Assembly (NCBI GenBank): GCA_963422465.1
Contig: OY730173.1
Location: 3,658,001-3,722,000, forward strand
Source of the DNA: Lichina pygmaea
Lineage: Eukaryota > Ascomycota > Lichinomycetes > Lichinales > Lichinaceae
Reading direction: 5' to 3'
Length of the DNA stretch: 64,000 nucleotides
Each line of letters begins with the position of its first letter. Positions within the stretch are counted from its first letter, which is position 1. The position numbers and the translations under genes were made by a program. Under the pieces are notes generated by a model that saw nothing but the letters and a program-made list of their open reading frames with translations, was not told where the DNA came from and made no database searches. Shown one piece after another: positions 1 through 64,000 of this stretch.

Positions 1-2755
1 CCTGAAAGAGGTTATCATACCCAGGTCAGTACTCTTCAGGGATCTCCAGAGGGTTAACAACTTCCTCTCTCTTCATCTCTGACTGTTTGGCCACCTGGTT
101 CTGGGGTGTGCCTGTCAAGGCAGACCTCTTCTCTTGAGAGTCGTCCTTTCTGTTGGTGAGGTTCCACTGAGAACTCCTTCCCTCATCTGTCCATGCCTTC
201 TGCGGCTGGTAACAGGTCCGAGCTATGTTGTTAGTGCAGTTCCTAAATGTGAGTACTCCTGTCTTCCAGTTAACAACTGGGTTGTGCTTCTTTAGCCAAG
301 GCATCCCCAAATAGATATCCTGAGTGGCCAACTCAACAATATCAAGGTGGATCCTTTCAGCATGGTGTCCGGTAACTATTTCCATTGGCTGCGTCTCATG
401 GCAGACTAGCTCTGTCTGTCCATTTGCCATCGCGAGCTGATAGGCCTGCTGCTTGCATCTTCTTCCAGTGCTGAGGGTATCATAAAGCTGTCTTGAGATG
501 TAGTTTCCGCTGGCTCCAGAGTCAACAAGTGCGTATGTCTGTACTGGCATGTTGGCGTGTAGTGACACAGGCAATCGCAGGTGCTTTGCGTTGCTAGGGG
601 TCATGTTGTTGAGCTCCCGATGTCGCCCCTTGACAAGGGAGTTCAGTCTTTTCCTGATCGAAGTGTCTTACCACTGACTGGGCAATGGGTCCAGCCATTC
701 CCATCAGTTCTGAGGAGTCTGTTCATGAATTTGTCTTGCTGATGCTTGTCACATCCAGGCTTGAGGCAGTACTACTGATTGTCAACATAGCAGTTGTAGT
801 TATTGCCTTGCTGTAGGAACATGAGGTGTTCGTGCCAATCATGTGTGTGCCCAGGGAATGCAGTGTGTTGGCGTTTGTCCCAAAGATGGATCTCACACGC
901 ATCCTTCTCACAATTGACCCAATGCTTGTGGCAGGTGGCGTGGTAGGGTGAATGTCCTCCGTACCTTTGTAGTTGTTCGTGGTAGGTGCAGTAGTGCTTT
1001 GTGCAAAACCTCCACTGTAGTTCACTATGCCGTAGATTTCGTGGGTCCATGCTGTAAGCATAGCTTCCTTGTGGTATTTCTTCTTTGATAGATGTGGGTT
1101 TGTCTCAGTCCCCATCAGAGGTGGTTAAGAGCTCCTGTCCCTGGTCCTGACCTGTCTGTTCTGGTAGGTCCTTACCTCCTGATGTTGCCAGTTGGTGGGC
1201 TGCTTCCAATATCTGATCGTAGTTGTCCTATTGTTCGAGGGATAGCTGAGCCTCTCCTGGTGGGTCCTCTGGCTTGATGACATTCCAGTCTCTGTCGAGC
1301 GTATTAAGTTGCTGTCGGTGCACCTTGTTCTTTGAACAACAGTCTTTCACTATGTGGCCTAGCTTGCCACAGGCATAGCACTTCAGTGCTTTCCCTTTTT
1401 TGTTGTTCCTTCCCTTTGTGAACCTTCCCTTGTGGTGGACTGCATCCAGTTCCATGGGTGCATAGCCATATAGGTCATGTGGCGGTGCCTTGTTAGGCAG
1501 TTTGTAGTGGTTGCTCACATGCCATGCGGGGTGGCTGTATCCTCTGTCATGGTGTTTCTTCATCGCTCGCTCGAATAGCTTGTCATCGATGTTGATTGCT
1601 TGTGCGATGAGTTTGTCCAGTATGTTGACTGCTCGTCCGTCGAAGGTGATTTCATCCTTCATGTTTTCCTTGAGTCCACGTCAGTACATGACCATCAGGG
1701 TGTTGTCGTCCCAGTCAGTCAGTACTGAGTATTGTTTGAACTGCGTGGTGTACTCTGTGGCTGAGTGTTGTTGTTTGATGTGCTGGATCATTTGTATAGC
1801 CACTTTGTCTTTGTTAGATAGTCCAAGGATTCTTTTGATCTTGTCCTTGAATCGTGTCCATTTCGTCATCCATTCCGTTGTGCTGTCGTGGTCTCTGTTT
1901 CCTGAGAGATGTTTGTTGACGTAGGGCTTGATCCATCAATAAGCATTGCCTCTTATGTAAGTGGTTGCGAAGAGGGGCCACTTCTCCTTAGGCAGCTTTG
2001 TCTCTGGTTGGAATTGAAAGTAGACTTGGAGTTGCATGAGCCAGTCGTCAACCTTGTTCCTTTCGCTGTAGAACAGGTCTGGCTTGGCGACGCTAATCTT
2101 TCCATCTGGGAAGTTGGGGTTGGTTGCTCCTGAGGTACTCATTCTTGAGAGTCTTCAAAGTGTTGCGGTCTGTACTGTACCGTCCTATCCGAGTATAGGA
2201 TTAGGGCGAGAGGTGGAAGGTGGGTTGGTTCTCGCAGGAGAGGAGTGTCAAGGAGTGCGAAGGGGTTTTGGTGGAACGTGGTGGTGGTGACACCTGATCA
2301 ACAGCTTCGTACAAAAGGATTGTATTGAAGTAGATCTAGTTGTCTGGATCACAACATGAGTTGAAGATGATCGTTCCATAGGGGAACTATCACCAGACTA
2401 TATAGTGCCCAGTTCGTGAGCAGAGTGAGCTCTGCTCACTTTGCTCACTTTTCATGCACGCTGCAGTGAGCTGGGTGAGCTCTGCTCACTTTGCTCACTT
2501 TTCATGCACGCTGCGGCGAGCTGGGTGAGCTCTGCTCACTTTGCTCACTTTTCATGCACGCTGCGGCGAGCTGGGTGAGCTCTGCTCACTTTGCTCACTT
2601 GTTTGTGCATATGCATGCTGCGGCGAGCACCCCCTGGTTTGTCTCACCGGTCACGTGACTGGTTCCCGTGTCACGCTGTCTGGTACTTCCGTCCAGTATC
2701 CTGTCTGCTGCTTTCTGTGAGTATATAAAGACTGTGTTCCTCCTGGGTCGTAACA
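1..2755 (-). mobile_element. G1: Ty3/gypsy chromovirus (family A), partial at window edge
   Basis: This is the 5' part of an LTR retrotransposon read on the minus strand. Its 5' LTR is 2161-2755 and Gag starts at 2142, only 18 nt inside the LTR. Gag spans about 1228-2142 and has a CCHC knuckle (CYACGKLGH). A Cys/His-rich stretch follows at about 770-1050, then an aspartic protease at 26-604 (LVDSGASGN). Polymerase, integrase and the other LTR lie beyond base 1. It belongs to the same family as G2 and G3 by Gag and protease sequence. It is a fossil copy with a few breaks. Its LTR abuts the tail of pogo transposon P1, so it probably landed in P1. The other end is needed to prove that by target duplication. 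Confidence 0.88.
2161..2755 (-). repeat. 5' LTR of G1 (595 bp, TGTTGC...GTAACA)
   Basis: The ends TGTT/AACA and the flanks match the LTRs of G2 and G3. The middle (about 2421-2600) differs from theirs. It holds a tandem array with a 50-bp period whose unit contains the hairpin GTGAGC-TCT-GCTCAC followed by TTCATGCA. A TATA-like stretch (tatataaag) at about 2721-2730 lies close to the GTAACA end. Confidence 0.88.
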
Positions 2756-3183
2756 CCCTATCTCCATCTCTTTCTCTTGTAACTTGTCGACCACCACTGA
2801 TAGATTGTACAGAATAAGGCCAGTCCTTTTGAATGCTGAGAGGATTGTTGCTGACTTCAGTGCCTTATCTCAGATTGAACCAAGAGTTGCAAGAAACTCC
2901 AGCTTATTGAAATCAGTACACCCTGTACAAGTAGCTGCATCAACAGCGTCAGCATGCCAATACTTTAAGGCTGGAAAACAACCATGTCCAGTGGCTGCAG
3001 CAGGTGTGTTGTATGTGGAGGGAGGTGGAACAGTATGATGTTGTTGGTTTCACAGAACATGAGGAACTTGAACATGAGGTGGGACCCATAGCCATCCATG
3101 AGGAGTAATTGATGAACTCCAAGCTGTGTCTTGCAGCTGAACTTATGGAAGTGCTTGATCCACTCAAGACTTATCTGGTTGTT
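2756..3183 (-). mobile_element. P1 pogo/Fot1-type DNA transposon, 3' part
   Basis: This is the C-terminal part of the P1 transposase on the minus strand, continuing the part at 9573-10502. It encodes NNQISLEWIKHF and then LLMDGYGSH and QPLDM. The spacing between the second and third catalytic Asp is 35 residues (DD35D), as in pogo/Fot1 transposases. After QPLDMVVFQP the reading frame is lost to frameshifts and stops. The remaining sequence to 2756 matches the non-catalytic tail still present in P2 (21350-21540). The left terminal inverted repeat is missing because G1's LTR begins here. Bases 3179-3183 (TTGTT) are the target duplication made by B1. Confidence 0.85.
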
Positions 3184-3586
3184 TGTTAAAGGCCAGTCCA
3201 CATTCACACAGAATGTGGGTGGTCCTGTCTTTGACCGAGGAGGGCAGGGACTCAATAGATGAATAGCAAGTGGGGTAACTCTCTTGCTATTGTCGCTCGT
3301 AATGTGTGTTCAGCCTGGAGAGCTAATCCCTCCGGGCTCTTTGGGGGTCTTTATACAGATGCCCCAGGGGGGGGGTCTCCTCGAGGGGTATCATCCTTTT
3401 GCGTGGACAAGCTCCTCGCTTAGCTCCTGCTTGTCCACCGGACAAGCTCCTCACTTAGCTCCTGCTTGTCCACTGGACAAGCTCCTCGCTTAGCTCTTGC
3501 TTGTCCACCAGATCAGTCGGATGTTGTTCCGCATGACTAACACCTCTCCCTCGCTTACCTGGGCTGTTCCGGCCTAGGCCTTAACA
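3184..3586 (-). repeat. 3' LTR of B1 (403 bp)
   Basis: Starts TGTTAAAGGCC and ends GGCCTTAACA, so the LTR ends are themselves inverted repeats. It contains three 35-bp units from about 3411 that each form an imperfect palindrome (GGACAAGC...GCTTGTCC). Its partner is 9170-9572. Confidence 0.93.
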
Positions 3587-3647
3587 CTATCCCCTCCCTC
3601 CAAGGGTTCTGTCCCCAGATCCTTTTTGTTCCTGCTCCTCTTTTGCC

Positions 3648-4220
3648 ATGAACCAAAGCCAGACAACTCGAACTTGTCGCCGTGGTTTTCTCTCTTGTTA
3701 TGTTGGCAAAATGGGCAAGGAATCAAAGATCGCATGCGGTGCTTGTCGTCACGACCACGCCAAGTGTGTCGTGAGTTCCACATCGTCTTTTTGTTGTCAG
3801 TGCATCGAGAAGGGTCGTCGCTGTGACCTTCATCTCTCAGAATCAGAATGGAAGAAGATGGAGCTTGAGCGCGAGCAGCTCGAGGCTCAGCTGCAGGAGA
3901 CCGATGACCAACTGTCAAAGCTGCCTCCCCGGCAGATCCGCCTCCGCCGGCAGCTGGGTCGTCTCTCACAGAAGGAGGCCAATGCCATCCGTCGTGAGCT
4001 GTCAGCCATCGAGGATCAAGAGTCCCTCGATGCTCAGGAACAAGAGGCCCTCCGCGTTATCCGCGAACAGGAGGCCCGTCAAGCTGCTGCTCCACTGTCC
4101 TTTGAGGACATCTTCTCTTCAGAGGCTTTGGCTTCTCTCAAGCTGTTGTCTCCGTCAGACCTGGTCGCTGCAGATTTGCTCGGTGGTAATCCACCAGTTT
4201 CTGGTTCATCACAGAGCTGA
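3648..4220 (+). CDS. Antisense ORF in B1: Zn2Cys6-like cluster plus coiled coil
   Basis: A 190-residue frame on the strand opposite to gag-pol, between the chromodomain and the 3' LTR. It starts with ATG 62 bp from the LTR edge. Residues about 31-63 have six cysteines spaced C-x2-C-x6-C-x8-C-x2-C-x6-C, which satisfies the consensus of fungal Zn(II)2Cys6 (Gal4-type) DNA-binding clusters. Residues about 64-150 are rich in Glu, Gln, Arg and Leu and look coiled-coil. The C-terminus is Ser/Leu-rich. A related cysteine pattern sits at the same place in family A (G2, G3). The 3' LTR read outward is the obvious candidate promoter. The function is unknown. DNA binding is inferred from cysteine spacing alone, and the basic residues usual in Gal4 clusters are only partly present. 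Confidence 0.6.
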   Translation: MNQSQTTRTCRRGFLSCYVGKMGKESKIACGACRHDHAKCVVSSTSSFCCQCIEKGRRCDLHLSESEWKKMELEREQLEAQLQETDDQLSKLPPRQIRLRRQLGRLSQKEANAIRRELSAIEDQESLDAQEQEALRVIREQEARQAAAPLSFEDIFSSEALASLKLLSPSDLVAADLLGGNPPVSGSSQS

Positions 4221-4224
4221 AGTT

Positions 4225-4400
4225 CTCAGTTGGTTCCCACGAATTCTCCTCTTCGTCAAATCCTAACCACTTGACCAGGTATTTGATTTTCCGTCCACTT
4301 CTCCGGCTGTCTAGGATCCTTTCGACATCGTACTCTTCTTCGTCGTCCTCGAAGTGCTATTCTGTTTTGATTGCTGCGTCGCTGGGTGCTGGCTCGAGCA
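4225..4400 (-). other. Chromodomain end of B1 polyprotein
   Basis: The minus strand reads EEYDVERILDSRR and then KIKYLVKWLG, the signature of the integrase C-terminal chromodomain of chromoviruses. In that clade it is thought to steer integration to marked chromatin. Confidence 0.75.
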
Positions 4401-4524
4401 GCGAGACATGGAATACTCGGTGTATCCGTGCCTTTTTTGGCAGTCTCAGTTGGTAGTTGACTTCTCCAGTGCGCTTCTCAATCTCAAACAGTCTGATTCG
4501 TACATGATCCAGCTTTTTGCTCAG

Positions 4525-5613
4525 TCACTTCGAGCGCAGGTTTTTTGTTGACAAATAGACCTTATCCCCCCTCTCCAGGGTTGGTCCCTTCAACCTTTTG
4601 CTGTTTAGGCGGTGGCTTGTTGTCTTTTGTGCGGATTCAATTGCAGTCTTCATTTCCTCATGCATAGCAGTGAGTTTTTCGATGTTCGTTGAAGTGCCAC
4701 TTCCAGCCACCATCACTTCCCAGCGGGGGTTTCTGCCGTAGTTCGCAAAGAACAGTGTCATGCCCGTCACGCTGTGTTGCTGATTGTTGTACGCAAACTG
4801 AGCCATTGGTAGCAGTTCTACCCAATCGTCCTGTCGGTGGTTGACGTAGTGGCGTAGGTACTGTTCCATCGTCTGGTTTGTTCTCTCAGTTTGTCTGTCT
4901 GTTTGTGGATGGTAGGCAGTAGACATCCTTGTGTCTATCCCTAGCTGTCTTGTCCACGTGTTCCAGAATTTCAAGGTGAAGAGTTTGTCTCGATCTGAGA
5001 TAATCTTTGTGGGTAGCCCTCGCTGGCTAACCAATTCTTTGAGCAGGACATTGGCGAGTTCGCTCGCTGTTCCTGTCTCTCGCCACAGGATCAGGTGAGC
5101 GTATTTGGTGAGTTTGTCAACAACCACCAAGATACTGTCATATTTCACCTTTGTTACCGGGTCCTCTGACCTCGGCAGCTTCACCACAAAATCCATTGTG
5201 ATAGTATCCCAAGCCACTTCTGGGAGGTCTATTTGTTGACTCTCTCCATAGAGTTTGTGGTGTGACAGTTTGTTTTTCGCACACTCTTCGCAGTTGCGAA
5301 TAAATTCTGTCACTTTCCGCTTCATTCCGTTGAAGTGGTAATGTCTCCGGATTTTTTCCAGGGTCTTGTCTCGCCCAGGATGTCTGTGTAGAGGTCCATC
5401 ATGATGTTGTCGAATCACGTCCTCTTGTGCGCTCTCTGGCACTTCTTCCTTGTTCGTGGCCGCAACGTTGTGGTCTAGGGTCAGGAGTGCACCCATTTCT
5501 TCAGTTTTCGCTAACTGAGGTTGAGCATAGACCAGAGTTTGTCCTTTTGTCACAAGGATTGGGCGCTCTTCTGTCGTGTTGTCTGTCGTCATATCAGGCC
5601 GCCTGCTAAGCAC
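4525..5613 (-). pseudogene. B1 integrase region
   Basis: The frame shows the integrase zinc-binding His/Cys segment (HHDGPLHRHPG, then CEECAKNK) and the catalytic core: DFVVKLP, DKLTKYAHLI, IISDRDKLFT, TAYHPQTDRQTER. It ends near the GPTLERGDKVYL segment that precedes the chromodomain. It is part of the broken B1 polyprotein. Confidence 0.88.
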
Positions 5614-6093
5614 GTCCGCTCGTGTGTTTTCTGATCCTTTTCAATAGAAGATCTGGAAGTCGTATGAAGCTAAAAGCTCCGCCCATCAGACTTGTCGTCT
5701 GTTTAGCTTCTTTGTTGTCGTGAAGTAAGCCAAATTCTTGTGGTCTGAGTACACGTCCACTGTGTACTTTGCTCCTTCCAGGTAAGGTCTCCACTCCTGG
5801 AATACATCGACAATCGCTAACAACTCCTTGTCGTGAACATCGTACCTGAGTTCTGGGCCAGAGAACTTTCTCGATCAGTATGCGACAGGGTGTAGGTGGT
5901 TTTCGGTGTCTGGTTGACATAAGCAAGATCCAAGTGCTTGGTCCAAGGCATCCATCTCCATGATGATCCGCTGTCCGGGATCAAATGATGCCAGTATGGG
6001 TGCGGAGGTGAACTTCTCTTTCAGCTCCTGGAACACTCTCTCTTGGCTGTTCCCCCATGTGAAGGTTTCTTCCTTCTTTGTTAGTTCAGTCAA
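5606..6093 (-). pseudogene. B1 RNase H region
   Basis: The minus strand carries the connection and RNase H segment: FTWGNSQERVFQELKEKFTS, then ASFDPGQRIIMEMDALDQALG, then the YSDHK-type region. It lies between reverse transcriptase and integrase as expected for Ty3/gypsy. Confidence 0.75.
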
Positions 6094-6129
6094 GGGTGCT
6101 GCTGTCCTTGAGTACTCCTTGATGAATCG

Positions 6130-6960
6130 TCAGTAGAAGTTCGCAAATCCCAGGAAGGATTGGACTTCTTTGAGGTTTTTGGGTGTTGGCCAGTCTTGTA
6201 CTGCCGTGGTTTTTGTATCGTCTATACAGATTCCTTCTGTCGTCAGGATTGATCCCAAATATTCCACTTCTTTCACGTGGAAGACGCTCTTATCAAAGTG
6301 TAACCTCATTCCTGCTTCTTGGAGCCCATGTAGGATCTTCTTGACATGCTGTCTGTACTCCTCCAGGGTTCCATTGGTGTAAACCAAGACATCGTCGATA
6401 TAAGCGGTAACAAATATATCCAGGTATTGTCGGAGGATGGCGTTAATGAGCGATTGGAACATCGCCGGTGTATTCGTAAGGCCGAATGGCATAACAGTAT
6501 ACTTGTAATGCCCGTACCTCGTACGAAAGGCTGTCTTCCATTCTTCGCCATCTTTCATCCTAACCAGGTTGAAAGCGCCTCGGATGTCGAACTTGGTAAA
6601 CCACTTGGCTCCTTGGATTTAGTCCTGGATTTCCGATATTAACGGTAGTGGGTAGCGATTCTTAATCGTGATCGCATTAAGCTGCCGGTAGTCGACACAC
6701 AGTTGTAATTTGCTGTCCTTCTTTGGCACAAACAATATTGGGTATCTGGCCGGTGATGTTGAAGGTCTTATGAACCCTTTCGCTAGGTTCTTGTCCAGGT
6801 AATCTCTTAAGGCCTCAAGCTCCTTTGCTGATAGAGCGTAAATAGGGCCATGTGTGGGTTTCTTTCCGTCTTCCAGCGGAATTTCGTGATCCCACTCTTG
6901 GTGTTCTGGTAGCGTCACGACCGCTTCCTCACCAAACATCTCCTGGTAGTCTTTATACTC
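6130..6960 (-). pseudogene. B1 reverse transcriptase region
   Basis: Shows [19 protein letters not shown], the VMPFGLTNTPAMFQ motif and the catalytic YIDDVLVYT box, followed by KEVQSFLGFANFY. These are textbook Ty3/gypsy RT motifs in the right order. Confidence 0.9.
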
Positions 6961-7099
6961 ACTTGGCAGCTGCGGTGCCTGAGTCTTGCCCACGGCGTCA
7001 TGCGTGGTGCAAAGTTGATGGTTTCGGGGCTTCATCCAAGCCACATAGGCTCGCCCTCGCCGGTGGTACTTCTTCCACCCTGCATATAAGATCTCTTTG

Positions 7100-7480
7100 A
7101 TTCTCACTTTCTCTGGCTCTGCTCGAGTTGCCAGACTCCTCTTCAGAAAGACTAGGTGCCTTCTTTTCCAGTCAATCCTTGGGTTTTGACTTTCCAACCA
7201 CGGAAGACCCAATATAACTTCATGTGGTATCTGGACCAAGTCGAATTCTTCTGATCCGATTGTCGTACCGTCGACACACAGTCGTAGGTTCTTGGTCTCC
7301 TTCGTCACTTGTCCTTGGTTGTTGGAGAGTGGTGTCCCGTCCACTACCGTTAGTTGGTATGGATTCCTCTTTTCCTGAGTCGGGATCTTGTGCTTCCTGG
7401 CAAAACTTTCTGACATGAAGTTGCCAGTAGCTCCAGAGTCAATCATGGTGTTTGTCAGATGCCCGTTGACTCTCATCCTG
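7100..7480 (-). pseudogene. B1 aspartic protease region
   Basis: [14 protein letters not shown] is the retropepsin active-site motif. The [14 protein letters not shown] segment downstream matches the second half of the fold. Confidence 0.8.
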
Positions 7481-7599
7481 ATGCGAAAATGCGGACTGCA
7501 GGCTGTCGCGTCGAGGCTCTGCTCGACCCCTTCTCTCCGGAGTGTTGTCTTGCCTGCTCTTCCGACTCTGGATTTGAAGAGCACTGCTAGTTTTTTGAA

Positions 7600-7916
7600 C
7601 AACCAAGGCCCTGAGCCTGGCGTTCTGCCGCGTGTCTTTCGCATTTTTCGGTGAAGCATAGCTCCCATGCGTCTTCTCCGCAATCATCGTGTTCTTTCCC
7701 TTGCTGGCTTAGCTGGTGCTTGATGCTCCAGGCTTTCTTGTGGTATTCTGGGCCAGGGAAGTAGTGCCTTCTCCTTTTCTCTAGGAGATGTTCCTTGCAG
7801 TGGTGGTCCTCACATCCTTTCCAATAAGGATGTCCGCAGGCTGGTGTCGTAGCCTGGTGAAGGTCCACTTGCGCTGCGATGTCTCGGGGCTGTGAGATGC
7901 TGATGGTGTCGTCCAC
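7600..7916 (-). other. Cys/His repeat module between Gag and protease (B1)
   Basis: Two copies of a C-x7-C-x4-C-x2-H motif are visible: CGHPYWKGCEDHHCKEH and [17 protein letters not shown]. They lie about 50 residues apart. I do not recognise this as a standard Gag or protease feature. It is probably zinc-binding by residue type. Family A has three copies at the same place. Confidence 0.6.
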
Positions 7917-7967
7917 CCATCACATCACTCTTGCTTCGCTGTCCTCCGACAAGGTCGCATCCTGTCG

Positions 7968-9131
7968 TCAGAGTAGTGGTGTCTCGGGAACTGGTGGCAT
8001 GCCGGTTATGTCAATCTCGTAGTCTGTTGTATCGAATTCGGAGATCAGGTCATCCTCCCAATGAACCTTATCGATCTGGTCTTGGGTTGCGTGCAGGTCC
8101 TCCAGTGACCTCTGCAGATCGTTCTCCAGTCTTTCAATGTGCTGTCTGAGATTGTCCTCCTGTCTGAGGAGTGTTGCTTCTGACCGGTTCATGGGTAGCA
8201 TGCCTCTGGGAGCCCTCGGTGGCTCCTGAATGCCCTTGCCTTTCCAGGCACCGGTGGCATTCAACTGCTTACTCTTGCCTTCTTTCTTCTTCTTGCTTTG
8301 GCAGTTGGCTGTGAGGTGTCCTACCTTCTGGCAATTGTAACACTTCCGTGTTTCTTTCTTCTTTGTTGCCTGTGGTGTTGTTGCATCAATCTCCATGGGT
8401 GTCAAGCTGTACTTGTCTTGTGCTGGCACTGTCTTTTTGCCCCATGGCCTTGCATGCTTGCCTCACTTCTTGAGTTCTTGTTCGAACTGTCGGTCGTTGA
8501 TGCGTACCGCTGTGTCAATCATATCCTCAAGGTCGGTGGGTCAGTCTCCTTGTGCGATGTCATCCTTGACTTGTTCCTTGAGAGCTTGGTAGAATAGTAC
8601 TGTCAAGGCACTGTCTCCCCATTGTGTCCTCACTGACAACTGTTGGAACTTCACCGCAAAGTCTGATGCTGACCCTGTCTGCCGTAGTGCTTGGAGCTTT
8701 CGTTCCGCATCTTGTTCTTCATCAATAACCCCGAAGGTCTTCTTCATCTGGGTCTTGAAGGTAGAGAATCTCCCAATGATCTGCCGTGTTGTGGTCTCCA
8801 TGCTAGAGGGGTCTTCCTTGTTGTCAAGGAAGTCTCGTAGGTAGACATTGAACCAGGCAAATGTCAGTCCGTCCAGGTAGGAAGCTGTGAACAGCACCTT
8901 CTCCTGTTCCGTAGGGAATTGTGCGGCGTTGAATCCATAGTAAAGCTCAAGCTGGGAGAAGAATAATTCCAATCCCCCTCGTGATCCATCGTACCTCTTC
9001 GGTGTACCTACCTTCAACGGCTTTGGAGGTAAGGTGAGGGTGGTAGGGACAGGTGGTTCCTGGGCTTGCGCCTGAGGCGCAGCCCGAGCTTGGCCTGCCT
9101 GCGAAGGGGTAGGGCTGCGTGGATCTGCCAT
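7968..9131 (-). pseudogene. B1 Gag region with CCHC knuckle
   Basis: Gag starts at 9131 (MADPRSPTPSQAG), shortly inside the 5' LTR. The capsid-like part (FFSQLELYYGF, FAVKFQQLSVRTQWGD) is followed by the nucleocapsid knuckle CYNCQKVGHLTANC. Confidence 0.85.
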
Positions 9132-9169
9132 CGTATTGAGCCAGTGTCCTATGTGTTAGAGGCTGAAAC

Positions 9170-9572
9170 TGTTAAAGGCCAGTCCACATTCACACAGAAT
9201 GTGGGTGGTCCTGTCTTCGACCGAGGAGGGCAGGGACTCAATAGATGAATAGCAAGTGGGGTAACTCTCTTGCTATTGTCACTCGTAATGTGCGTTCAGC
9301 CTGGAGAGCTAATCCCTCCGGGCTCTTTGGGGGTCTTTATACAGATGCCCCAGGGGGGGGGTCTCCTCGAGGGGTATCATCCTTTTGCGTGGACGAGCTC
9401 CTCGCTTAGCTCCTGCTCGTCCACCGGACGAGCTCCTCGCTTAGCTCCTGCTCGTCCACCGGACGAGCTCCTCGCTTAGCTCTTGCTCGTCCACCGGATC
9501 GGTCGGATGTTGTTCCGCATGACTAACACCTCTCCCTCGCTTACCTGGGCCGTTCCGGCCTAGGCCTTAACA
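9170..9572 (-). repeat. 5' LTR of B1 (403 bp)
   Basis: Same length and ends as 3184-3586. The three 35-bp palindromic units begin at 9391, 9426 and 9461. Here the stems read GGACGAGC...GCTCGTCC. Confidence 0.93.
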
Positions 9573-10502
9573 TTGTTCAAGAACCCACTGTCTGACACTG
9601 CAAGAAGAGCATTACTTGCAATACCTGTATGACCAGTCCAGCGTTCCTGGTGGTTTTTGCCTTGCAAGATAACCATTGGTGGAATTGCCTTTCCACCACC
9701 ACTGATAGCCTCAACAACAGTAACAAGCTCCCGGTTACTGATACTTCTGATGTACGCCTGTCGGTGGGTAGTCTTGGTGATGATCTTTTTGTTTCTTCCC
9801 ATTCCCATCTGAAAGCCCGACTCGTCCATGTTCCAGCAGTCACCCGGTTGGATACTTTTTCCAAGGTACGTTGCATTAAAGTCACTATACCATGCTGATA
9901 TTGAGGAGGCATTGTTGGCAACCTTTCTCTTCGGGTCTGTTGCTTTCTGTGTCTGTACAGAGTATTCTGGATGACGTTCCAGAAACCTCTTGACCCATAG
10001 AACACCAACGGTAGGTGGGGGGTTGTCTCCAGTATGGCCCCGAGAAAGGATCACATTGGCAGCGTTGCGAAGCATTGGTGGCCTCACACACATTCCTATC
10101 TTGTCAAGTTGATCAATGTACCAACAGACAGCACGCTCCTCAGTGACAGAGAGCTTCCTGTTGATAGGAATAATGCTGTGGCGAGAGGGGGTGCCATTGA
10201 GGCGGTTTCGGAGTTGATGTACGGAGATGTTGAATTCTTTAGCCAGTTTTGGGACTGTGAACTTCTGACACGCTGGGATACTATCTATAGCATTCTGGAT
10301 TCGAGTCTCAGTCTCAGTGGACAATTTGGCCATGATTTGGAGAAGTTATGGTGGTTTGAAGATTGTAGACTTGATCGTGACAAAAACATCGCGTCCCGGT
10401 GATACGTCGCGTCCCGGTGATAGACACCTTTACGAAGGAAAGGTGTCCCGACCGAAGCTGGCGAAGAGAGTGGGTGGTACGAGAGTACCTCCTCGGCACG
10501 GG
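9573..10502 (-). mobile_element. P1 pogo/Fot1-type DNA transposon, 5' part with terminal repeat
   Basis: The transposase starts at ATG 10333 and reads on to the B1 insertion. Residues 1-50 are a pipsqueak/pogo-type helix-turn-helix (IQNAIDSIPACQKFTVPKLA). Next is a CENP-B-like segment with VLWVKRFLERHPEY. Then comes the DDE core with WNMDESGFQMG holding the first catalytic Asp. The frame enters B1 at FLNN and resumes across it as FLNNQISLEWIKHF, so the gene was continuous when B1 arrived. The right terminal inverted repeat ends at 10502 with CCTCGGCACGGG followed by TA (10503-10504), the target site of Tc1/mariner-superfamily elements. The same repeat end recurs at 18111, and P2 and P3 end in related sequences. 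Confidence 0.88.
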
Positions 10503-10504
10503 TA

Positions 10505-10968
10505 CTCCGTACGCACACACGATCTTCAAAGAATCCAAGTCAAATGCTCACCATTCAACCGTTGGCGAGAGGGTTAATCATCAAGTGACCATTTCGCTAC
10601 GGTACCGGTACCGGTAAGCACGTGCTGTCACATGATACCGGTACTGCCGGCTAAGCCATCCGATAGCGTTATCATCATCAAGCATCCGACCCGAGCTATT
10701 ATGCTGCGGCTACGTACTTGACCGACCATGTGCCATAGCATCGTCGCCGTTGCATCTTACCACTTTGATCTGGGTTTGACCTCCAGGCCGCAGGCTTGAC
10801 CCGACTGGACCACCAGCAGATGCGGTCGTACAGTACGTACGTACTGTAGCTCTTGAACCTCCGATGCATCCGACATCAGTGTGCCGTTGATGTCGGACGC
10901 CTGGTTCTTGCAGCTTGAGCCTTGGACGTGAGAGCAGTGTCTTGCAGACAAGAGAACAAAGGGCGACG
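10505..10968. other. Spacer between P1 and the host island
   Basis: No coding signal was found. It contains short GGTACC repeats (about 10600-10615) and a TACTCCGTAC motif near the start (10503-10512). It probably holds the upstream region of the following gene. Confidence 0.5.
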
Positions 10969-11451
10969 ATGGCCATCCTGTTCAGCCTGACAGACGACCA
11001 GGCGCAGTCGCTCCCCTCTTCGTTCGAGTCTCCCGGTGCGCGCCCTTTCCGCCTCGTGCCATGTCTCGCGGCCGCCACCATCGCCGGGACAGCGACGGCT
11101 GATGTCAGGGCTCGGCGGATGAAAACGCTTCATGGCGACGAGGTCCTGGAACCTGTCCCCTCAGCCGACGCTGGCATCGACTCTTCTGCCAATCGCGACA
11201 CGACAGCATCAGCTTCACCGCCTGCGCAGGATGTCGGCGGGCTGCAGGACGAACGCGCCTTTGTTCTCGAGAACACCCACTCGGATTCTACACAAGAGGG
11301 ACAGGTCGAAGGGAACCGGCCGCAGCAGACGAGTCCTTATTTCAGTCAGATGACTCGGGCACTTGGTTGCTACCCGTTCGTCTCTCCGCCTCCTTCAACG
11401 GCTCTACTCCATCGTAGGCCCGCCACTTTCTCCGCGTCGCGTGTGCGCTGA
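10969..11451 (+). CDS. Possible first exon of the F-box-like gene
   Basis: An ATG-started frame of about 160 codons (MAILFSLTDDQAQSLP) with GC-rich codon use like the genes nearby. It has no domain I recognise; it is Ser/Thr/Pro-rich and looks disordered. The F-box-like exon downstream opens in another frame after a stop at 11415-11417, so an intron would have to join them. I could not fix the splice sites. It may equally be a separate small gene or a chance frame. Confidence 0.35.
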   Translation: MAILFSLTDDQAQSLPSSFESPGARPFRLVPCLAAATIAGTATADVRARRMKTLHGDEVLEPVPSADAGIDSSANRDTTASASPPAQDVGGLQDERAFVLENTHSDSTQEGQVEGNRPQQTSPYFSQMTRALGCYPFVSPPPSTALLHRRPATFSASRVR

Positions 11452-12642
11452 CCCAGCGGCTGGGTTTGCTTAGAATTATCTCGGAGATCACCCGATCCAT
11501 CGACCTCATCACCTTGCACGAGCTGTCTATGACATGCCACCAAGTACGTGCTGATCTTCTGCTTTACCGTTCACAGCTCGTCAAGCAGACCTTGTGTTGC
11601 GAGTACGAGTCTTTTCGCGTGCCCGCGCCGCTACACCGTGGTCGGCTCGCCGCCATGGCGGCCACCATGAAATCAAGTGGAACCGCATCGCTTGATCAGT
11701 CCGACCACGCCGGCTTGCGGAGAGGTCGATGTGCGAGGGATCTAGTGGGCCCATGTCGAAACTGCGCGGTAGTGATCTGCCGGGTAGGTTTACCGTCTTT
11801 CCTGTCCCCCCTCTCTCTACGTATCTCTCCCGTAGGTCTCAAGAGAGCTACGGAGTAGAGACGGGGACGTTGAGGGGCCCATCGAATCGCAGCTGATGAA
11901 AGCCCGATGCCTGGCAATCCAAAATCAGAATTGCATAAGCAAACCACCTTCGTCGAGAGTGCTCAAAGAGCGTCACCGTCGCCTCTGTCCGACATGCCTG
12001 TCCGTTCCCATCTCACAGCACACGCTCGCTCCCCGCGAGCTGCTCGAACACCGTGCCACCGCTCCGGCGACACCGCGCGAACCGTGCTGCTGCCCCGACC
12101 GGGTGTGGCTGTGCGAGCTATGCGGCCAACACCGGCGGAACACCGACAAGAATTACAAGCAGGTGTGGATCTGGCGGAGTCGGTATAGCACGCACCTCGG
12201 TGGCATCGGAACCGGGATTGGGAACGGCGCCGAGGGAGTCAAGTGCGGGCGCGGCATCAACTGTCTGGCCGTGCGCGAGGTCGAGGTCGAGGTGGACGGC
12301 GAAGGCGAGAACGTGGCAGCCTACGTCGAAGACGCCTCGGCCACGCCGACCGAGCCGACGGACGTGAGCGACACGACGGTAGACGGCAGCAAGAAGACGG
12401 GCTACCTGCACCACGAGATTGAAGGCATCGGCGGCCGGGTCAAGAAAAAGGTCACGGCTCGCGTCAGGGTGGGCGCCGTAGTCGATGAGTACGAAGACGA
12501 AGGCGAGAGCATCAACCTTTTGGCGCGCGAGGCGCGTGGCGAGAAGCGCAGCTGGTGCGGCTGGTGCGAGCGTGTCGTGCCGGGCCCGAACGACATGGGA
12601 GACCTAGCTGCACATTGGACGGACGTATATGGCCGCACATGA
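11418..12642 (+). CDS. F-box-like, Cys-rich fungal protein
   Basis: Two exons are clear. The first, ending at 11783, encodes LLRIISEITRSIDLITLHELSMTCHQVRADLL, an F-box-like helix pattern, then CRNCAVVICR. An intron at 11784-11928 (GTAGGT...CAG, 145 nt, with a CTGAT branch-point-like site) joins CR to NCISKPPSSRVLKERHRRLCPTC. The protein continues through CCCPDRVWLCELCGQH and ends at 12642 with CGWCERVVPG nearby. The repeated C-x2-C pairs suggest zinc binding. F-box proteins usually present substrates to SCF ubiquitin ligases; that role is inferred here. The layout matches a widespread uncharacterised fungal family I remember. The start is unresolved (see 10969-11451). The stop is about 190 bp from the convergent ten1 stop. 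Confidence 0.62.
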
Positions 12643-12833
12643 ACAGGCGATGTCTGTTTCCCAGATCCCCAGATCCCCAGATCCCCAGCCATGACGGTCA
12701 GACGGAGCCGCAGCATTTGCCGCTGGCGAGCGTCAACGTGATCGCCATCGTGTTCCATACCCATCGCGAGAAGAGTGGGAAATGTCGAGGAGGCCCAACT
12801 GAAAGATACGGCTACCCCTGCGACACTAAACCG

Positions 12834-13383
12834 TCATCTGACGGCCAATCGGCGCTCCATGTCTTTCCGATCCTGCAGCGTCGTCTCGTACTCTCGAACT
12901 CGAACTGCGCCGGCCGACCAGAGCATCACAGCCTGCACATGGACGACCGTCGACGGCAGCGGCCCGGTCTTGCCCTTCTCCGGCCGACCCGTGCTACGCT
13001 GAACCCCGCCCCCTTCCGCTGTCGCAGGAGGCTCTATGCGCGTCACGTACCCGGTCACGTTGATCCACTCACCGACGCTCGTGTCTGTAGACACGATGGT
13101 CTCGAGCAGAAGATCAATGTCAACCAATGCCGATACCGCCGGTTTCGACGACCTCGGCACGTCATGACGTAAATGTAGCCTGCCCGATTGGACGTCATAC
13201 ATCTGAGCGCTATCCATTGCAGACCTGTCAGCGTGACTTGGTAAGACGTGTATAACCCCGGGGACGGACTAGGCTTCCAACAGACCAGCCTAGGAATCGG
13301 ACCTTGTCGCCGACAACGGCGTCGTGAAGGTCGGAAAGAAAAATCAGACGCGCAGGGATGGGGCCCAGGTTGCGCCCGCTCAT
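12834..13383 (-). CDS. ten1: Ten1, CST telomere-capping complex subunit
   Basis: Predicted 162 residues from two exons (13286-13383 and 12834-13224) joined across a 61-nt GT-AG intron. Exon 1 encodes MSGRNLGPIPARLIFLSDL and ends in VRFLGW; exon 2 resumes SAMDSAQMYDVQSGRLHLRHD. ALVDIDLLLETI, VGEWINVTGYV and VHVQAVMLWSAG are the OB-fold signatures I know from fungal Ten1. Ten1 works with Stn1 to cap the telomeric G-overhang and to help lagging-strand fill-in. I chose ATG 13383 because it places GPIPARLIFLSDL at the usual N-terminus; the upstream frame adds a few non-conserved residues. It is head-to-head with IMP3 over 549 bp and convergent with the F-box-like gene. Confidence 0.82.
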
Positions 13384-13932
13384 CGATGCTCCTTGATAGC
13401 CTCCAGGCACTCATCTGCCAGCGACAAGTCTCAGGCATGCTGTTAGATAGCCGCCGGGATTCACCAACGGAACATAATCTGCCCTTCGAATACCAGAACG
13501 TACGGAGTACGGAGCACTATGAACGTATGTACGGAGTACTTCCGTACGGGAGTACACTGTTACTCGTACATGGTATGAGTCGCAAAAGTCATAAGTGATG
13601 TGATAGAATCAATATTTCTCTGCGGGACTATAGTCACATCACTAATGACTAGATGGACCTACTCAAAGTCACTTCTTCCCATGACCGTACACAGGCTTGT
13701 GTCATGCCGCTATACGGTACGGAGTACTTATGTACGGAAGTACGATACACTTAGTAAGCCCACCTTGCGTACCTAGCTCTCCCGAGTCCTGTTCTTGGGT
13801 CGGCTTCCAGCCGTATGCAGCTAAACGTGACGACAGACATCGTCAAAAGTCTTTGTCAGGAACATCACCTCTCAGCTCCATTGATATTGTCACCTCTGCA
13901 AAGAGTAGAAGGCGTACCAAGGCGTAGCAAGC
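13384..13932. promoter_or_regulatory. Divergent ten1/IMP3 promoter region with GTACGGAGTAC repeats
   Basis: This 549-bp spacer separates two divergent start codons and should hold both promoters. It contains several near-palindromic GTACGGAGTAC motifs: about 13500-13516, 13530-13541, and 13717-13728, with GTACTTCCGTAC-type variants beside them. The same motif recurs at 10503 and 18380. No TATA box is obvious. Confidence 0.5.
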
Positions 13933-14901
13933 ATGGTCCGAAAGCTGAAATATCATGAGCAGAAGTAAGTCCCCACTGCCCCTCTAACCCACTGCGCAGG
14001 ATGATTCCAGCACCAACTCGAGCACCCATCTAATCAGTCGACAGATTGCTCAAGAAGGTCGATCTCATCACCTATCCATCAGATGCCGGACATCGCGATG
14101 CCAAGATCATACGACGCTACATGATCCAAAAGCCGGACGACTACAGCAAGTACAATCGCATATGTGGGAAGGTTCGACGTCTGGCACATCTGTTGTCGTT
14201 GTTGGATGCGAGCGACCCGACCAGAAGAAAATTCGAGGATCTGCTCCTAGAGAAACTGTGGGACATCGGAGTTCTTGGAATAGGTTTGTACTCTCCTGTT
14301 GCCTCTTGGGGGAGGCTAGGGTTGAGAGAGCGGATGTCTGCCAGCGTGTATGCTGATGTTGGGGTCTAGGAGGAGGTGGAAAGGGCAAGCTCAGCGATGT
14401 TGAGCGCAGAGTGACCGTCGCCGCTTTTGCAAGGAGGAGGTTGCCAATTGTCATGACCCGGCTGAAGATGAGTGAGACTGTACAGGCTGTGAGTTTGGCT
14501 CGGATTCTAGCCTGTTTTATCAGATCCTTGTTCATACTTCGATGGCCCAGGTCGATGCGGCATTGCGTGTTTGTTTGCTCCTCAACGGGGTTTTCATATC
14601 GTCTCTGCAGTACCGCATATCACAGAGAGGCTGCTGACAGATCAGGCAACAAAATTCATCGAACAAGGGCATGTCAGAGTCGGACCAGAAGTAATTACAG
14701 ATCCGGCATATCTCGTCACACGGTGAGTGTTCTGATGTAATTCTGCTACTTGCAGCCAGTGGCAACCCGACACTAGGCAATCACTGACACAATCTCCGGT
14801 CCAGGAACATGGAGGATTTCCTTACGTGGGTCGACTCATCCAAGATCAAAAGGACGATTTTGAAATATAGAAACAACGCGGATGATTTTGAATTGCTATG
14901 A
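13933..14901 (+). CDS. IMP3: IMP3, U3 small nucleolar ribonucleoprotein
   Basis: Five exons (13933-13964, 14045-14283, 14370-14488, 14646-14722, 14805-14901) give 187 residues, close to the ~183 of yeast and human IMP3. All four introns are GT-AG and 80-157 nt long. The N-terminus [17 protein letters not shown], then [47 protein letters not shown], and the S4-type RNA-binding segment [23 protein letters not shown] are all characteristic. It ends [18 protein letters not shown]...DDFELL. IMP3 sits in the SSU processome in the nucleolus and promotes U3 pairing with pre-rRNA during 18S maturation. The reading frame stays open across every junction. Confidence 0.95.
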
Positions 14902-15945
14902 GTTACCGGGTTTCATTCAAGCGTGGAGTGGGGCTAAGGCCTGGGGAGGCTCAGTCTTGAGAGCTGCTTTGTTCTGTGGTACTGGAGCCGACATGATAGG
15001 TCGTGTTAAGATGAGTGGTCTGGTCTACGTGCACAGTTGATATGAAACGCATGGACCACGAGCGCCAAGTCTTGTCTGCTATGATGGATGTCCTAAATCA
15101 AGATGTCATCTTGCCATCTCGAGGAGGAAAGACGTACAGTACCAGTCACGAAGACAAGGAGCAAGTTATTCCCAAAAGTATTGTCCATGTACAGTACCCC
15201 ACCGGGTTCACGGCCCACTATTGCTCGCGCTGGCTAGGTTAGTGGTGTTGAACAGCTGGCACCTTGGGCGTTTGAATCCACCGATGAGGTGATCTATGCT
15301 TATAGTTCCTCTCTTATCTGACGGCCCGGGATTACTGAGCTTTAGGTCTTGGCCGGTACTCTGTGACCACGGCTGCTGTCTGCTATTCTTGTCGAACCCG
15401 ACCACGAACAATTACGGCCACAGTCACAATTTCGTTGGACGTCGGACCGGAACGGGACGATGCCGGTCCGGAGGCTGGCTGACTAATTCAACAACGGCTG
15501 TCAAGATGTCATGGCGATTGCTCCCACGGGGCCGCTCTTGCCGAGACATGCGACTTTGCAAGTGCGCTTTCAATTGACATACATAGGGTAGAAGCAATGC
15601 AGCTTCTGCCGGTTTTTACGTCAACATCTCCAAAGGGGCAGGACCAATCAATGAGCCCGCTAATGGCAAGGTCATCAGAGTGATGGCAATACAGGAAAGA
15701 AGCGGAGGTCTTTAAAGGCAGCAGCTGCCCCAAATGGCTTCCATGTGTCTGGCCACGAACGGATACCACCAGCATAGAGAAGGTGGAGGAAGAGATTATC
15801 CATACAACCCATCAGCTGGCTGGCATCAGCTTTCGTTTCGGCTGAAGGATTGCATGATCATCATTCTGATCCCGCTATCTCCATCTTATTCCGTGACGTC
15901 TAGTCTTAGGCTACATGCCAGTCACTTCTCTCCATTACTAGGGTC
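14902..15945. other. Spacer after IMP3
   Basis: About 1 kb with only short frames on either strand and no domain, repeat or RNA gene I could recognise. It presumably holds the IMP3 3' UTR and the upstream region of the next gene. Confidence 0.5.
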
Positions 15946-17495
15946 ATGGCGGAGTCGATAGAGTCGTCATTGGACATCGGCGATCCCGCCCTGCCGACAG
16001 AGCTAGTCGCCGGGTGCCACCAACTTACGTCGTCAACCGTGATTCCTCCGCCGACGAATCCCGCATTGGAAATGGCAACTCAGGGTGACATTTCACTAAG
16101 GGTATTCCTCGCGAGCACGGGAGAGAGCTTCGAGAGCCGCCAAAGAAACGAGTCGCAAAGTCTGACCTTGATCTCGTTCACTAGGACATCACGAACATCA
16201 CGAACGCCCAGAAAAGAACCATCTCTGCTCTAGATTCCCCTGTTGTGATGGCATCTGGACGACAAGACGCCGCGGCGCAAGAATCTGGTCAAAGTTCTGG
16301 AGGCAAAGATCCAAAATCCCAATCAAAGCATTCGCCAGAGCGACAAAGTGCTCGCGGCCACCTTTGGAAGAGAGTACGGAGAGGCCGAAAGCGTCGTGGT
16401 TCTACGCCGCCTCGCGAGAAGCAGGACCAGGGAGGACAAGCCGGGCAGGACTGCCAGGAACAAGACAGGGCGTCGCACGCTATCTTTCTGGGTGACCACG
16501 AAGAGGAGACGACTGTACAGATACGAGCAGCACGAGCTCTCCCACCAGATCCTGAGGTCCGCGGCAGCTGGTGGCTACACTTGTGGCTTGTTGCAGATTG
16601 TGGCGCTGCGATCGCCGGGATAAACGAGGAGTGGGAAGAGCTCGACATCAACATTCACGGGCAGGGAGATGGACCTTTGCGGACATGGTCGAAAACATAT
16701 CTTGGCAGATTCCCGGGTCTTTCTCTACTAAGAGAGCACGCGAGGCTCTACTGGGAGCGGCGACCTGAGATTATGGGAGCCGAAGAGGGCATTGCCGGCT
16801 TGTTGGCCGATGGCCGCTCGCTCCTGCTCGTCTGCGATGGGGCCCACGACCCTGATGTCATACGCCCGCGGCTCGTCAACAGCGCCCTGAACGAGACGCA
16901 AATCGGCGACGGATGGAGGGCGTACCGGTTCGGCCAGCAGAATTATCTAGTGCGAATGCCGTCGCGCAGCGCAGCCAACGCGGCGGCGTACACGTCGGTA
17001 CCCCTTTGCGAGCAGAATTTCTCCCTGATGCCGTACGTACCGGACGATCGACGCTGCTTCTACCTGCTCGAGAAAAACCTCTTCTGGGTGTCGTCTCTCG
17101 TCGAGGCGATCCGCGACGCCCTGCCGGGCCACCCCTTCTACGCGAGCTACGGTACGCGACGGAGGGGCCGGCTCATCGTCGTGCTCATCTACTTTGCGCG
17201 TCCACCGGGCATCCGCAAGGCCATCCTACCGGTGCCGCGAAAGGAACGCAGGAAAGTCCACTCCCCGACACTCTCCGAGACCGACAAACGCAAGTCGTCG
17301 CCGCCGTCAAGTCCAGAGCCCTATGATCCCATCTCGCCTCCGAACAGACCGTATCTCGCCTGGCTCCTGCCCATCGACTCTGAGCGTCGCTGTCTGCTCT
17401 GCTCGATTCGACATCGCATCGGTCATTGCCAAACCGCGACGGCCGTCCAGTCGCCCTTTACCCTGGTCGATAATCCGATGATCCGGAGTCTATGA
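15946..17495 (+). CDS. Unrecognised protein gene, exon structure uncertain
   Basis: The main frame runs from ATG 16248 to the stop ending at 17495 (415 residues) with GC-rich host-like codon use. The N-terminal third is Gln/Lys/Arg-rich. The middle (GSWWLHLWLVADCG, EEWEELDINIHG, DGWRAYRFGQQNYLVRMP) looks like a folded domain. The C-terminus has a short Cys/His cluster (CLLCSIRHRIGHC). An upstream ATG frame (15946-16233, MAESIESSLDIGDPALP) could be an earlier exon. A competing frame at about 16260-16500 (DKTPRRKNLVKVLEAKIQ) also looks protein-like, so an intron or a frameshift may be present. I cannot assign a function. It may be a lineage-specific gene or a decaying one. Confidence 0.42.
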
Positions 17496-17504
17496 GACGG
17501 GGGG

Positions 17505-17870
17505 TTGTCGATGTCTGTGTCTGTGTCTGTGTCTGTCTCTGTCTCTGTCACGGGGAGGGTCTACGCCAGTCTAAAGCCGGGGCTACCGTGTCGATGATGG
17601 GATTCCTGTCTCTTTCCTTCGTCCTTGTCGTTATTGTTTCTGCCTCCTGTTGTACTTGCTGTCGTCCATTCCATACATCCATCATCGTCCGTTCCGTCAT
17701 CCATTCCATCCATCCACTGTTATCATTCATTCCCTCGTCCATCTTCCCTCTCGGCCCGTTCGTTCCCATCCATTCCCTCCGCCTCTAGCCCATTCTCTCC
17801 GATCCATTTCCCCCACCTCTAGCCCATTCTGTCCCCTTCATTTCCCCCTCTAGCCCATTTCTTTCCCATC
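17505..17870. repeat. Microsatellite and pyrimidine-rich tract
   Basis: A (GTCTGT)n-type run at 17505-17548 is followed by a strongly C/T-rich strand to about 17870. That includes imperfect copies of a CCTCTAGCCCATTCT-type unit after 17785. The tract lies downstream of the unrecognised gene and has no credible coding content. Confidence 0.7.
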
Positions 17871-18019
17871 CGTTTGTGTTGCGGCCACAGGGCTGAGCCT
17901 GGCTTAGTCAGTATTGTTAGTCAGCTAGATAGGGGCCCATATACGGTAGCCCTCGGGTCCGTGAGGGCGTCAATGACAGTCATCTTCTCCCCGCTCAGAG
18001 CAGGCCATTGCCTTGTAGC

Positions 18020-18111
18020 TCCAGCGGACACCTTTACTTCGTAAAGATGTCCCGACCGAGCTTGCGAGAGTGGGTGGTACGTAACGTACGGGAGTACCTC
18101 CTCGGCACGGG
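18020..18111 (+). repeat. Solo terminal repeat of a P1-type pogo element
   Basis: These ~92 bp match the right terminal repeat of P1 (about 10425-10502). Both share GGACACCTTTAC, TGTCCCGACCGA, GAGTGGGTGGTAC and CCTCCTCGGCACGGG, then the TA target site (18112-18113). No partner repeat or transposase is visible nearby. It lies about 420 bp upstream of the SEC9 start codon. Confidence 0.75.
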
Positions 18112-18532
18112 TACCGTAACGGTAGTGTGGATCACTCGTATGTCTCGAATGTCTATGGTAGCTAGGGCAGGTGCGGCATCTACCACAGCTACTCAACAAT
18201 ACCACAAAAGTTAAGAGAAGTCTACTCGTACAGTGATAGTGCAGATGTACGTATGTAAAGGAATCAGATAGACCCACAAACTGACTATTTTGTCGTTGTG
18301 CTGTGAAGTTATACGTATGGTTATTCAGCATCCACCACACGTGCCACAGTCCCCCGGACTTTCGTGCTGCACTACCGTACCGGTACGGAGTACGGAGTAC
18401 ATACAGTACGTACGTAGCATCGTTATCAAACACTCCCGACATCCATCTAGACCTCATCCTCCCAGAGCCACAACCACAGTAGTCATCCGGAACATACTCC
18501 AAGCCGGCGAAGCTCTACTCCACATTGCAGTC

Positions 18533-19032
18533 ATGGGCAAGTTCGGCTTTGGCAAGAAGGGCGGTGATGGCGACGAGGACTCCAGCCGGTCATCGCTGTT
18601 CGGCTCACGCTCGTCCAAGAGTGGCTCCAAAACCGCAGCATCCTCGAATCCCTACGCCCAACCTCAGAGCACGCCAGATCCGTACACTCAGAAGACCAAT
18701 CCGTACGGCGGAGTGACCAAGGGACCCTTAGATCAAGGTCCGTCGTCGGCGCAGGGTGCGCCTCCGCCACCGTACGCGGGGAACGGCGACAGTTACGGGA
18801 GCAATGCAGGCGGCCATGGGTCGGGCCGGCCGGCGGAATCCAGATACGGTGGAAACAGATACGACGGAGGTGGCGCATACGGGCAAGAGTCACGATATCG
18901 TGGTGGTGGAGCTGCAGGTGGAGCTGACGTTGGTGGCTACGGCGGGCTCGGTGGCACTATAAGCAACGACACGAACGAGCCGGATAGCAACCGGGATGCG
19001 CTATTCGGCGGGGCCCAGGACCGTCAGCAACA

Positions 19033-19064
<32 letters not shown>

Positions 19065-20041
19065 GCTCGCAGTTGCCAACGCCCAACGGCCAGCCCGGCG
19101 GCGGCTACGGAGCGAGCGACGGCTACGCCGGCGGCGGCGCCGGTGGCGACGCCGGCTACGGGACCTACGGCGAGGACAGACAGCTCACGGCCGAGGAGGA
19201 GGAGGAGCAGGACGTGCAGGCGGCCAAGCAGCAGATCCGGCTGATGAAGCAACAGGACGTGGCCTCGACGCGGAACGCGCTACGGGTGGCGGCGCAGGCG
19301 GAGGAGACGGGTCGGGACACGCTCGAGCGACTGGCGGCGCAGGGCGAGCGGATCCACAACACGGAGAAGAACCTCGACCTGGCGACGAACCAGAACCGCG
19401 TCGCCGAGGAGCGGGCCAAAGAGCTGAAGACGCTGAACAAGAGCATGTTCGCCGTGCACGTGTCGAACCCGTTCACCAAGGCCAGCCGGCGGCAGCAGCG
19501 CGACGACGACGTCATCAACAAGCACCGGGCCGAGCGCGACCAGCGCGACCAGACCCGGGCCTCGGCCTTCGCGTCCAAGACCAGGGTCGAGGGCGCCTTC
19601 CACGACCTGCGGCCCGGCGATGCGGGCTACGACGCCAACAGGCAGAAGTCCCGGCTCGCCGAGCGCGCGCGCTACCAGTTCGAGGCCGACTCGGAGGACG
19701 ACGACATGGAGGACCAGATCGACCGCAACCTCGACTCGCTCGGCCACGTCGCCGGCCGGCTCAACGCCCTCGCTCGCGCCACCGGACGCGAGGTCGACGA
19801 GCAGAACAAGAACATTGACGTTATCATCTCGAAGGTGCGTTGTCTCCGTGCTCCTGCCCTACATCCGTCCAAGGTCTGGATGAAGCAAGCAGCGGTGCGG
19901 ATCCGTCGGGCTGTGTGCAAGCCTGCTGCGATATGACCCGTCAAGCTAACCTCGGCCTTCTTGTCCGGGGTCGACGTGCAGAGCGACCGTGTCGACGACC
20001 AAATCACCATGAACAGAGCCCGGCTCGACCGCATCCACTAG
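18533..20041 (+). CDS. SEC9: Sec9, SNAP-25-type t-SNARE
   Basis: Exons 18533-19834 and 19982-20041 are joined over a 147-nt intron (GTGCGT...GCAG) and give 453 residues. The N-terminal half is Gly/Tyr/Ser-rich and probably disordered, with NPYAQ-type repeats and a polyglutamine run of about 13-14 residues. The two SNARE helices are clear. The Qb helix includes ETGRDTLERLAAQGERIHNTEKNLD and the Qc helix includes REVDEQNKNIDVIISKSDRVDDQ, each with its zero-layer Gln. There is no membrane segment, as in Sec9/SNAP-25. It pairs with syntaxin (Sso) and Snc at the plasma membrane for exocytosis and hyphal growth. The 20-codon last exon supplies the end of the Qc helix. I chose ATG 18533 because MGKFGFGKKGG is a typical Sec9 start. 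Confidence 0.93.
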
Positions 20042-20385
20042 ATCGATCGACGCAGCGTGGCCCGGACAGGTCTCTACGTCCGATGTGGAAGATGTTCCGG
20101 TTGGTCCCTTACGAGGAGATGCCCCTTCCATGTTCACTTGTTCCTCCTGTGTCCTGGCGCATGCCAGCCAGTCCATGTTAGTTTCCGCCTCGTCTTTCGT
20201 TTCTCGTTTCTCTATCTCTCGTCTTGTCTCGTCATGCCTCGTCTCGCCTCAGGCTCAAAATCTCTGGTCCCTTGTCCTCGTAAGGAGTATCCCCTTCCCG
20301 CCTCTTCATGATCAGAATGAGGGCACCGACTGGAATACATCGTCCCGTCAGCACGCACAAACACCACAGTTGGCCCTGACGGGTA
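20042..20385. other. SEC9 downstream region
   Basis: A T/C-rich stretch with short CTCGTCTCG repeats and no gene. It presumably holds the SEC9 3' UTR, and it ends at the terminal repeat of P2. Confidence 0.5.
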
Positions 20386-21829
20386 CCCGTGCCTTGGAGG
20401 TACTTCGTACCTCCCCTCCCCTCGCTAGCTCGGTCGGGACACCCTTACGGAGTAAGGGTGTCCGCCACCTCAACGGTTTGGTCGCCTCAACGGTGCCCGC
20501 CCCCCTAAATCAACTTTGCAGTTCTATAACTTTGCAACAAAGTGACTAAATTGGAATCTGATTTGCTTATGTGATTTGTCTACTTCTCTAGTATAATCCC
20601 TGAAGTCGTAGAGCTCTTGCAATTCTTATAGCATTACTGAGAAACTATGACAACTGCTAGATGAAAGATAGATGCTTAGTAGACAAAATTTAGAACATCA
20701 ATAACTTCACAACAGACTGACCAAATTGTAACTTTTTTGAGCCTATCTAATTCTACACTAGATGCTCAATCAGAATCCAAGGTGTCACCTCCTCCGGATG
20801 TTCGTAGCATTATTGAGAGGTGATGTCAGTGGCCGTGGTTGCTGTTGTCGCTGTTGTCAACTCCGCTACCGCTGCCCCACCTTGCCCCACCAATCAGTCT
20901 GTTAGTCCTTGCTGCTTCTTTTACCTTGGCCACCGCTGCCTTCTCTGCTGCCTTTGCCACCTTTGCTTTCTTTTTTGCTTTAGCTATTGCAGCCTTCTCT
21001 GCTTTCTTTACTTCCTGTGTCTGAGCATGTTCCAGTCACTTTTCCTCCTTAATCTGTTATTTTTCTGCTACAGCTCAGGCTACACCAGAACTGATGGATC
21101 CGCTATTCTGAATCTGCCGGCAACTTGGTTTCTGGTGAACACTTCAAGCTGCTTCTGCTGCCTTTGTACAGCTGAGTTCTTCCTTAAGAACAATGTTCTC
21201 TGTTGTGTGGATAATACATGCTTGGCAATCTTTTCCAAATCCTCGGTGTAGGTAGGTGTGTCGGGGTCCAGCATGTTGCTAAGCTGTTATTTCAATGTAC
21301 GAATTGTAAGAGGTGGTGTGAACACCGGCTCAGAAGACTCTGCCTGTACTGGAGGGATGACTGGTTGTCAGAGCTCCATCTTTTTTTCTGTTTCTCTCTT
21401 TCTCTCGTAGCTTGTCCACCACTTTCTTTAGTCTGTACAGAATAGGGCCAGTCTCTGTGAACACAGAGAGAATGGTTGAAGACTTCAATGCCTTCTGTCA
21501 GATAGATCCAAGTGCCTCGAGGAATTCAACCTTGTTGAAGTCCATGCATCCTGTTCCCTTGATACGATTTTGAAGCTGTCGTACAGGAACATTGAACTTA
21601 TTGGCTAACTCTGGGATTGAAAATTCCTTGTCGGGGGAGATGGATCCTAGGGCCTCCTCGATACAAGCTTCAACTTCATTGTATGATTTAACCATGTTTT
21701 TGAGAAGTTGTGGTGGTTTTAAGACAATTTGATTATTTTGTGCGGGCACCGTTGAGGTGACCAAACTGTTGAGGTGGCGGACCGAGCTAGCGAGGGGAGG
21801 GGAGGTACGAAGTACCTCCAAGGCACGGG
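20386..21829 (-). mobile_element. P2: internally deleted pogo-type transposon
   Basis: It is bounded by long inverted repeats. The left starts CCCGTGCCTTGGAGG at 20386 after TA. The right ends at 21829 with the complement, and the similarity runs for about 110 bp, including CCGCCACCTCAACGG. Inside, on the minus strand from ATG 21695, is a helix-turn-helix start (MVKSYNEVEACIEEALGSIS...ELANKFNVPVRQLQNRIKG). It jumps straight to the post-catalytic region shared with P1 and then to a C-terminal piece at 21080-21274. A Lys/Ala-rich tail is at about 20840-21020. The DDE catalytic core is absent, so P2 could move only with help in trans. The right flank reads CA where TA is expected, so that target copy has changed. 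Confidence 0.8.
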
Positions 21830-22071
21830 CAGCTGATTTCTCCCGCCTGCTGCCTCGGCTACCGTAAGCCCCCGAGTGCCTCAAGAGTTCCACTGTACGT
21901 AACATGGAGGGATCTCAAGACTCCTCCATCTCCACGTACTGTAGCGCTGTCTACCGGGCTCGATCTTGCTCTCTGCCGTGTTTCATAGTGAATTTGCTGA
22001 ACAATCTAGCTCTACTAGCTTGTCATGCGCTGTGCTACTCTTGCTGTGGCAGCGTGTACAAGCCCGTAATA
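21830..22071. other. Spacer between P2 and P3
   Basis: About 240 bp in which I see no gene or repeat. It ends with the TA target site of P3 (22070-22071). Confidence 0.5.
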
Positions 22072-22980
22072 CCCGTGCCACGGGGGGTGATACCCCCCTC
22101 CTCCCGCACCTTCGGTACGTTCAGAACACCCCTCCATCCGGAGGGGTGTCGGACAGTTCAACCGTCGTTCTCTTGTCCTAACAAATTGCAATGACTATAA
22201 CTCTGCAACGTAACGACTAAATAAAAAAGTAAGCGGCTCATTTGATTCCTCTACTTCTGTTCCGTAATCCTTGAAGTTGCAGGCTTCTCTCGGTTTTTCT
22301 GGTGTTGCTGAGAAGTTACAGCAGTTATCGATCAACAATAAAGTATCAGCAACATCAATTTCACAACACTTATAACTCCACTATCAGATAGACAAGTACT
22401 TTTTTTTTATATGCCTATCAGATTCCTGTTAACCACGGGGTGTACGGTAAATACGTGAGGTTCCTGAGTCAAGTCTACCAGAGACAAAAATTCCTTCAAG
22501 AAGTTCTGCATGGCTTAACAGCCGAATCAGTGTAAGAATCAAATCAAAATCAAAATCAGATTCCTGTACTCTCCTTTCATCGTTTATGAGGTTGCCAGAC
22601 CTCCCCTGACAATGCTGTTGTTGTTTTGTAGCTGTTGCAGCCTGAGTAGTAGCTCAGTATGGCCTTCTCACAAGAGCTCACTTTGCTTACTAATACATAC
22701 ATTTTCTTCTCTCAAAGTCACTGCGGTAGAACATTAAGATCTTTGGCTAGAATTGAGATAGTAGCTTTTTTATAGTTGGAGATAGAATCTATAGCCCCCC
22801 TGATGCGATTCTCAACTTCCTCGTACAAATCAGCCATGTTGTGGTGGAATAGTGAGGATTTGAAGTTGGTGACTATCAGCAGATTTGTTAGGGACGGTTG
22901 AACTGTCCGACACCCCTCCGGATGGAGGGACGTACCGAAGGTGCGGGAGGAGGGGGGTATCACCCCCCCCGTGGCGCGGG
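22072..22980 (-). mobile_element. P3: pogo-type MITE-like element with ~95-bp terminal repeats
   Basis: Flanked by TA on both sides (22070-22071 and 22981-22982). Left and right ends are inverted repeats of about 95 bp: CCCGTGCCACGGGG..., CTCCTCCCGCACCTTCGG and GGAGGGGTGTCGGACAG all recur in reverse complement. The arms hold smaller palindromes (CCCCTCCATCCGGAGGGG). Near the right end, on the minus strand from about 22837, is a 39-residue relic of the pogo transposase N-terminus (MADLYEEVENRIRGAIDSIS). The rest of the gene is gone. A truncated SINE (22430-22554) sits inside. It is non-autonomous and lies between SEC9 and NOG1. Confidence 0.85.
22430..22554 (+). mobile_element. SINE copy 2, 5'-truncated
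   Basis: These 125 bp match the last ~125 bp of SINE copy 1 (52631-53078), ending GTGTAAGAATCAAATC and a short A/C/T-rich tail. It is flanked by a perfect 13-bp duplication ATCAGATTCCTGT (22417-22429 and 22555-22567), so it is a true retroposition event with 5' truncation. It inserted into P3. Confidence 0.88.
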
Positions 22981-22982
22981 TA

Positions 22983-23075
22983 CGTACCGACGGGGGCAAT
23001 ACCCCTCCTCTCGTCCCTTTGGTATGTCCAGAAAACCCCACCCCGGGGTTGTCTAACGGCTGTTCGATAGCTTTT
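22983..23075 (+). repeat. Degenerate solo pogo terminal repeat abutting P3
   Basis: Immediately after P3's TA the sequence again resembles a P3 terminal repeat in the left-end orientation (GGGGGCAATACCCCTCCTC, GTATGTCCAGAA, CCCCACCCCGGGG). It is more diverged than P3's own arms. It may be the remains of an older related element into whose end P3 inserted. Confidence 0.6.
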
Positions 23076-23404
23076 CTTGATAGAACGAAGCGGAATGTCC
23101 ATAAATCCAGACCGCAACAACTAGATTCAATTGCTTTACTTCTGTACGTAACGTACGTATTACTGTACGTAGACAAGCCGTCTGTGCATTGGCCGGGGCC
23201 CCACCTCCGCTGCACGTGACTGCCGACGCCCTTTTATCGGCCCGATGTTTTTCCGAGAAGAGCCTCTCTCCCCCGCCGCCCGCACAATTTGCCGTCGATT
23301 CGTCTAAAATCTTTGTCGAGCTCAGGCTGAGGTTGCCGAAGAAGCTGGCGGCCCTATCGTGAACTGTCAAGCTCGAGCTCGGACGGACGACCGTCTTGGT
23401 CATC

Positions 23405-25858
23405 ATGAAGACGGTACGCTGCGCGTGTCCTCGTGCGAGTTCGAGCGTGTCATCCCAGTTCCGCGAGGACACCTGTGCTGATGTGTTTCCTTGTCGTGGC
23501 TTGTAGACGTGGACAGACATTGCACCGGTGCCGACGTCGCAGGAGTTTCTCGATGTCGTCCTCAGCCGGACCCAACGTCGGCTACCGACCCAGATCCGGG
23601 CCGGCTTCAAGATCGCACGCATCAGAAGTACGGCCGTCCCGCGGAACCGCCGCGGATGAGATGGGACCTGCCCGGCTGACGCTCGCGTCGCCAGAGTTCT
23701 ACACCCGCAAGGTCAAATACACCCAGGAGACGTTCGGCGAGAAGCTCTCGGCCATCCTCGAAGGCTTCCCCCGGCTTCAGGACATCCACCCCTTTCGTGA
23801 GCGCTCCTCCCTGCGTCTCCCGAGCTGGCCATCCCGTCCCCCCCGGAGGCAGACGTCGAGGTGGAACGGACGAAGCTGACTCCCATGTTTTCCGGTCCCC
23901 AGACAAGGACCTGCTCAACACCCTCTACGATGCCGACCACTTCCGAATCGCTCTGGGTCAGCTCTCGACGGCCAAGCATCTCATCGAGACCGTCGGCCGG
24001 GACTATGTGCGCCTGATCAAGTACGCCCAGTCGCTCTTCCAGTGCAAGCAGCTCAAACGCGCCGCCCTCGGCCGCATGGCCACCGTCACGAGACGACTCA
24101 AGGATCCGCTGCTCTACCTCGAGCAGGTGCGCCAGCACCTCGGCCGCCTGCCCTCGATCGACCCGAACACCCGGACGCTGCTGATCTGTGGCTACCCGAA
24201 CGTCGGCAAGTCGAGCTTCCTCCGGACCGTCTCCCGCGCCGACGTGGACGTGCAGCCGTACGCCTTCACGACCAAGAGCCTCTTCGTCGGCCACTTCGAC
24301 TACAAGTACCTTCGCTTCCAGGCCATCGACACCCCCGGCGTGCTCGACCACCCGCTCGAGGAGATGAACACGATCGAGATGCAGTCCATCACCGCCATCG
24401 CCCACCTGCGCTCCGCCGTGCTCTACTTCATGGACCTGTCCGAGCACTGCGGCTACTCCGTCGCCGCTCAGGTCGGCCTCTTCAAGAGCATCCGGCCCCT
24501 CTTTGCGAACAAGCTCGTCTTCGTCATCGTCAACAAGATCGACCTCGTCCGGCCCGAGGACCTCGACCCGGCCTCGCGCGATCTGCTCGACTCGATCCTC
24601 AAGCCCGGCGACGTCGAGATGCTGCAGCTGTCGTGCACGACCGCCGAGGGAGTCATGGAGGTTCGCAACGCCGCCTGCGACAGGCTCGTCGCCGATCGCA
24701 TCGCCCAGAAGCTCAGGCCCGGACGGACCACCACCACCACCACCGACGAGGCCGCCGCCTCGTCCTCCGCCCTCGGCGGCCGGCTCGGTAACCTGCTGGC
24801 CCGGATACACGTGGCCCAGCCGCTCGAGGGCAACCGCCGGGACGTCTTCATCCCGGAAGCGGTCCGGAGACGCCAGGCGGTCGCGTCGGAGCAGGGGCAC
24901 GAGCACGAGCGCGAGCGCGAGCGGCTGCGGCGGCCGTTGGAACGGGACCTCGAGGAGGAAGGCGGCGGCGCGGGCGTATACAACATCGACATGAAGAAGC
25001 GCTACCTTCTCGAGCGCGACGAGTGGAAGCACGACCGCGTGCCCGAGGTCTTTGACGGCAAGAACGTCTTCGACTACATCGACCCGGACATCGAGGCCAA
25101 GCTGGCCGCGCTCGAAGAGGAAGAGGAGCGGCTGGACGCCGAAGGCTTCTACGAGTCGGACGAAGAGCTCGAGGACGTCGCCGACGCCGACGTTCGAGCC
25201 CAGGCCGAGCTGATCCGCGAGAAACGGCAGGCGATCCGGCACGCGGCCCGGCTGAAGAAGTCACTCAAGAACCGTCCGATCATGCCGCGCAAGGTTACGA
25301 CAAGGAAGCTCTCGGAGATGGAGAGCCATCTGGACTCGTTGGGCCTCGAGACAAGCGACGCCGCGGCACGGGTCCGGTCGCAACAGTCGTCCCGCGGTCG
25401 GCGACGGCAGCGCGGCGGCGAGCCCGACCCGGAGGCCGACCCGAATAACGACGACGGCGACACCATGGACCTCGACCTTTCTGCCGCCCAGAGGCGCGAG
25501 GTCCTCTCGAAGCGCGCCCGCAGCGTGCCTCGCACGAGCCAGTCGAACCGTCGCGAGACCGGCTTCACCAGTCTGACGGGCCGAAGCCAGGCCGAACGGC
25601 TGGCCAAGCTCGGCCAGCAACGGATGAACCGGATGGCGCGACAGGGCGAGGCCGACAGGCATATCGCCGCGTCGAAACCGAAACATCTCGTGAGTCTTGT
25701 CGTCTCTACCCGTGCTCTCTGCCCGTCCACGTCTTTCACCCGGGGACTTTGTCCCAGTCCGCGAGTCTCCGACATATGGCCTGTGACTAACCCACGGACT
25801 CTGCCGCATCAAACAGTTTGTCGGCAAACGAGGCCTCGGGAAGACGCAACGAAGATAG
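23405..25858 (+). CDS. NOG1: Nog1, nucleolar GTPase of 60S assembly
   Basis: Five exons (23405-23413, 23507-23627, 23695-23796, 23903-25689, 25817-25858) give 686 residues; yeast Nog1 is about 647. Exon 1 encodes only MKT and joins [16 protein letters not shown]. All introns are GT-AG and 67-127 nt. The N-terminal NOG1 domain runs to [31 protein letters not shown]. The GTPase has G1 [10 protein letters not shown]3 DTPG and G4 NKID. The C-terminal part is acidic/basic ([19 protein letters not shown]). It ends [19 protein letters not shown], the expected terminus. Nog1 binds pre-60S particles in the nucleolus, and its long C-terminus threads through the forming subunit. The extra length lies mainly in the charged linkers. 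The exons and frame are well supported. Confidence 0.96.
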
Positions 25859-26865
25859 ATCGAAAGGATGGACGATGCGACGCGAGAGGCTTCATCGTCG
25901 TCTTCGTCGTCTTGTCCTGGCGACGGCGCGTCAGCGCTGCCTCTTGCTGCAACCCCCGCCGTTTTCGTTTCAGACTTGTCGTCCGTGTTGTCTTTTTCTG
26001 CTCTGGAAGACGTCACCCTTCTGCTACATGTCTGAGACCCCGTCGTTCCCTCGGCCGCCGCCTACCTACCACCTCCAGTTTACTTGCCCGCAGTAGCAGT
26101 ATCAAAACCAACACGCCCAGCTACCGCCACTTCAATTCCTTTTTACCAGTCCCACCCGCCTCACCTTTCATTCATTCAGGGCCCCGAGACGACAAAGACT
26201 GACCCCATCGAAACATGACCGGGGTCCTCGAGCAGCGACGACGACTAGTGGTTTTGCGGGATAATACATTCTGTAAACCCCACAAACCAGGCAGTTCGTC
26301 TGGTCGTGCCACTGACCCAGGCAGAAATGAAGCTGTTGTGACCATACTCTGCTCTTTCTCTCTTCATAGGACCCCAGTCCCCACAGAGAAGATGATCGAT
26401 CAGGTCTACCGGAAGATCATCCGGCCTAACCGACCAAGTCCAACCCCGATCCAAATCAAAGCAGAGCCACATCAATCTACGCACGACCTACCACTTGACA
26501 TGATCATGTACATAGAGAAGGTTGCCTGGCAAGAAGATTGATCACTCAGAAGAAAAGGACTATAGGGACAATCTGGTCTGCCCGGAGAGAAAAAACAGAA
26601 GGAGAGAAGGTGGGAACGACACAACAGTGTCCAGGAGTATCATATTGATGGAAGGATGAATAGCTCAGCCAATCTTTCTTCGAAGAGGGGATCACACATG
26701 ACTGAATCAGATGAGAGGACAGATTTTTATCAGATCAGGGGTGAGGCAACTTGGCTCTGGGGCAGGGCCGGGGGGGGGGGGGGGGGTACGAGACTGAGTC
26801 ATGACTCGAGACCAGTCACATGTGACCACCTTGTACAGGGTATCATAACTTTAAAGCTTGTGACA
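25859..26865. other. Spacer from NOG1 to the LINE nest
   Basis: It contains the presumed NOG1 3' UTR and a 17-base G run (26770-26786). No credible gene was found; frames are short and unlike the neighbours in codon use. Confidence 0.5.
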
Positions 26866-27345
26866 GATTGATTGATTGATTGAATTCCTACACTGTTCTA
26901 GCTCTAGTGTATCTAGGCTATGCCGGGTCAACTATAGAATTAGACTAGGAAAACTCCAACAAGTGAAAAACCTCTCCCTGCAGCACCTAAGGCAGTGCTA
27001 TCCTATCAAGTAATCTGTGAAACATGAGGGGTGACTGGCTAGTAGCCAGTCTCCAGCTACTCCTGAGCCCAGGAGAACTGTGGAAGGACACTGTGGTATA
27101 GAATCCACAAGGTGAGGGTGGTGGCAGACTGTGGGCACAGTATCATCACCTGGTAGTCAGTAGTAGCAGCCACAGTGTATAAACTGCAGTGTACTTGCTG
27201 CAGCTGTGGGCAGTCTAGGATAACATACTTGGCAGTCTCCCACTGTGCCCCACAGCTGCAGGCAGGTGTTGGAAAGCCAGAGACTTGACACTTGCAAAGA
27301 AAGACAGTCAGCCTGACCTTACCTGTACATATCTGTGTTCGGCGA
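26866..27345 (-). mobile_element. LINE-C, 3' end fragment
   Basis: Read on the minus strand, this is the end of a Tad1-like LINE. It encodes the C-terminal Cys/His motif (QICTGKVRLTVFLCKCQ, then CSCGAQWETAKYVILDC), a 3' UTR, and a tail of AATC repeats (the GATT run at 26866-26883). The same element probably supplies the RT/endonuclease fragment at 32642-34110. LINE1 lies between the two pieces, and part of the RT-to-C-terminus segment is missing. Confidence 0.75.
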
Positions 27346-27366
27346 AAACTCTTCCCAGAACCACGT

Positions 27367-27518
27367 TCTTCAAGGACCATCAATTTTGACAAACACCACA
27401 ATTTGTCATATGTTCTGCAAAACAGCCGAGTTCCTCTCTGAAACCACCAAACCTTAAGGTGAAAACCCATCACCTTTGAGAATCACACGTGTTTGTCAAA
27501 AGTTGTGATCTTGAATCC
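27367..27518. repeat. Imperfect inverted repeat near the LINE1 5' end
   Basis: Arms of about 30 bp (27367-27396 and 27489-27518) share TTTTGACAAACAC and its complement plus a looser match outward. It could be a hairpin in the LINE1 5' UTR or a tiny foldback element. The LINE1/LINE-C junction lies near here but I cannot place it exactly. Confidence 0.5.
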
Positions 27519-27841
27519 ACGATCTTCTTCTTCAACAACCAGCAATCTACCCACAACCAGAGAGAGAGTCTCAGGATAAGAGGAATGGTTAGAGTCTGAC
27601 TGACTCTGGAGCTAGCAGAGTCTTTGGCTCAAGGAAAGTCTAGATAGGGGGTCTGGTCCCTAGTCTAGGTTAATACTTCTAGCTTTGCCCAGAGCTTAGT
27701 TGGAAAAAGCTGCCCAGGAAAGTCTAGTCTTGGGGATTGGTCCCAGGACTAGATTATTACTGCTGGGAAACCAGGTGACTCTTCTTTCTGGCAGTACTCT
27801 GCAGACAGGAAACACCCAACCAGTGCCAAACAATCTCTAAC

Positions 27842-29263
27842 ATGGCTCCCAAGAAGAAAAAACCCACCTTTTCAGAAAGTAACACCAGAGCTACACCAGC
27901 TATACTCTCCCAACCAGCTCCCAGTCTGGCTAGCACCCAGTCCAGCTCTCCTACCCCCCAACCAGCTCCCCAGAGTGACTACAAACTAGTAGACTCCTGG
28001 ATCAAAACTCAACCAGTCCCAGAATCCATTCTGAAAAGCTGGGAAAATATCAAAAAGAACTCCTTCCCTACAGAAGCCCAGTCTAGCTCCACTGGCCTCA
28101 CCAACAGAATCTTCCAGGAGCTGGAGAATATCAACAAGCGGCTGGACAAACAAGAAGCCAAGCCATCATATGCCCAGGCTGTCCAAAAATCTATTCCAGC
28201 ACAAATCCCTCTACCTGCAAGAATTCTCAAAGAAGTTCTTGTACATCCTGGTATCCAGCCACCTGACATGGCTAATAGAACTCACATCCAGCTTTTCCAG
28301 GCTCTTCAAGACAGACTACCCAGCCTCTACAGCAAGCAGGTCAGAGCAGTAAGAAAACTTCCTTCAGGGGATATCCTTATTAACACAGAAAGCCAAGAGA
28401 CTAAAGTCTTCCTAGAGAAAAACCCTGCCTGGGTATCAGCTATCTTCACAAAGGAAGCAACCATCCAGCCCAAGAGATTTCCAGTTCTGATCCATGGAGT
28501 CAGAACAGAAGATATCCAACCTGAAGACCTGGAGAAAACCCGCCAGATAATCCAGAACAGCAACCCATCTCTGAGCAAGCAAATCACCATCCTGAGAGCC
28601 TACTGGTCTAAGAAGGCTATAGCTCAAAAGAAGCCAGTTACCTCTCTCCACCTGGATCTGGCTACCCCTGAACAAGCCAATCTTTTGATTGAGAGTGGGC
28701 TAGTGCTGGGGCACAGGATGCATGAAGCACAACCTTTTCTGGCAGACACAGTTATTGCACAATGTTTCAAGTGCTTTGGCTATGGGCACCAAGCACACTT
28801 CTGCAAGAACAAAGCTGTGTGTGGTGCCTGTGGAGGCCAGCATGAAAGAAGAGTCTGCCAAGTTCCTGAACAGCTTCTCAAGCCAAAATGCTGCAACTGC
28901 AGAGGAGCTCACCCAGCCTGGGCCAGTGTCTGTCCAGTACGCCAGGAAGCAGCCAAGAAGGCAAGAGAAGCATGGAACACACGCCCAGGAAAATATGAGA
29001 TCCCAACAGCTACCTCTGTTCCAGCTCTACAACCCCCCCCAGTTATGTCTTTCCCTCTCTCTCAGTCTCTACCAGGGGGGAAAAACATAAAACAGCTGAG
29101 CCAAGCAGAAGCTCAGAGAGACTCAGAGGTGCACTCCCAGAAGTGCAAATTCTTTCTTCAAGATCAGCCAACTCTGGAGGAAAGCTACCAGCTAACTCCT
29201 TCAAGATCTTTGATGCTGAGATGTCTGCATGAAAGACACAAAGCTGACACTTCTCCAGTATAA
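27842..29263 (+). CDS. LINE1 ORF1, Gag-like RNA-binding protein
   Basis: 473 residues from ATG 27842. The N-terminus is Pro/Ser/Thr-rich and Lys-rich (MAPKKKKPTFSES). A possible coiled-coil follows (LENINKRLDKQEAK), then a central RNA-binding-type region. Three Cys/His clusters lie at about residues 305-365: CFKCFGYGHQAHFC, CGACGGQHERRVC and CCNCRGAHPAWASVC. This is the usual layout of Tad1/Jockey-type ORF1 proteins, which coat the element RNA. It overlaps ORF2 by 35 nt in another frame, so ORF2 is probably made by reinitiation or a similar route. Confidence 0.88.
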   Translation: MAPKKKKPTFSESNTRATPAILSQPAPSLASTQSSSPTPQPAPQSDYKLVDSWIKTQPVPESILKSWENIKKNSFPTEAQSSSTGLTNRIFQELENINKRLDKQEAKPSYAQAVQKSIPAQIPLPARILKEVLVHPGIQPPDMANRTHIQLFQALQDRLPSLYSKQVRAVRKLPSGDILINTESQETKVFLEKNPAWVSAIFTKEATIQPKRFPVLIHGVRTEDIQPEDLEKTRQIIQNSNPSLSKQITILRAYWSKKAIAQKKPVTSLHLDLATPEQANLLIESGLVLGHRMHEAQPFLADTVIAQCFKCFGYGHQAHFCKNKAVCGACGGQHERRVCQVPEQLLKPKCCNCRGAHPAWASVCPVRQEAAKKAREAWNTRPGKYEIPTATSVPALQPPPVMSFPLSQSLPGGKNIKQLSQAEAQRDSEVHSQKCKFFLQDQPTLEESYQLTPSRSLMLRCLHERHKADTSPV

Positions 29264-32060
29264 TGTGCAAAAAAGCCAATCAGTCCAAGAGCTACTGCTA
29301 GCAACCTCAGCTCTCCAAGAGGTGGACATTATTGCACTTCAAGAGCCCTGGAAAAACCCTCACCTAGAAACAAGCACTTCAACTGTTTTCTCTTCCTTTC
29401 TTCCTCTCTACTGTTCAGAGATTGGCAGAACACTTTTTCTTATTAATAAAAATCTGAAACTCTCTTCTCTTCATTCTACCTTCTGGAATAAAGACTTTGT
29501 TTCTCTTGAAATCTACTTGGAAAACTCTTCTACTTCTCTTTGGGTACATAATCTCTACTTCACCCCATCAAGTCAAGAAAACTACACAGAGGCATCAGAA
29601 GCTCTTCTCTGTTTACTCCAAAATGCTTTACAAGAACAAGGACAACATATTCTTCTCACAGACTCAAATCTTCACCACCCAGACTGGTCAAAGAAAAGAA
29701 GACTGTACTCTGAGACTGCAAACAAGTTTCAAGACCTAATGAAAGATTTAAATCTGGATTTAGCTATTGCACCTTTCACCCCTACCAGAGCAAGATCTCT
29801 TTCTGAAAAACCATGTTCTTCTATTGATCTGTCTTTTATTTCTTCTTCTCTTTCTAACTCTCTGATTTTCTCTAAAGTGGCTCTTCAGTTCTTTCATCGG
29901 TCTGACCACAGACCTGTACTAACCTGCCTGGACCTGGATCCTCCAAGGAAAATCTGGAAACCAGAAAGAAACTGGAGAACACTGGACTCAAACCTTGCAA
30001 GAGTAGAGTGTGAGAAGCTACACCTGCCCTTCCACTTCCAAGACAAATATGAAGTGGATGAGTACTTGGAGTATCTTGACAACTTTCTCCAAGAAATAGC
30101 AAGCAAATCCACACAGCTCCAGAAGCAATCTGGCCACTCAGTTCCCTGGTGGAATCAAGAGATCCAAAACAAGGTTAAAGAGGAAAGAAGAGTAAGAAGA
30201 AAAGTGCAAAAAAGGCAAGCAAGTCAAGAGGAACTTGAGCAAGCAACTAAGCTCAAGAAAAAGGCAGTCAGAGATGGAAAACAGAACACTTTCAGACACC
30301 AAATCCATGAGCTGGCCAGCTCTTCAAAGTTCTGGAAGCTTGCAAAGTGGGGAAAGTCCAAAGCCAACAAGACTCCTGATCTTCCTCTGGTTCCTGACCT
30401 GGAAACACAAGAAGGAATAGCCAAAACCTTTGAGGAAAAGACTAAAGCCTTCTCACAACAGTTCTTTCCAAAAGCTCTAGTTCCAGAACCAGGCTCAGAA
30501 AGCTCCCAGACTATCTCTGAGATACAGCTCTCCCAGGAGGTAACATGTGAAGAAGTGGAGCAAATTCTGGCCAAGAAGAAACCTTTCACAGCAGGAGGGA
30601 GAGATAAGCTGCCAAATGGATTTCTGAGAGCTCTGGGGCCTAGGTTCTGCCAAGCTCTAGCTATTCTGACTTCAACATGCTGGAAACTGGAGTACTTCTC
30701 TGAAAGATTTAAGAGTGCAAAAACAGTCTGCTTGAGGAAACCTGGCAAGGGAACCTACAATCAAGCTAAAGCCTGGCGCCCTATAGCTCTGCTAAACACA
30801 ACAGGCAAGCTGATGGAAGCTATTGCTGCAGCCAGACTAAGCAAGATAGCAGAAGAAGCTGGACTATTGCCAGATATCCAGATGGGCTTTAGGAAAGGAA
30901 GATCCACAGAAGCAGCACTTTTCCTTCTAACCTCCCAAGTGGAAAAAGTCTGGAAGGAAGGCATGGTTGCATCCCTACTCTCACTGGATATCTCAGGAGC
31001 CTATGACAGAGTTCTCCCCAAGATACTACAGCAAATTCTGAAAAGAAAAGGAATACCTGCCTGGCTAGCTTCCTGGATCTACTCCTTCTGTGATAAGCGC
31101 TCTACCACTCTTGTCTTTGATGATTCTGAGTCTTGTTCTATTCCTATTCATTGTGGAGTTCCTGAAGGTTCTCCACTATCCCCCATTCTTTTTCTATTCT
31201 ACATTTCTGAATTGCATGAGACTGTGCATACTCCCTCTTCTGGTGTATCTGCCCTGGGGTTTGCAGATGATACAAATCTGCTTGCTTTTGGTCACTCCTT
31301 GAAAAGTAACCTTCTGAAGTTAAAGAACACACACCACAAATGTCTATCCTGGGCTGCAAGACATGGAATGGTCTTCTCACCTGAGAAATATGAAATACTT
31401 CATTTTTCCAGAAGAAGAGCAGACAATCTTCAGCTCAAGCTCAGACTGGGGAATGTGATTCTCAAACCAAAAGAAGAAGTGCGAGTACTTGGAGTGTACC
31501 TAGATGCAAAGCTCTACTGGCACAAACACCAGAGGATTATTCTTCAAAAAGCACAGAAAGCACTCTCTTCTTTTTCTAGAACTTCCTATTCTACTTGGGG
31601 CTTTCCAGTTCACACATCATGTCTGGTGTACACTGCTATACTGAGATCTCTACTGAGCTATGCAGTGGGGATCTGGTTTAACCCTCTAAGAAAATCCTCC
31701 AATATCTCTTCTCTTGTTTCATTTCAAAACAGATGCCTAAGACTTATTGGGGGTGCCTTCAAAGCCACTCCTTCTTTTCTATTAGAGAGTGAGCTTTTTC
31801 TTCTACCTCTAGACCTATACTTTAAATTTCGCACTGCCTGTTTTCTTTCTTCTATTCAAAACTCCCCTCTCAAATACTTTCTTGACAGTATCTTTTCCAC
31901 TATTTCCAGCTATGCCTCTCTCTTGAAGAAACCTTTAAAGGAATCCTCAACTATCTCTCCTAAGTGGAAATTCACTTGGTTAAGTCAAATAACTACTAAC
32001 CAGGCTAGTTCAAAGAAAGAACTACAAAAGCTCTTTACTAAAGAGTGGGAAGACCAATAG
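29229..32060 (+). CDS. LINE1 ORF2, endonuclease and reverse transcriptase
   Basis: 943 residues up to a TAG at 32058-32060. The APE-type endonuclease is at the N-terminus: LLQYNVQKS, DIIALQEPW, DSNLHHPDW, SIDLSFIS, SDHRPV. The RT lies at about residues 455-760, with AWRPIALLNTTGKLMEA, GFRKGRSTEAALFLL, LSLDISGAYDRV and the FADD catalytic box. The conserved PQGSP motif reads GVPEGSP here, whereas LINE3 has GVPQGSP; this change may weaken RT. After the TAG the frame stays open to 32471 and encodes the usual C-terminal Cys/His motif (CVCGQAEETAKHITSSC). No RNase H was seen. The same stop is in LINE3, and LINE2 also stops here. Confidence 0.9.
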   Translation: MKDTKLTLLQYNVQKSQSVQELLLATSALQEVDIIALQEPWKNPHLETSTSTVFSSFLPLYCSEIGRTLFLINKNLKLSSLHSTFWNKDFVSLEIYLENSSTSLWVHNLYFTPSSQENYTEASEALLCLLQNALQEQGQHILLTDSNLHHPDWSKKRRLYSETANKFQDLMKDLNLDLAIAPFTPTRARSLSEKPCSSIDLSFISSSLSNSLIFSKVALQFFHRSDHRPVLTCLDLDPPRKIWKPERNWRTLDSNLARVECEKLHLPFHFQDKYEVDEYLEYLDNFLQEIASKSTQLQKQSGHSVPWWNQEIQNKVKEERRVRRKVQKRQASQEELEQATKLKKKAVRDGKQNTFRHQIHELASSSKFWKLAKWGKSKANKTPDLPLVPDLETQEGIAKTFEEKTKAFSQQFFPKALVPEPGSESSQTISEIQLSQEVTCEEVEQILAKKKPFTAGGRDKLPNGFLRALGPRFCQALAILTSTCWKLEYFSERFKSAKTVCLRKPGKGTYNQAKAWRPIALLNTTGKLMEAIAAARLSKIAEEAGLLPDIQMGFRKGRSTEAALFLLTSQVEKVWKEGMVASLLSLDISGAYDRVLPKILQQILKRKGIPAWLASWIYSFCDKRSTTLVFDDSESCSIPIHCGVPEGSPLSPILFLFYISELHETVHTPSSGVSALGFADDTNLLAFGHSLKSNLLKLKNTHHKCLSWAARHGMVFSPEKYEILHFSRRRADNLQLKLRLGNVILKPKEEVRVLGVYLDAKLYWHKHQRIILQKAQKALSSFSRTSYSTWGFPVHTSCLVYTAILRSLLSYAVGIWFNPLRKSSNISSLVSFQNRCLRLIGGAFKATPSFLLESELFLLPLDLYFKFRTACFLSSIQNSPLKYFLDSIFSTISSYASLLKKPLKESSTISPKWKFTWLSQITTNQASSKKELQKLFTKEWEDQ

Positions 32061-32641
32061 GAAGAGAAGAAAAGAAGAAGCTATCCAGGCTGGCAGACTT
32101 TCTGTCAAAAGCCACACAAAAACAATCTGAAGCTCTACAAAGAGTTACAGAAAGCTGAGGCAAGTCTGCTACTGCAAATCAGGACTGGAAGAATTGGTCT
32201 GGCAAGTTTTCTTTTCAGAGCTGGAGCTCCTGACTTCCCTACTCCACTATGTGTGTGTGGCCAAGCAGAAGAAACTGCAAAACATATCACCTCTTCATGC
32301 TCTCTTTATTCAAGACAAAGACAACAAGTCTCTTTTAATCCCCAAGACTTCACCACTATTATTTCAAACCCAGAGCTACTACAGAAGTTCTTGTACTGGT
32401 TTATGTCTTTGAAAAGACTAAACCAGTTTAATCTAGCTTTCAAACTCCACTATTCCCAATCCAATACCTAGATTCTCTTCTCTTACCAGAAACTTCAAGA
32501 TTCCTTTTGTTACATTCCCTAGTCACACCCTGCCTTCAGTTTTTATCCCTTCAAAGGTTTTCTGAAGGAGTTCACTATTAGCTAGAAGATCTGCATGGCT
32601 GTAAAGCTACTACCAGTGTAAGAATCAAATAAAAAAAAAAA

Positions 32642-34110
32642 TAAAAAAGGTCTTTGTTAAAGAACAGGAACAGAATAGGGGAGACAGGAGACCCCAGCAG
32701 GATGTCTGTGGATACCTGTTGGGTGGTGCTTTGCCACCAGCCTAGCACCAGTGATGTCTGTTGATCTGCAAGAAAGCTTGTTGTCTACTGGAGAAGAGCT
32801 GACAGAACACTGTCACAGTGAAGGTTGTGCAGCAGCTGATGTTCAACACATTGGGGAACACTGTAGCTATGTCAAGACTGAGAAGGGTGGCCACCTTATC
32901 ACAGCTCTGCCCCCAGGTGGTGTGGACCTGCTCTGTCAGTAGTTCCAGTGCTGTAGTGGTGTCACACTGTCAGTGGCACCTATACTGAGCAGTGGGGAGA
33001 AGTTTGTGCTTCTTGGTGATGTAGCAAAGCTGTTGCACAACAATTATGTCCAGAGCTTTGCTGAGAGTGTTGAGAAGAGCAATAGAGTGCCACACCTTTG
33101 GTTCCCAGTAGTTGGGCTTTGCCAGCTTGTGAAGGGCTACTGTTGTTCTATTCCAGAAGCACTCCGAGTAGTGGCTGTAGTGTAGACATGTGTTGAAAAG
33201 TTCACACAGGTGCTTCTCCATTTCCTCAAAGAGAAGCTGGAGAATGTGGTGTGGGATACTGTCAGAGTCTGGTGCTTTGTCCTGTGCAGATTTGAAGATT
33301 GCCTCTCAGAGCTTGGCCAGTGTGATGTCAGGGTTTTCCTCCAGTGGCTCCAGGTAGCAGTAGTTCTGTATATCTGCCAAGTCTGCAGACAGGGAGTCTG
33401 GGAAAAAAAGTCTCTGTAGTGTGGTGGCCTTCTCCCTGGCTTCAGCCTGGAGCTCTTCTGTCAGTGGGTCTTGGAGAGGGGGAAACTGGGAGAGTTCCAG
33501 AAGTTTTGATACCTGCCAGCCCTACTTGGCTAGTTGCCAGAGGTCTGCCAGTTTACCAGTGGTGTTGTGGACTACCTTCCAGAACTCAGTGGTGATAGCT
33601 CTTCTAATACAGTGTGCCTTGGCCTGTTCTTTCTGTTGGTAGTCTGCCCAGTCCCACTCTGTGTGTGTGGAGTACCAGTGTCCCTGAACCACTTTGGCAG
33701 ATCTCAGAGTCTTGCAGCATTCTTGGGTCCACCTGGGGTGTGCCCACTGTGACAGTTGGGCTCACAGGGTAGTGTCTTCCACTACCTGCTGCACCACTGA
33801 TACAAACATAAGGTTGATTGTGCTCTCCAGGTTCCTGGCCCACCAGGTGATTATGCCCAGAGGGAGGGCAAGTTGCAGGCTGGTGGTGGCAGCCTTGTTG
33901 AGTAGGCTGTCCACTGCCATGTGTTGTGTGAGGTACCACTGGCCTCCCCAGCTTGGGTGATGAAGATTGAAGTCTCCAGTTACAATATGGTGGATGCTGG
34001 GGGCTGCCCAGAGTCTTGCTGTCAACTCGTCAATAACTGGTGTTTCCAGAGTGGTTTGGTGTTGTAGCAAGAGGCTATAGATGTTGTGGATGTGGATCAG
34101 AGCCAGCTGG
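32642..34110 (-). mobile_element. LINE-C, endonuclease/RT fragment
   Basis: The minus strand encodes pieces of a LINE ORF2 distinct from LINE1. Endonuclease motifs are at 33762-34110 (LALIHIHNIYSLL, VTGDFNLHHPSWGG). RT is at 32970-33221 (SIALLNTLSKALDIIVVQQL) and ends at 32642 in GSPVSPILFLFFNKD. Several frame breaks are present and the 5' end is missing. It joins LINE1's 3' tail on one side and LINE2's truncated 5' end on the other. Confidence 0.8.
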
Positions 34111-34117
34111 TAGAAAC

Positions 34118-36429
34118 TTTACTTAGTCTCTGGAAAAAACACTCTACCTAATAGGTTTCTGAAACTACCTGGAGACTTCTTCAATTACAAGATAGCTAAA
34201 GTGCTGAAGGTCTGCTGGAAACTGGGGTATTTCCCAACAAGATACAAAGTAGTCAGAACTGTCTGTCTAAGAAAGTCCAACAAAGACTCTTACTGCCAAG
34301 CCAAAGTATAGAGACTAATAGCTTTTCTTAACACAATTGGAAAGCTGATAGAAGCTATTGCAGCTACCAGACTGAGGGAGCTGGCTGAGAAAGAAAATCT
34401 CTTACTAAATATCCAGATAGAAGATAGACTTCAGAAAAAAAAATCAACTGGGGCAGCACTGTTTCTACTATTTTATTTGTATTTTTTCCTCCTCTCTCTG
34501 GATATCTCAGAAGCCTATGACAGAGCTCTACCTGAGATTCTACAGCAAATTCTAGAAAGAAAAAGTATCTCTTTCTGGCTAACTTCTTGGATCTACAGTT
34601 TCTGCACCAAGCACTCTACCACTCTTGTTTTTGATGACTCTCAGTCTTTCTCTATTTCTATTCACTGTGGAGTTCTCCAAGATTCTTCTCTATCCTCTAT
34701 TCTTTTTCTATTTTATATTTCTGAACTGCATGAAACAGTGCATAGTCCTTCTTCTGGTGTTTCTGCTCTGGGATTTGCAGATAATACAAATCTGCTTGCT
34801 TTTGGTCACTCTCTGAAAAGCACCCTTCTGAAGTTGAAGAACACACACCTCAAATGTCTGTCCTGGGCTGTAAGACATAGGATAGTCTTCTCTTCTGAGA
34901 AATATGAAATACTTCATTTTTCCAGAAGAAGATCAGACAATCTTCAGCTTCAGCTAAGACTTGGGGAATATAGTTCTAAGACCAAAAGAAGAAGTGCGAG
35001 TACTAGAAGTATATCTGGATGCAAAGGTCCACTGGCATAAATACAAGAGGATTATTCTTCAAAAAGCACAGAAAGCACTTTCCTCTCTCTCTAGAACTTC
35101 CTACTCAACTTGGGGCTTCCCAGTTCTCACATCATGTCTTGTGTACACTACTATACTCAGATCTCTTCTGAGCTATACAGTGGGGATCTGGTTCAACTCT
35201 CTAAGAAAATCTTCTAATATCTCTTCTCTTGTTTTATGCCAAAACAGATGTCTAAGACTTAATGGAGGTGCTTTCTGTCACGGTTCTGGCCCAGTTGCAT
35301 ATCTGGCACAAGTCACGCACCTTGCCGGGAAGTCCCATCTGCACTGTTGCCTGCTTGCTCTGCTGTTGCCTGATCCCCTGCCTATAAGAACTTCTCCTGC
35401 TCCCCCAGCTTCTTCTCTTCTTCTTTTCTCTTTTTATTCCTTCCTTGTCTTTCGTCTTGTACATCAATCCAAGTCTCAAGTCTCAAGCCAAGTCAGGTCA
35501 AGGTTACTGGATCAGTTAGGCTTGAGTTCTGTTCTGCCATTGCCTCGTCACACTTTCAAAGCCACTCCTTTTTTTCTATTAGAGAGTGAGCTTTTTCTTT
35601 TACCTTTAGATCTTTATTTCAAATTCTGCACAGCCTGTTTTCTCTCTTCCATCCAAACCTCTTCTCTGAAAACTCTTCTTGACAGTACCTCTTCTACTAT
35701 TTCTTCTTATACTTCTTCACTGAGAAAACCTTTAAAGGAATCATCAACTATCTCTCCAAATTGGAAATTCACTTGGTTAAGTCAAATAACCACTAACCAG
35801 GCTAGTTCAAAGAAAGAACTACAAAAGCTTTTTACTAAAGAGTGGGAAAACTAATAGGAAGAAAAGAAAAGAAGAAGCCACCCAGGTTGGCAGACTTTCT
35901 GCCCAAAGCCACACAAAGATAATCTGGAGCTCTACAAAAAGCTACAGAAAGCTGAGGCAAGTCTGCTACTGCAAATCAGAACTGGGAGAATTGGTCTGGC
36001 AAGTTTTCTATTCAGAGCTGGAGTTCCTGATTTTGCTACCTCTTTATGCATGTGTGGCCAAGTAGAGGAAACTGCAAAACATATCACTTCTTCATGTTCT
36101 CTCTATTCAAGACAAAGACAACAAGCTTCTTTTAATCCCCAAGACTTCACCACTATTATTTCAAACCCAGAGCTTCTACAGAAGTTTCTGTACTGGTTTA
36201 TGTTTTTGAAAAGACTAAACCAGTTTAACCTGGCTTTCAAACTCCACTATTCCCAATCTAATACCTAGATCCTTTTTCTTCTACCAGACACTTCAAGATT
36301 TCTTTTGTTACATCCCCTAGCCACACCCTGCCTTCAGTTTTTATTCCTTTAAAGGTTTTCTGAAGAAGTTCACTACTAGCTAGAAGATCTGCATAGCTGT
36401 AAAGCTACTATCAGTGTAAGAATCAAAAA
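34118..36429 (+). mobile_element. LINE2: 5'-truncated Tad1-like LINE
   Basis: It starts inside ORF2 just before the RT and runs to the shared LINE 3' end (TCAGTGTAAGAATCAAAAAC). It shows LSLDISEAYDRALPEI, VLQDSSLSSILFLFYISEL and LGFADNTNLLAFG, so the RT catalytic box is altered (FADN) and the copy is dead. It is clearly more diverged than LINE1 and LINE3. A solo LTR (35276-35552) interrupts it. It also stops (TAA TAG) at the point where LINE1 and LINE3 have TAG. The left flank is LINE-C and the right flank is B2, so this junction is not a simple insertion. Confidence 0.85.
35276..35552 (+). repeat. Solo LTR, family C, inside LINE2
   Basis: 277 bp, TGTCACGGTTC...CGTCACA, the reverse complement type of the GC1 LTRs. 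It is flanked by a perfect 5-bp duplication CTTTC (35271-35275 and 35553-35557). It is what remains after recombination between the two LTRs of a family-C chromovirus. Confidence 0.9.
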
Positions 36430-37598
36430 CAAATCAGACTGTCTGCTGAGTGTGTCTGCTTGTGTGTTTTCTGATCCTTTTTGATAGAAGATCTGGAAGT
36501 TGTATAAAGCTAATAGCTCTGCCCATCAGACTTGTCATCTGTTTAGCTTCTTTGTTGTTGTGAAGTAAGCCAAATTCTTGTAGTCTGAGTACACATCCAC
36601 TGTGTACTTTGCTTCTTCCAGGTAAGGTCTCTATTTCTGGAATGTGTTGACAATTGCTAACAACTCCTTGTCATAAACATCATACCTGAGTTCTGGGCCA
36701 GAGAACTTTCTTGATCAGTATGTGACAGGATGTAAGTAGTTTTTGGTGTCTGGTTAACACAAGCAAGATCCAAGTGCTTGGTCCAAGACATCTGTCTTCA
36801 TGATGATCTGTTGTCCAGGATTGAATGATGCCAGTATGGGTGTAGAGGTGAACTTCTCTTTCAGCTCCTGGAACACTGTCTCTTAGCTGTTCCCCTATGT
36901 GAAAGTTTCTTCTTTCTTTGTTAGTTCAGTCAAGAGTACTGCTGTCCTTGAGCACTCCTTGATGAATTGTCAGTAGAAGTTCACAACTCCTAGAAAGAAT
37001 TAGACTTTCTTGAGGTTCTTGGGTGTTGGCCAATCTTGTACTACTGTTGTCTTCAAGTTGTCCATACAGATTCCTTCTGTTGTTAGGATTAATCCCAAGT
37101 ACTCCACTTTCTTTGTGTGGAAAACACTCTTATCAAGGTGTAACCTTATTCCTGCTTTTTGGAGTGCATGTAGAATCTTCTTGACATGCTCTTTGTACTC
37201 CTCCAAGATTCTATTGGTGTAGATCAAGATATTGTCAATATAAGTGGTAACAAATATATCCAGGTATTATCAGAGAATAGTGTTAATAAGTGATTGGAAC
37301 ATCACCAGTGTATTTGTAAGTCTGAATAGCATAATAGTATACTTGTAATACCTGTACGTTGTACAAAAAGCTATCTTCTATTCTTCACCATCTTTCATGC
37401 TAACCAGGTTGAAAGTGTCTTGAATGTTGAACTTTGTGAACCACTTGGCTTCTTGGATTTGGTTCTGGATTTCTGATATTAACAGTAGCAGGTAGTGGTT
37501 CTTGATTGTGATTGTGTTGAGCTGCCAGTAGTCAACACACAGTCAAAGCTTGCTGTCCTTCTTTGGCACATACAATTTTGAGTATCTGGCTAGTGATG

Positions 37599-38156
37599 TG
37601 TTGCAGTCCGTACTGTACTGTCCTATCCGAGTATAGAATTAGGGTGAGAGGTGGAAGGCAGGTTGGTTCTCGCAGGAGAGAAGTGTCAAGGAGTGCGAAG
37701 GGGTTTGGTGGAACGTGGTGGTGGTGACACCTGATCAATGGCTTCGTACAAAAGGATTGTATTGAAGTAGATCTAGTTGTCTGGATCACAACATGAGTTG
37801 AAGATGATCGTTCCATAAGGGAACTATCACCAGACTATATAGTGCTGGCCTGTTGAGACAATCAAGATTGTCTTGACAGTCTTGATGTCAAGACAGGTGA
37901 GATTGTCTTGACAGTCCCACCATGTTATGCACCCTGTGTCAAGACTGGTGAGATTGTCTTGATACTTCATGCATCCTGTATCAAGACTGGTGAGATTGTC
38001 TCAATGCTTCATGCATCCTGCGTCGAGACTCCTGTGTGTGTCTCGACAGTCACGTGACCCCTTGTTGGTTGGTCACTTGACTTCCATGGTGTCCTCTTGC
38101 CTGGCCCGCAGCCTGATTGCTTATAAATGAGTGGCTCCCATCCCTGGGTCGTAACA
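37599..38156 (-). repeat. 3' LTR of G2 (558 bp)
   Basis: TGTTGC...GTAACA ends. It contains an array of ~42-bp units with hairpin stems (TCAAGAC...GTCTTGA) and TTCATGCA. Confidence 0.92.
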
Positions 38157-38199
38157 CTACCCTCCTCTCCTTTATTCATTGTTCTGATGAATTCTTGAG

Positions 38200-38690
38200 T
38201 ATGCCTGCAAAATCACATGCCTCTGCTTACTGAAACCAACTGGCAGCCCAGATCTGTGATCATCACTTTGTGTTGCTTGCTCTGTGTGACTTCTGTGTTT
38301 CGAACCACAAGCCCTGCTTCCAAATGTCTGACAACAACAATAAGTTGAAGTGTGCTGAATGCACTCATCGTGGGAAGTCCTGTGTGTCACTTTCTTGGGA
38401 GTTGCTGAACATGACTCAGGATAACCTTCGCGAGGATTTGGCTGTTGATGAGGCCAAGCGGGATGCTCTTGTTGAGCAGCTTGCTGAGCTGCAGGCTTGT
38501 GTGTCCTGAAAGCGAAAGGTTCTTGAGGGTGCTGAGGGTCGAGCAAAGAAGAAGCTCCAGTGCCTTGTTGCTGAAATGGAGGTGGATGGTGAAGACTTGT
38601 CAGCGACAGTTATTAACACGTCTGTGCTGGAGGCCGAGCTGTTCAGTCCTGCTTCTGCCAGAACTGCTGCAGGAGGAGTTGGCAGTTTGT
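38200..38690 (+). pseudogene. Antisense Cys-rich ORF region of G2
   Basis: On the strand opposite to gag-pol, between chromodomain and 3' LTR. It encodes C-x2-C-x6-C-x11-C-x2-C-x6-C (from CDFCVSNHKPC to CAECTHRGKSC), followed by a charged coiled-coil-like stretch. This is the same place, strand and layout as the 190-residue ORF of B1. Confidence 0.6.
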
Positions 38691-41600
38691 GAGGTTCCTG
38701 AGTGGTTCCCAGGTATTTTCCAAGTCTGGGTAGTTTTTCCACTTGACAAGGTATCACTGACCTTTTCTCTTCAGGATCTGTTCAGCCTCGAATTCCTGTT
38801 CTTCCTCTGGTTGGTAATGAAATGTTTCCTGCAAGGGTGTGCTCTGGTCAGCTAATTTGATCATTGAGATGTGAAAGTTTGGGTGTACCCAAGCATCTCT
38901 CAGTAGTCACAGTCTGACATTGACTGGTCCAGTTTGTTCTTTGACTGAAAATAGTCTGACCTTGATGTTGTCAAGTTTCTTTGTCTTTGGTTTCTTTGTT
39001 TTCCAATTTCTTGTGAGAAGGTAGACTTTATCCCCCTTCTTTAGCTGAGGTGCCATTTTTGATTTCTTGTCCATTTGACGTTGCATTCTTTCTGAGGTCT
39101 CTTGAAGGTAGTGCCTCATCATTGTGTGTGTTTGTCGTAGGAGCTTGTCATGTTGGAGTGCTTTCTCCATGTTTGGTGAAGCTCTGCTTGGCATCCTGAT
39201 GTTCGCATGTTGTCCAAAATTGGCAAAAAATAGTGATTCCTTTGTTGAGTCTGATCTGTGCTGGTTGATTGCCAGCTGTGCCACCGGTAATAACTGTACT
39301 CAATTGCTGTGGGTCTGGTTGATGTAATACTGTAAGTAAGTCTCCAGGACTTGGTTTGCTTACTCTGTCTGGCTGTCAGTTCGTGGGTGATAGGCTGTAG
39401 ACATTTTGGGTTTTGTTCCCATGGCTGCACTGATTGTCTTCCAGTAGTTGGATGTGAAGAGTTTGTCTCTGTCAGTAATGATCATGATCAGAACTCCGTG
39501 GTCTCTGACCAATCTGTCCAGTAAGAGGTGTCCCAACTGTTCTGCTGTGTGGGTCTCCTTGAATAGTACCACTATTAGGTATTTTGTGAATCTGTCCACT
39601 ATCACCATAATCAAGTTGTAGGTGATTCCTGTGACTGAGTCTTTGGACTTGGGTAGCTTCGTGATGAAGTCTATTGACACATCTTCCCACAGGCCTCTCA
39701 GTATCGTGTTCGGGTGTCCTTCTCCGTATAGCTTATGTCTTCCATGTTTGTTTTTCTGGCATAGTAGACACTTGCTGATGTAGTTTGTGACATGTTGTCA
39801 GAGGTTAATGACATTGTTCTCTGCCTGTTGGATAAGGTCTGTGGTCTTGGAGATTCCTGGGTGACCATGTGCTAGATTATTGTGGTAGTTCCTTATTAGT
39901 TCTTCAGTGTCTTCTGCTGTAAGCTTGTTGATCTGTGGTTGAGGCACCAGGTTTCCTTGCTGGTCCTGCTGTAAGATCATTCCTTGGTGTTCATCATCTT
40001 CCATGTGGTCTTTTTGTCAGCTTAGTGCGTCTGCTCTCCTATTGTCTTGTCCAGGGGTGTACAAGATCTTGAACTTGTGTTGCTCTAGGAGTTCAGCCCA
40101 TCTGACTTGCCATCTGTTCAGCTTCTTGGTTGTCGTGAACGTTGTCAGATTTTTGTGGTCTGTGAGAACAGTGAGTTCAGAACTGCTTTCCGCGTACACT
40201 CTCCAGTGTTCGAGTGCGTTGACGACTGCCAGTAGCTCTTTGTCGTGGATATTATAGTTTTGTTCTGCTTGTGTTATTTTTTGTGAGTAGTAGGCAACTG
40301 GGTGCCACTTGCCGTCTGCCTGTTGGCATAGACATGCTCCCACTACCTGATCTGAAGTGTCTGTCTTGATTTGTGTCGGTTGGCCTGTCTTGAAGTTGAG
40401 GAGAACTGGTTCCTTGGCGCAAGTGTCCTTGAGCTGTTAGAATACTTTTTGTTATCTCTCCGTCCACTGGTACTCCATGTCCTTCTTTGTGAGTTCTGTC
40501 AGTGGTGTTGCCATCTGTGAGTAGTTCTTTATAAACTGTCAGTTAAAGTTGGCAAATCCCAGGAAGGCTTGTACTTCCTTAACTGATGTCAGTGTTGGCT
40601 ATTGCTGAATCACTTTGATTTTCTCAGAGTCAATCTTGATCTCTTCAATCTCTATGACATATCTGAGGAATTCAACTTCCGGTTTGTTGAACTCGCATTT
40701 CTTTGGGTTGAGCTTGAGCCCTGCCTGTTGTAGGCATCGTAGAACATCCTTCACATGCTTGGTATGTTCCTGTTGCGTGTTCGAGTAGACAAGAATGTTG
40801 TCCAGGTAGGCGATAGCTGTTTAGTCCAGGTGTGCTCTGATGATGTTGTTGATCAATGCTTGACATGTTGCTAGTGCGTTCGTGAGTCTGAATGGCATAA
40901 CCAGATACTTGTAGTGTCTGTATCAGGTTCTGAAGGCTGCCTTCCATTCTTCTCCTTCTTTCATGCATATCAGGTTGTATACTTCTTTCAAGTCCAGCTT
41001 GGTAAAGATTGTAGCTTGGCTGATCCTGTCTCACAATTTGTTCGCATTTGGCAACAGATATCAGTTCTTGATGGTAATGTTGTTGAGTTTCCTGTAATCC
41101 ACACAAAGTCGAAGACTTCTGTCTTTCTTTGGTGCAAATAGTATTGGGTATCCTGCTGGCAATCAAGATTCTCGAATGAAACCCTTTTTCAGGTTTTCCT
41201 CCAGGTACTCGCAAAGTACTTGGAGCTCTTTCTCTGATAACTGGTAAATTGGTCCAAATCCTGGCTCTGTCCCTGGTTGCAACTTGATCTCATGATCCCA
41301 AGGTTGGTGCTTAGGCAACACTGCTGTTGTTGTCTCTTCCTGAAAGAGGTTATCATACCCAGGTCAGTACTCTTCAGGGATCTCCAGAGAGTTAACAACT
41401 TCCTCTCTCTTCATCTCTGACTGTTTGGCCACCTGGTTCTGGGGTGTGCCTGTCAAGGTGGACCTCTTCTCTTGAGAGTTGTCCTTTCTGTTAGTGAGGT
41501 TCCACTGAGGACTCCTTCCCTTATCTGTCCACACCTTCTGCGGCTGGTAACAGATCTGAGCTGTGTTGTTAGTGCTGTTCCTAAACGTGAGTACTCCTGT

Positions 41601-43498
41601 CTTCCAGTTAACAACTGGGTTGTGCTTCTTTAGCCAAGGCATCCCCAATTAGATATTCTGAGTGGCCAACTTGACAATATCAAGGTGGATCCTTTCAGCA
41701 TGGTGTCTGGTAACCATTTCCATTGGCTGCGTCTCATGGCAGACTAGCTCTGTCTGTCCATTTGCCATCGTGAGCTGATAGGGCTGCTGCTTGCGTCTCC
41801 TTCCAGTGCTGAGGGTATTGTAAAGTTGTCTTGAGATGTAGTTTCCACTGGCTCCAGAGTCAACAAGTGTGTATGTCCGTACTGGCGTGTTGGCGTGTAG
41901 TGACACAGGCAATCACAGGTGCTTTGTGTTGCTAGGGGTCATGTTGTTGAGCTCCCAATGTCGCCCCTTGACAAGGGAGTTCAGTCTTTTCCTGATTGAA
42001 GTGTCTTTCCACTGACTGGGCAATGGGTCCAGCCATTCCCATCAGTCCTGAGGAATCTGTTCATGAATTTGTCTTGCTGATACTTGTCACATCCAGGCTT
42101 GAGGTAGTACTGCCAATTGTCAACGTAGCAGTTGTGGTTGTTGCCTTGCTGTAGGAACATGAGGTGTTCGTGCCAATCATGTGTGTGCCCAGGGAATGTG
42201 GTGTGTTGGTGTTTGTCCCAAAGATGGATCTCACACACATCCTTCTTGCAATTGACTGAATGCTTGTGGCAGGTGGTGTGGTAGGGTGAATGTCCTCCGT
42301 ACCTTTGTAGTTGCTCATAGTAGGTGCAGTAGTGCTTTGTGCAAAACCTCCACTGTAGTTCGCCATGCCGTAGATTTTGTGGGTCCATGCTGTAAGCATA
42401 GCTTCCTTGTAGTATTTCTTCTTTGATAGACACGGGTTTGTCTTGGTCCCCATCAGAGGTGGTTAAGGGCTCCTGTCCCTTGTCCTGACCTGTCTGTTCT
42501 GGTAGATCCTTGCCTCCTGATGTTACCAGTTGGTGGGCTGCTTCCAATGTCTGATCATAGTTGTCCTATTGTTTGAGGGATAGCTGAGCCTCTCCTGGTG
42601 AGTCCTCTGGCTTGATGACATTCCAGTCTCTGTCAAGTGTATTAAGTTGCTGTCGGTACACCTGGTTCTTTGAACAACAGTCTTTCACCATGTGGCCTAG
42701 CTTGCCACAGGCATAGCACTTCAGTGCTTTCCTCTTTTTGTTGTTCCTTCCCTTCGTGAACCTTCCCTTGTGGTGGACTGCATCCAGTTCCATGGGTGCA
42801 TAGCCATATAGGTCATGTGGTGGTGCCTTGTTAGGTGGCTTGTAGTGGTTGCTCACATACCATGCGGGGCAGCTGTATCCTCTGTCATAGTGTTTCTCCA
42901 TCGCTCGCTCAAATAGTTTGTCATCGATGTTGATTGCTTGTGTGATGAGTTTGTCCAGTGTGTTGACTGCTTGTCCGTCAAAGATGATTTTGTCTTTCAT
43001 GTTTTCCTTGAGTCCACGTTGGTACATGACCATCAGGGCGTCGTCGTCCCAGTCAGTCAGTACTGAGTATTGTTTGAACTGCGTGGTGTACTCTGCAGCT
43101 GAACATCGTTGTTTGATGTGCTGGATCATTTGTATAGCTATTTTGTCTTTGTTAGATAGTCCAAGAATCCTTTTGATCTTGTCCTTGAATTGTGTTTATT
43201 TTATCATCCATTCTGTTGTGCTGTCGTGGTCTCTGTTTCCTGAGAGATGTTTGTTGACGTAGGGCTTGATCTATCAATAAGCATTACCTCTCATGTAAGT
43301 GATTGCGAAGAGGGGCCACTTTTCCTTAGGCAGCTTTGTCTCTGGTTAGAATTGAAAGTAGACTTGGAGTTGCATGAGCCTGTTGTTGACCTTGTTTCTT
43401 TCACTGTAGAACAGGTCTGGCTTGGCAACACTAATCTTTCCATCTGGGAAGTTGGGGTTGGTTGCTCCTGAGATACTCATCCTTGAGGGTCTTCAAAG

Positions 43499-44056
43499 TG
43501 TTGCAGTCTGTACTGTACTGTCCTATCCGAGTATAGGATTAGGGTGAGAGGTGGAAGACAGGTTGGTTCTTGCAGGAGAGGAGTGTCAAGGAGTGCGAAG
43601 AGGTTTGGTGGAATGTGGTGGTGGTGACACCTGATCAATGGCTTCGTACAAAAGGATTGTATTGAAGTAGATCTAGTTGTCTGGATCACAACATGAGTTG
43701 AAGACGATTGTTCCATAAGGGAACTATCACCAGACTATATAGTGCTGGCCTGTCGAGACAATCAAGATTGTCTTGACAGTCTTGACGTCAAGACAGGTGA
43801 GATTGTCTTGACAGTCCCACCATGTTATGCACCCTGCGTCAAGACTGGTGAGATTGTCTTGATGCTTCATGCATCCTGTGTCAAGACTGGTGAGATTGTC
43901 TTAATGCTTTATGCATCCTGTGTCAAGACTTCCGTGTGTGTCTTGACTGTCACGTGACCCATTGTTGGTTGGTCACTTGACTTCCATGGTGTCCTCTTGC
44001 CTGGCCCGCGGCCTGATTGCTTATAAATGAGTGGCTCCTATCCCTGGGTTGTAACA
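43499..44056 (-). repeat. 5' LTR of G2 (558 bp)
   Basis: Same length, ends and hairpin array as its partner at 37599-38156. Confidence 0.92.
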
Positions 44057-45355
44057 TGATGTTGAAAGTCTTATGAACTTTTTTGCTAGGTTCTTGTCCA
44101 GGTAATCTCTCAGAGCCTCAAGCTCTTTTGCTGATAGAGTGTAAATAGACCTGTGTGTGGGTTTCTTTCTGTCTTCCAGCAGAATTTTGTGATCCCAATC
44201 TTGGTGTTCTGGTAGTGTCACAACCACTTGCTCACCAAACATCTCCTGGTAGTCTTTATACTCACTTGGCAGCTGTGGTACCTGAGTCTCACCCACAGTA
44301 TCATGTGTAGTGCAAAGTTGATAGTTTCAGAGCTTTATCCAAGCCACATAGACTTACTCTTGCTGGTGGTACTTCTTCCACCCTGTATATAAGATCTCTT
44401 TGATTCTCACTTTCTCTGGCTCTGCTTGGATTGCCAGACTTCTCTTTAGAAAGACTAGGTGCCTTCTTCTCCAGTCAATCCTTGGGTTTTGGTTTTCCAA
44501 CCACAGAAGACCCAATATAACTTTGTGTAGTATCTGGACCAAGTTGAATTCTTCTGATCTGATTGCTATACTGTTGACACACAGTTGTAGATTCTTGGTC
44601 TTCTTTGTCACTTGTCCTTAGTTGTTGCAGAGTGGTATCCTGTCCACTACTGTTAGATAGTATAGATTCCTTTTCTCTTAAGTCAGGATCTTGTGCTTCC
44701 TGGCAAAACTTTCTGACATGAAGTTGCCAGTAGCTCCAGAGTCAATTGTGGTGTTTGTCAGGCACCTGTTAACTCTTATCTTGATGTGAAAATATAGGCT
44801 GTAGACTGTTATGTCAAAGCTCTGCTCAAACCCTTCTCTCCAGAGTGTTGTTTTGCCTACTCTTTGTTGCGGTCCGTACCGTACCGTCCTATCCGAGTAT
44901 AGGATTAGGGCGAGAGGCGGAAGGCAGGTTGGTTCTCGCAGGAGAGGAGTGTCAAGGAGCGTGAAGGGGTTTGGTGGAATGTGGTGGTGGTGACACCTGA
45001 TCAACAGCTTTGTACAAAGGATTGTATTGAAGTAGATCTAGTTGTCTGGATCACAACATGAGTTGAAGATGATTGTTCCATAAGGGAACTATTGCCGGAC
45101 TATATAGTGCTGGCCTGTCGAGATGATCAAGATTGTCTTGACAGTCTTGACGTCAAGACAGGTGAGATTGTCTCGACAGTCCCACCATGTTATGCACCCT
45201 GTGTCGAGACGGGTGAGATTGTCTTGATGCTTCATGCATCCTGCGTCGAGACAGGTGAGATTGTCTTGATGCTTCATGCATCATGCGTCGAGACTCCCGT
45301 GTGTGTCTCGACAGTCACGTGACCCCTTGTTGGTTGGTCACTTGACTTCTGTGTT

Positions 45356-45690
45356 TTGAACCACAAGCCCTGCTTCCAAATGTCTGACGACAACGATAAG
45401 TTGAAGTGCGCTGAGTGCACTTGTCAGGGAAAGTCCTGTGTGTCATTTTCTTGGGAGTCACTGAACATGACTCGGGATAACCTTCGCAAGAATTTGGCTG
45501 TCGATGAGGCCAAGCAGGATACTCTTGTCAAGCAGCTTGCCGAGCTGCAGGCTTGTGTGTCCCGAAAGTGAAAGGTTCTTGAGGGTGCTGAGGGTCAAGC
45601 AAAGAAGAAGCTCCAGTGCCTTGTTGCTGAAATGGAGGCGGATGGTGAAGACTTGTCGGTGACAGTCATTGATGCGTCCGCGCTGCAGGC
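45356..45690 (+). pseudogene. Antisense Cys-rich ORF region of G3
   Basis: It matches the antisense ORF of G2, with CFQMSDDNDKLKCAECTCQGKSC followed by a Glu/Lys/Leu-rich stretch. It is convergent with the chromodomain end of pol. Confidence 0.55.
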
Positions 45691-48600
45691 TGAGCTGTTC
45701 AGTCCTGCTCCTGCCGGAACTGCTGCAGGAGGAGCTGGCAGTTCGCGAGGTTCCTGAGTGGCTCCCAGGTATTTTCCGAGTCTGGGTAGTCTTTCCACTT
45801 GACAAGGTATTGCTGACCTTTTCTCTTCAGAATCTGTTCAGCCTTGAATTCCTGTTCTTCCTCTGGTTGGTAATGAAATGTTTCCTGCAAGGGTGTGCTC
45901 TGGTCGGCTAATTCGATCATTGAGATGTGAAAGTTTGGGTGTACCCGAGCGTCTCTCGGTAGTCGCAGTCTGATGTTGACTGGTCCAGTTCTTTCTTCGA
46001 CTGAAAATAGTCTGACCTTGACATGGTCCAGTTTCTTTGTTCTTGGTTTCTTGACTTTCCAATTTTTTGTGAGGAGGTAGACTTTATCCCCCTTCTTCAG
46101 CTGAGGTGCCATTTTCGATTTTTTGTCCATTTAGTGTTGCATCTTTTCTGAGGTCTCTTGAAGGTAATGCCTCATCATCGTGTGCGTTTGTCGTAGGAGC
46201 TTGTCATGTTGGAGTGCTTTCTCCGCGTTTGGTGAAGCTCTGCTTGGCATTCCGATGTTTGCGTGTCGTCCAAAATTGGCAAAGAATGGTGATTCCTTTG
46301 TTGAGTCTGATCTGTGCTGGTTGATTGCCAGCTGTGCCACTGGTAATAATTGTACCCAATTGCTGTGGGTCTGGTTGATGTAATGCCGCAAATAAGTCTC
46401 CAGGACTTGGTTTGCTCGCTCTGTCTGGCTGTCAGTTTGTGGGTGGTAGGCTGTAGACATCTTGGGTTTTGTTCCCATGGCTGCACTGATTGTTTTCCAG
46501 TAGTTGGATGTGAAAAGTTTGTCTCTGTCAGTAATGACTGTGATTGGAACTCTGTGGTCCCTGACCAATCTGTCCAGTAGGAGGTGTCCCAACTGCTCTG
46601 CTGTGTGGGTTTCCTTGAATGGTACTGCTATTAGGTATTTTGTGAATCTGTCCACAATCACCATAGTTGAGTCGTAGGTGATTCCTGTGACTGGGTCTTT
46701 GGACTTGGGTAGCTTTGTGATGAAGTCCATTGACACATCTTCCCACAGGCCTCTCGGTATCGTGTTCGGGTGTCCTTCTCCATATGGCTTGTGTCTTCCA
46801 TGCTTGTTTTTCTGGCATAGTAGACATTTGTTGATGTAGCTTGTGACGTGTTGTCAGAGATTGATGACATTGTTCCCTGCCCGTTGGATCAGGTCTGTGG
46901 TTTTGGTGATTCCTGGGTGACCATGTGCTGGATTATCGTGGTAGTTCCTTATTAGTTCTTCAGTGTCTTCTGCTGTGAGCTTGTTGATCTGTGGTTGAGG
47001 TACCAGGTTTCCTTGCTGGTCCTGCTGTAAGATTGTTCCTTGGCGTTCATCATCTTCCATGTGGTCTTTTCGTCGGCTTAGTGTGTCTGCTCTCCCATTG
47101 TCTTGTCCAGGGGTGTACAAGATCTTGAACTTGTGTTGCCCTAGGAGTTCAGCCCATCTGACTTGCCGTCTGTTCAGCTTCTTGGTTGTCGTGAACATTG
47201 TCAGATTCTTGTGGTCTGTGAGAATGGTGAGTTCGGAACTGCTTTCCGCGTACACTCTCCAGTGTTCAAGTGTGTTGACGACTGCCAGTAGCTCTTTATC
47301 GTGGATATTATAGTTTCGTTCCACTTGTGACATTTTGCGTGAGTAGTAGGCAACTGGGTGCCACTTGCCGTCTGCCTGTTGGCATAGACATGCTCCCACT
47401 GCCTGATCTGAAGCGTCCGTCTCGATTTGTGTCAGTTGGCCTGTCTTGAAGTTGAGGAGAACTGGTTCCTTGGCGCAAGCATCCTTGAGCTGTTGGAATG
47501 CTTTTTGTTGTCTCTCTGTCCACCGGTACTCCACGTCCTTCTTTGTGAGTTCTGTCAGTGGAGTTGCCATCTGTGAGTAGTTCTTGATGAACTGTCAGTT
47601 GAAGTTGGCAAATCCTAGGAAGGCTTGTACTTCCTTAACTGATGTTGGTGTTGGCCATTGCTGAATCACTTTGATTTTCTCAGGGTCAATTTTGATCCCT
47701 TCAATCCCTATGATGTATCCGAGGAATTCAACTTCCGGTTTGTTGAACTCGCATTTCTTCAGGTTGAGCTTGAGCCCTGCCTCTTGTAGGCATCGTAGAA
47801 CATCCTTCACATGTTTGGTATGTTCCTGTTGTGTGTTCGAGTAGACAAGAATGTTGTCCAGGTAGGTGATAGCTGTTTGGTCCAGGTGTGCTCTGATGAT
47901 GTTGTTGATCAATGCTTGACATGTTGCTGGTGCGTTTGTGAGTCTGAATGGCATAACCAGATACTCGTAGTGTCCGTATCAGGTTCTGAAGGCTGTCTTC
48001 CATTCTTCTCCTTTTTTTATGTGTATCAGGTTGTATGCTTCTTTCAAGTCCAGCTTGGTAAAGATTGTAGCTTGACTGATCCTGTCTCGCAATTTGTTTG
48101 CATTTGGCAACAGATATCAGTTCTTGATGGTAATGTCGTTGAGTTTCCTGTAGTCCACACAAAGTCGAAGACTTCTGTCTTTCTTTGGTGCAAATAGTAT
48201 CAGGTATCCTGCTGGCAATTGAGATTCTTGAATGAAACCCTTTTTCAGGTTTTCCTCCAGGTACTCGCGAAGTACTTGGAGCTCTTTCTCTGATAACTGG
48301 TAAATTGGTCCAAATTCTGGCTCCGTCCCTGGTTGCAACTTGATCTCATGATCCCAAGGTTGGTGCTTAGGCAACACTGCTGTCGTTGTCTCTTCCTGAA
48401 AGAGGTTATCATACCCAGGTCAGTACTCTTCAGGGATCTCCAGAGGGTTAACAACTTCCTCTCTCTTCATCTCTGACTGTTTGGCCACCTGGTTCCGGGG
48501 TGTGCCTGTCGAGGTGGACCTCTTCTCTTGAGAGTTGTCCTTTCTGTCAGTGAGGTTCCACTGAGGACTCCTTCCCTCATCTGTCCACGCCTTCTGCGGC

Positions 48601-49036
48601 TGGTAACAGGTCTGAGCTGTGTTGTTAGTGCAGTTCCTAAACGTGAGTACTCCTGTCTTCCAGTTAACAACTGGGTTGTGCTTCTTTAGCCAAGGCATCC
48701 CCAAATAGATATCCTGAGTGGCCAACTCGACAATATCAAGGTGGATCCTTTCAGCATGGTGTCTGGTAACCATTTCCATTGGCTGCGTCTCATGGCAGAC
48801 TAGCTCTGTCTGTCCATTTGCCATCGTGAGCTGATAGAGCTGCTGCTTGCGTCTCCTTCCAGTGCTGAGGGTGTCGTAAAGTTGTCTTGAAATGTAGTTC
48901 CCACTGGCTCCAGAGTCAACAAGTGCATATGTCTGTATCAGCGTGTTGGCGTATAGTGACACAGGCAATCACAGGTGCTTTGCGTTGCTAGGGGTCATGT
49001 TGTTGAGCTCCCGATGTCACCCCTTGACAAGGGAGT

Positions 49037-49444
49037 TCAGTCTTTTCCTGATCGAAGTGTCTTACCACTGACTGGGCAATGGGTCCAGCCATTCCCATCA
49101 GTTCTGAGGAATCCGTTCATGAATTTGTCTTGCTGATGCTTGTCACATCCAGGCTTGAGGCAGTACTGCCAATTGTTGACGTAGCAGTTGTGGTTGTTGC
49201 CTTGCTGTAGGAACATGAGGTGTTCGTGCCAATCATGTGTGTGCCCGGGGAATGCAGTGTGTTGGCGTTTGTCCCAAAAGTGGATCTCACACGCATCCTT
49301 CTCGCAATTGACCCAATGCTTGTGGCAGGTGGCGTGGTAGGGTGAATGTCCTCCGTACCTTCGTAGTTGTTCATGGTAGGTGCAGTAGTGCTTCGTGCAA
49401 AACCTCCACTGTAGTTCGCCGTGCCGTAGATTTCGTGGGTCCAT
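49037..49444 (-). other. Cys/His repeat module between Gag and protease (G3)
   Basis: Three related motifs appear in order: HGELQWRFCTKHYCTYH, CHKHWVNCEKDACEIH and CYVNNWQYCLKPGCDKH. The pattern is (C/H)-x6-7-C-x4-C-x2-H. The same module is present in G1 and G2, and two copies are in B1. Confidence 0.6.
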
Positions 49445-50554
49445 GCTGTAAGCATAGCTTCCTCGTGGTATCTCTTCTTTGATAGACGTGGGTTCGTCTC
49501 AGTCTCTATCAGAGGTGGTTAAGGGCTCCTGTCCCTTGTCCTGACCTGTCAGTTCTGGTAGGTCCTTGCCTCCTGATGTTGCCAGTTGGTGGACTGCTTC
49601 CAATGTCTGATCATAGTTGTCCCATTGTTCAAGGGATAGCTGAGCCTCTCCTGGTGAGTCCTCTGGCTTGATGACATTCCAGTCTCCGTCAAGCGTATTA
49701 AGTTGCTGTCGGTGCACCTTGTTCTTTGAACGACAGTCTTTCGCCATGTGGCCTAGCTTGCCACAGGCATAGCACTTCAGTGCTTTCCCTTTTTTGTTGT
49801 TCCTTCCCTTCGTGAACCTTCCCTTGTGGTGGACTGCATCCAGTTCCATGGGTGCATAGCCATATAGGTCATGTGGTGGTGTCTTGTTAGGCAGCTTGTA
49901 GTGGTTGCTCACATGCCATGCGGGGTGGCTGTATCCTCTGTCGTGGCGTTTCTCTATCGCTCGCTTGAATAGTTTGTCATCGATGTTGATTGCTTGTGCG
50001 ATGAGCTTGTCCAGTGTGTCGACCACTCGTCCGTCGAAGGTAATTTCATCCTTCATGTTTTCCTTGAGTCCACGTCGGTACATGACCATCAGGGCGTTGT
50101 CGTCCCAATCAGTCAGTACTGAGTATTGTTTGAACTGCGTGGTGTACTCTGCGGCTGAGCGTCATTGCTTGATGTGCTGGATCATTCGTATAGCCACTTT
50201 GTCTTCGTTAGATGGTCCAAGGATCCTTTTGATCTCGTCCTTGAATTGCGTCCATTTCATCATCCATTCTGATGTGCCGTCGTGGTCTCTGTTTCCTGAG
50301 AGATGTTTGTTGACGTAGGGTTTGATCCATCAATAAGCATTGCCTCTCATGTAAGTGGTTGCAAAGAGGGGCCACTTTTCCTTAGGCAGCTTTGTCTCTG
50401 GTTGGAATTGAAAGTAGACTTGGAGTTGCATGAGCCAGTCATCGACCTTGTTTCTTTCGCCGTAGAACAGGTCTGGCTTGGCAACGCTAATCTTTCCATC
50501 TGGGAAGTTGGGGTTGGTTGCTCCTGAGGTACTCATCCTTGAGGGTCTTCAAAG

Positions 50555-51153
50555 TGTTGCGGTCTGTACTGTACTGTCCTATCCGAGTATAGGATTAGGG
50601 CGAGAGGTGGAAGGCAGGTTGGTTCTCGCAGGAGAGGAGTGTCAAGGAGTGCGAAGGGGTTTGGTGGAACGTGGTGGTGGTGACACCTGATCAACAGCTT
50701 CGTACAAAGGATTGTATTGAAGTAGATCTAGTTGTCTGGATCACAACATGAGTTGAAGACGATTGTTCCATAAGGGAACTATCACCAGACTATATAGTGC
50801 TGGCCTGTCAAGACGATCAAGATTGTCTCGACAGTCTCGACGTCGAGACAGGTGAGATTGTCTCAACAGTCCCACCATGTTATGCACCCTGCGTCGAGAC
50901 AGGTGAGATTGTCTCGATGCTTCATGCATCCTGCGTCGAGACGGGTGAGATTGTCTCGATGCTTCATGCACCCTGCGTCGAGACTGGTGAGATTGTCTCG
51001 ATGCTTCATGCATCATGCGTCAAGACTCCCGTGTGTGTCTTGACAGTCACGTGACCCCTTGTTGGTTGGTCACTTGACTTCCATGGTGTCCTCTTGCCTG
51101 GCCTGCGGCCTGATTGCCTATAAATGAGTGGCTCCCATCCCTGGGTTGTAACA
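50555..51153 (-). repeat. 5' LTR of G3 (599 bp)
   Basis: TGTTGC...GTAACA. The array of 42-bp units begins near 50840, with TCGAGAC...GTCTCGA hairpins at 50892, 50934 and 50976. Confidence 0.92.
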
Positions 51154-51407
51154 CTCTTCCAACTCTGTATTTGAAGAGCACTGCTAGTTTTTTAAATAGC
51201 CAAGGTTCTGAGCCTGGTGTTCTGCCACATGTTTTTCACATTTTGTGGTGAAGCATAGATCCTATATGTCTTCTCCACAATCATCATGTTCTCTTCCTTG
51301 CTGGCTTAGCTAGTACTTGATGCTCCAGACTTTCTTGTGGTATTCTGGGCCAGGGAAGTGGTGTCTTCTTCTTTTCTCTAGAAGATACTCCTTGCAGTGG
51401 TGGTCCT

Positions 51408-51674
51408 TGTGACAAGGCAATAGCAGAGCAGAACTCGAGCCTAACTGATTCAGTAACCTTGACCTGACTTGGCTTGAGACTTGAGACTTGGATTGATGTA
51501 CCAGACGAAAGACAAGGAAGGAAAAGAGAAAAGAAGAAGAGAAGAAGCTGGGGGAGCAGGAGAAGTTCTTATAGGCAGGGGATACAGCAGAGCAAACAGG
51601 CAACAGTGCAGATGGAACTTTCCGGCAAGGTGCGTGACTTGTGCCAGATATGCAACTGGGCCAGAACTGTGACA
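51408..51674 (-). repeat. Solo LTR, family C, in B2
   Basis: 267 bp, TGTGACAAGGC...ACTGTGACA, almost identical to the GC1 LTR at 51858. The flanks read GTCCT and CTCCT, a 5-bp duplication with one change; the B1 equivalent is uninterrupted. Confidence 0.85.
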
Positions 51675-51857
51675 CTCCTCACATCCTTTCCAATAAGAGT
51701 GTCTGCAGACTGGTGTTGTAGCCTGATGAAGGTCTACTTGGGTTGTGATGTCTTGGGGCTGTGAGACACTGATAGTGTTGTCCACCTATCACATCACTCT
51801 TGCTTCACTGTCCTCCAACAAGGTTGTGTCCTGCCATCAGAGTGATAGTGTCTTGGG

Positions 51858-52124
51858 TGTGACAAGGCAATAGCAGAGCAGAACTCAAGTCTAACTGATT
51901 CAGTAACCTTGACCTGACTTGGCTTGAGACTTGAGACTTGGATTGATGTACAAGACGAAAGACAAGGAAGGAAAAAAGAAAAGAAGAAGAGAAGAAGCTG
52001 GGGGAGCAGGAAGAGTTCTTATAGGCAGGGGATACAGTGGAGCAAACAGGCAACAGTGCAGATGGAACTTCCCAGCAAGGTGCGTGACTTGTGCCAGATA
52101 TGCAACTGGGCCAGAACTGTGACA
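51858..52124 (-). repeat. 3' LTR of GC1 (267 bp)
   Basis: TGTGACAAGG...CTGTGACA, the same length as 57362-57628 and as the solo LTR at 51408-51674. Confidence 0.9.
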
Positions 52125-52630
52125 TTACCCCTCTCCTTCACATGGCGAACTCCTGTGAGCCTCAGGCCACTTGTGGACGTAGTTCTGTGGCTGTGGTTTC
52201 CTTCAGTATTTCTTATGGAAGTTGTAGATGGTGTCTTTGGTGTTGTCAAGATGCTCAATAGGCTCTTCAGTGGCATCTTCAATTGGCCATCTAGACTATT
52301 TGACCAGGTACTTAAATTTCTGTCAAGACATTGCTGGCTTGGAGTCAAGGATTTCTTCAACCTGGAACTCTTCATCTGTGTCTTGACTAATGACAGGGCC
52401 AGGGTGTTTATTTGATTGGCCAGGGATAGGATTAGTAGGTGTCAGACGTAGAAGGGAAACATGAAAGACAGGGTGGATCTTGAGAGTATGTGGAAGCTCC
52501 AGATGGCAGGCATGGCTTCCGACTGTCTTCAACACCTTGAATAGTCCAATCCACTTGTTGTCAAGCTTTTTGCATGGGTGGCGTGTCCTGATGTTCTTGG
52601 TATTCAGCCAAACAAGATCTCCAGTTTGAT

Positions 52631-53078
52631 TTTTGATTTTTGATTTGATTTTGATTTGATTCTTACACTGATTTGGCTGTTAAGCCATGCAGAACTTCTT
52701 GAAGGATTTTTGTCTCTGGTAGACTTGACTTGGGGACCTCACACATTTACTGTACACCCTGTGGTTTGTAGTGTACGTACTGTGGGAAAACCCCAAACCC
52801 TGTAGGGGAAATAGGAAAACCACAGTAATGAGGGTTTTGTGGATCTTGACAGATATTGGGTGAGCTATTTCTTGGGGGTTTTCATACATCTTGTGAGGAG
52901 TACATCTTAGACAAGTTCTATGAATCTCGGGGGTTTTTGTGGCAGAATGTGGGGTGGGTCAGATTCGAACTGACAACTAGTTTAGTCAGGTTCTCCAGGC
53001 CTGACACCACTAGTTCCGGGTCATGGGTGCCACGTAGTGGGAAACTCTCACCAGCTTCCCGCTACACCATGCCACCCC
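52631..53078 (-). mobile_element. SINE copy 1, full length, tRNA-like head
   Basis: 448 bp read on the minus strand, flanked by a perfect 13-bp duplication TCTCCAGTTTGAT (52618-52630 and 53079-53091). The first 129 nt (53078 down to 52950) start GGGGTGG and end CCACCCCA, a 7-bp acceptor-like stem. They carry a T-arm GTCAG-TTCGAAT-CTGAC with a 5-bp stem. The A box TGGTGTAGCGG (53059-53069) and B box GTTCGAATC (52962-52970) form a good RNA polymerase III promoter. The region between them is longer than in a normal tRNA. The ~320-nt body ends GCATGGCTTAACAGCC and GTGTAAGAATCAAATC, then an AATCAAA-type tail like the LINE 3' ends here. Confidence 0.9.
52950..53078 (-). promoter_or_regulatory. tRNA-like head with Pol III A and B boxes (SINE 1)
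   Basis: The A box is at 53059-53069 and the B box at 52961-52971, about 95 nt apart. Acceptor and T stems pair perfectly. The anticodon part is expanded and does not give a clear isotype. Confidence 0.75.
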
Positions 53079-56000
53079 TCTCCAGTTTGATAGAACAGTG
53101 ACAGGACTTGATGTAAATTGGCAGTGTGAGCTTGAGTTTCCTGGGATAGTCGGAGTTCAGCTTGCGACTGTTCCAGAATCTGCGTCATTTCTCCAGATAT
53201 TTCCATAGCATCTTGGTTGCAGGCTTCACTCATGGGTGTGATACTGAGCTGTAGATGGAACCTTTTGTTGGCAAAGAACAGTGACATGCCAGAGGAATCA
53301 GACTAGGTGTTGTTCTGCGTGAACTCTGCCAGAGGAAGCCATTGAACCCAGTCATCTTGGAGATAGTTAACATAGGATCTCAGGTAGTGTTCAAGCTCCT
53401 GATTCTCTTGTTCTGTCTGACCATCTGTCTCTGGGTGGTGTCCTGAGAATAGTTGTAGCATGACATCAAGATGGGCACAGAGTACTTTCCAGAGTGAGCT
53501 GACAAACTGACCTCCTCTGTCTGAGACAATGCTCCTGGGTAAGCCATGGGTACAGACAACAAACTGGATGAACATCCGGACAAGATGCGAGGTTATTATC
53601 TCAGCACATAGCACAAAGTGGTGTTTTTTGGTGAGACAGTCAGTGATGACCCAGATGTGCTTGGCACCAGGGAAGCAGGCATCTCTTGACTTGGGCAAGT
53701 CAGTAATGAAATCTATAGCCAGATCCTGCCAACATTGCTGAGGCACAGGAAGAGACAGCAGCTCTCCTTGGCGATCACGGGCAGGCTTTGCTCAAGAGCA
53801 GACATGACAATTCCTGATGTACTACTGTATGATGTTCACCATCTTTGACTAATAGTACTAACAAGACAGAAGATTGTGGGTCTTGGTAATCCCAGTGTGG
53901 CCAGCTATTGCTTGGTCATGGGCTTCTTGGAACAGGTGTAGGTGTAGCTCATTGTTCTCAGGGATCCAGAGTCAGTTCTTGTAGAAGAGACAGTCATTTT
54001 CCAAGCTGTAGTCTGAGAGAGACACTTCTTGACTATGCCTGACACCATCCCTTAGCATCTGTGACACTGTTACCACTGGATCAACTTCAGCAAGGTTGTT
54101 ATAGGCAGCTTGGATGATGTCTGAAAGAGGTGTAGCATCAGGTTCAGTGTCAACTGGTGCAGCTTCTGAACATCACAGGATCTGGATGGGCTTGACTTGA
54201 ATCTCTGAATGTGCAAGATTCTTGGGCTTGAGGATGACTTGCTCCATGAAGTCTTGACAGAATTCACTGTCTGACAGGAGGTCTTGGGAATGTCAAGTGA
54301 GGGTATTGGCCTTGCACTGACTGCCTGGACAGTAGCTGATCTTGAAATTAAAGCATGACAAGAACTCACTCCAACAGGCTTGACAGTGGGAAAGGTGCTT
54401 TGAAGACATGAAGTACTCCAAGTTCTTGTGATCAGAGATCATCTTGACAGGTTCTGGAGATCCTTCAAGCTCTGCTCACCATTGTTCAAAGGCACAGGCA
54501 ATTGCCAGCAACTCTTTGTTGTAGATCTTGTAGTTACATTCTGCCGGCAGATGGTGGCGTGACAAGAAGACAACAGGGTGTAGAACTTCTTCATGATCTG
54601 GCTGTGACAGGACAGCACCAGAGATGTAGTCAGAAGTGTCAGTCTCAACAACACACTCCTTCTCCAGATCAAAGTGCTGCAGGATGGGTGCAATGCTGAA
54701 CACTTTCTTAATACTTTCAAACAAGTCCTGCTCTGGGGTTTCCCACTTGAAGGCAACATTCTTCTTGGTCAGAGCTGTGAGTGGGGATGCAAGCTTGGTA
54801 AAGTCTTTGATGAACCAGTGGTAGAAGTTTGCAAAGGCAATAAAGCTCTGCACTTCCTTGAGACTGGCAGGAGGCTTCCACTCCTTGATGGTGTCAGTCT
54901 TGGCTGGGTCCATGCTCACAGATCTGGGTCAGGTGTCTTCAGTGGCAGACTGAATGATGAGGCCAAGGTACTTGACTTGATACACTTCAAAGTCACACTT
55001 GGAGATGTCAACTTGCAGGCTTACATCTTGTAGTCGACTGAGAACAAGCTTGACATGCTTCCGGTGTTCCTTGAGTGTCTGACTGTAGACAAGGATATCA
55101 TCCACATAGGCAGTGTCAAAGACATCAAGGATGTCAGGTCCCAAAACATTATTGATGTAGTTCTGGAACATGCTTGAAGCATTGGCAAGACCAAAGGGCA
55201 TGACAAGGTGTTCGTAGAGGCCTGAGCGTGTGCGGAACACAGTCTTCCATTCTTCACCTTCCTTCATCCAGATACAGTTGAAGACACCAACAATGTCAAG
55301 CTTGGTGTACCACACAGCTTTGCAAAGCTGGTCCAACATCTCCCAGATCAGTGGCAGGGGGTAACAGTTCTTGATAGTGATGGTGTGGAGTGCTCTGTAG
55401 TCTACACAGAAACACAATCCACCTCCTGGCTTCTTGACAAAAAGGACTGGTGTAGCAGCAGGTGATGAAGATGCTTGAATAAAGCCCTTGTTCAGGTTCT
55501 CTGTCAGGTACTTCTTGAGAACTTCAAGTTCTTCTCTGCTCATGCTGTACAGAGGTCCAGAGGGTGCCTGGGTTCCTGGTTCTATCTTGATCTTGTGGTC
55601 AACTCCTGGGTGTAGAGGAGGAAGCTTGTCAGCGTCATCCTTGCTGAAGACATCCAGGAACTTGTGGTACTGAGCAGGGAGAAGTGTGGCAGGATCCACG
55701 CACTTCTTTAGCTTCAACACCTGCTCAAGGTCCCTCAGAGAAACACTGAACACCTGGTGATCTGGCTTGGCAGCAAGGAGAGAAAATGCGGTAGCATTGA
55801 TGGGGATTGGCGTGGCAGAAAGGGGCTTGGGATCCTGAGACTTTCCAGCAGATGTCTTGGCTTCAAGATCCAAAGAGATTGGATAGCCATTGTTTGACTT
55901 GAGGCATGTGGATCAGCAGTGATCTGACTTGAACATGATTAAGGTGTTTGTCCAATCAATGTGTGGCCTGTGCTTCTAGAGCCATGGCATCCCCAGAATC

Positions 56001-57361
56001 ACATCATAGTGAAGACCAGGAGACACAAAGAGAGAGACTTCTTCCTGGTGCACACCATGTGCTGTAGTCATGATTGTCTTGGCGAGATGTGTGGTTTGTG
56101 ACATCTTGCCATTGAACAATCACAATGTGCGTGGGTAGGGGAGAGGTTCTTGGTGAAGAGATTGCACAATGGAAGCACCAATGCAGCCAAATGCTGAACA
56201 GCCAGAGTCAATAAGAGTATTGCACTTGAATTTCCCATCTAGGATACAAGGAAGAAACAAGCACTTGCTGTCCAATTGCTGGTCTGGAGACAGATAGCCA
56301 ATATGGAGATCCTTTTCATGTCCTTGGGCATGATGATGACCAAGGACTACTTGTTTTCTGACTCTGGAGTAGTCTCAACAGTGGCAGACTTGGTGGTGGT
56401 TGTGGTGGTGGCAACAACAGGCATGCTTTTCACTGGACAGAAGGTTGAGACATAACCTTGGTTGCCACAGTAGAAGCAGAGGCCTTTGCTTCAGTAATAT
56501 TCTCACTCTTCTGGCGTCAGCTTACAGTGGCTGAGATCCATGGTAGGACTTGGTGGCTGTGGCGTGAAGACTGGCTTGATGAACCCTGGACACAGAACTG
56601 AATCTCCTGACTGTGCAACTGAGGCTTGGGTGGGAGGTGCTTGACGTGGATGGTGAGAGTTGGCAGAAGTGGCACACAACTGGTTGTCCTGCAGCTGGTA
56701 TTCCTCAACAAGCTTCTGATAGCTGATGTCCTTGAGGTTGATGCTGATAAGCTGCTTGGCAAGCTCTTCAGAGACAGTGCATCAAAGATGGCACTTCAAG
56801 GTCTTGTTGTTAAAGCCTGTGTGTAGAGTATACTGATTAAACTCTGTGAAGAACTCAGCAAAGGAACAGTTGGTCTGACACAAGGTGATGAGCTTCCTCT
56901 GAGCTAGGAACTCTGGGTCTGGGTCAGAGAAGGTGTTCGGGAGATCTTGGACAATGTCATGCCAGTCAATGTACTGGCCAGCCGTGATCTTAGCTGAGAT
57001 GTAGGACTGCGCAGTGCCAGTCGTGTGTGAAAAGACGTACGCAATCCACGATGTTTCCGTGGGGTACCAGTCAGTGTTGAGCGTCATCTTGAGTGACAGT
57101 GACATGATGAAGCTCTCAAGCTTCTCATGCGTGATTTCTGTGTTTCTGCCATCCCCACTGAAGATCTCTGGGTCAGCAGTGTGTTCAGACTTGGACTTGG
57201 GAGTAGTGTTAGTAGCTTGAATTCACATAAACTCTGCAAACATGTTGTGAAGGAACTTGTTATTTCTAGTAACTGGTGTGGCTTGGTCTGGTTGTTGAGA
57301 CATGACAAGGACATGAACATGGCTTGGTGAAGTGTGTTATGGTTGGGTAGGTCTTTCGTAG

Positions 57362-57628
57362 TGTGACAAGGCAATGGCATAGCAGAACTCAAGCCTAACT
57401 GATTCAGTAACCTTGACCTGACTTGACTTGAGACTTGAGACTTGGACTGATGTACAAGACGAAAGACAAGGAAGGAAAAGAGAAAAGAAGAAGAGAAGAA
57501 GCTGGGTGAGCAGGAGGAGTTCTTATAGGCAGGGGATACAGTGGAGCAAACAGGCAACAGTGCAGCTGGAACTTCCCAGCAAGGTGTGTGACTTGTGCCA
57601 GATATGCAACTGGGCCAGAACTGTGATC
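57362..57628 (-). repeat. 5' LTR of GC1 (267 bp)
   Basis: Same length and sequence type as 51858-52124. The terminal bases next to B2 are slightly altered. Confidence 0.88.
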
Positions 57629-58133
57629 TTGGTAACTAGTGGCATACTGGTTATATCAATCTTGTAATATGTTGTGTCAAATTCAGAGATCAGGTCATCC
57701 TCCCAATGAACTTTATGAATCTGGTTTTGGACTATGTACAGATCCTCCAGTGATCTCTGTAGATTGTTCTCTAGTGTCTTGATGTGCTGTTTGAGATTGT
57801 CCTTCTGTCCAAGAAGTGTCACCTCTGACTGGTTCATGGGTAGCATGCCTCTGGGAGCTCTCAGTGGCTTCTGAATACTTTTGCCTTTCCAGGTGCTGGT
57901 GGTGTTCAGCTGATTACTCTTACCTTCTTCTCTTCTCTTACTTTGGCAGTTGGCTGGAAGGTGTCCTACTTTCTGGCAATTGTAACACTTCTGTGTTTCT
58001 TTCTTCTTTGTTGCCTGTGGTGTTGTCACATTGATTTCTATAGGCATCAGGCTGTACTTTTCCTGTGCTGGTGTTGTCTTCTTGCTCTATGGCTTCACAT
58101 GCTTGCCTCACTTCTCAAGCTCTTGTTCAAACT

Positions 58134-58244
58134 GGCCTGCGACGACTCAAACCTCCACGTGGTGCAGGCTGGGAACCTCGGGGCAGCGATAGCAGGCAGT
58201 CTCCCAAGCTGCTTGTAGTCGCTGCACCGAGAGCTAATTGAGTC
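58134..58244 (+). ncRNA. HDV-like self-cleaving ribozyme candidate (LINE3)
   Basis: Helices appear in the HDV order. P1 is GGCCTGC (58134-58140) with GCAGGCT (58164-58170), closing with the G-U wobble typical of P1. P2 is GACTCAA (58144-58150) with TTGAGTC (58238-58244). P3 is ACC/GGT around loop TCCACGT (58154-58160). GGGAA follows P1. P4 is CTCGGGGCAGCGA (58077+100 region, 58177-58189) with TCGCTGCACCGAG (58219-58231). J4/2 is AGCTAA, whose C would be the catalytic base. Cleavage is predicted just 5' of G58134, which is the element's first base. The fold is by eye. Confidence 0.8.
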
Positions 58245-59254
58245 ACCGGTCGAGCTGCTGGTGCCCGCGGAGCGACAGGCCACCGGAGGTGTCGCGCAGG
58301 CACTGTGGACACCCCCGTGAAGTGACATCAGCAGAACAGAGGACTTCGACCAAACTGGTTACGAAAACCACCCGACAGATGTCTACCGTGTACGCTACAG
58401 CCTGAAGCCAGCCTTGCAACTGGTGGATGTGAAGTCTAGACACCTGACAGGGCACCTCTGGAGTAGACAAGAGGAGTTCCTATCGCACACCCCCCTTCTA
58501 GCAGAGTCTCCAGCAGCTGATGCATCGAGGATCTTGTTCTAGGAGGGGAGTGATGTCTGTACCGCGGTGTTGTTAATCGAACAGGGACTACGTGTTAAAA
58601 AAGGCGAGCAGGTGGCACGAAGGGTTTCCGCCACTCCAGTACCTAAGGGCTGTGTGATAGTCAAAGTGCTGGCTTGATGGTTTTGCCTAAGGTCTTGCCA
58701 CAGATTCTCTTCAGGCCACCTACAGACCGGGGCCAGGGCACTGGATCTCCAGTGGGCCACTACGTACAACCGGGGCCCCACAGGCGACAGCGGGCAGACG
58801 GAGACTTCTCCCTACTTGGTTAGTGGACTGGAAAGGCAGTCCTGCAGGTGCTGGCATGGCCTGCAGGGTCCGTAGAGTCTGCGAGGCATGGTCGGCCTCT
58901 GTACGAGAGATCTACAGAGGTAACATGAAACAGCGAGAGCTGCAGGGCGTGGCATATAATGGCAGTGACGGCAGTAGGGTCTGGGCCTACTACGAGACTG
59001 TCTATATGGCCCGAGAGGACGGAAGCGCATGCCGGTCTGTACAGAGTGCAGGCTCAGGCTGCAAATGACAGGCTCAAGAAGCAAACTGCAGTTGGAGCGT
59101 GGGCTCCGGGCTGGCAACCCGGCGCTCCGAAGCAGGACCTAGGGGTGAGCGTACACGGCGGAGCGCAAAAGGCCTCAGGACTGCGGGGAAGCGTGGCAGA
59201 GACCCTGCAAGGGATAGCGACTCTGCGCTATGCCTCGGCATAGCTCAACTGTGG
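58245..59254 (+). other. Non-coding 5' module of LINE3
   Basis: About 1 kb of GC- and CpG-rich sequence with no match in LINE1 or LINE2. The longest sensible frame (58823-59068) is 81 residues without a recognised domain. It may be the 5' UTR of another LINE, or an unrelated transcript captured by template switching. Confidence 0.55.
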
Positions 59255-60965
59255 TCAAGCTAAAGCCTGGCGCCCTATAGCTCTGCTAAACACAACAGGC
59301 AAGCTGATGGAAGCTATTGCTGCAGCCAGACTAAGCAAGATAGCAGAAGAAGCTGGACTATTGCCAGATATCCAGATAGGCTTTAGGAAAGGAAGATCCA
59401 CAGAAGCAGCACTTTTCCTTCTAACCTCCCAAGTGGAAAAAGTCTGGAAGGAAAGCATGGTTGGATCCCTACTCTCACTGGATATCTCAGGAGCCTATGA
59501 CAGAGTTCTCCCCAAGATACTACAGCAAATTCTGAAAAGAAAAGGAATACCTGCCTGGCTAGCTTCCTGGATCTACTCCTTCTGTGATAAGCGCTCTACC
59601 ACTCTTGTCTTTGATGATTCTGAGTCTTATTCTATTCCTATTCATTGTGGAGTTCCTCAAGGTTCTCCATTATCTTCTATTCTTTTTCTATTCTACATTT
59701 CTCAATTGCATGAGACTGTGCATACTCCCTCTTCTGGTGTATCTGCCCTGGGGTTTGCAGATGATACAAATCTGCTTGCTTTTGGTCACTCCTTGAAAAG
59801 TAACCTTCTGAAGTTAAAGAACACACACCACAAATGTCTATCCTGGGCTGCAAGACATGGAATAGTCTTCTCACCTGAGAAATATGAAATACTTCATTTT
59901 TCCAGAAGAAGATCAGACAATCTTCAGCTCAAGCTCAGACTGGGGAATGTGATTCTCAAACCAAAAGAAGAAGTGCGAGTACTTGGAGTGTACCTAGATG
60001 CAAAGCTCCACTGGCACAAACACCAGAGGATTATTCTTCAAAAAGCACAGAAAGCACTCTCTTCTCTTTCTAGAACTTCCTATTCTACTTGGGGCTTTCC
60101 AGTTCACACATCACGTCTGGTGTACACTGCTATACTGAGATCTCTACTGAGCTATGCAGTGGGGATCTGGTTTAACCCTCTAAGAAAATCCTCCAATATC
60201 TCTTCTCTTGTTTCATTTCAAAACAGATGCCTAAGACTTATTGGGGGTGCCTTCAAAGCCACTCCTTCTTTTCTATTAGAGAGTGAGCTTTTTCTTCTAC
60301 CTCTAGACCTATACTTTAAATTTCGCACTGCCTGTTTTCTTTCTTCTATTCAAAACTCCCCTCTCAAATACTTTCTTGACAGTATCTTTTCCACTATTTC
60401 CAGCTATGCCTCTCTCTTGAAGAAACCTTTAAAGGAATCCTCAACTATCTCTCCTAAGTGGAAATTCACTTGGTTAAGTCAAATAACTACTAACCAGGCT
60501 AGTTCAAAGAAAGAACTACAAAAGCTCTTTACTAAAGAGTGGGAAGACCAATAGGAAGAGAAGAAAAGAAGAAGCTATCCAGGCTGGCAGACTTTCTGTC
60601 AAAAGCCACACAAAAACAATCTGAAGCTCTACAAAGAGTTACAGAAAGCTGAGGCAAGTCTGCTACTGCAAATCAGGACTGGAAGAATTGGTCTGGCAAG
60701 TTTTCTTTTCAGAGCTGGAGCTCCTGACTTCCCTACCCCACTATGTGTGTGTGGCCAAGCAGAAGAAACTGCAAAACATATCACTTCTTCATGCTCTCTT
60801 TATTCAAGACAAAGACAACAAGTCTCTTTTAATCCCCAAGACTTCACCACTATTATTTCAAACCCAGAGCTACTACAGAAGTTCTTGTACTGGTTTATGT
60901 CTTTGAAAAGACTAAACCAGTTTAATCTAGCTTTCAAACTCCACTATTCCCAATCCAATACCTAG
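59255..60965 (+). pseudogene. LINE3 ORF2 fragment (RT core to C-terminus)
   Basis: It lacks the endonuclease and the start of RT. It has GFRKGRSTEAALFLL, LSLDISGAYDRV, GVPQGSPLSSILFLFYIS and the FADD box. It stops at TAG 60552-60554 exactly like LINE1, then stays open to 60965 with the C-terminal Cys/His motif. It cannot prime on its own, so it depends on a full LINE. Confidence 0.88.
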
Positions 60966-61808
60966 ATTCTCTTCTCTTACCAGAAACTTCAAGATTCCTT
61001 TTGTTACATTCCCTAGTCACACCCTGCCTTCAGTTTTTATCCCTTCAAAGGTTTTCTGAAGGAGTTCACTATTAGCTAGAAGATCTGCATGGCTGTAAAG
61101 CTACTACCAGTGTAAGAATCAAATAAATAAATAAATAAATAAATTGTTCAAACTGTCAGTTATCAATATGTACCACTGCATTGATTATATCCTCAAGATC
61201 AGTAGGTCAGTCTTTTTGTGTGATGTCATCCTTGACTTGTTCCTTGAGAGCTTGGTAGAATAGTGCTGTCAAGACACTATCCCCCCACTGTGTTCTCACT
61301 GACAACTGTTGGAATTTTGCCACAAAGTCTGACACTGACTCTGTCTGCTGTAGTGCTTGGAGCCTTTGTTCCACATCTTGTTCTTTGTCAATAACTCTGA
61401 AAGTCTTCTTTATCTGGGCCTTGAAGGTAGAGAAACTCCCAATAATCTGCCATGTCACAGTCTCTATACTAGAGAGATCTTCCTTGTTATCAAGGAAGTC
61501 TTGTAGGTAGACATTGAACTAGGCAAATGTCAGTCTGTCCAGGCAGAAGACTGTGAACAGCACCTTCTCCTGTTCCATCAGGAATTGCACAGTGTTGAAT
61601 CTGTAGTAAAGCTCAAGCTGAGAGAAGAATAATTCCAATCCCCCTTGTGATCTATCATACCTTTTCAGCATACCCATCTTCAACAGCTTTGGAGGTAAGG
61701 TGAGGGTGGTAGAGGTAGGTGGTGCCTGGGCCTGCACCTGAGGTGCAGTCTGAGCTTAGCCTGCCTGTGAAAGGGTAGAGCTGTGTGGATCTGCTATCAT
61801 ATTGAGCT

Positions 61809-61920
61809 GGCCTGCAACGACTCGAACCTCCACGTGGTGCAGTCTGGGAACCTCGGGGCAGTCGATGGCGGGCGGCTTTCCAGGCTGCTCGTAGTCGCTG
61901 CACCGAGAGCTAATCGAGTC
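61809..61920 (+). ncRNA. HDV-like self-cleaving ribozyme candidate (LINE4)
   Basis: Same helix order as the LINE3 copy. P1 is GGCCTGC (61809-61815) with GCAGTCT (61839-61845), one mismatch. P2 is GACTCGA (61819-61825) with TCGAGTC (61914-61920). P3 is ACC/GGT around TCCACGT. P4 is CTCGGGGCAG... with ...CTGCACCGAG, and J4/2 is AGCTAA. P2 has a G-C pair where LINE3 has A-T, so both strands changed together. The P1 mismatch may reduce activity. Confidence 0.76.
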
Positions 61921-61923
61921 ACC

Positions 61924-63885
61924 CTCCAGCCAGTACCAGAATCCCAGAACCAGCCAGCCAACCACCAACAACACCAGCTATCTCAGGAAATCTCCAAAGA
62001 AGATATACACAATATTTTGAAAAAGAAAAAAACTTTTACAGCTCCTGGGAAAGACACTCTACCCAACAGATTTCTAAAGGTATTAGGAGACTCTTTCAAT
62101 GAAAAGATAGCCAAAGTTCTGGAAGCCTGCTGGAAGCTAGAATATTTCCCTGACAGATACAAAGCAGCCAGAACAATATGCTTGAGAAAGCCTAGCAAAG
62201 GATCCTATTGCTATGCCAAAGCTTGGAGGCCAATAGCACTTCTCAACACAATTGGGAAGCTGATGGAAGCTCTGGCAGCCACAAAGCTAAGTGAACTGGC
62301 TGAGAAAGAAAACCTGCTACCAGAAATCCAGATAGGCTTCAGAAAAGGAAGATCAACTGAGTCTGCACTATTTCTACTCACTTCCCAAGTTGAAAAAGTC
62401 TGGAAGGAAGGAATGGTAGCCAGTCTTCTTTCTCTGGATATCTCAGAAGCTTATGATAGAGTTCTGCCAGAAATTCTCAAGAAAATCCTGGAGAGAAAAG
62501 GAATCCCCAGCTGGTTTGTTAATTGGATCTTTTCTTTCACTACCCAAAGAAAAACCTCTCTTGTTTTTGATGATTCAGAGTCTTCTTTGTTTCCAGTACA
62601 CTGTGGAGTCTGTCAAGGTTCACCTCTCTCTTCTATTTTATTTCTTTTCTATATTTCATATCTTCATAATATTGTTCATACACCAGAGAAAGGTGTATCA
62701 GCTCTGGGCTTTGCAGATGACACAAACCTTCTGGCATTTTCCCCTTCTCTTAAAAGCAATCTCCTGAAGCTAAAGTCTACTCACTCCAAGTGTTTAGACT
62801 GGGCAAGAAAACATGGAATGAAGTTTGCACCTGAAAAGTATGAACTTCTCCATTTTTCTAGAAGAAGAACAGATAATCTTCAGCTCAGTCTAAGACTTGG
62901 AGAAGTGGTACTACAGCCTAAGAAAGAAGTGCGTATTCTGGGACTACACTATGATTCCAAGCTTCTCTGGAAAAAACACCAGAAAATCATGTTACAGAAA
63001 GCTTCCAAGTTTTTCTCAGCACTTTCCAGAACTACTTTTTCTACATGGGGTCTACCTGTTCTCTCTGCTAGACTTGTCTACACTGCAATACTGAGATCAC
63101 TTCTCAGCTATGCAGTAGGAGTCTGGTTCAATCCCCACAAAAAACCTTCTAATATTTCTTCTCTAAATCTTTTCCAGACTAAATGTCTAAAAACTATAGG
63201 AGGTGTCTTCAAAGCTACTCCTACATTTCTTATTGAAGGAGAACTATTCCTACCACCTCTTGATCTTTATTTCAAATTCAGAACAGCAACTTTCCTACAA
63301 TCTTTCTATTTTTCTAATACTTCTTCTAATCCTCTCTCCTCACTTCTCTATAAGCTCTTTTCCCAGATTACTGTTTTTGTTTCTACTCTGAGAACACCTC
63401 CAAAGTCTTTGTCTACTGTCACACCTAACTGGAAAGCAAGATGGCTAGAAGAACTAATCACTAACCAAGATTACTCTAAGAAACAATTTCAAGAAGTGTT
63501 TCAGAAAGAGTGGGAAGCCAGATGGCAGGCAAACAGACAGAAGTGTTCTCCAGTCTGGGAGCTATTTTGCAGACTACCCCAAAGGAAAAATCTCAAAGTT
63601 TTCAAAGACTTGAGAAAAGCTGAAGCTAGTCTTTACTTGCAGATTCTATCAGCAAGGATAGGACTAGCCAGCTTTTTTTTCAGAGCAAATGTTCCAGACT
63701 TCCAATCCCCTCTATGTTCCTGTGGTTTTGGAGAAGAGACTGCTCAACATATCACTTTCTCTTGTAACAAGTTTCTTACTCAAAGACAGCAAGCCACTTT
63801 CTTTCCTACAATTTCTCTACTTTACTTCAAAAGCCTAAAGTGCTTAAAGAATTTCTTCTCTGGTTTATGTCTTTCAAAAGACTAG
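61924..63885 (+). pseudogene. LINE4 ORF2 fragment (RT to C-terminus)
   Basis: Roughly 650 codons are open to the stop at 63885: KTFTAPGKDTLPNRFLK, AWRPIALLNTIGKLMEAL, GFRKGRSTESALFLL, LSLDISEAYDRV, CQGSPLSSILF, the FADD catalytic box, and the C-terminal CSCGFGEETAQHITFSC. There is no endonuclease. The frame also runs upstream through the ribozyme into B2, but that part has no meaning as protein. The conserved PQGSP is CQGSP here. Confidence 0.85.
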
Positions 63886-64000
63886 ACCAGTTTAACTTAG
63901 TACACCAACTCTTACCAGAAAACCTATCATCTCTGTGATCTTATTTTCTCCAGACACTGTATATTGTCCCAGATAAATCTCTAGTCTTACCCAAGTCTCA

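What the first reader, a model, noticed from the sequence alone, without database searches (positions are those of the whole stretch)
58134..58244. HDV-like ribozyme fold at the exact 5' end of a fungal LINE
Seen: all helices of the HDV nested double pseudoknot occur in order (P1 with its G-U closing wobble, P2 7 bp, P3 3 bp around a UCC loop, GGGAA joiner, long P4, J4/2 AGCUAA with a C at the catalytic place). The first base of P1 is the first base after the target duplication. Known: HDV-like ribozymes process the 5' ends of R2, L1Tc and some other LINEs. Inferred: this family frees its RNA 5' end the same way. I do not recall a description for Tad1-like fungal LINEs.
Basis: partly seen in the sequence, partly recalled or inferred. 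Interest (0 to 1): 0.92.

Follow-up and report, generated by a model that had tools for sequence, protein, structure and literature searches.

The report
Self-cutting RNA that hitchhikes on LINEs
A lichen fungus carries roughly 250 copies of a 1.1-kb non-coding sequence whose complete copies begin with an HDV-like self-cutting RNA fold and are pasted onto varied pieces of LINE jumping genes, which suggests how such an RNA spreads and may explain an old fungal oddity called WEIRD.

Summary
The fold is real: 58134-58244 matches Rfam's HDV ribozyme (40.1 bits, E 1.7e-4; gathering score 50 not reached), with all helices, P1.1 and the catalytic C. Base 58134 is the first base after the 11-nt target duplication. 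In 41 distinct copies 97.8% of pair cells are standard pairs, and two compensatory changes separate two subfamilies. But it is not the 5' end of a LINE. It is the 5' end of a separate non-coding module of about 1.12 kb (58134-59254), fused here to a LINE 3' piece. The Lichina-like host genome holds about 242 module 5' ends and 252 3' ends; the fetched loci show 78 distinct junctions with LINE pieces. Of 29 evaluable copies picked by their 3' end, 22 start exactly at G1. This is the architecture of the WEIRD-MGL (MINE) chimeras of Magnaporthe, for which I found no ribozyme in the text read. Most likely the ribozyme sets the 5' end of a structured RNA that LINE reverse transcriptase copies after a template jump. 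Cleavage was not tested, and homology to Magnaporthe WEIRD could not be tested.

The parts
58123..58133 (+). 5' target-site duplication TTGTTCAAACT
   Evidence: second copy at 61144-61154
58134..58244 (+). HDV-like ribozyme fold; predicted cleavage between 58133 and 58134; catalytic C at 58234
   Evidence: RF00094 40.1 bits, E 1.7e-4; pair counts on 41 distinct copies; descriptor hit
58134..59254 (+). full-length WEIRD-like non-coding module (1121 nt to ...AACTGTGG), ribozyme at its 5' end
   Evidence: compared with 29 further loci of the genome; junction
59255..61143 (+). 5'-truncated LINE fragment (reverse transcriptase, 3' region, AAATA-type tail) joined to the module
   Evidence: RVT_1 E 1.9e-31 in 59244-60551; junction read
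61144..61154 (+). 3' target-site duplication TTGTTCAAACT
61809..61923 (+). second ribozyme copy, subfamily 2 (P2 A-U to G-C change); module cut off at nt 115 and joined there to a LINE; one P1 pair (C3-U35) broken
61924..64000 (+). LINE fragment joined to the second ribozyme copy; runs off the window
   Evidence: RVT_1 E 2.1e-31 in 61771-63882
27779..32060 (+). LINE with ORF1 (494 aa) and ORF2 (946 aa, endonuclease and reverse transcriptase) and no ribozyme copy: a possible supplier of the machinery

Best explanation
58134-58244 is an HDV-like self-cleaving ribozyme that forms the 5' end of a ~1.12-kb structured non-coding RNA (a WEIRD-like RNA), not of a LINE. Proposed mechanism: (1) module copies are transcribed, by read-through or otherwise (inferred). 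(2) The ribozyme cuts just before G1 and frees an RNA with an exact 5' end (fold and 5' ends of copies shown; cleavage inferred). (3) The free RNA ends 3' at ...CUGUGG, possibly plus CC/CCA (seen in the copies; how it is made is unknown). (4) LINE reverse transcriptase starts target-primed synthesis on a LINE RNA, stalls often at a C-rich point, jumps to the 3' end of the module RNA and copies it through to G1 (inferred from junctions, target duplications, one module-module join and the Magnaporthe precedent). (5) Integration leaves module + LINE 3' end between 11-16-bp duplications (shown for the copies in which both could be read).
For: Rfam match and complete pseudoknot; genome-wide RF00094 best E 6.0e-4, 85 matches at E<=10. 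41 distinct copies: 97.8% of 1599 cells paired, 24 both-side-changed cells against 6.9 in shuffles (0 of 500), slid structures 29-40% paired; catalytic C and P1.1 letters identical in 81 of 81 copies. In 30 copies chosen by their 3' end only, 22 of 29 evaluable start at G1, 2 more within 2 nt, 5 are truncated inside. 242 5' ends against 136+116=252 3' ends. 78 distinct LINE junctions on one module 3' end. The module folds with 21 compensatory subfamily differences against 8.0 (sd 2.2, max 15) in 30 column shuffles.
Against: No RNA data and no cleavage assay. No copy reaches Rfam's gathering score. Two measures are weak: pairs with a both-side change 5 against 3.1 (23 of 500 shuffles reach it) and further pair types 17 against 16.0 (129 of 500); related sequences can beat shuffles without structure. 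In copies read from 3'-selected loci all pairs are intact in only 12 of 25, and 25 of 54 changes at paired columns break a pair. The 81 copies lean to good ones: 56 came from ribozyme-chosen loci, and copies lacking a ribozyme end were dropped. Broken pairs between subfamilies are not fewer than in the shuffles (9 against 6.0). Junctions were found by searching for the 3' end, so a constant 3' end is partly built in. Source of the free RNA and its 3'-end formation are unexplained. Template jumping is inferred from products.
Confidence: 0.85

Rival explanations
1. The ribozyme is part of the LINE's own 5' UTR, as in R2 or L1Tc, and the varied junctions are internal deletions or recombination of such LINEs.
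For: Known arrangement for other LINEs (listings and an abstract); in L059 and L066 the module stands, by eye, at or near the start of a LINE's ORF1; two junctions are shared by two loci each (L007/L016; L030/L032), so some chimeras may move as units.
Against: The module is joined to LINE pieces of more than one kind at 78 distinct points; the window's LINE with both ORFs lacks it; one module sits alone between a 16-nt duplication with no LINE piece of its own (L087); one is joined to another module (L073).
Confidence: 0.05
2. The module is an ordinary host non-coding RNA gene with a fixed master locus (as Gogvadze et al. suggested for WEIRD); its copies are passive pseudogenes and the ribozyme serves the host RNA.
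For: One sharp 3' end, conserved structure, WEIRD expression in Magnaporthe (PMC2104539).
Against: Two subfamilies 16% apart, each with more than 100 copies, do not look like one master gene. No master locus was recognised, but only part of the loci were fetched.
Confidence: 0.2
3. The module is an extrachromosomal, circular or multimeric self-cleaving RNA replicon (viroid- or delta-like) whose linear monomers LINEs copy into the genome.
For: A single ribozyme could define both ends of a monomer; copies begin and end at fixed points; subfamilies differ by compensatory changes; no master locus recognised; fungal viroid-like RNAs exist (PMC11721086, passages).
Against: No copy spans a 3'-to-5' junction (exact patterns); Rfam finds a ribozyme on one strand only (one copy); the predicted fold of two copies is branched, 66% paired, not a rod; a monomer ending in GG would place the poor base G before the cut (recalled).
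Confidence: 0.08
4. The HDV resemblance is accidental and the exact 5' ends have another cause.
For: Score below gathering; a loose descriptor occurs 3 times in 40 shuffled windows; at E<=10 RF00094 also rings in 4 of 14 control genomes.
Against: Pair counts, invariant active-site letters and coincidence with the first inserted base.
Confidence: 0.04

Closest known systems
WEIRD / MINE chimeric retroelements of Magnaporthe (Fudal 2005: reference list only; Gogvadze 2007, PMC2104539: parts 1-4 of 5 read; PMC3978060: passages)
   Same: 5' module of 1.1 kb (1113 nt there, about 1.12 kb here), non-coding, full-length, joined directly to 5'-truncated LINEs at many points, 10-20-bp duplications; a C-rich breakpoint (GCC*A/U there; CC right after ...GTGG in 45 of 78 junctions here); multiple template jumps.
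   Different: Here an HDV-like ribozyme fold is seen at the module's 5' end; LINEs of more than one kind are partners; one solo copy was recognised; two subfamilies; a different fungal class. Sequence homology is untested.
R2 5' ribozyme and R2/R1 hybrid SIDEs of Drosophila (PMC3414825: abstract and the section on R2/R1 SIDEs read)
   Same: HDV-like ribozyme at the 5' end of a non-autonomous element that uses another LINE's machinery; template jumps in vivo.
   Different: SIDEs carry one LINE 3' end per family and insert in rDNA; here most copies seen have their own LINE breakpoint and lie at dispersed sites. SIDE cleavage was assayed there.
L1Tc/ingi Pr77 ribozymes of trypanosomatids (PMC4035085: start of the abstract in a listing only)
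   Same: HDV-like ribozyme on LINE-mobilised elements.
   Different: There it lies in the LINE itself.
Fungal HDV ribozyme variants (PMC5640933: passages read)
   Same: HDV-class ribozymes in fungi; self-cleavage shown there.
   Different: Those have a C-G pair at the cleavage site, a loop E in P4 and an extra nucleotide between P2 and P3, with variable gene contexts; 'transpos' and 'retrotransposon' occur 0 times in that main text. The present one has G-U, no such extra nucleotide, and sits on a retroelement.

Membership tests
HDV-like self-cleaving ribozymes | Nested double pseudoknot P1-P4 with P1.1 | tested here: met
HDV-like self-cleaving ribozymes | Catalytic C in J4/2 | tested here: met
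   C at 58234; 81 of 81 copies
HDV-like self-cleaving ribozymes | Rfam gathering score 50 (a library threshold, not a structural feature) | tested here: not met
   40.1 bits; best in genome 43.9
HDV-like self-cleaving ribozymes | Self-cleavage 5' of G1 | not testable with these tools
   indirect only: insertions start at G1
WEIRD/MINE chimeric retroelements | Full-length ~1.1-kb non-coding 5' module joined to 5'-truncated LINEs at varied sites | tested here: met
WEIRD/MINE chimeric retroelements | Flanking direct repeats of 10-20 bp | tested here: met
   in the copies in which a duplication was found (11 of 78 by the test, one of them probably chance; plus the window copy)
WEIRD/MINE chimeric retroelements | Breakpoint motif GCC*A/U | tested here: inconclusive
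   CC after ...GTGG in 45 of 78 junctions, CCA in 17, no match in 21; the LINE often supplies these letters itself (by eye)
WEIRD/MINE chimeric retroelements | Sequence homology to Magnaporthe WEIRD | not testable with these tools
   no collection here is of fungal genomes; supplements could not be opened
Ribozyme-bearing autonomous LINEs (R2, L1Tc type) | Ribozyme at the 5' end of the coding LINE itself | tested here: not met
   window LINE 27.8-32.1 kb has none; other complete LINEs not examined
Viroid-like / delta-like circular RNA | Circular or multimeric templates (3'-to-5' junctions) | tested here: not met
   0 junction-spanning copies, exact patterns
Viroid-like / delta-like circular RNA | Ribozymes on both strands | tested here: not met
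   RF00094 only on the + strand in L005 1400-2700
Fungal HDV variants of PMC5640933 | C-G at cleavage site, extra nucleotide between P2 and P3 | tested here: not met
   G-U closing pair; P2 and P3 adjacent

The most novel reading that the evidence does not exclude
The module is a self-processing RNA parasite that lives mainly as RNA: an extrachromosomal replicon (perhaps rolling-circle, cut to unit length by its HDV-like ribozyme) with no DNA master gene. The ~250 genomic copies would be archives made when LINE reverse transcriptase jumps onto it, and Magnaporthe WEIRD, well expressed as RNA yet without a solo gene in 2007, would be the same thing.
Probability: 0.1. Interest if true: 0.95.

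Novelty: new variant of a known kind. Interest (0 to 1): 0.8.

Why it matters
HDV-like ribozymes were known at the 5' ends of some animal and trypanosome LINEs, and separately in fungi; the fungal paper I opened mentions no transposons. Here one sits on an RNA with no evident 3' priming signal of its own that has met many different LINE breakpoints: a non-autonomous element that spreads by being the second template. If Magnaporthe WEIRD carries the same ribozyme, a non-coding RNA left unexplained in 2007 gains a 5'-end mechanism, and its sharp ends become testable.

Tried and rejected
Ribozyme as a LINE 5' UTR: rejected (see rivals). Coding module: a 94-codon sense frame occurs in 5 of 6 subfamily-1 copies examined but is not among the longest frames of the 4 subfamily-2 copies at that place. 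Subfamily 2 has a 204-codon antisense open frame in the 6 copies printed, but shuffles reach 200 in 8 of 300 and the 6 subfamily-1 copies printed lack it. Protein-database searches with one frame of each subfamily gave 19 and 15 proteins, all from ENA contigs without names; I take them for translated module copies, one of them (P0142) running on into what looks like LINE. Circular templates: no junctions. Viral contigs and prokaryotic genomes: one 23-base ribozyme pattern gave 0 in each. Literature: ten searches ran; neither their listings nor the passages opened showed a ribozyme for WEIRD, MINE or a fungal LINE. The library holds open-licence papers only, and two HDV papers were not held.

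Full report
What was claimed, and what is there. The finding describes an HDV-like ribozyme at 58134-58244, at the exact 5' end of a fungal LINE. The sequence holds every helix named. P1 is 58134-58140 with 58164-58170 (G-U, then six standard pairs). P2 is 58144-58150 with 58238-58244. P3 is three pairs around a seven-base loop whose CC can pair with GG 58171-58172 (P1.1). P4 is long (58177-58231). J4/2 is AGCUAA with a C at 58234. Rfam's RF00094 matches 58132-58247 end to end with 40.1 bits, E 1.7e-4 in a 401-base search. This is below the curated gathering score of 50, so a whole-window gathering scan lists nothing. A descriptor that asks only for pairing, P1.1 and a C in J4/2 finds one site on both strands of the window, 58134 itself, against 3 hits in 40 shuffled windows. 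In the whole 32.5-Mb assembly RF00094 gives 85 matches at E<=10 (86 scored of 1614 first-look candidates), best E 6.0e-4, none over the cut-off. At that loose threshold 4 of 14 control genomes also ring.

Host. A host gene at 23.7-25.9 kb encodes nucleolar GTP-binding protein 1, 90% identical to that of Lichina confinis and at most 73% to the other 119 of the 120 proteins listed. The window therefore comes from a Lichina-like lichen fungus (Lichinomycetes). The genome handle itself is unnamed.

The ribozyme belongs to a module, not to a LINE. Searching the genome with the 116-nt ribozyme gave 252 first-look candidates, of which the 40 scored are 97-100% identical. In most of the 30 loci cut out, similarity runs on for about 1.12 kb and stops at ...CTCAACTGTGG (in L022 and L026, for example, it ends earlier). 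A second subfamily, found with the window's other copy at 61809, has the same body plan and ends ...CGACTGTGG. Lengths to that point are 1102-1161 nt (44 subfamily-1 copies with both ends) and 1117-1122 nt (28 subfamily-2 copies). I then searched the 90 loci for that 3' end (up to 3 mismatches) and kept one copy of each 40-base flank: 78 distinct junctions. Because they were found by the 3' end, copies that end elsewhere, such as the window's 61809 copy, are not among them. The flanks are LINE pieces from, by eye, 5' UTR, ORF1, ORF2 and 3' regions. 71 of 78 match other fetched DNA (L060's best match is itself a chimera), 51 of 78 match the proteins of one LINE family, and only two (L008, L011) meet neither test. 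Two junctions are shared by two loci each (L007/L016; L030/L032), so some chimeras may have moved as units or share a hot spot. The LINE with both ORFs in the same window (27.8-32.1 kb; RVT_1 and Exo_endo_phos_2) carries no ribozyme copy.

The 5' end is G1. To avoid choosing copies by their ribozyme, I looked at 30 loci found by the 18-base 3' end alone. Of 29 evaluable (L034 runs off its locus), 22 begin exactly at G1, 2 within two bases, and 5 are truncated inside, at module positions 115, 201, 465, 1080 and 1100. Genome-wide there are 242 5' ends (up to 2 mismatches) against 136 and 116 3' ends of the two subfamilies (up to 1 mismatch). A search for target duplications, which allowed 0-3 bases before G1, found one in 11 of 78 copies (a different set of 78) against 35 of 1533 in a swapped-flank control. 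I did not check how many of the others simply have their LINE 3' end beyond the fetched DNA. Eight have 12-16-nt duplications directly behind a LINE tail and directly before G1 (L015, L029, L040, L043, L044, L046, L052, L075). L038 is one base off. L018 (9 nt, two bases off, no tail) looks like chance. L087 is a module alone between a 16-nt duplication, inserted in a LINE, with no LINE piece of its own. The window copy adds another exact case. The base before G1 is mixed (C 28, T 19, A 19, G 12 of 78), as expected of target DNA.

Selection on the fold. 85 ribozyme copies, 81 after removing duplicates, gave 41 distinct sequences. 97.8% of 1599 pair cells are standard pairs. Both-side changes number 24 cells against a shuffle mean of 6.9 (0 of 500); slid structures pair in 29-40%. 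Two other measures are weak: 5 pairs with a both-side change against 3.1 (23 of 500 shuffles reach it) and 17 further pair types against 16.0 (129 of 500). The two subfamilies differ by A-U to G-C in P2 (columns 16/107) and in P4 (62/82). The catalytic C and the four P1.1 letters are the same in 81 of 81. This set is biased: 56 of the 81 copies came from ribozyme-chosen loci, and copies lacking a ribozyme end were dropped. In the 25 copies read from 3'-selected loci 97.4% of cells pair, but all pairs are intact in only 12, and 25 of 54 changes at paired columns break a pair, so many genomic copies are decaying. Nucleotide diversity in 23 of the 30 3'-selected copies (those with a recognisable 5' end) is 0.046 in the first 115 columns and 0.070 beyond.

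The whole module is a structured RNA. Between subfamilies (mean divergence 0.160; within 0.061 and 0.013, 20+20 copies) the majority letters differ at 160 columns. RNAalifold on those copies gives 24 compensatory pairs, 30 one-sided and 8 broken. Because such a fold seeks covariation, I repeated it on 6+6 copies and on 30 column-shuffled versions refolded the same way: 21 compensatory pairs against 8.0 (sd 2.2, maximum 15), 9 broken against 6.0, energy -712.9 against -612 (sd 13). Two single copies were compared with 20 shuffles each: z -3.4 and -3.9. No reading frame shared by both subfamilies was found among the copies examined.

How it works (inferred where marked). A free module RNA with a G1 5' end and one 3' end is the simplest source of 78 breakpoints on one 3' end. 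A module joined to a module of the other subfamily (L073) suggests that both served as templates in one event. The breakpoints are not random: directly after ...GTGG the letters CC follow in 45 of 78 and C in 57 of 78, and by eye the LINE itself often carries them. A jump helped by two or three matching bases to a 3' end ...GG(CCA) would explain that; in 21 junctions there is no such match, so it is not required. That the ribozyme makes the G1 end is inferred from fold, selection and coincidence. How the 3' end forms, and which copies are transcribed, is unknown. In L060 a copy starts at nt 115, and in the window at 61809-61923 a copy ends at nt 115, the edge of the ribozyme; a stable fold that stops enzymes could explain both, but these are two cases.

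Comparison with the known. Gogvadze et al. 2007 (PMC2104539, parts 1-4 of 5 read) describe WEIRD in Magnaporthe: a well expressed non-coding RNA whose full copy is 1113 nt, found joined to 5'-truncated MGL LINEs or Mg-SINE, with 10-20-bp duplications, breakpoints at GCC*A/U, no solo copy and no relative in other genomes then available. They call it not a transposable element and perhaps a housekeeping RNA. The present element matches in length, position, junction style and duplications. The text read gives no ribozyme, PMC3978060 holds the word 0 times, and a search for WEIRD, Magnaporthe and ribozyme together found no paper. Homology cannot be tested here. R2/R1 hybrid SIDEs (PMC3414825, abstract and one section) are the nearest functional parallel: a ribozyme 5' end on another LINE's 3' end, with in-vitro cleavage shown. 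HDV-class ribozymes of another make occur in 26 fungal species (PMC5640933, passages). I therefore file it as an HDV-like fold with untested activity, on a WEIRD-like module whose membership in the WEIRD family is likely but unproven.

Weight of rivals. A host master gene remains possible. A circular RNA replicon is the boldest reading; absence of a 3'-to-5' junction in the assembly (exact patterns only), a ribozyme found on one strand only (one copy) and a branched predicted fold (two copies) speak against it, though linear monomers cut from multimers would leave the same traces.

Noticed in passing
L087 (about 1485-2634): A module copy alone between a 16-nt target duplication, inserted in a LINE, without a LINE 3' piece of its own: the only solo copy recognised among the 78 copies.
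   Followed up: partly
L073 (junction about 2617): A subfamily-2 module joined to a subfamily-1 module that begins inside the ribozyme's P4: a module-module double jump.
   Followed up: partly
window 61809-61923 and L060 (start at module nt 115): One copy ends and another begins at nt 115, the 3' edge of the ribozyme, as if the folded domain stopped degradation or reverse transcription.
   Followed up: no
L009, L013, L014, L041, L044, L045: Six module copies join, by eye, one GC-rich LINE family within a few bases of the same point (before ...AAGATGCC), a template-switch hot spot.
   Followed up: no
L059, L066: By eye the module stands just before a LINE's ORF1, so some chimeras may carry a whole LINE coding region behind the ribozyme.
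   Followed up: no
L062, module nt 505-1116, antisense: A 204-codon antisense open frame in the six subfamily-2 copies printed; predicted proteins of about 200 aa from unnamed ENA contigs match part of it, but it is absent from the six subfamily-1 copies printed and within chance for the composition.
   Followed up: yes
window 26-9155 (-), 40672-50161 (-), 54929-55912 (-), 9560-10345 (-): Open frames that by eye look like LTR retrotransposon gag/pol pieces and a DDE-type transposase; a TE-rich stretch around NOG1 (23.7-25.9 kb) and, by eye, a Sec9-like SNARE gene (18.3-19.9 kb).
   Followed up: no
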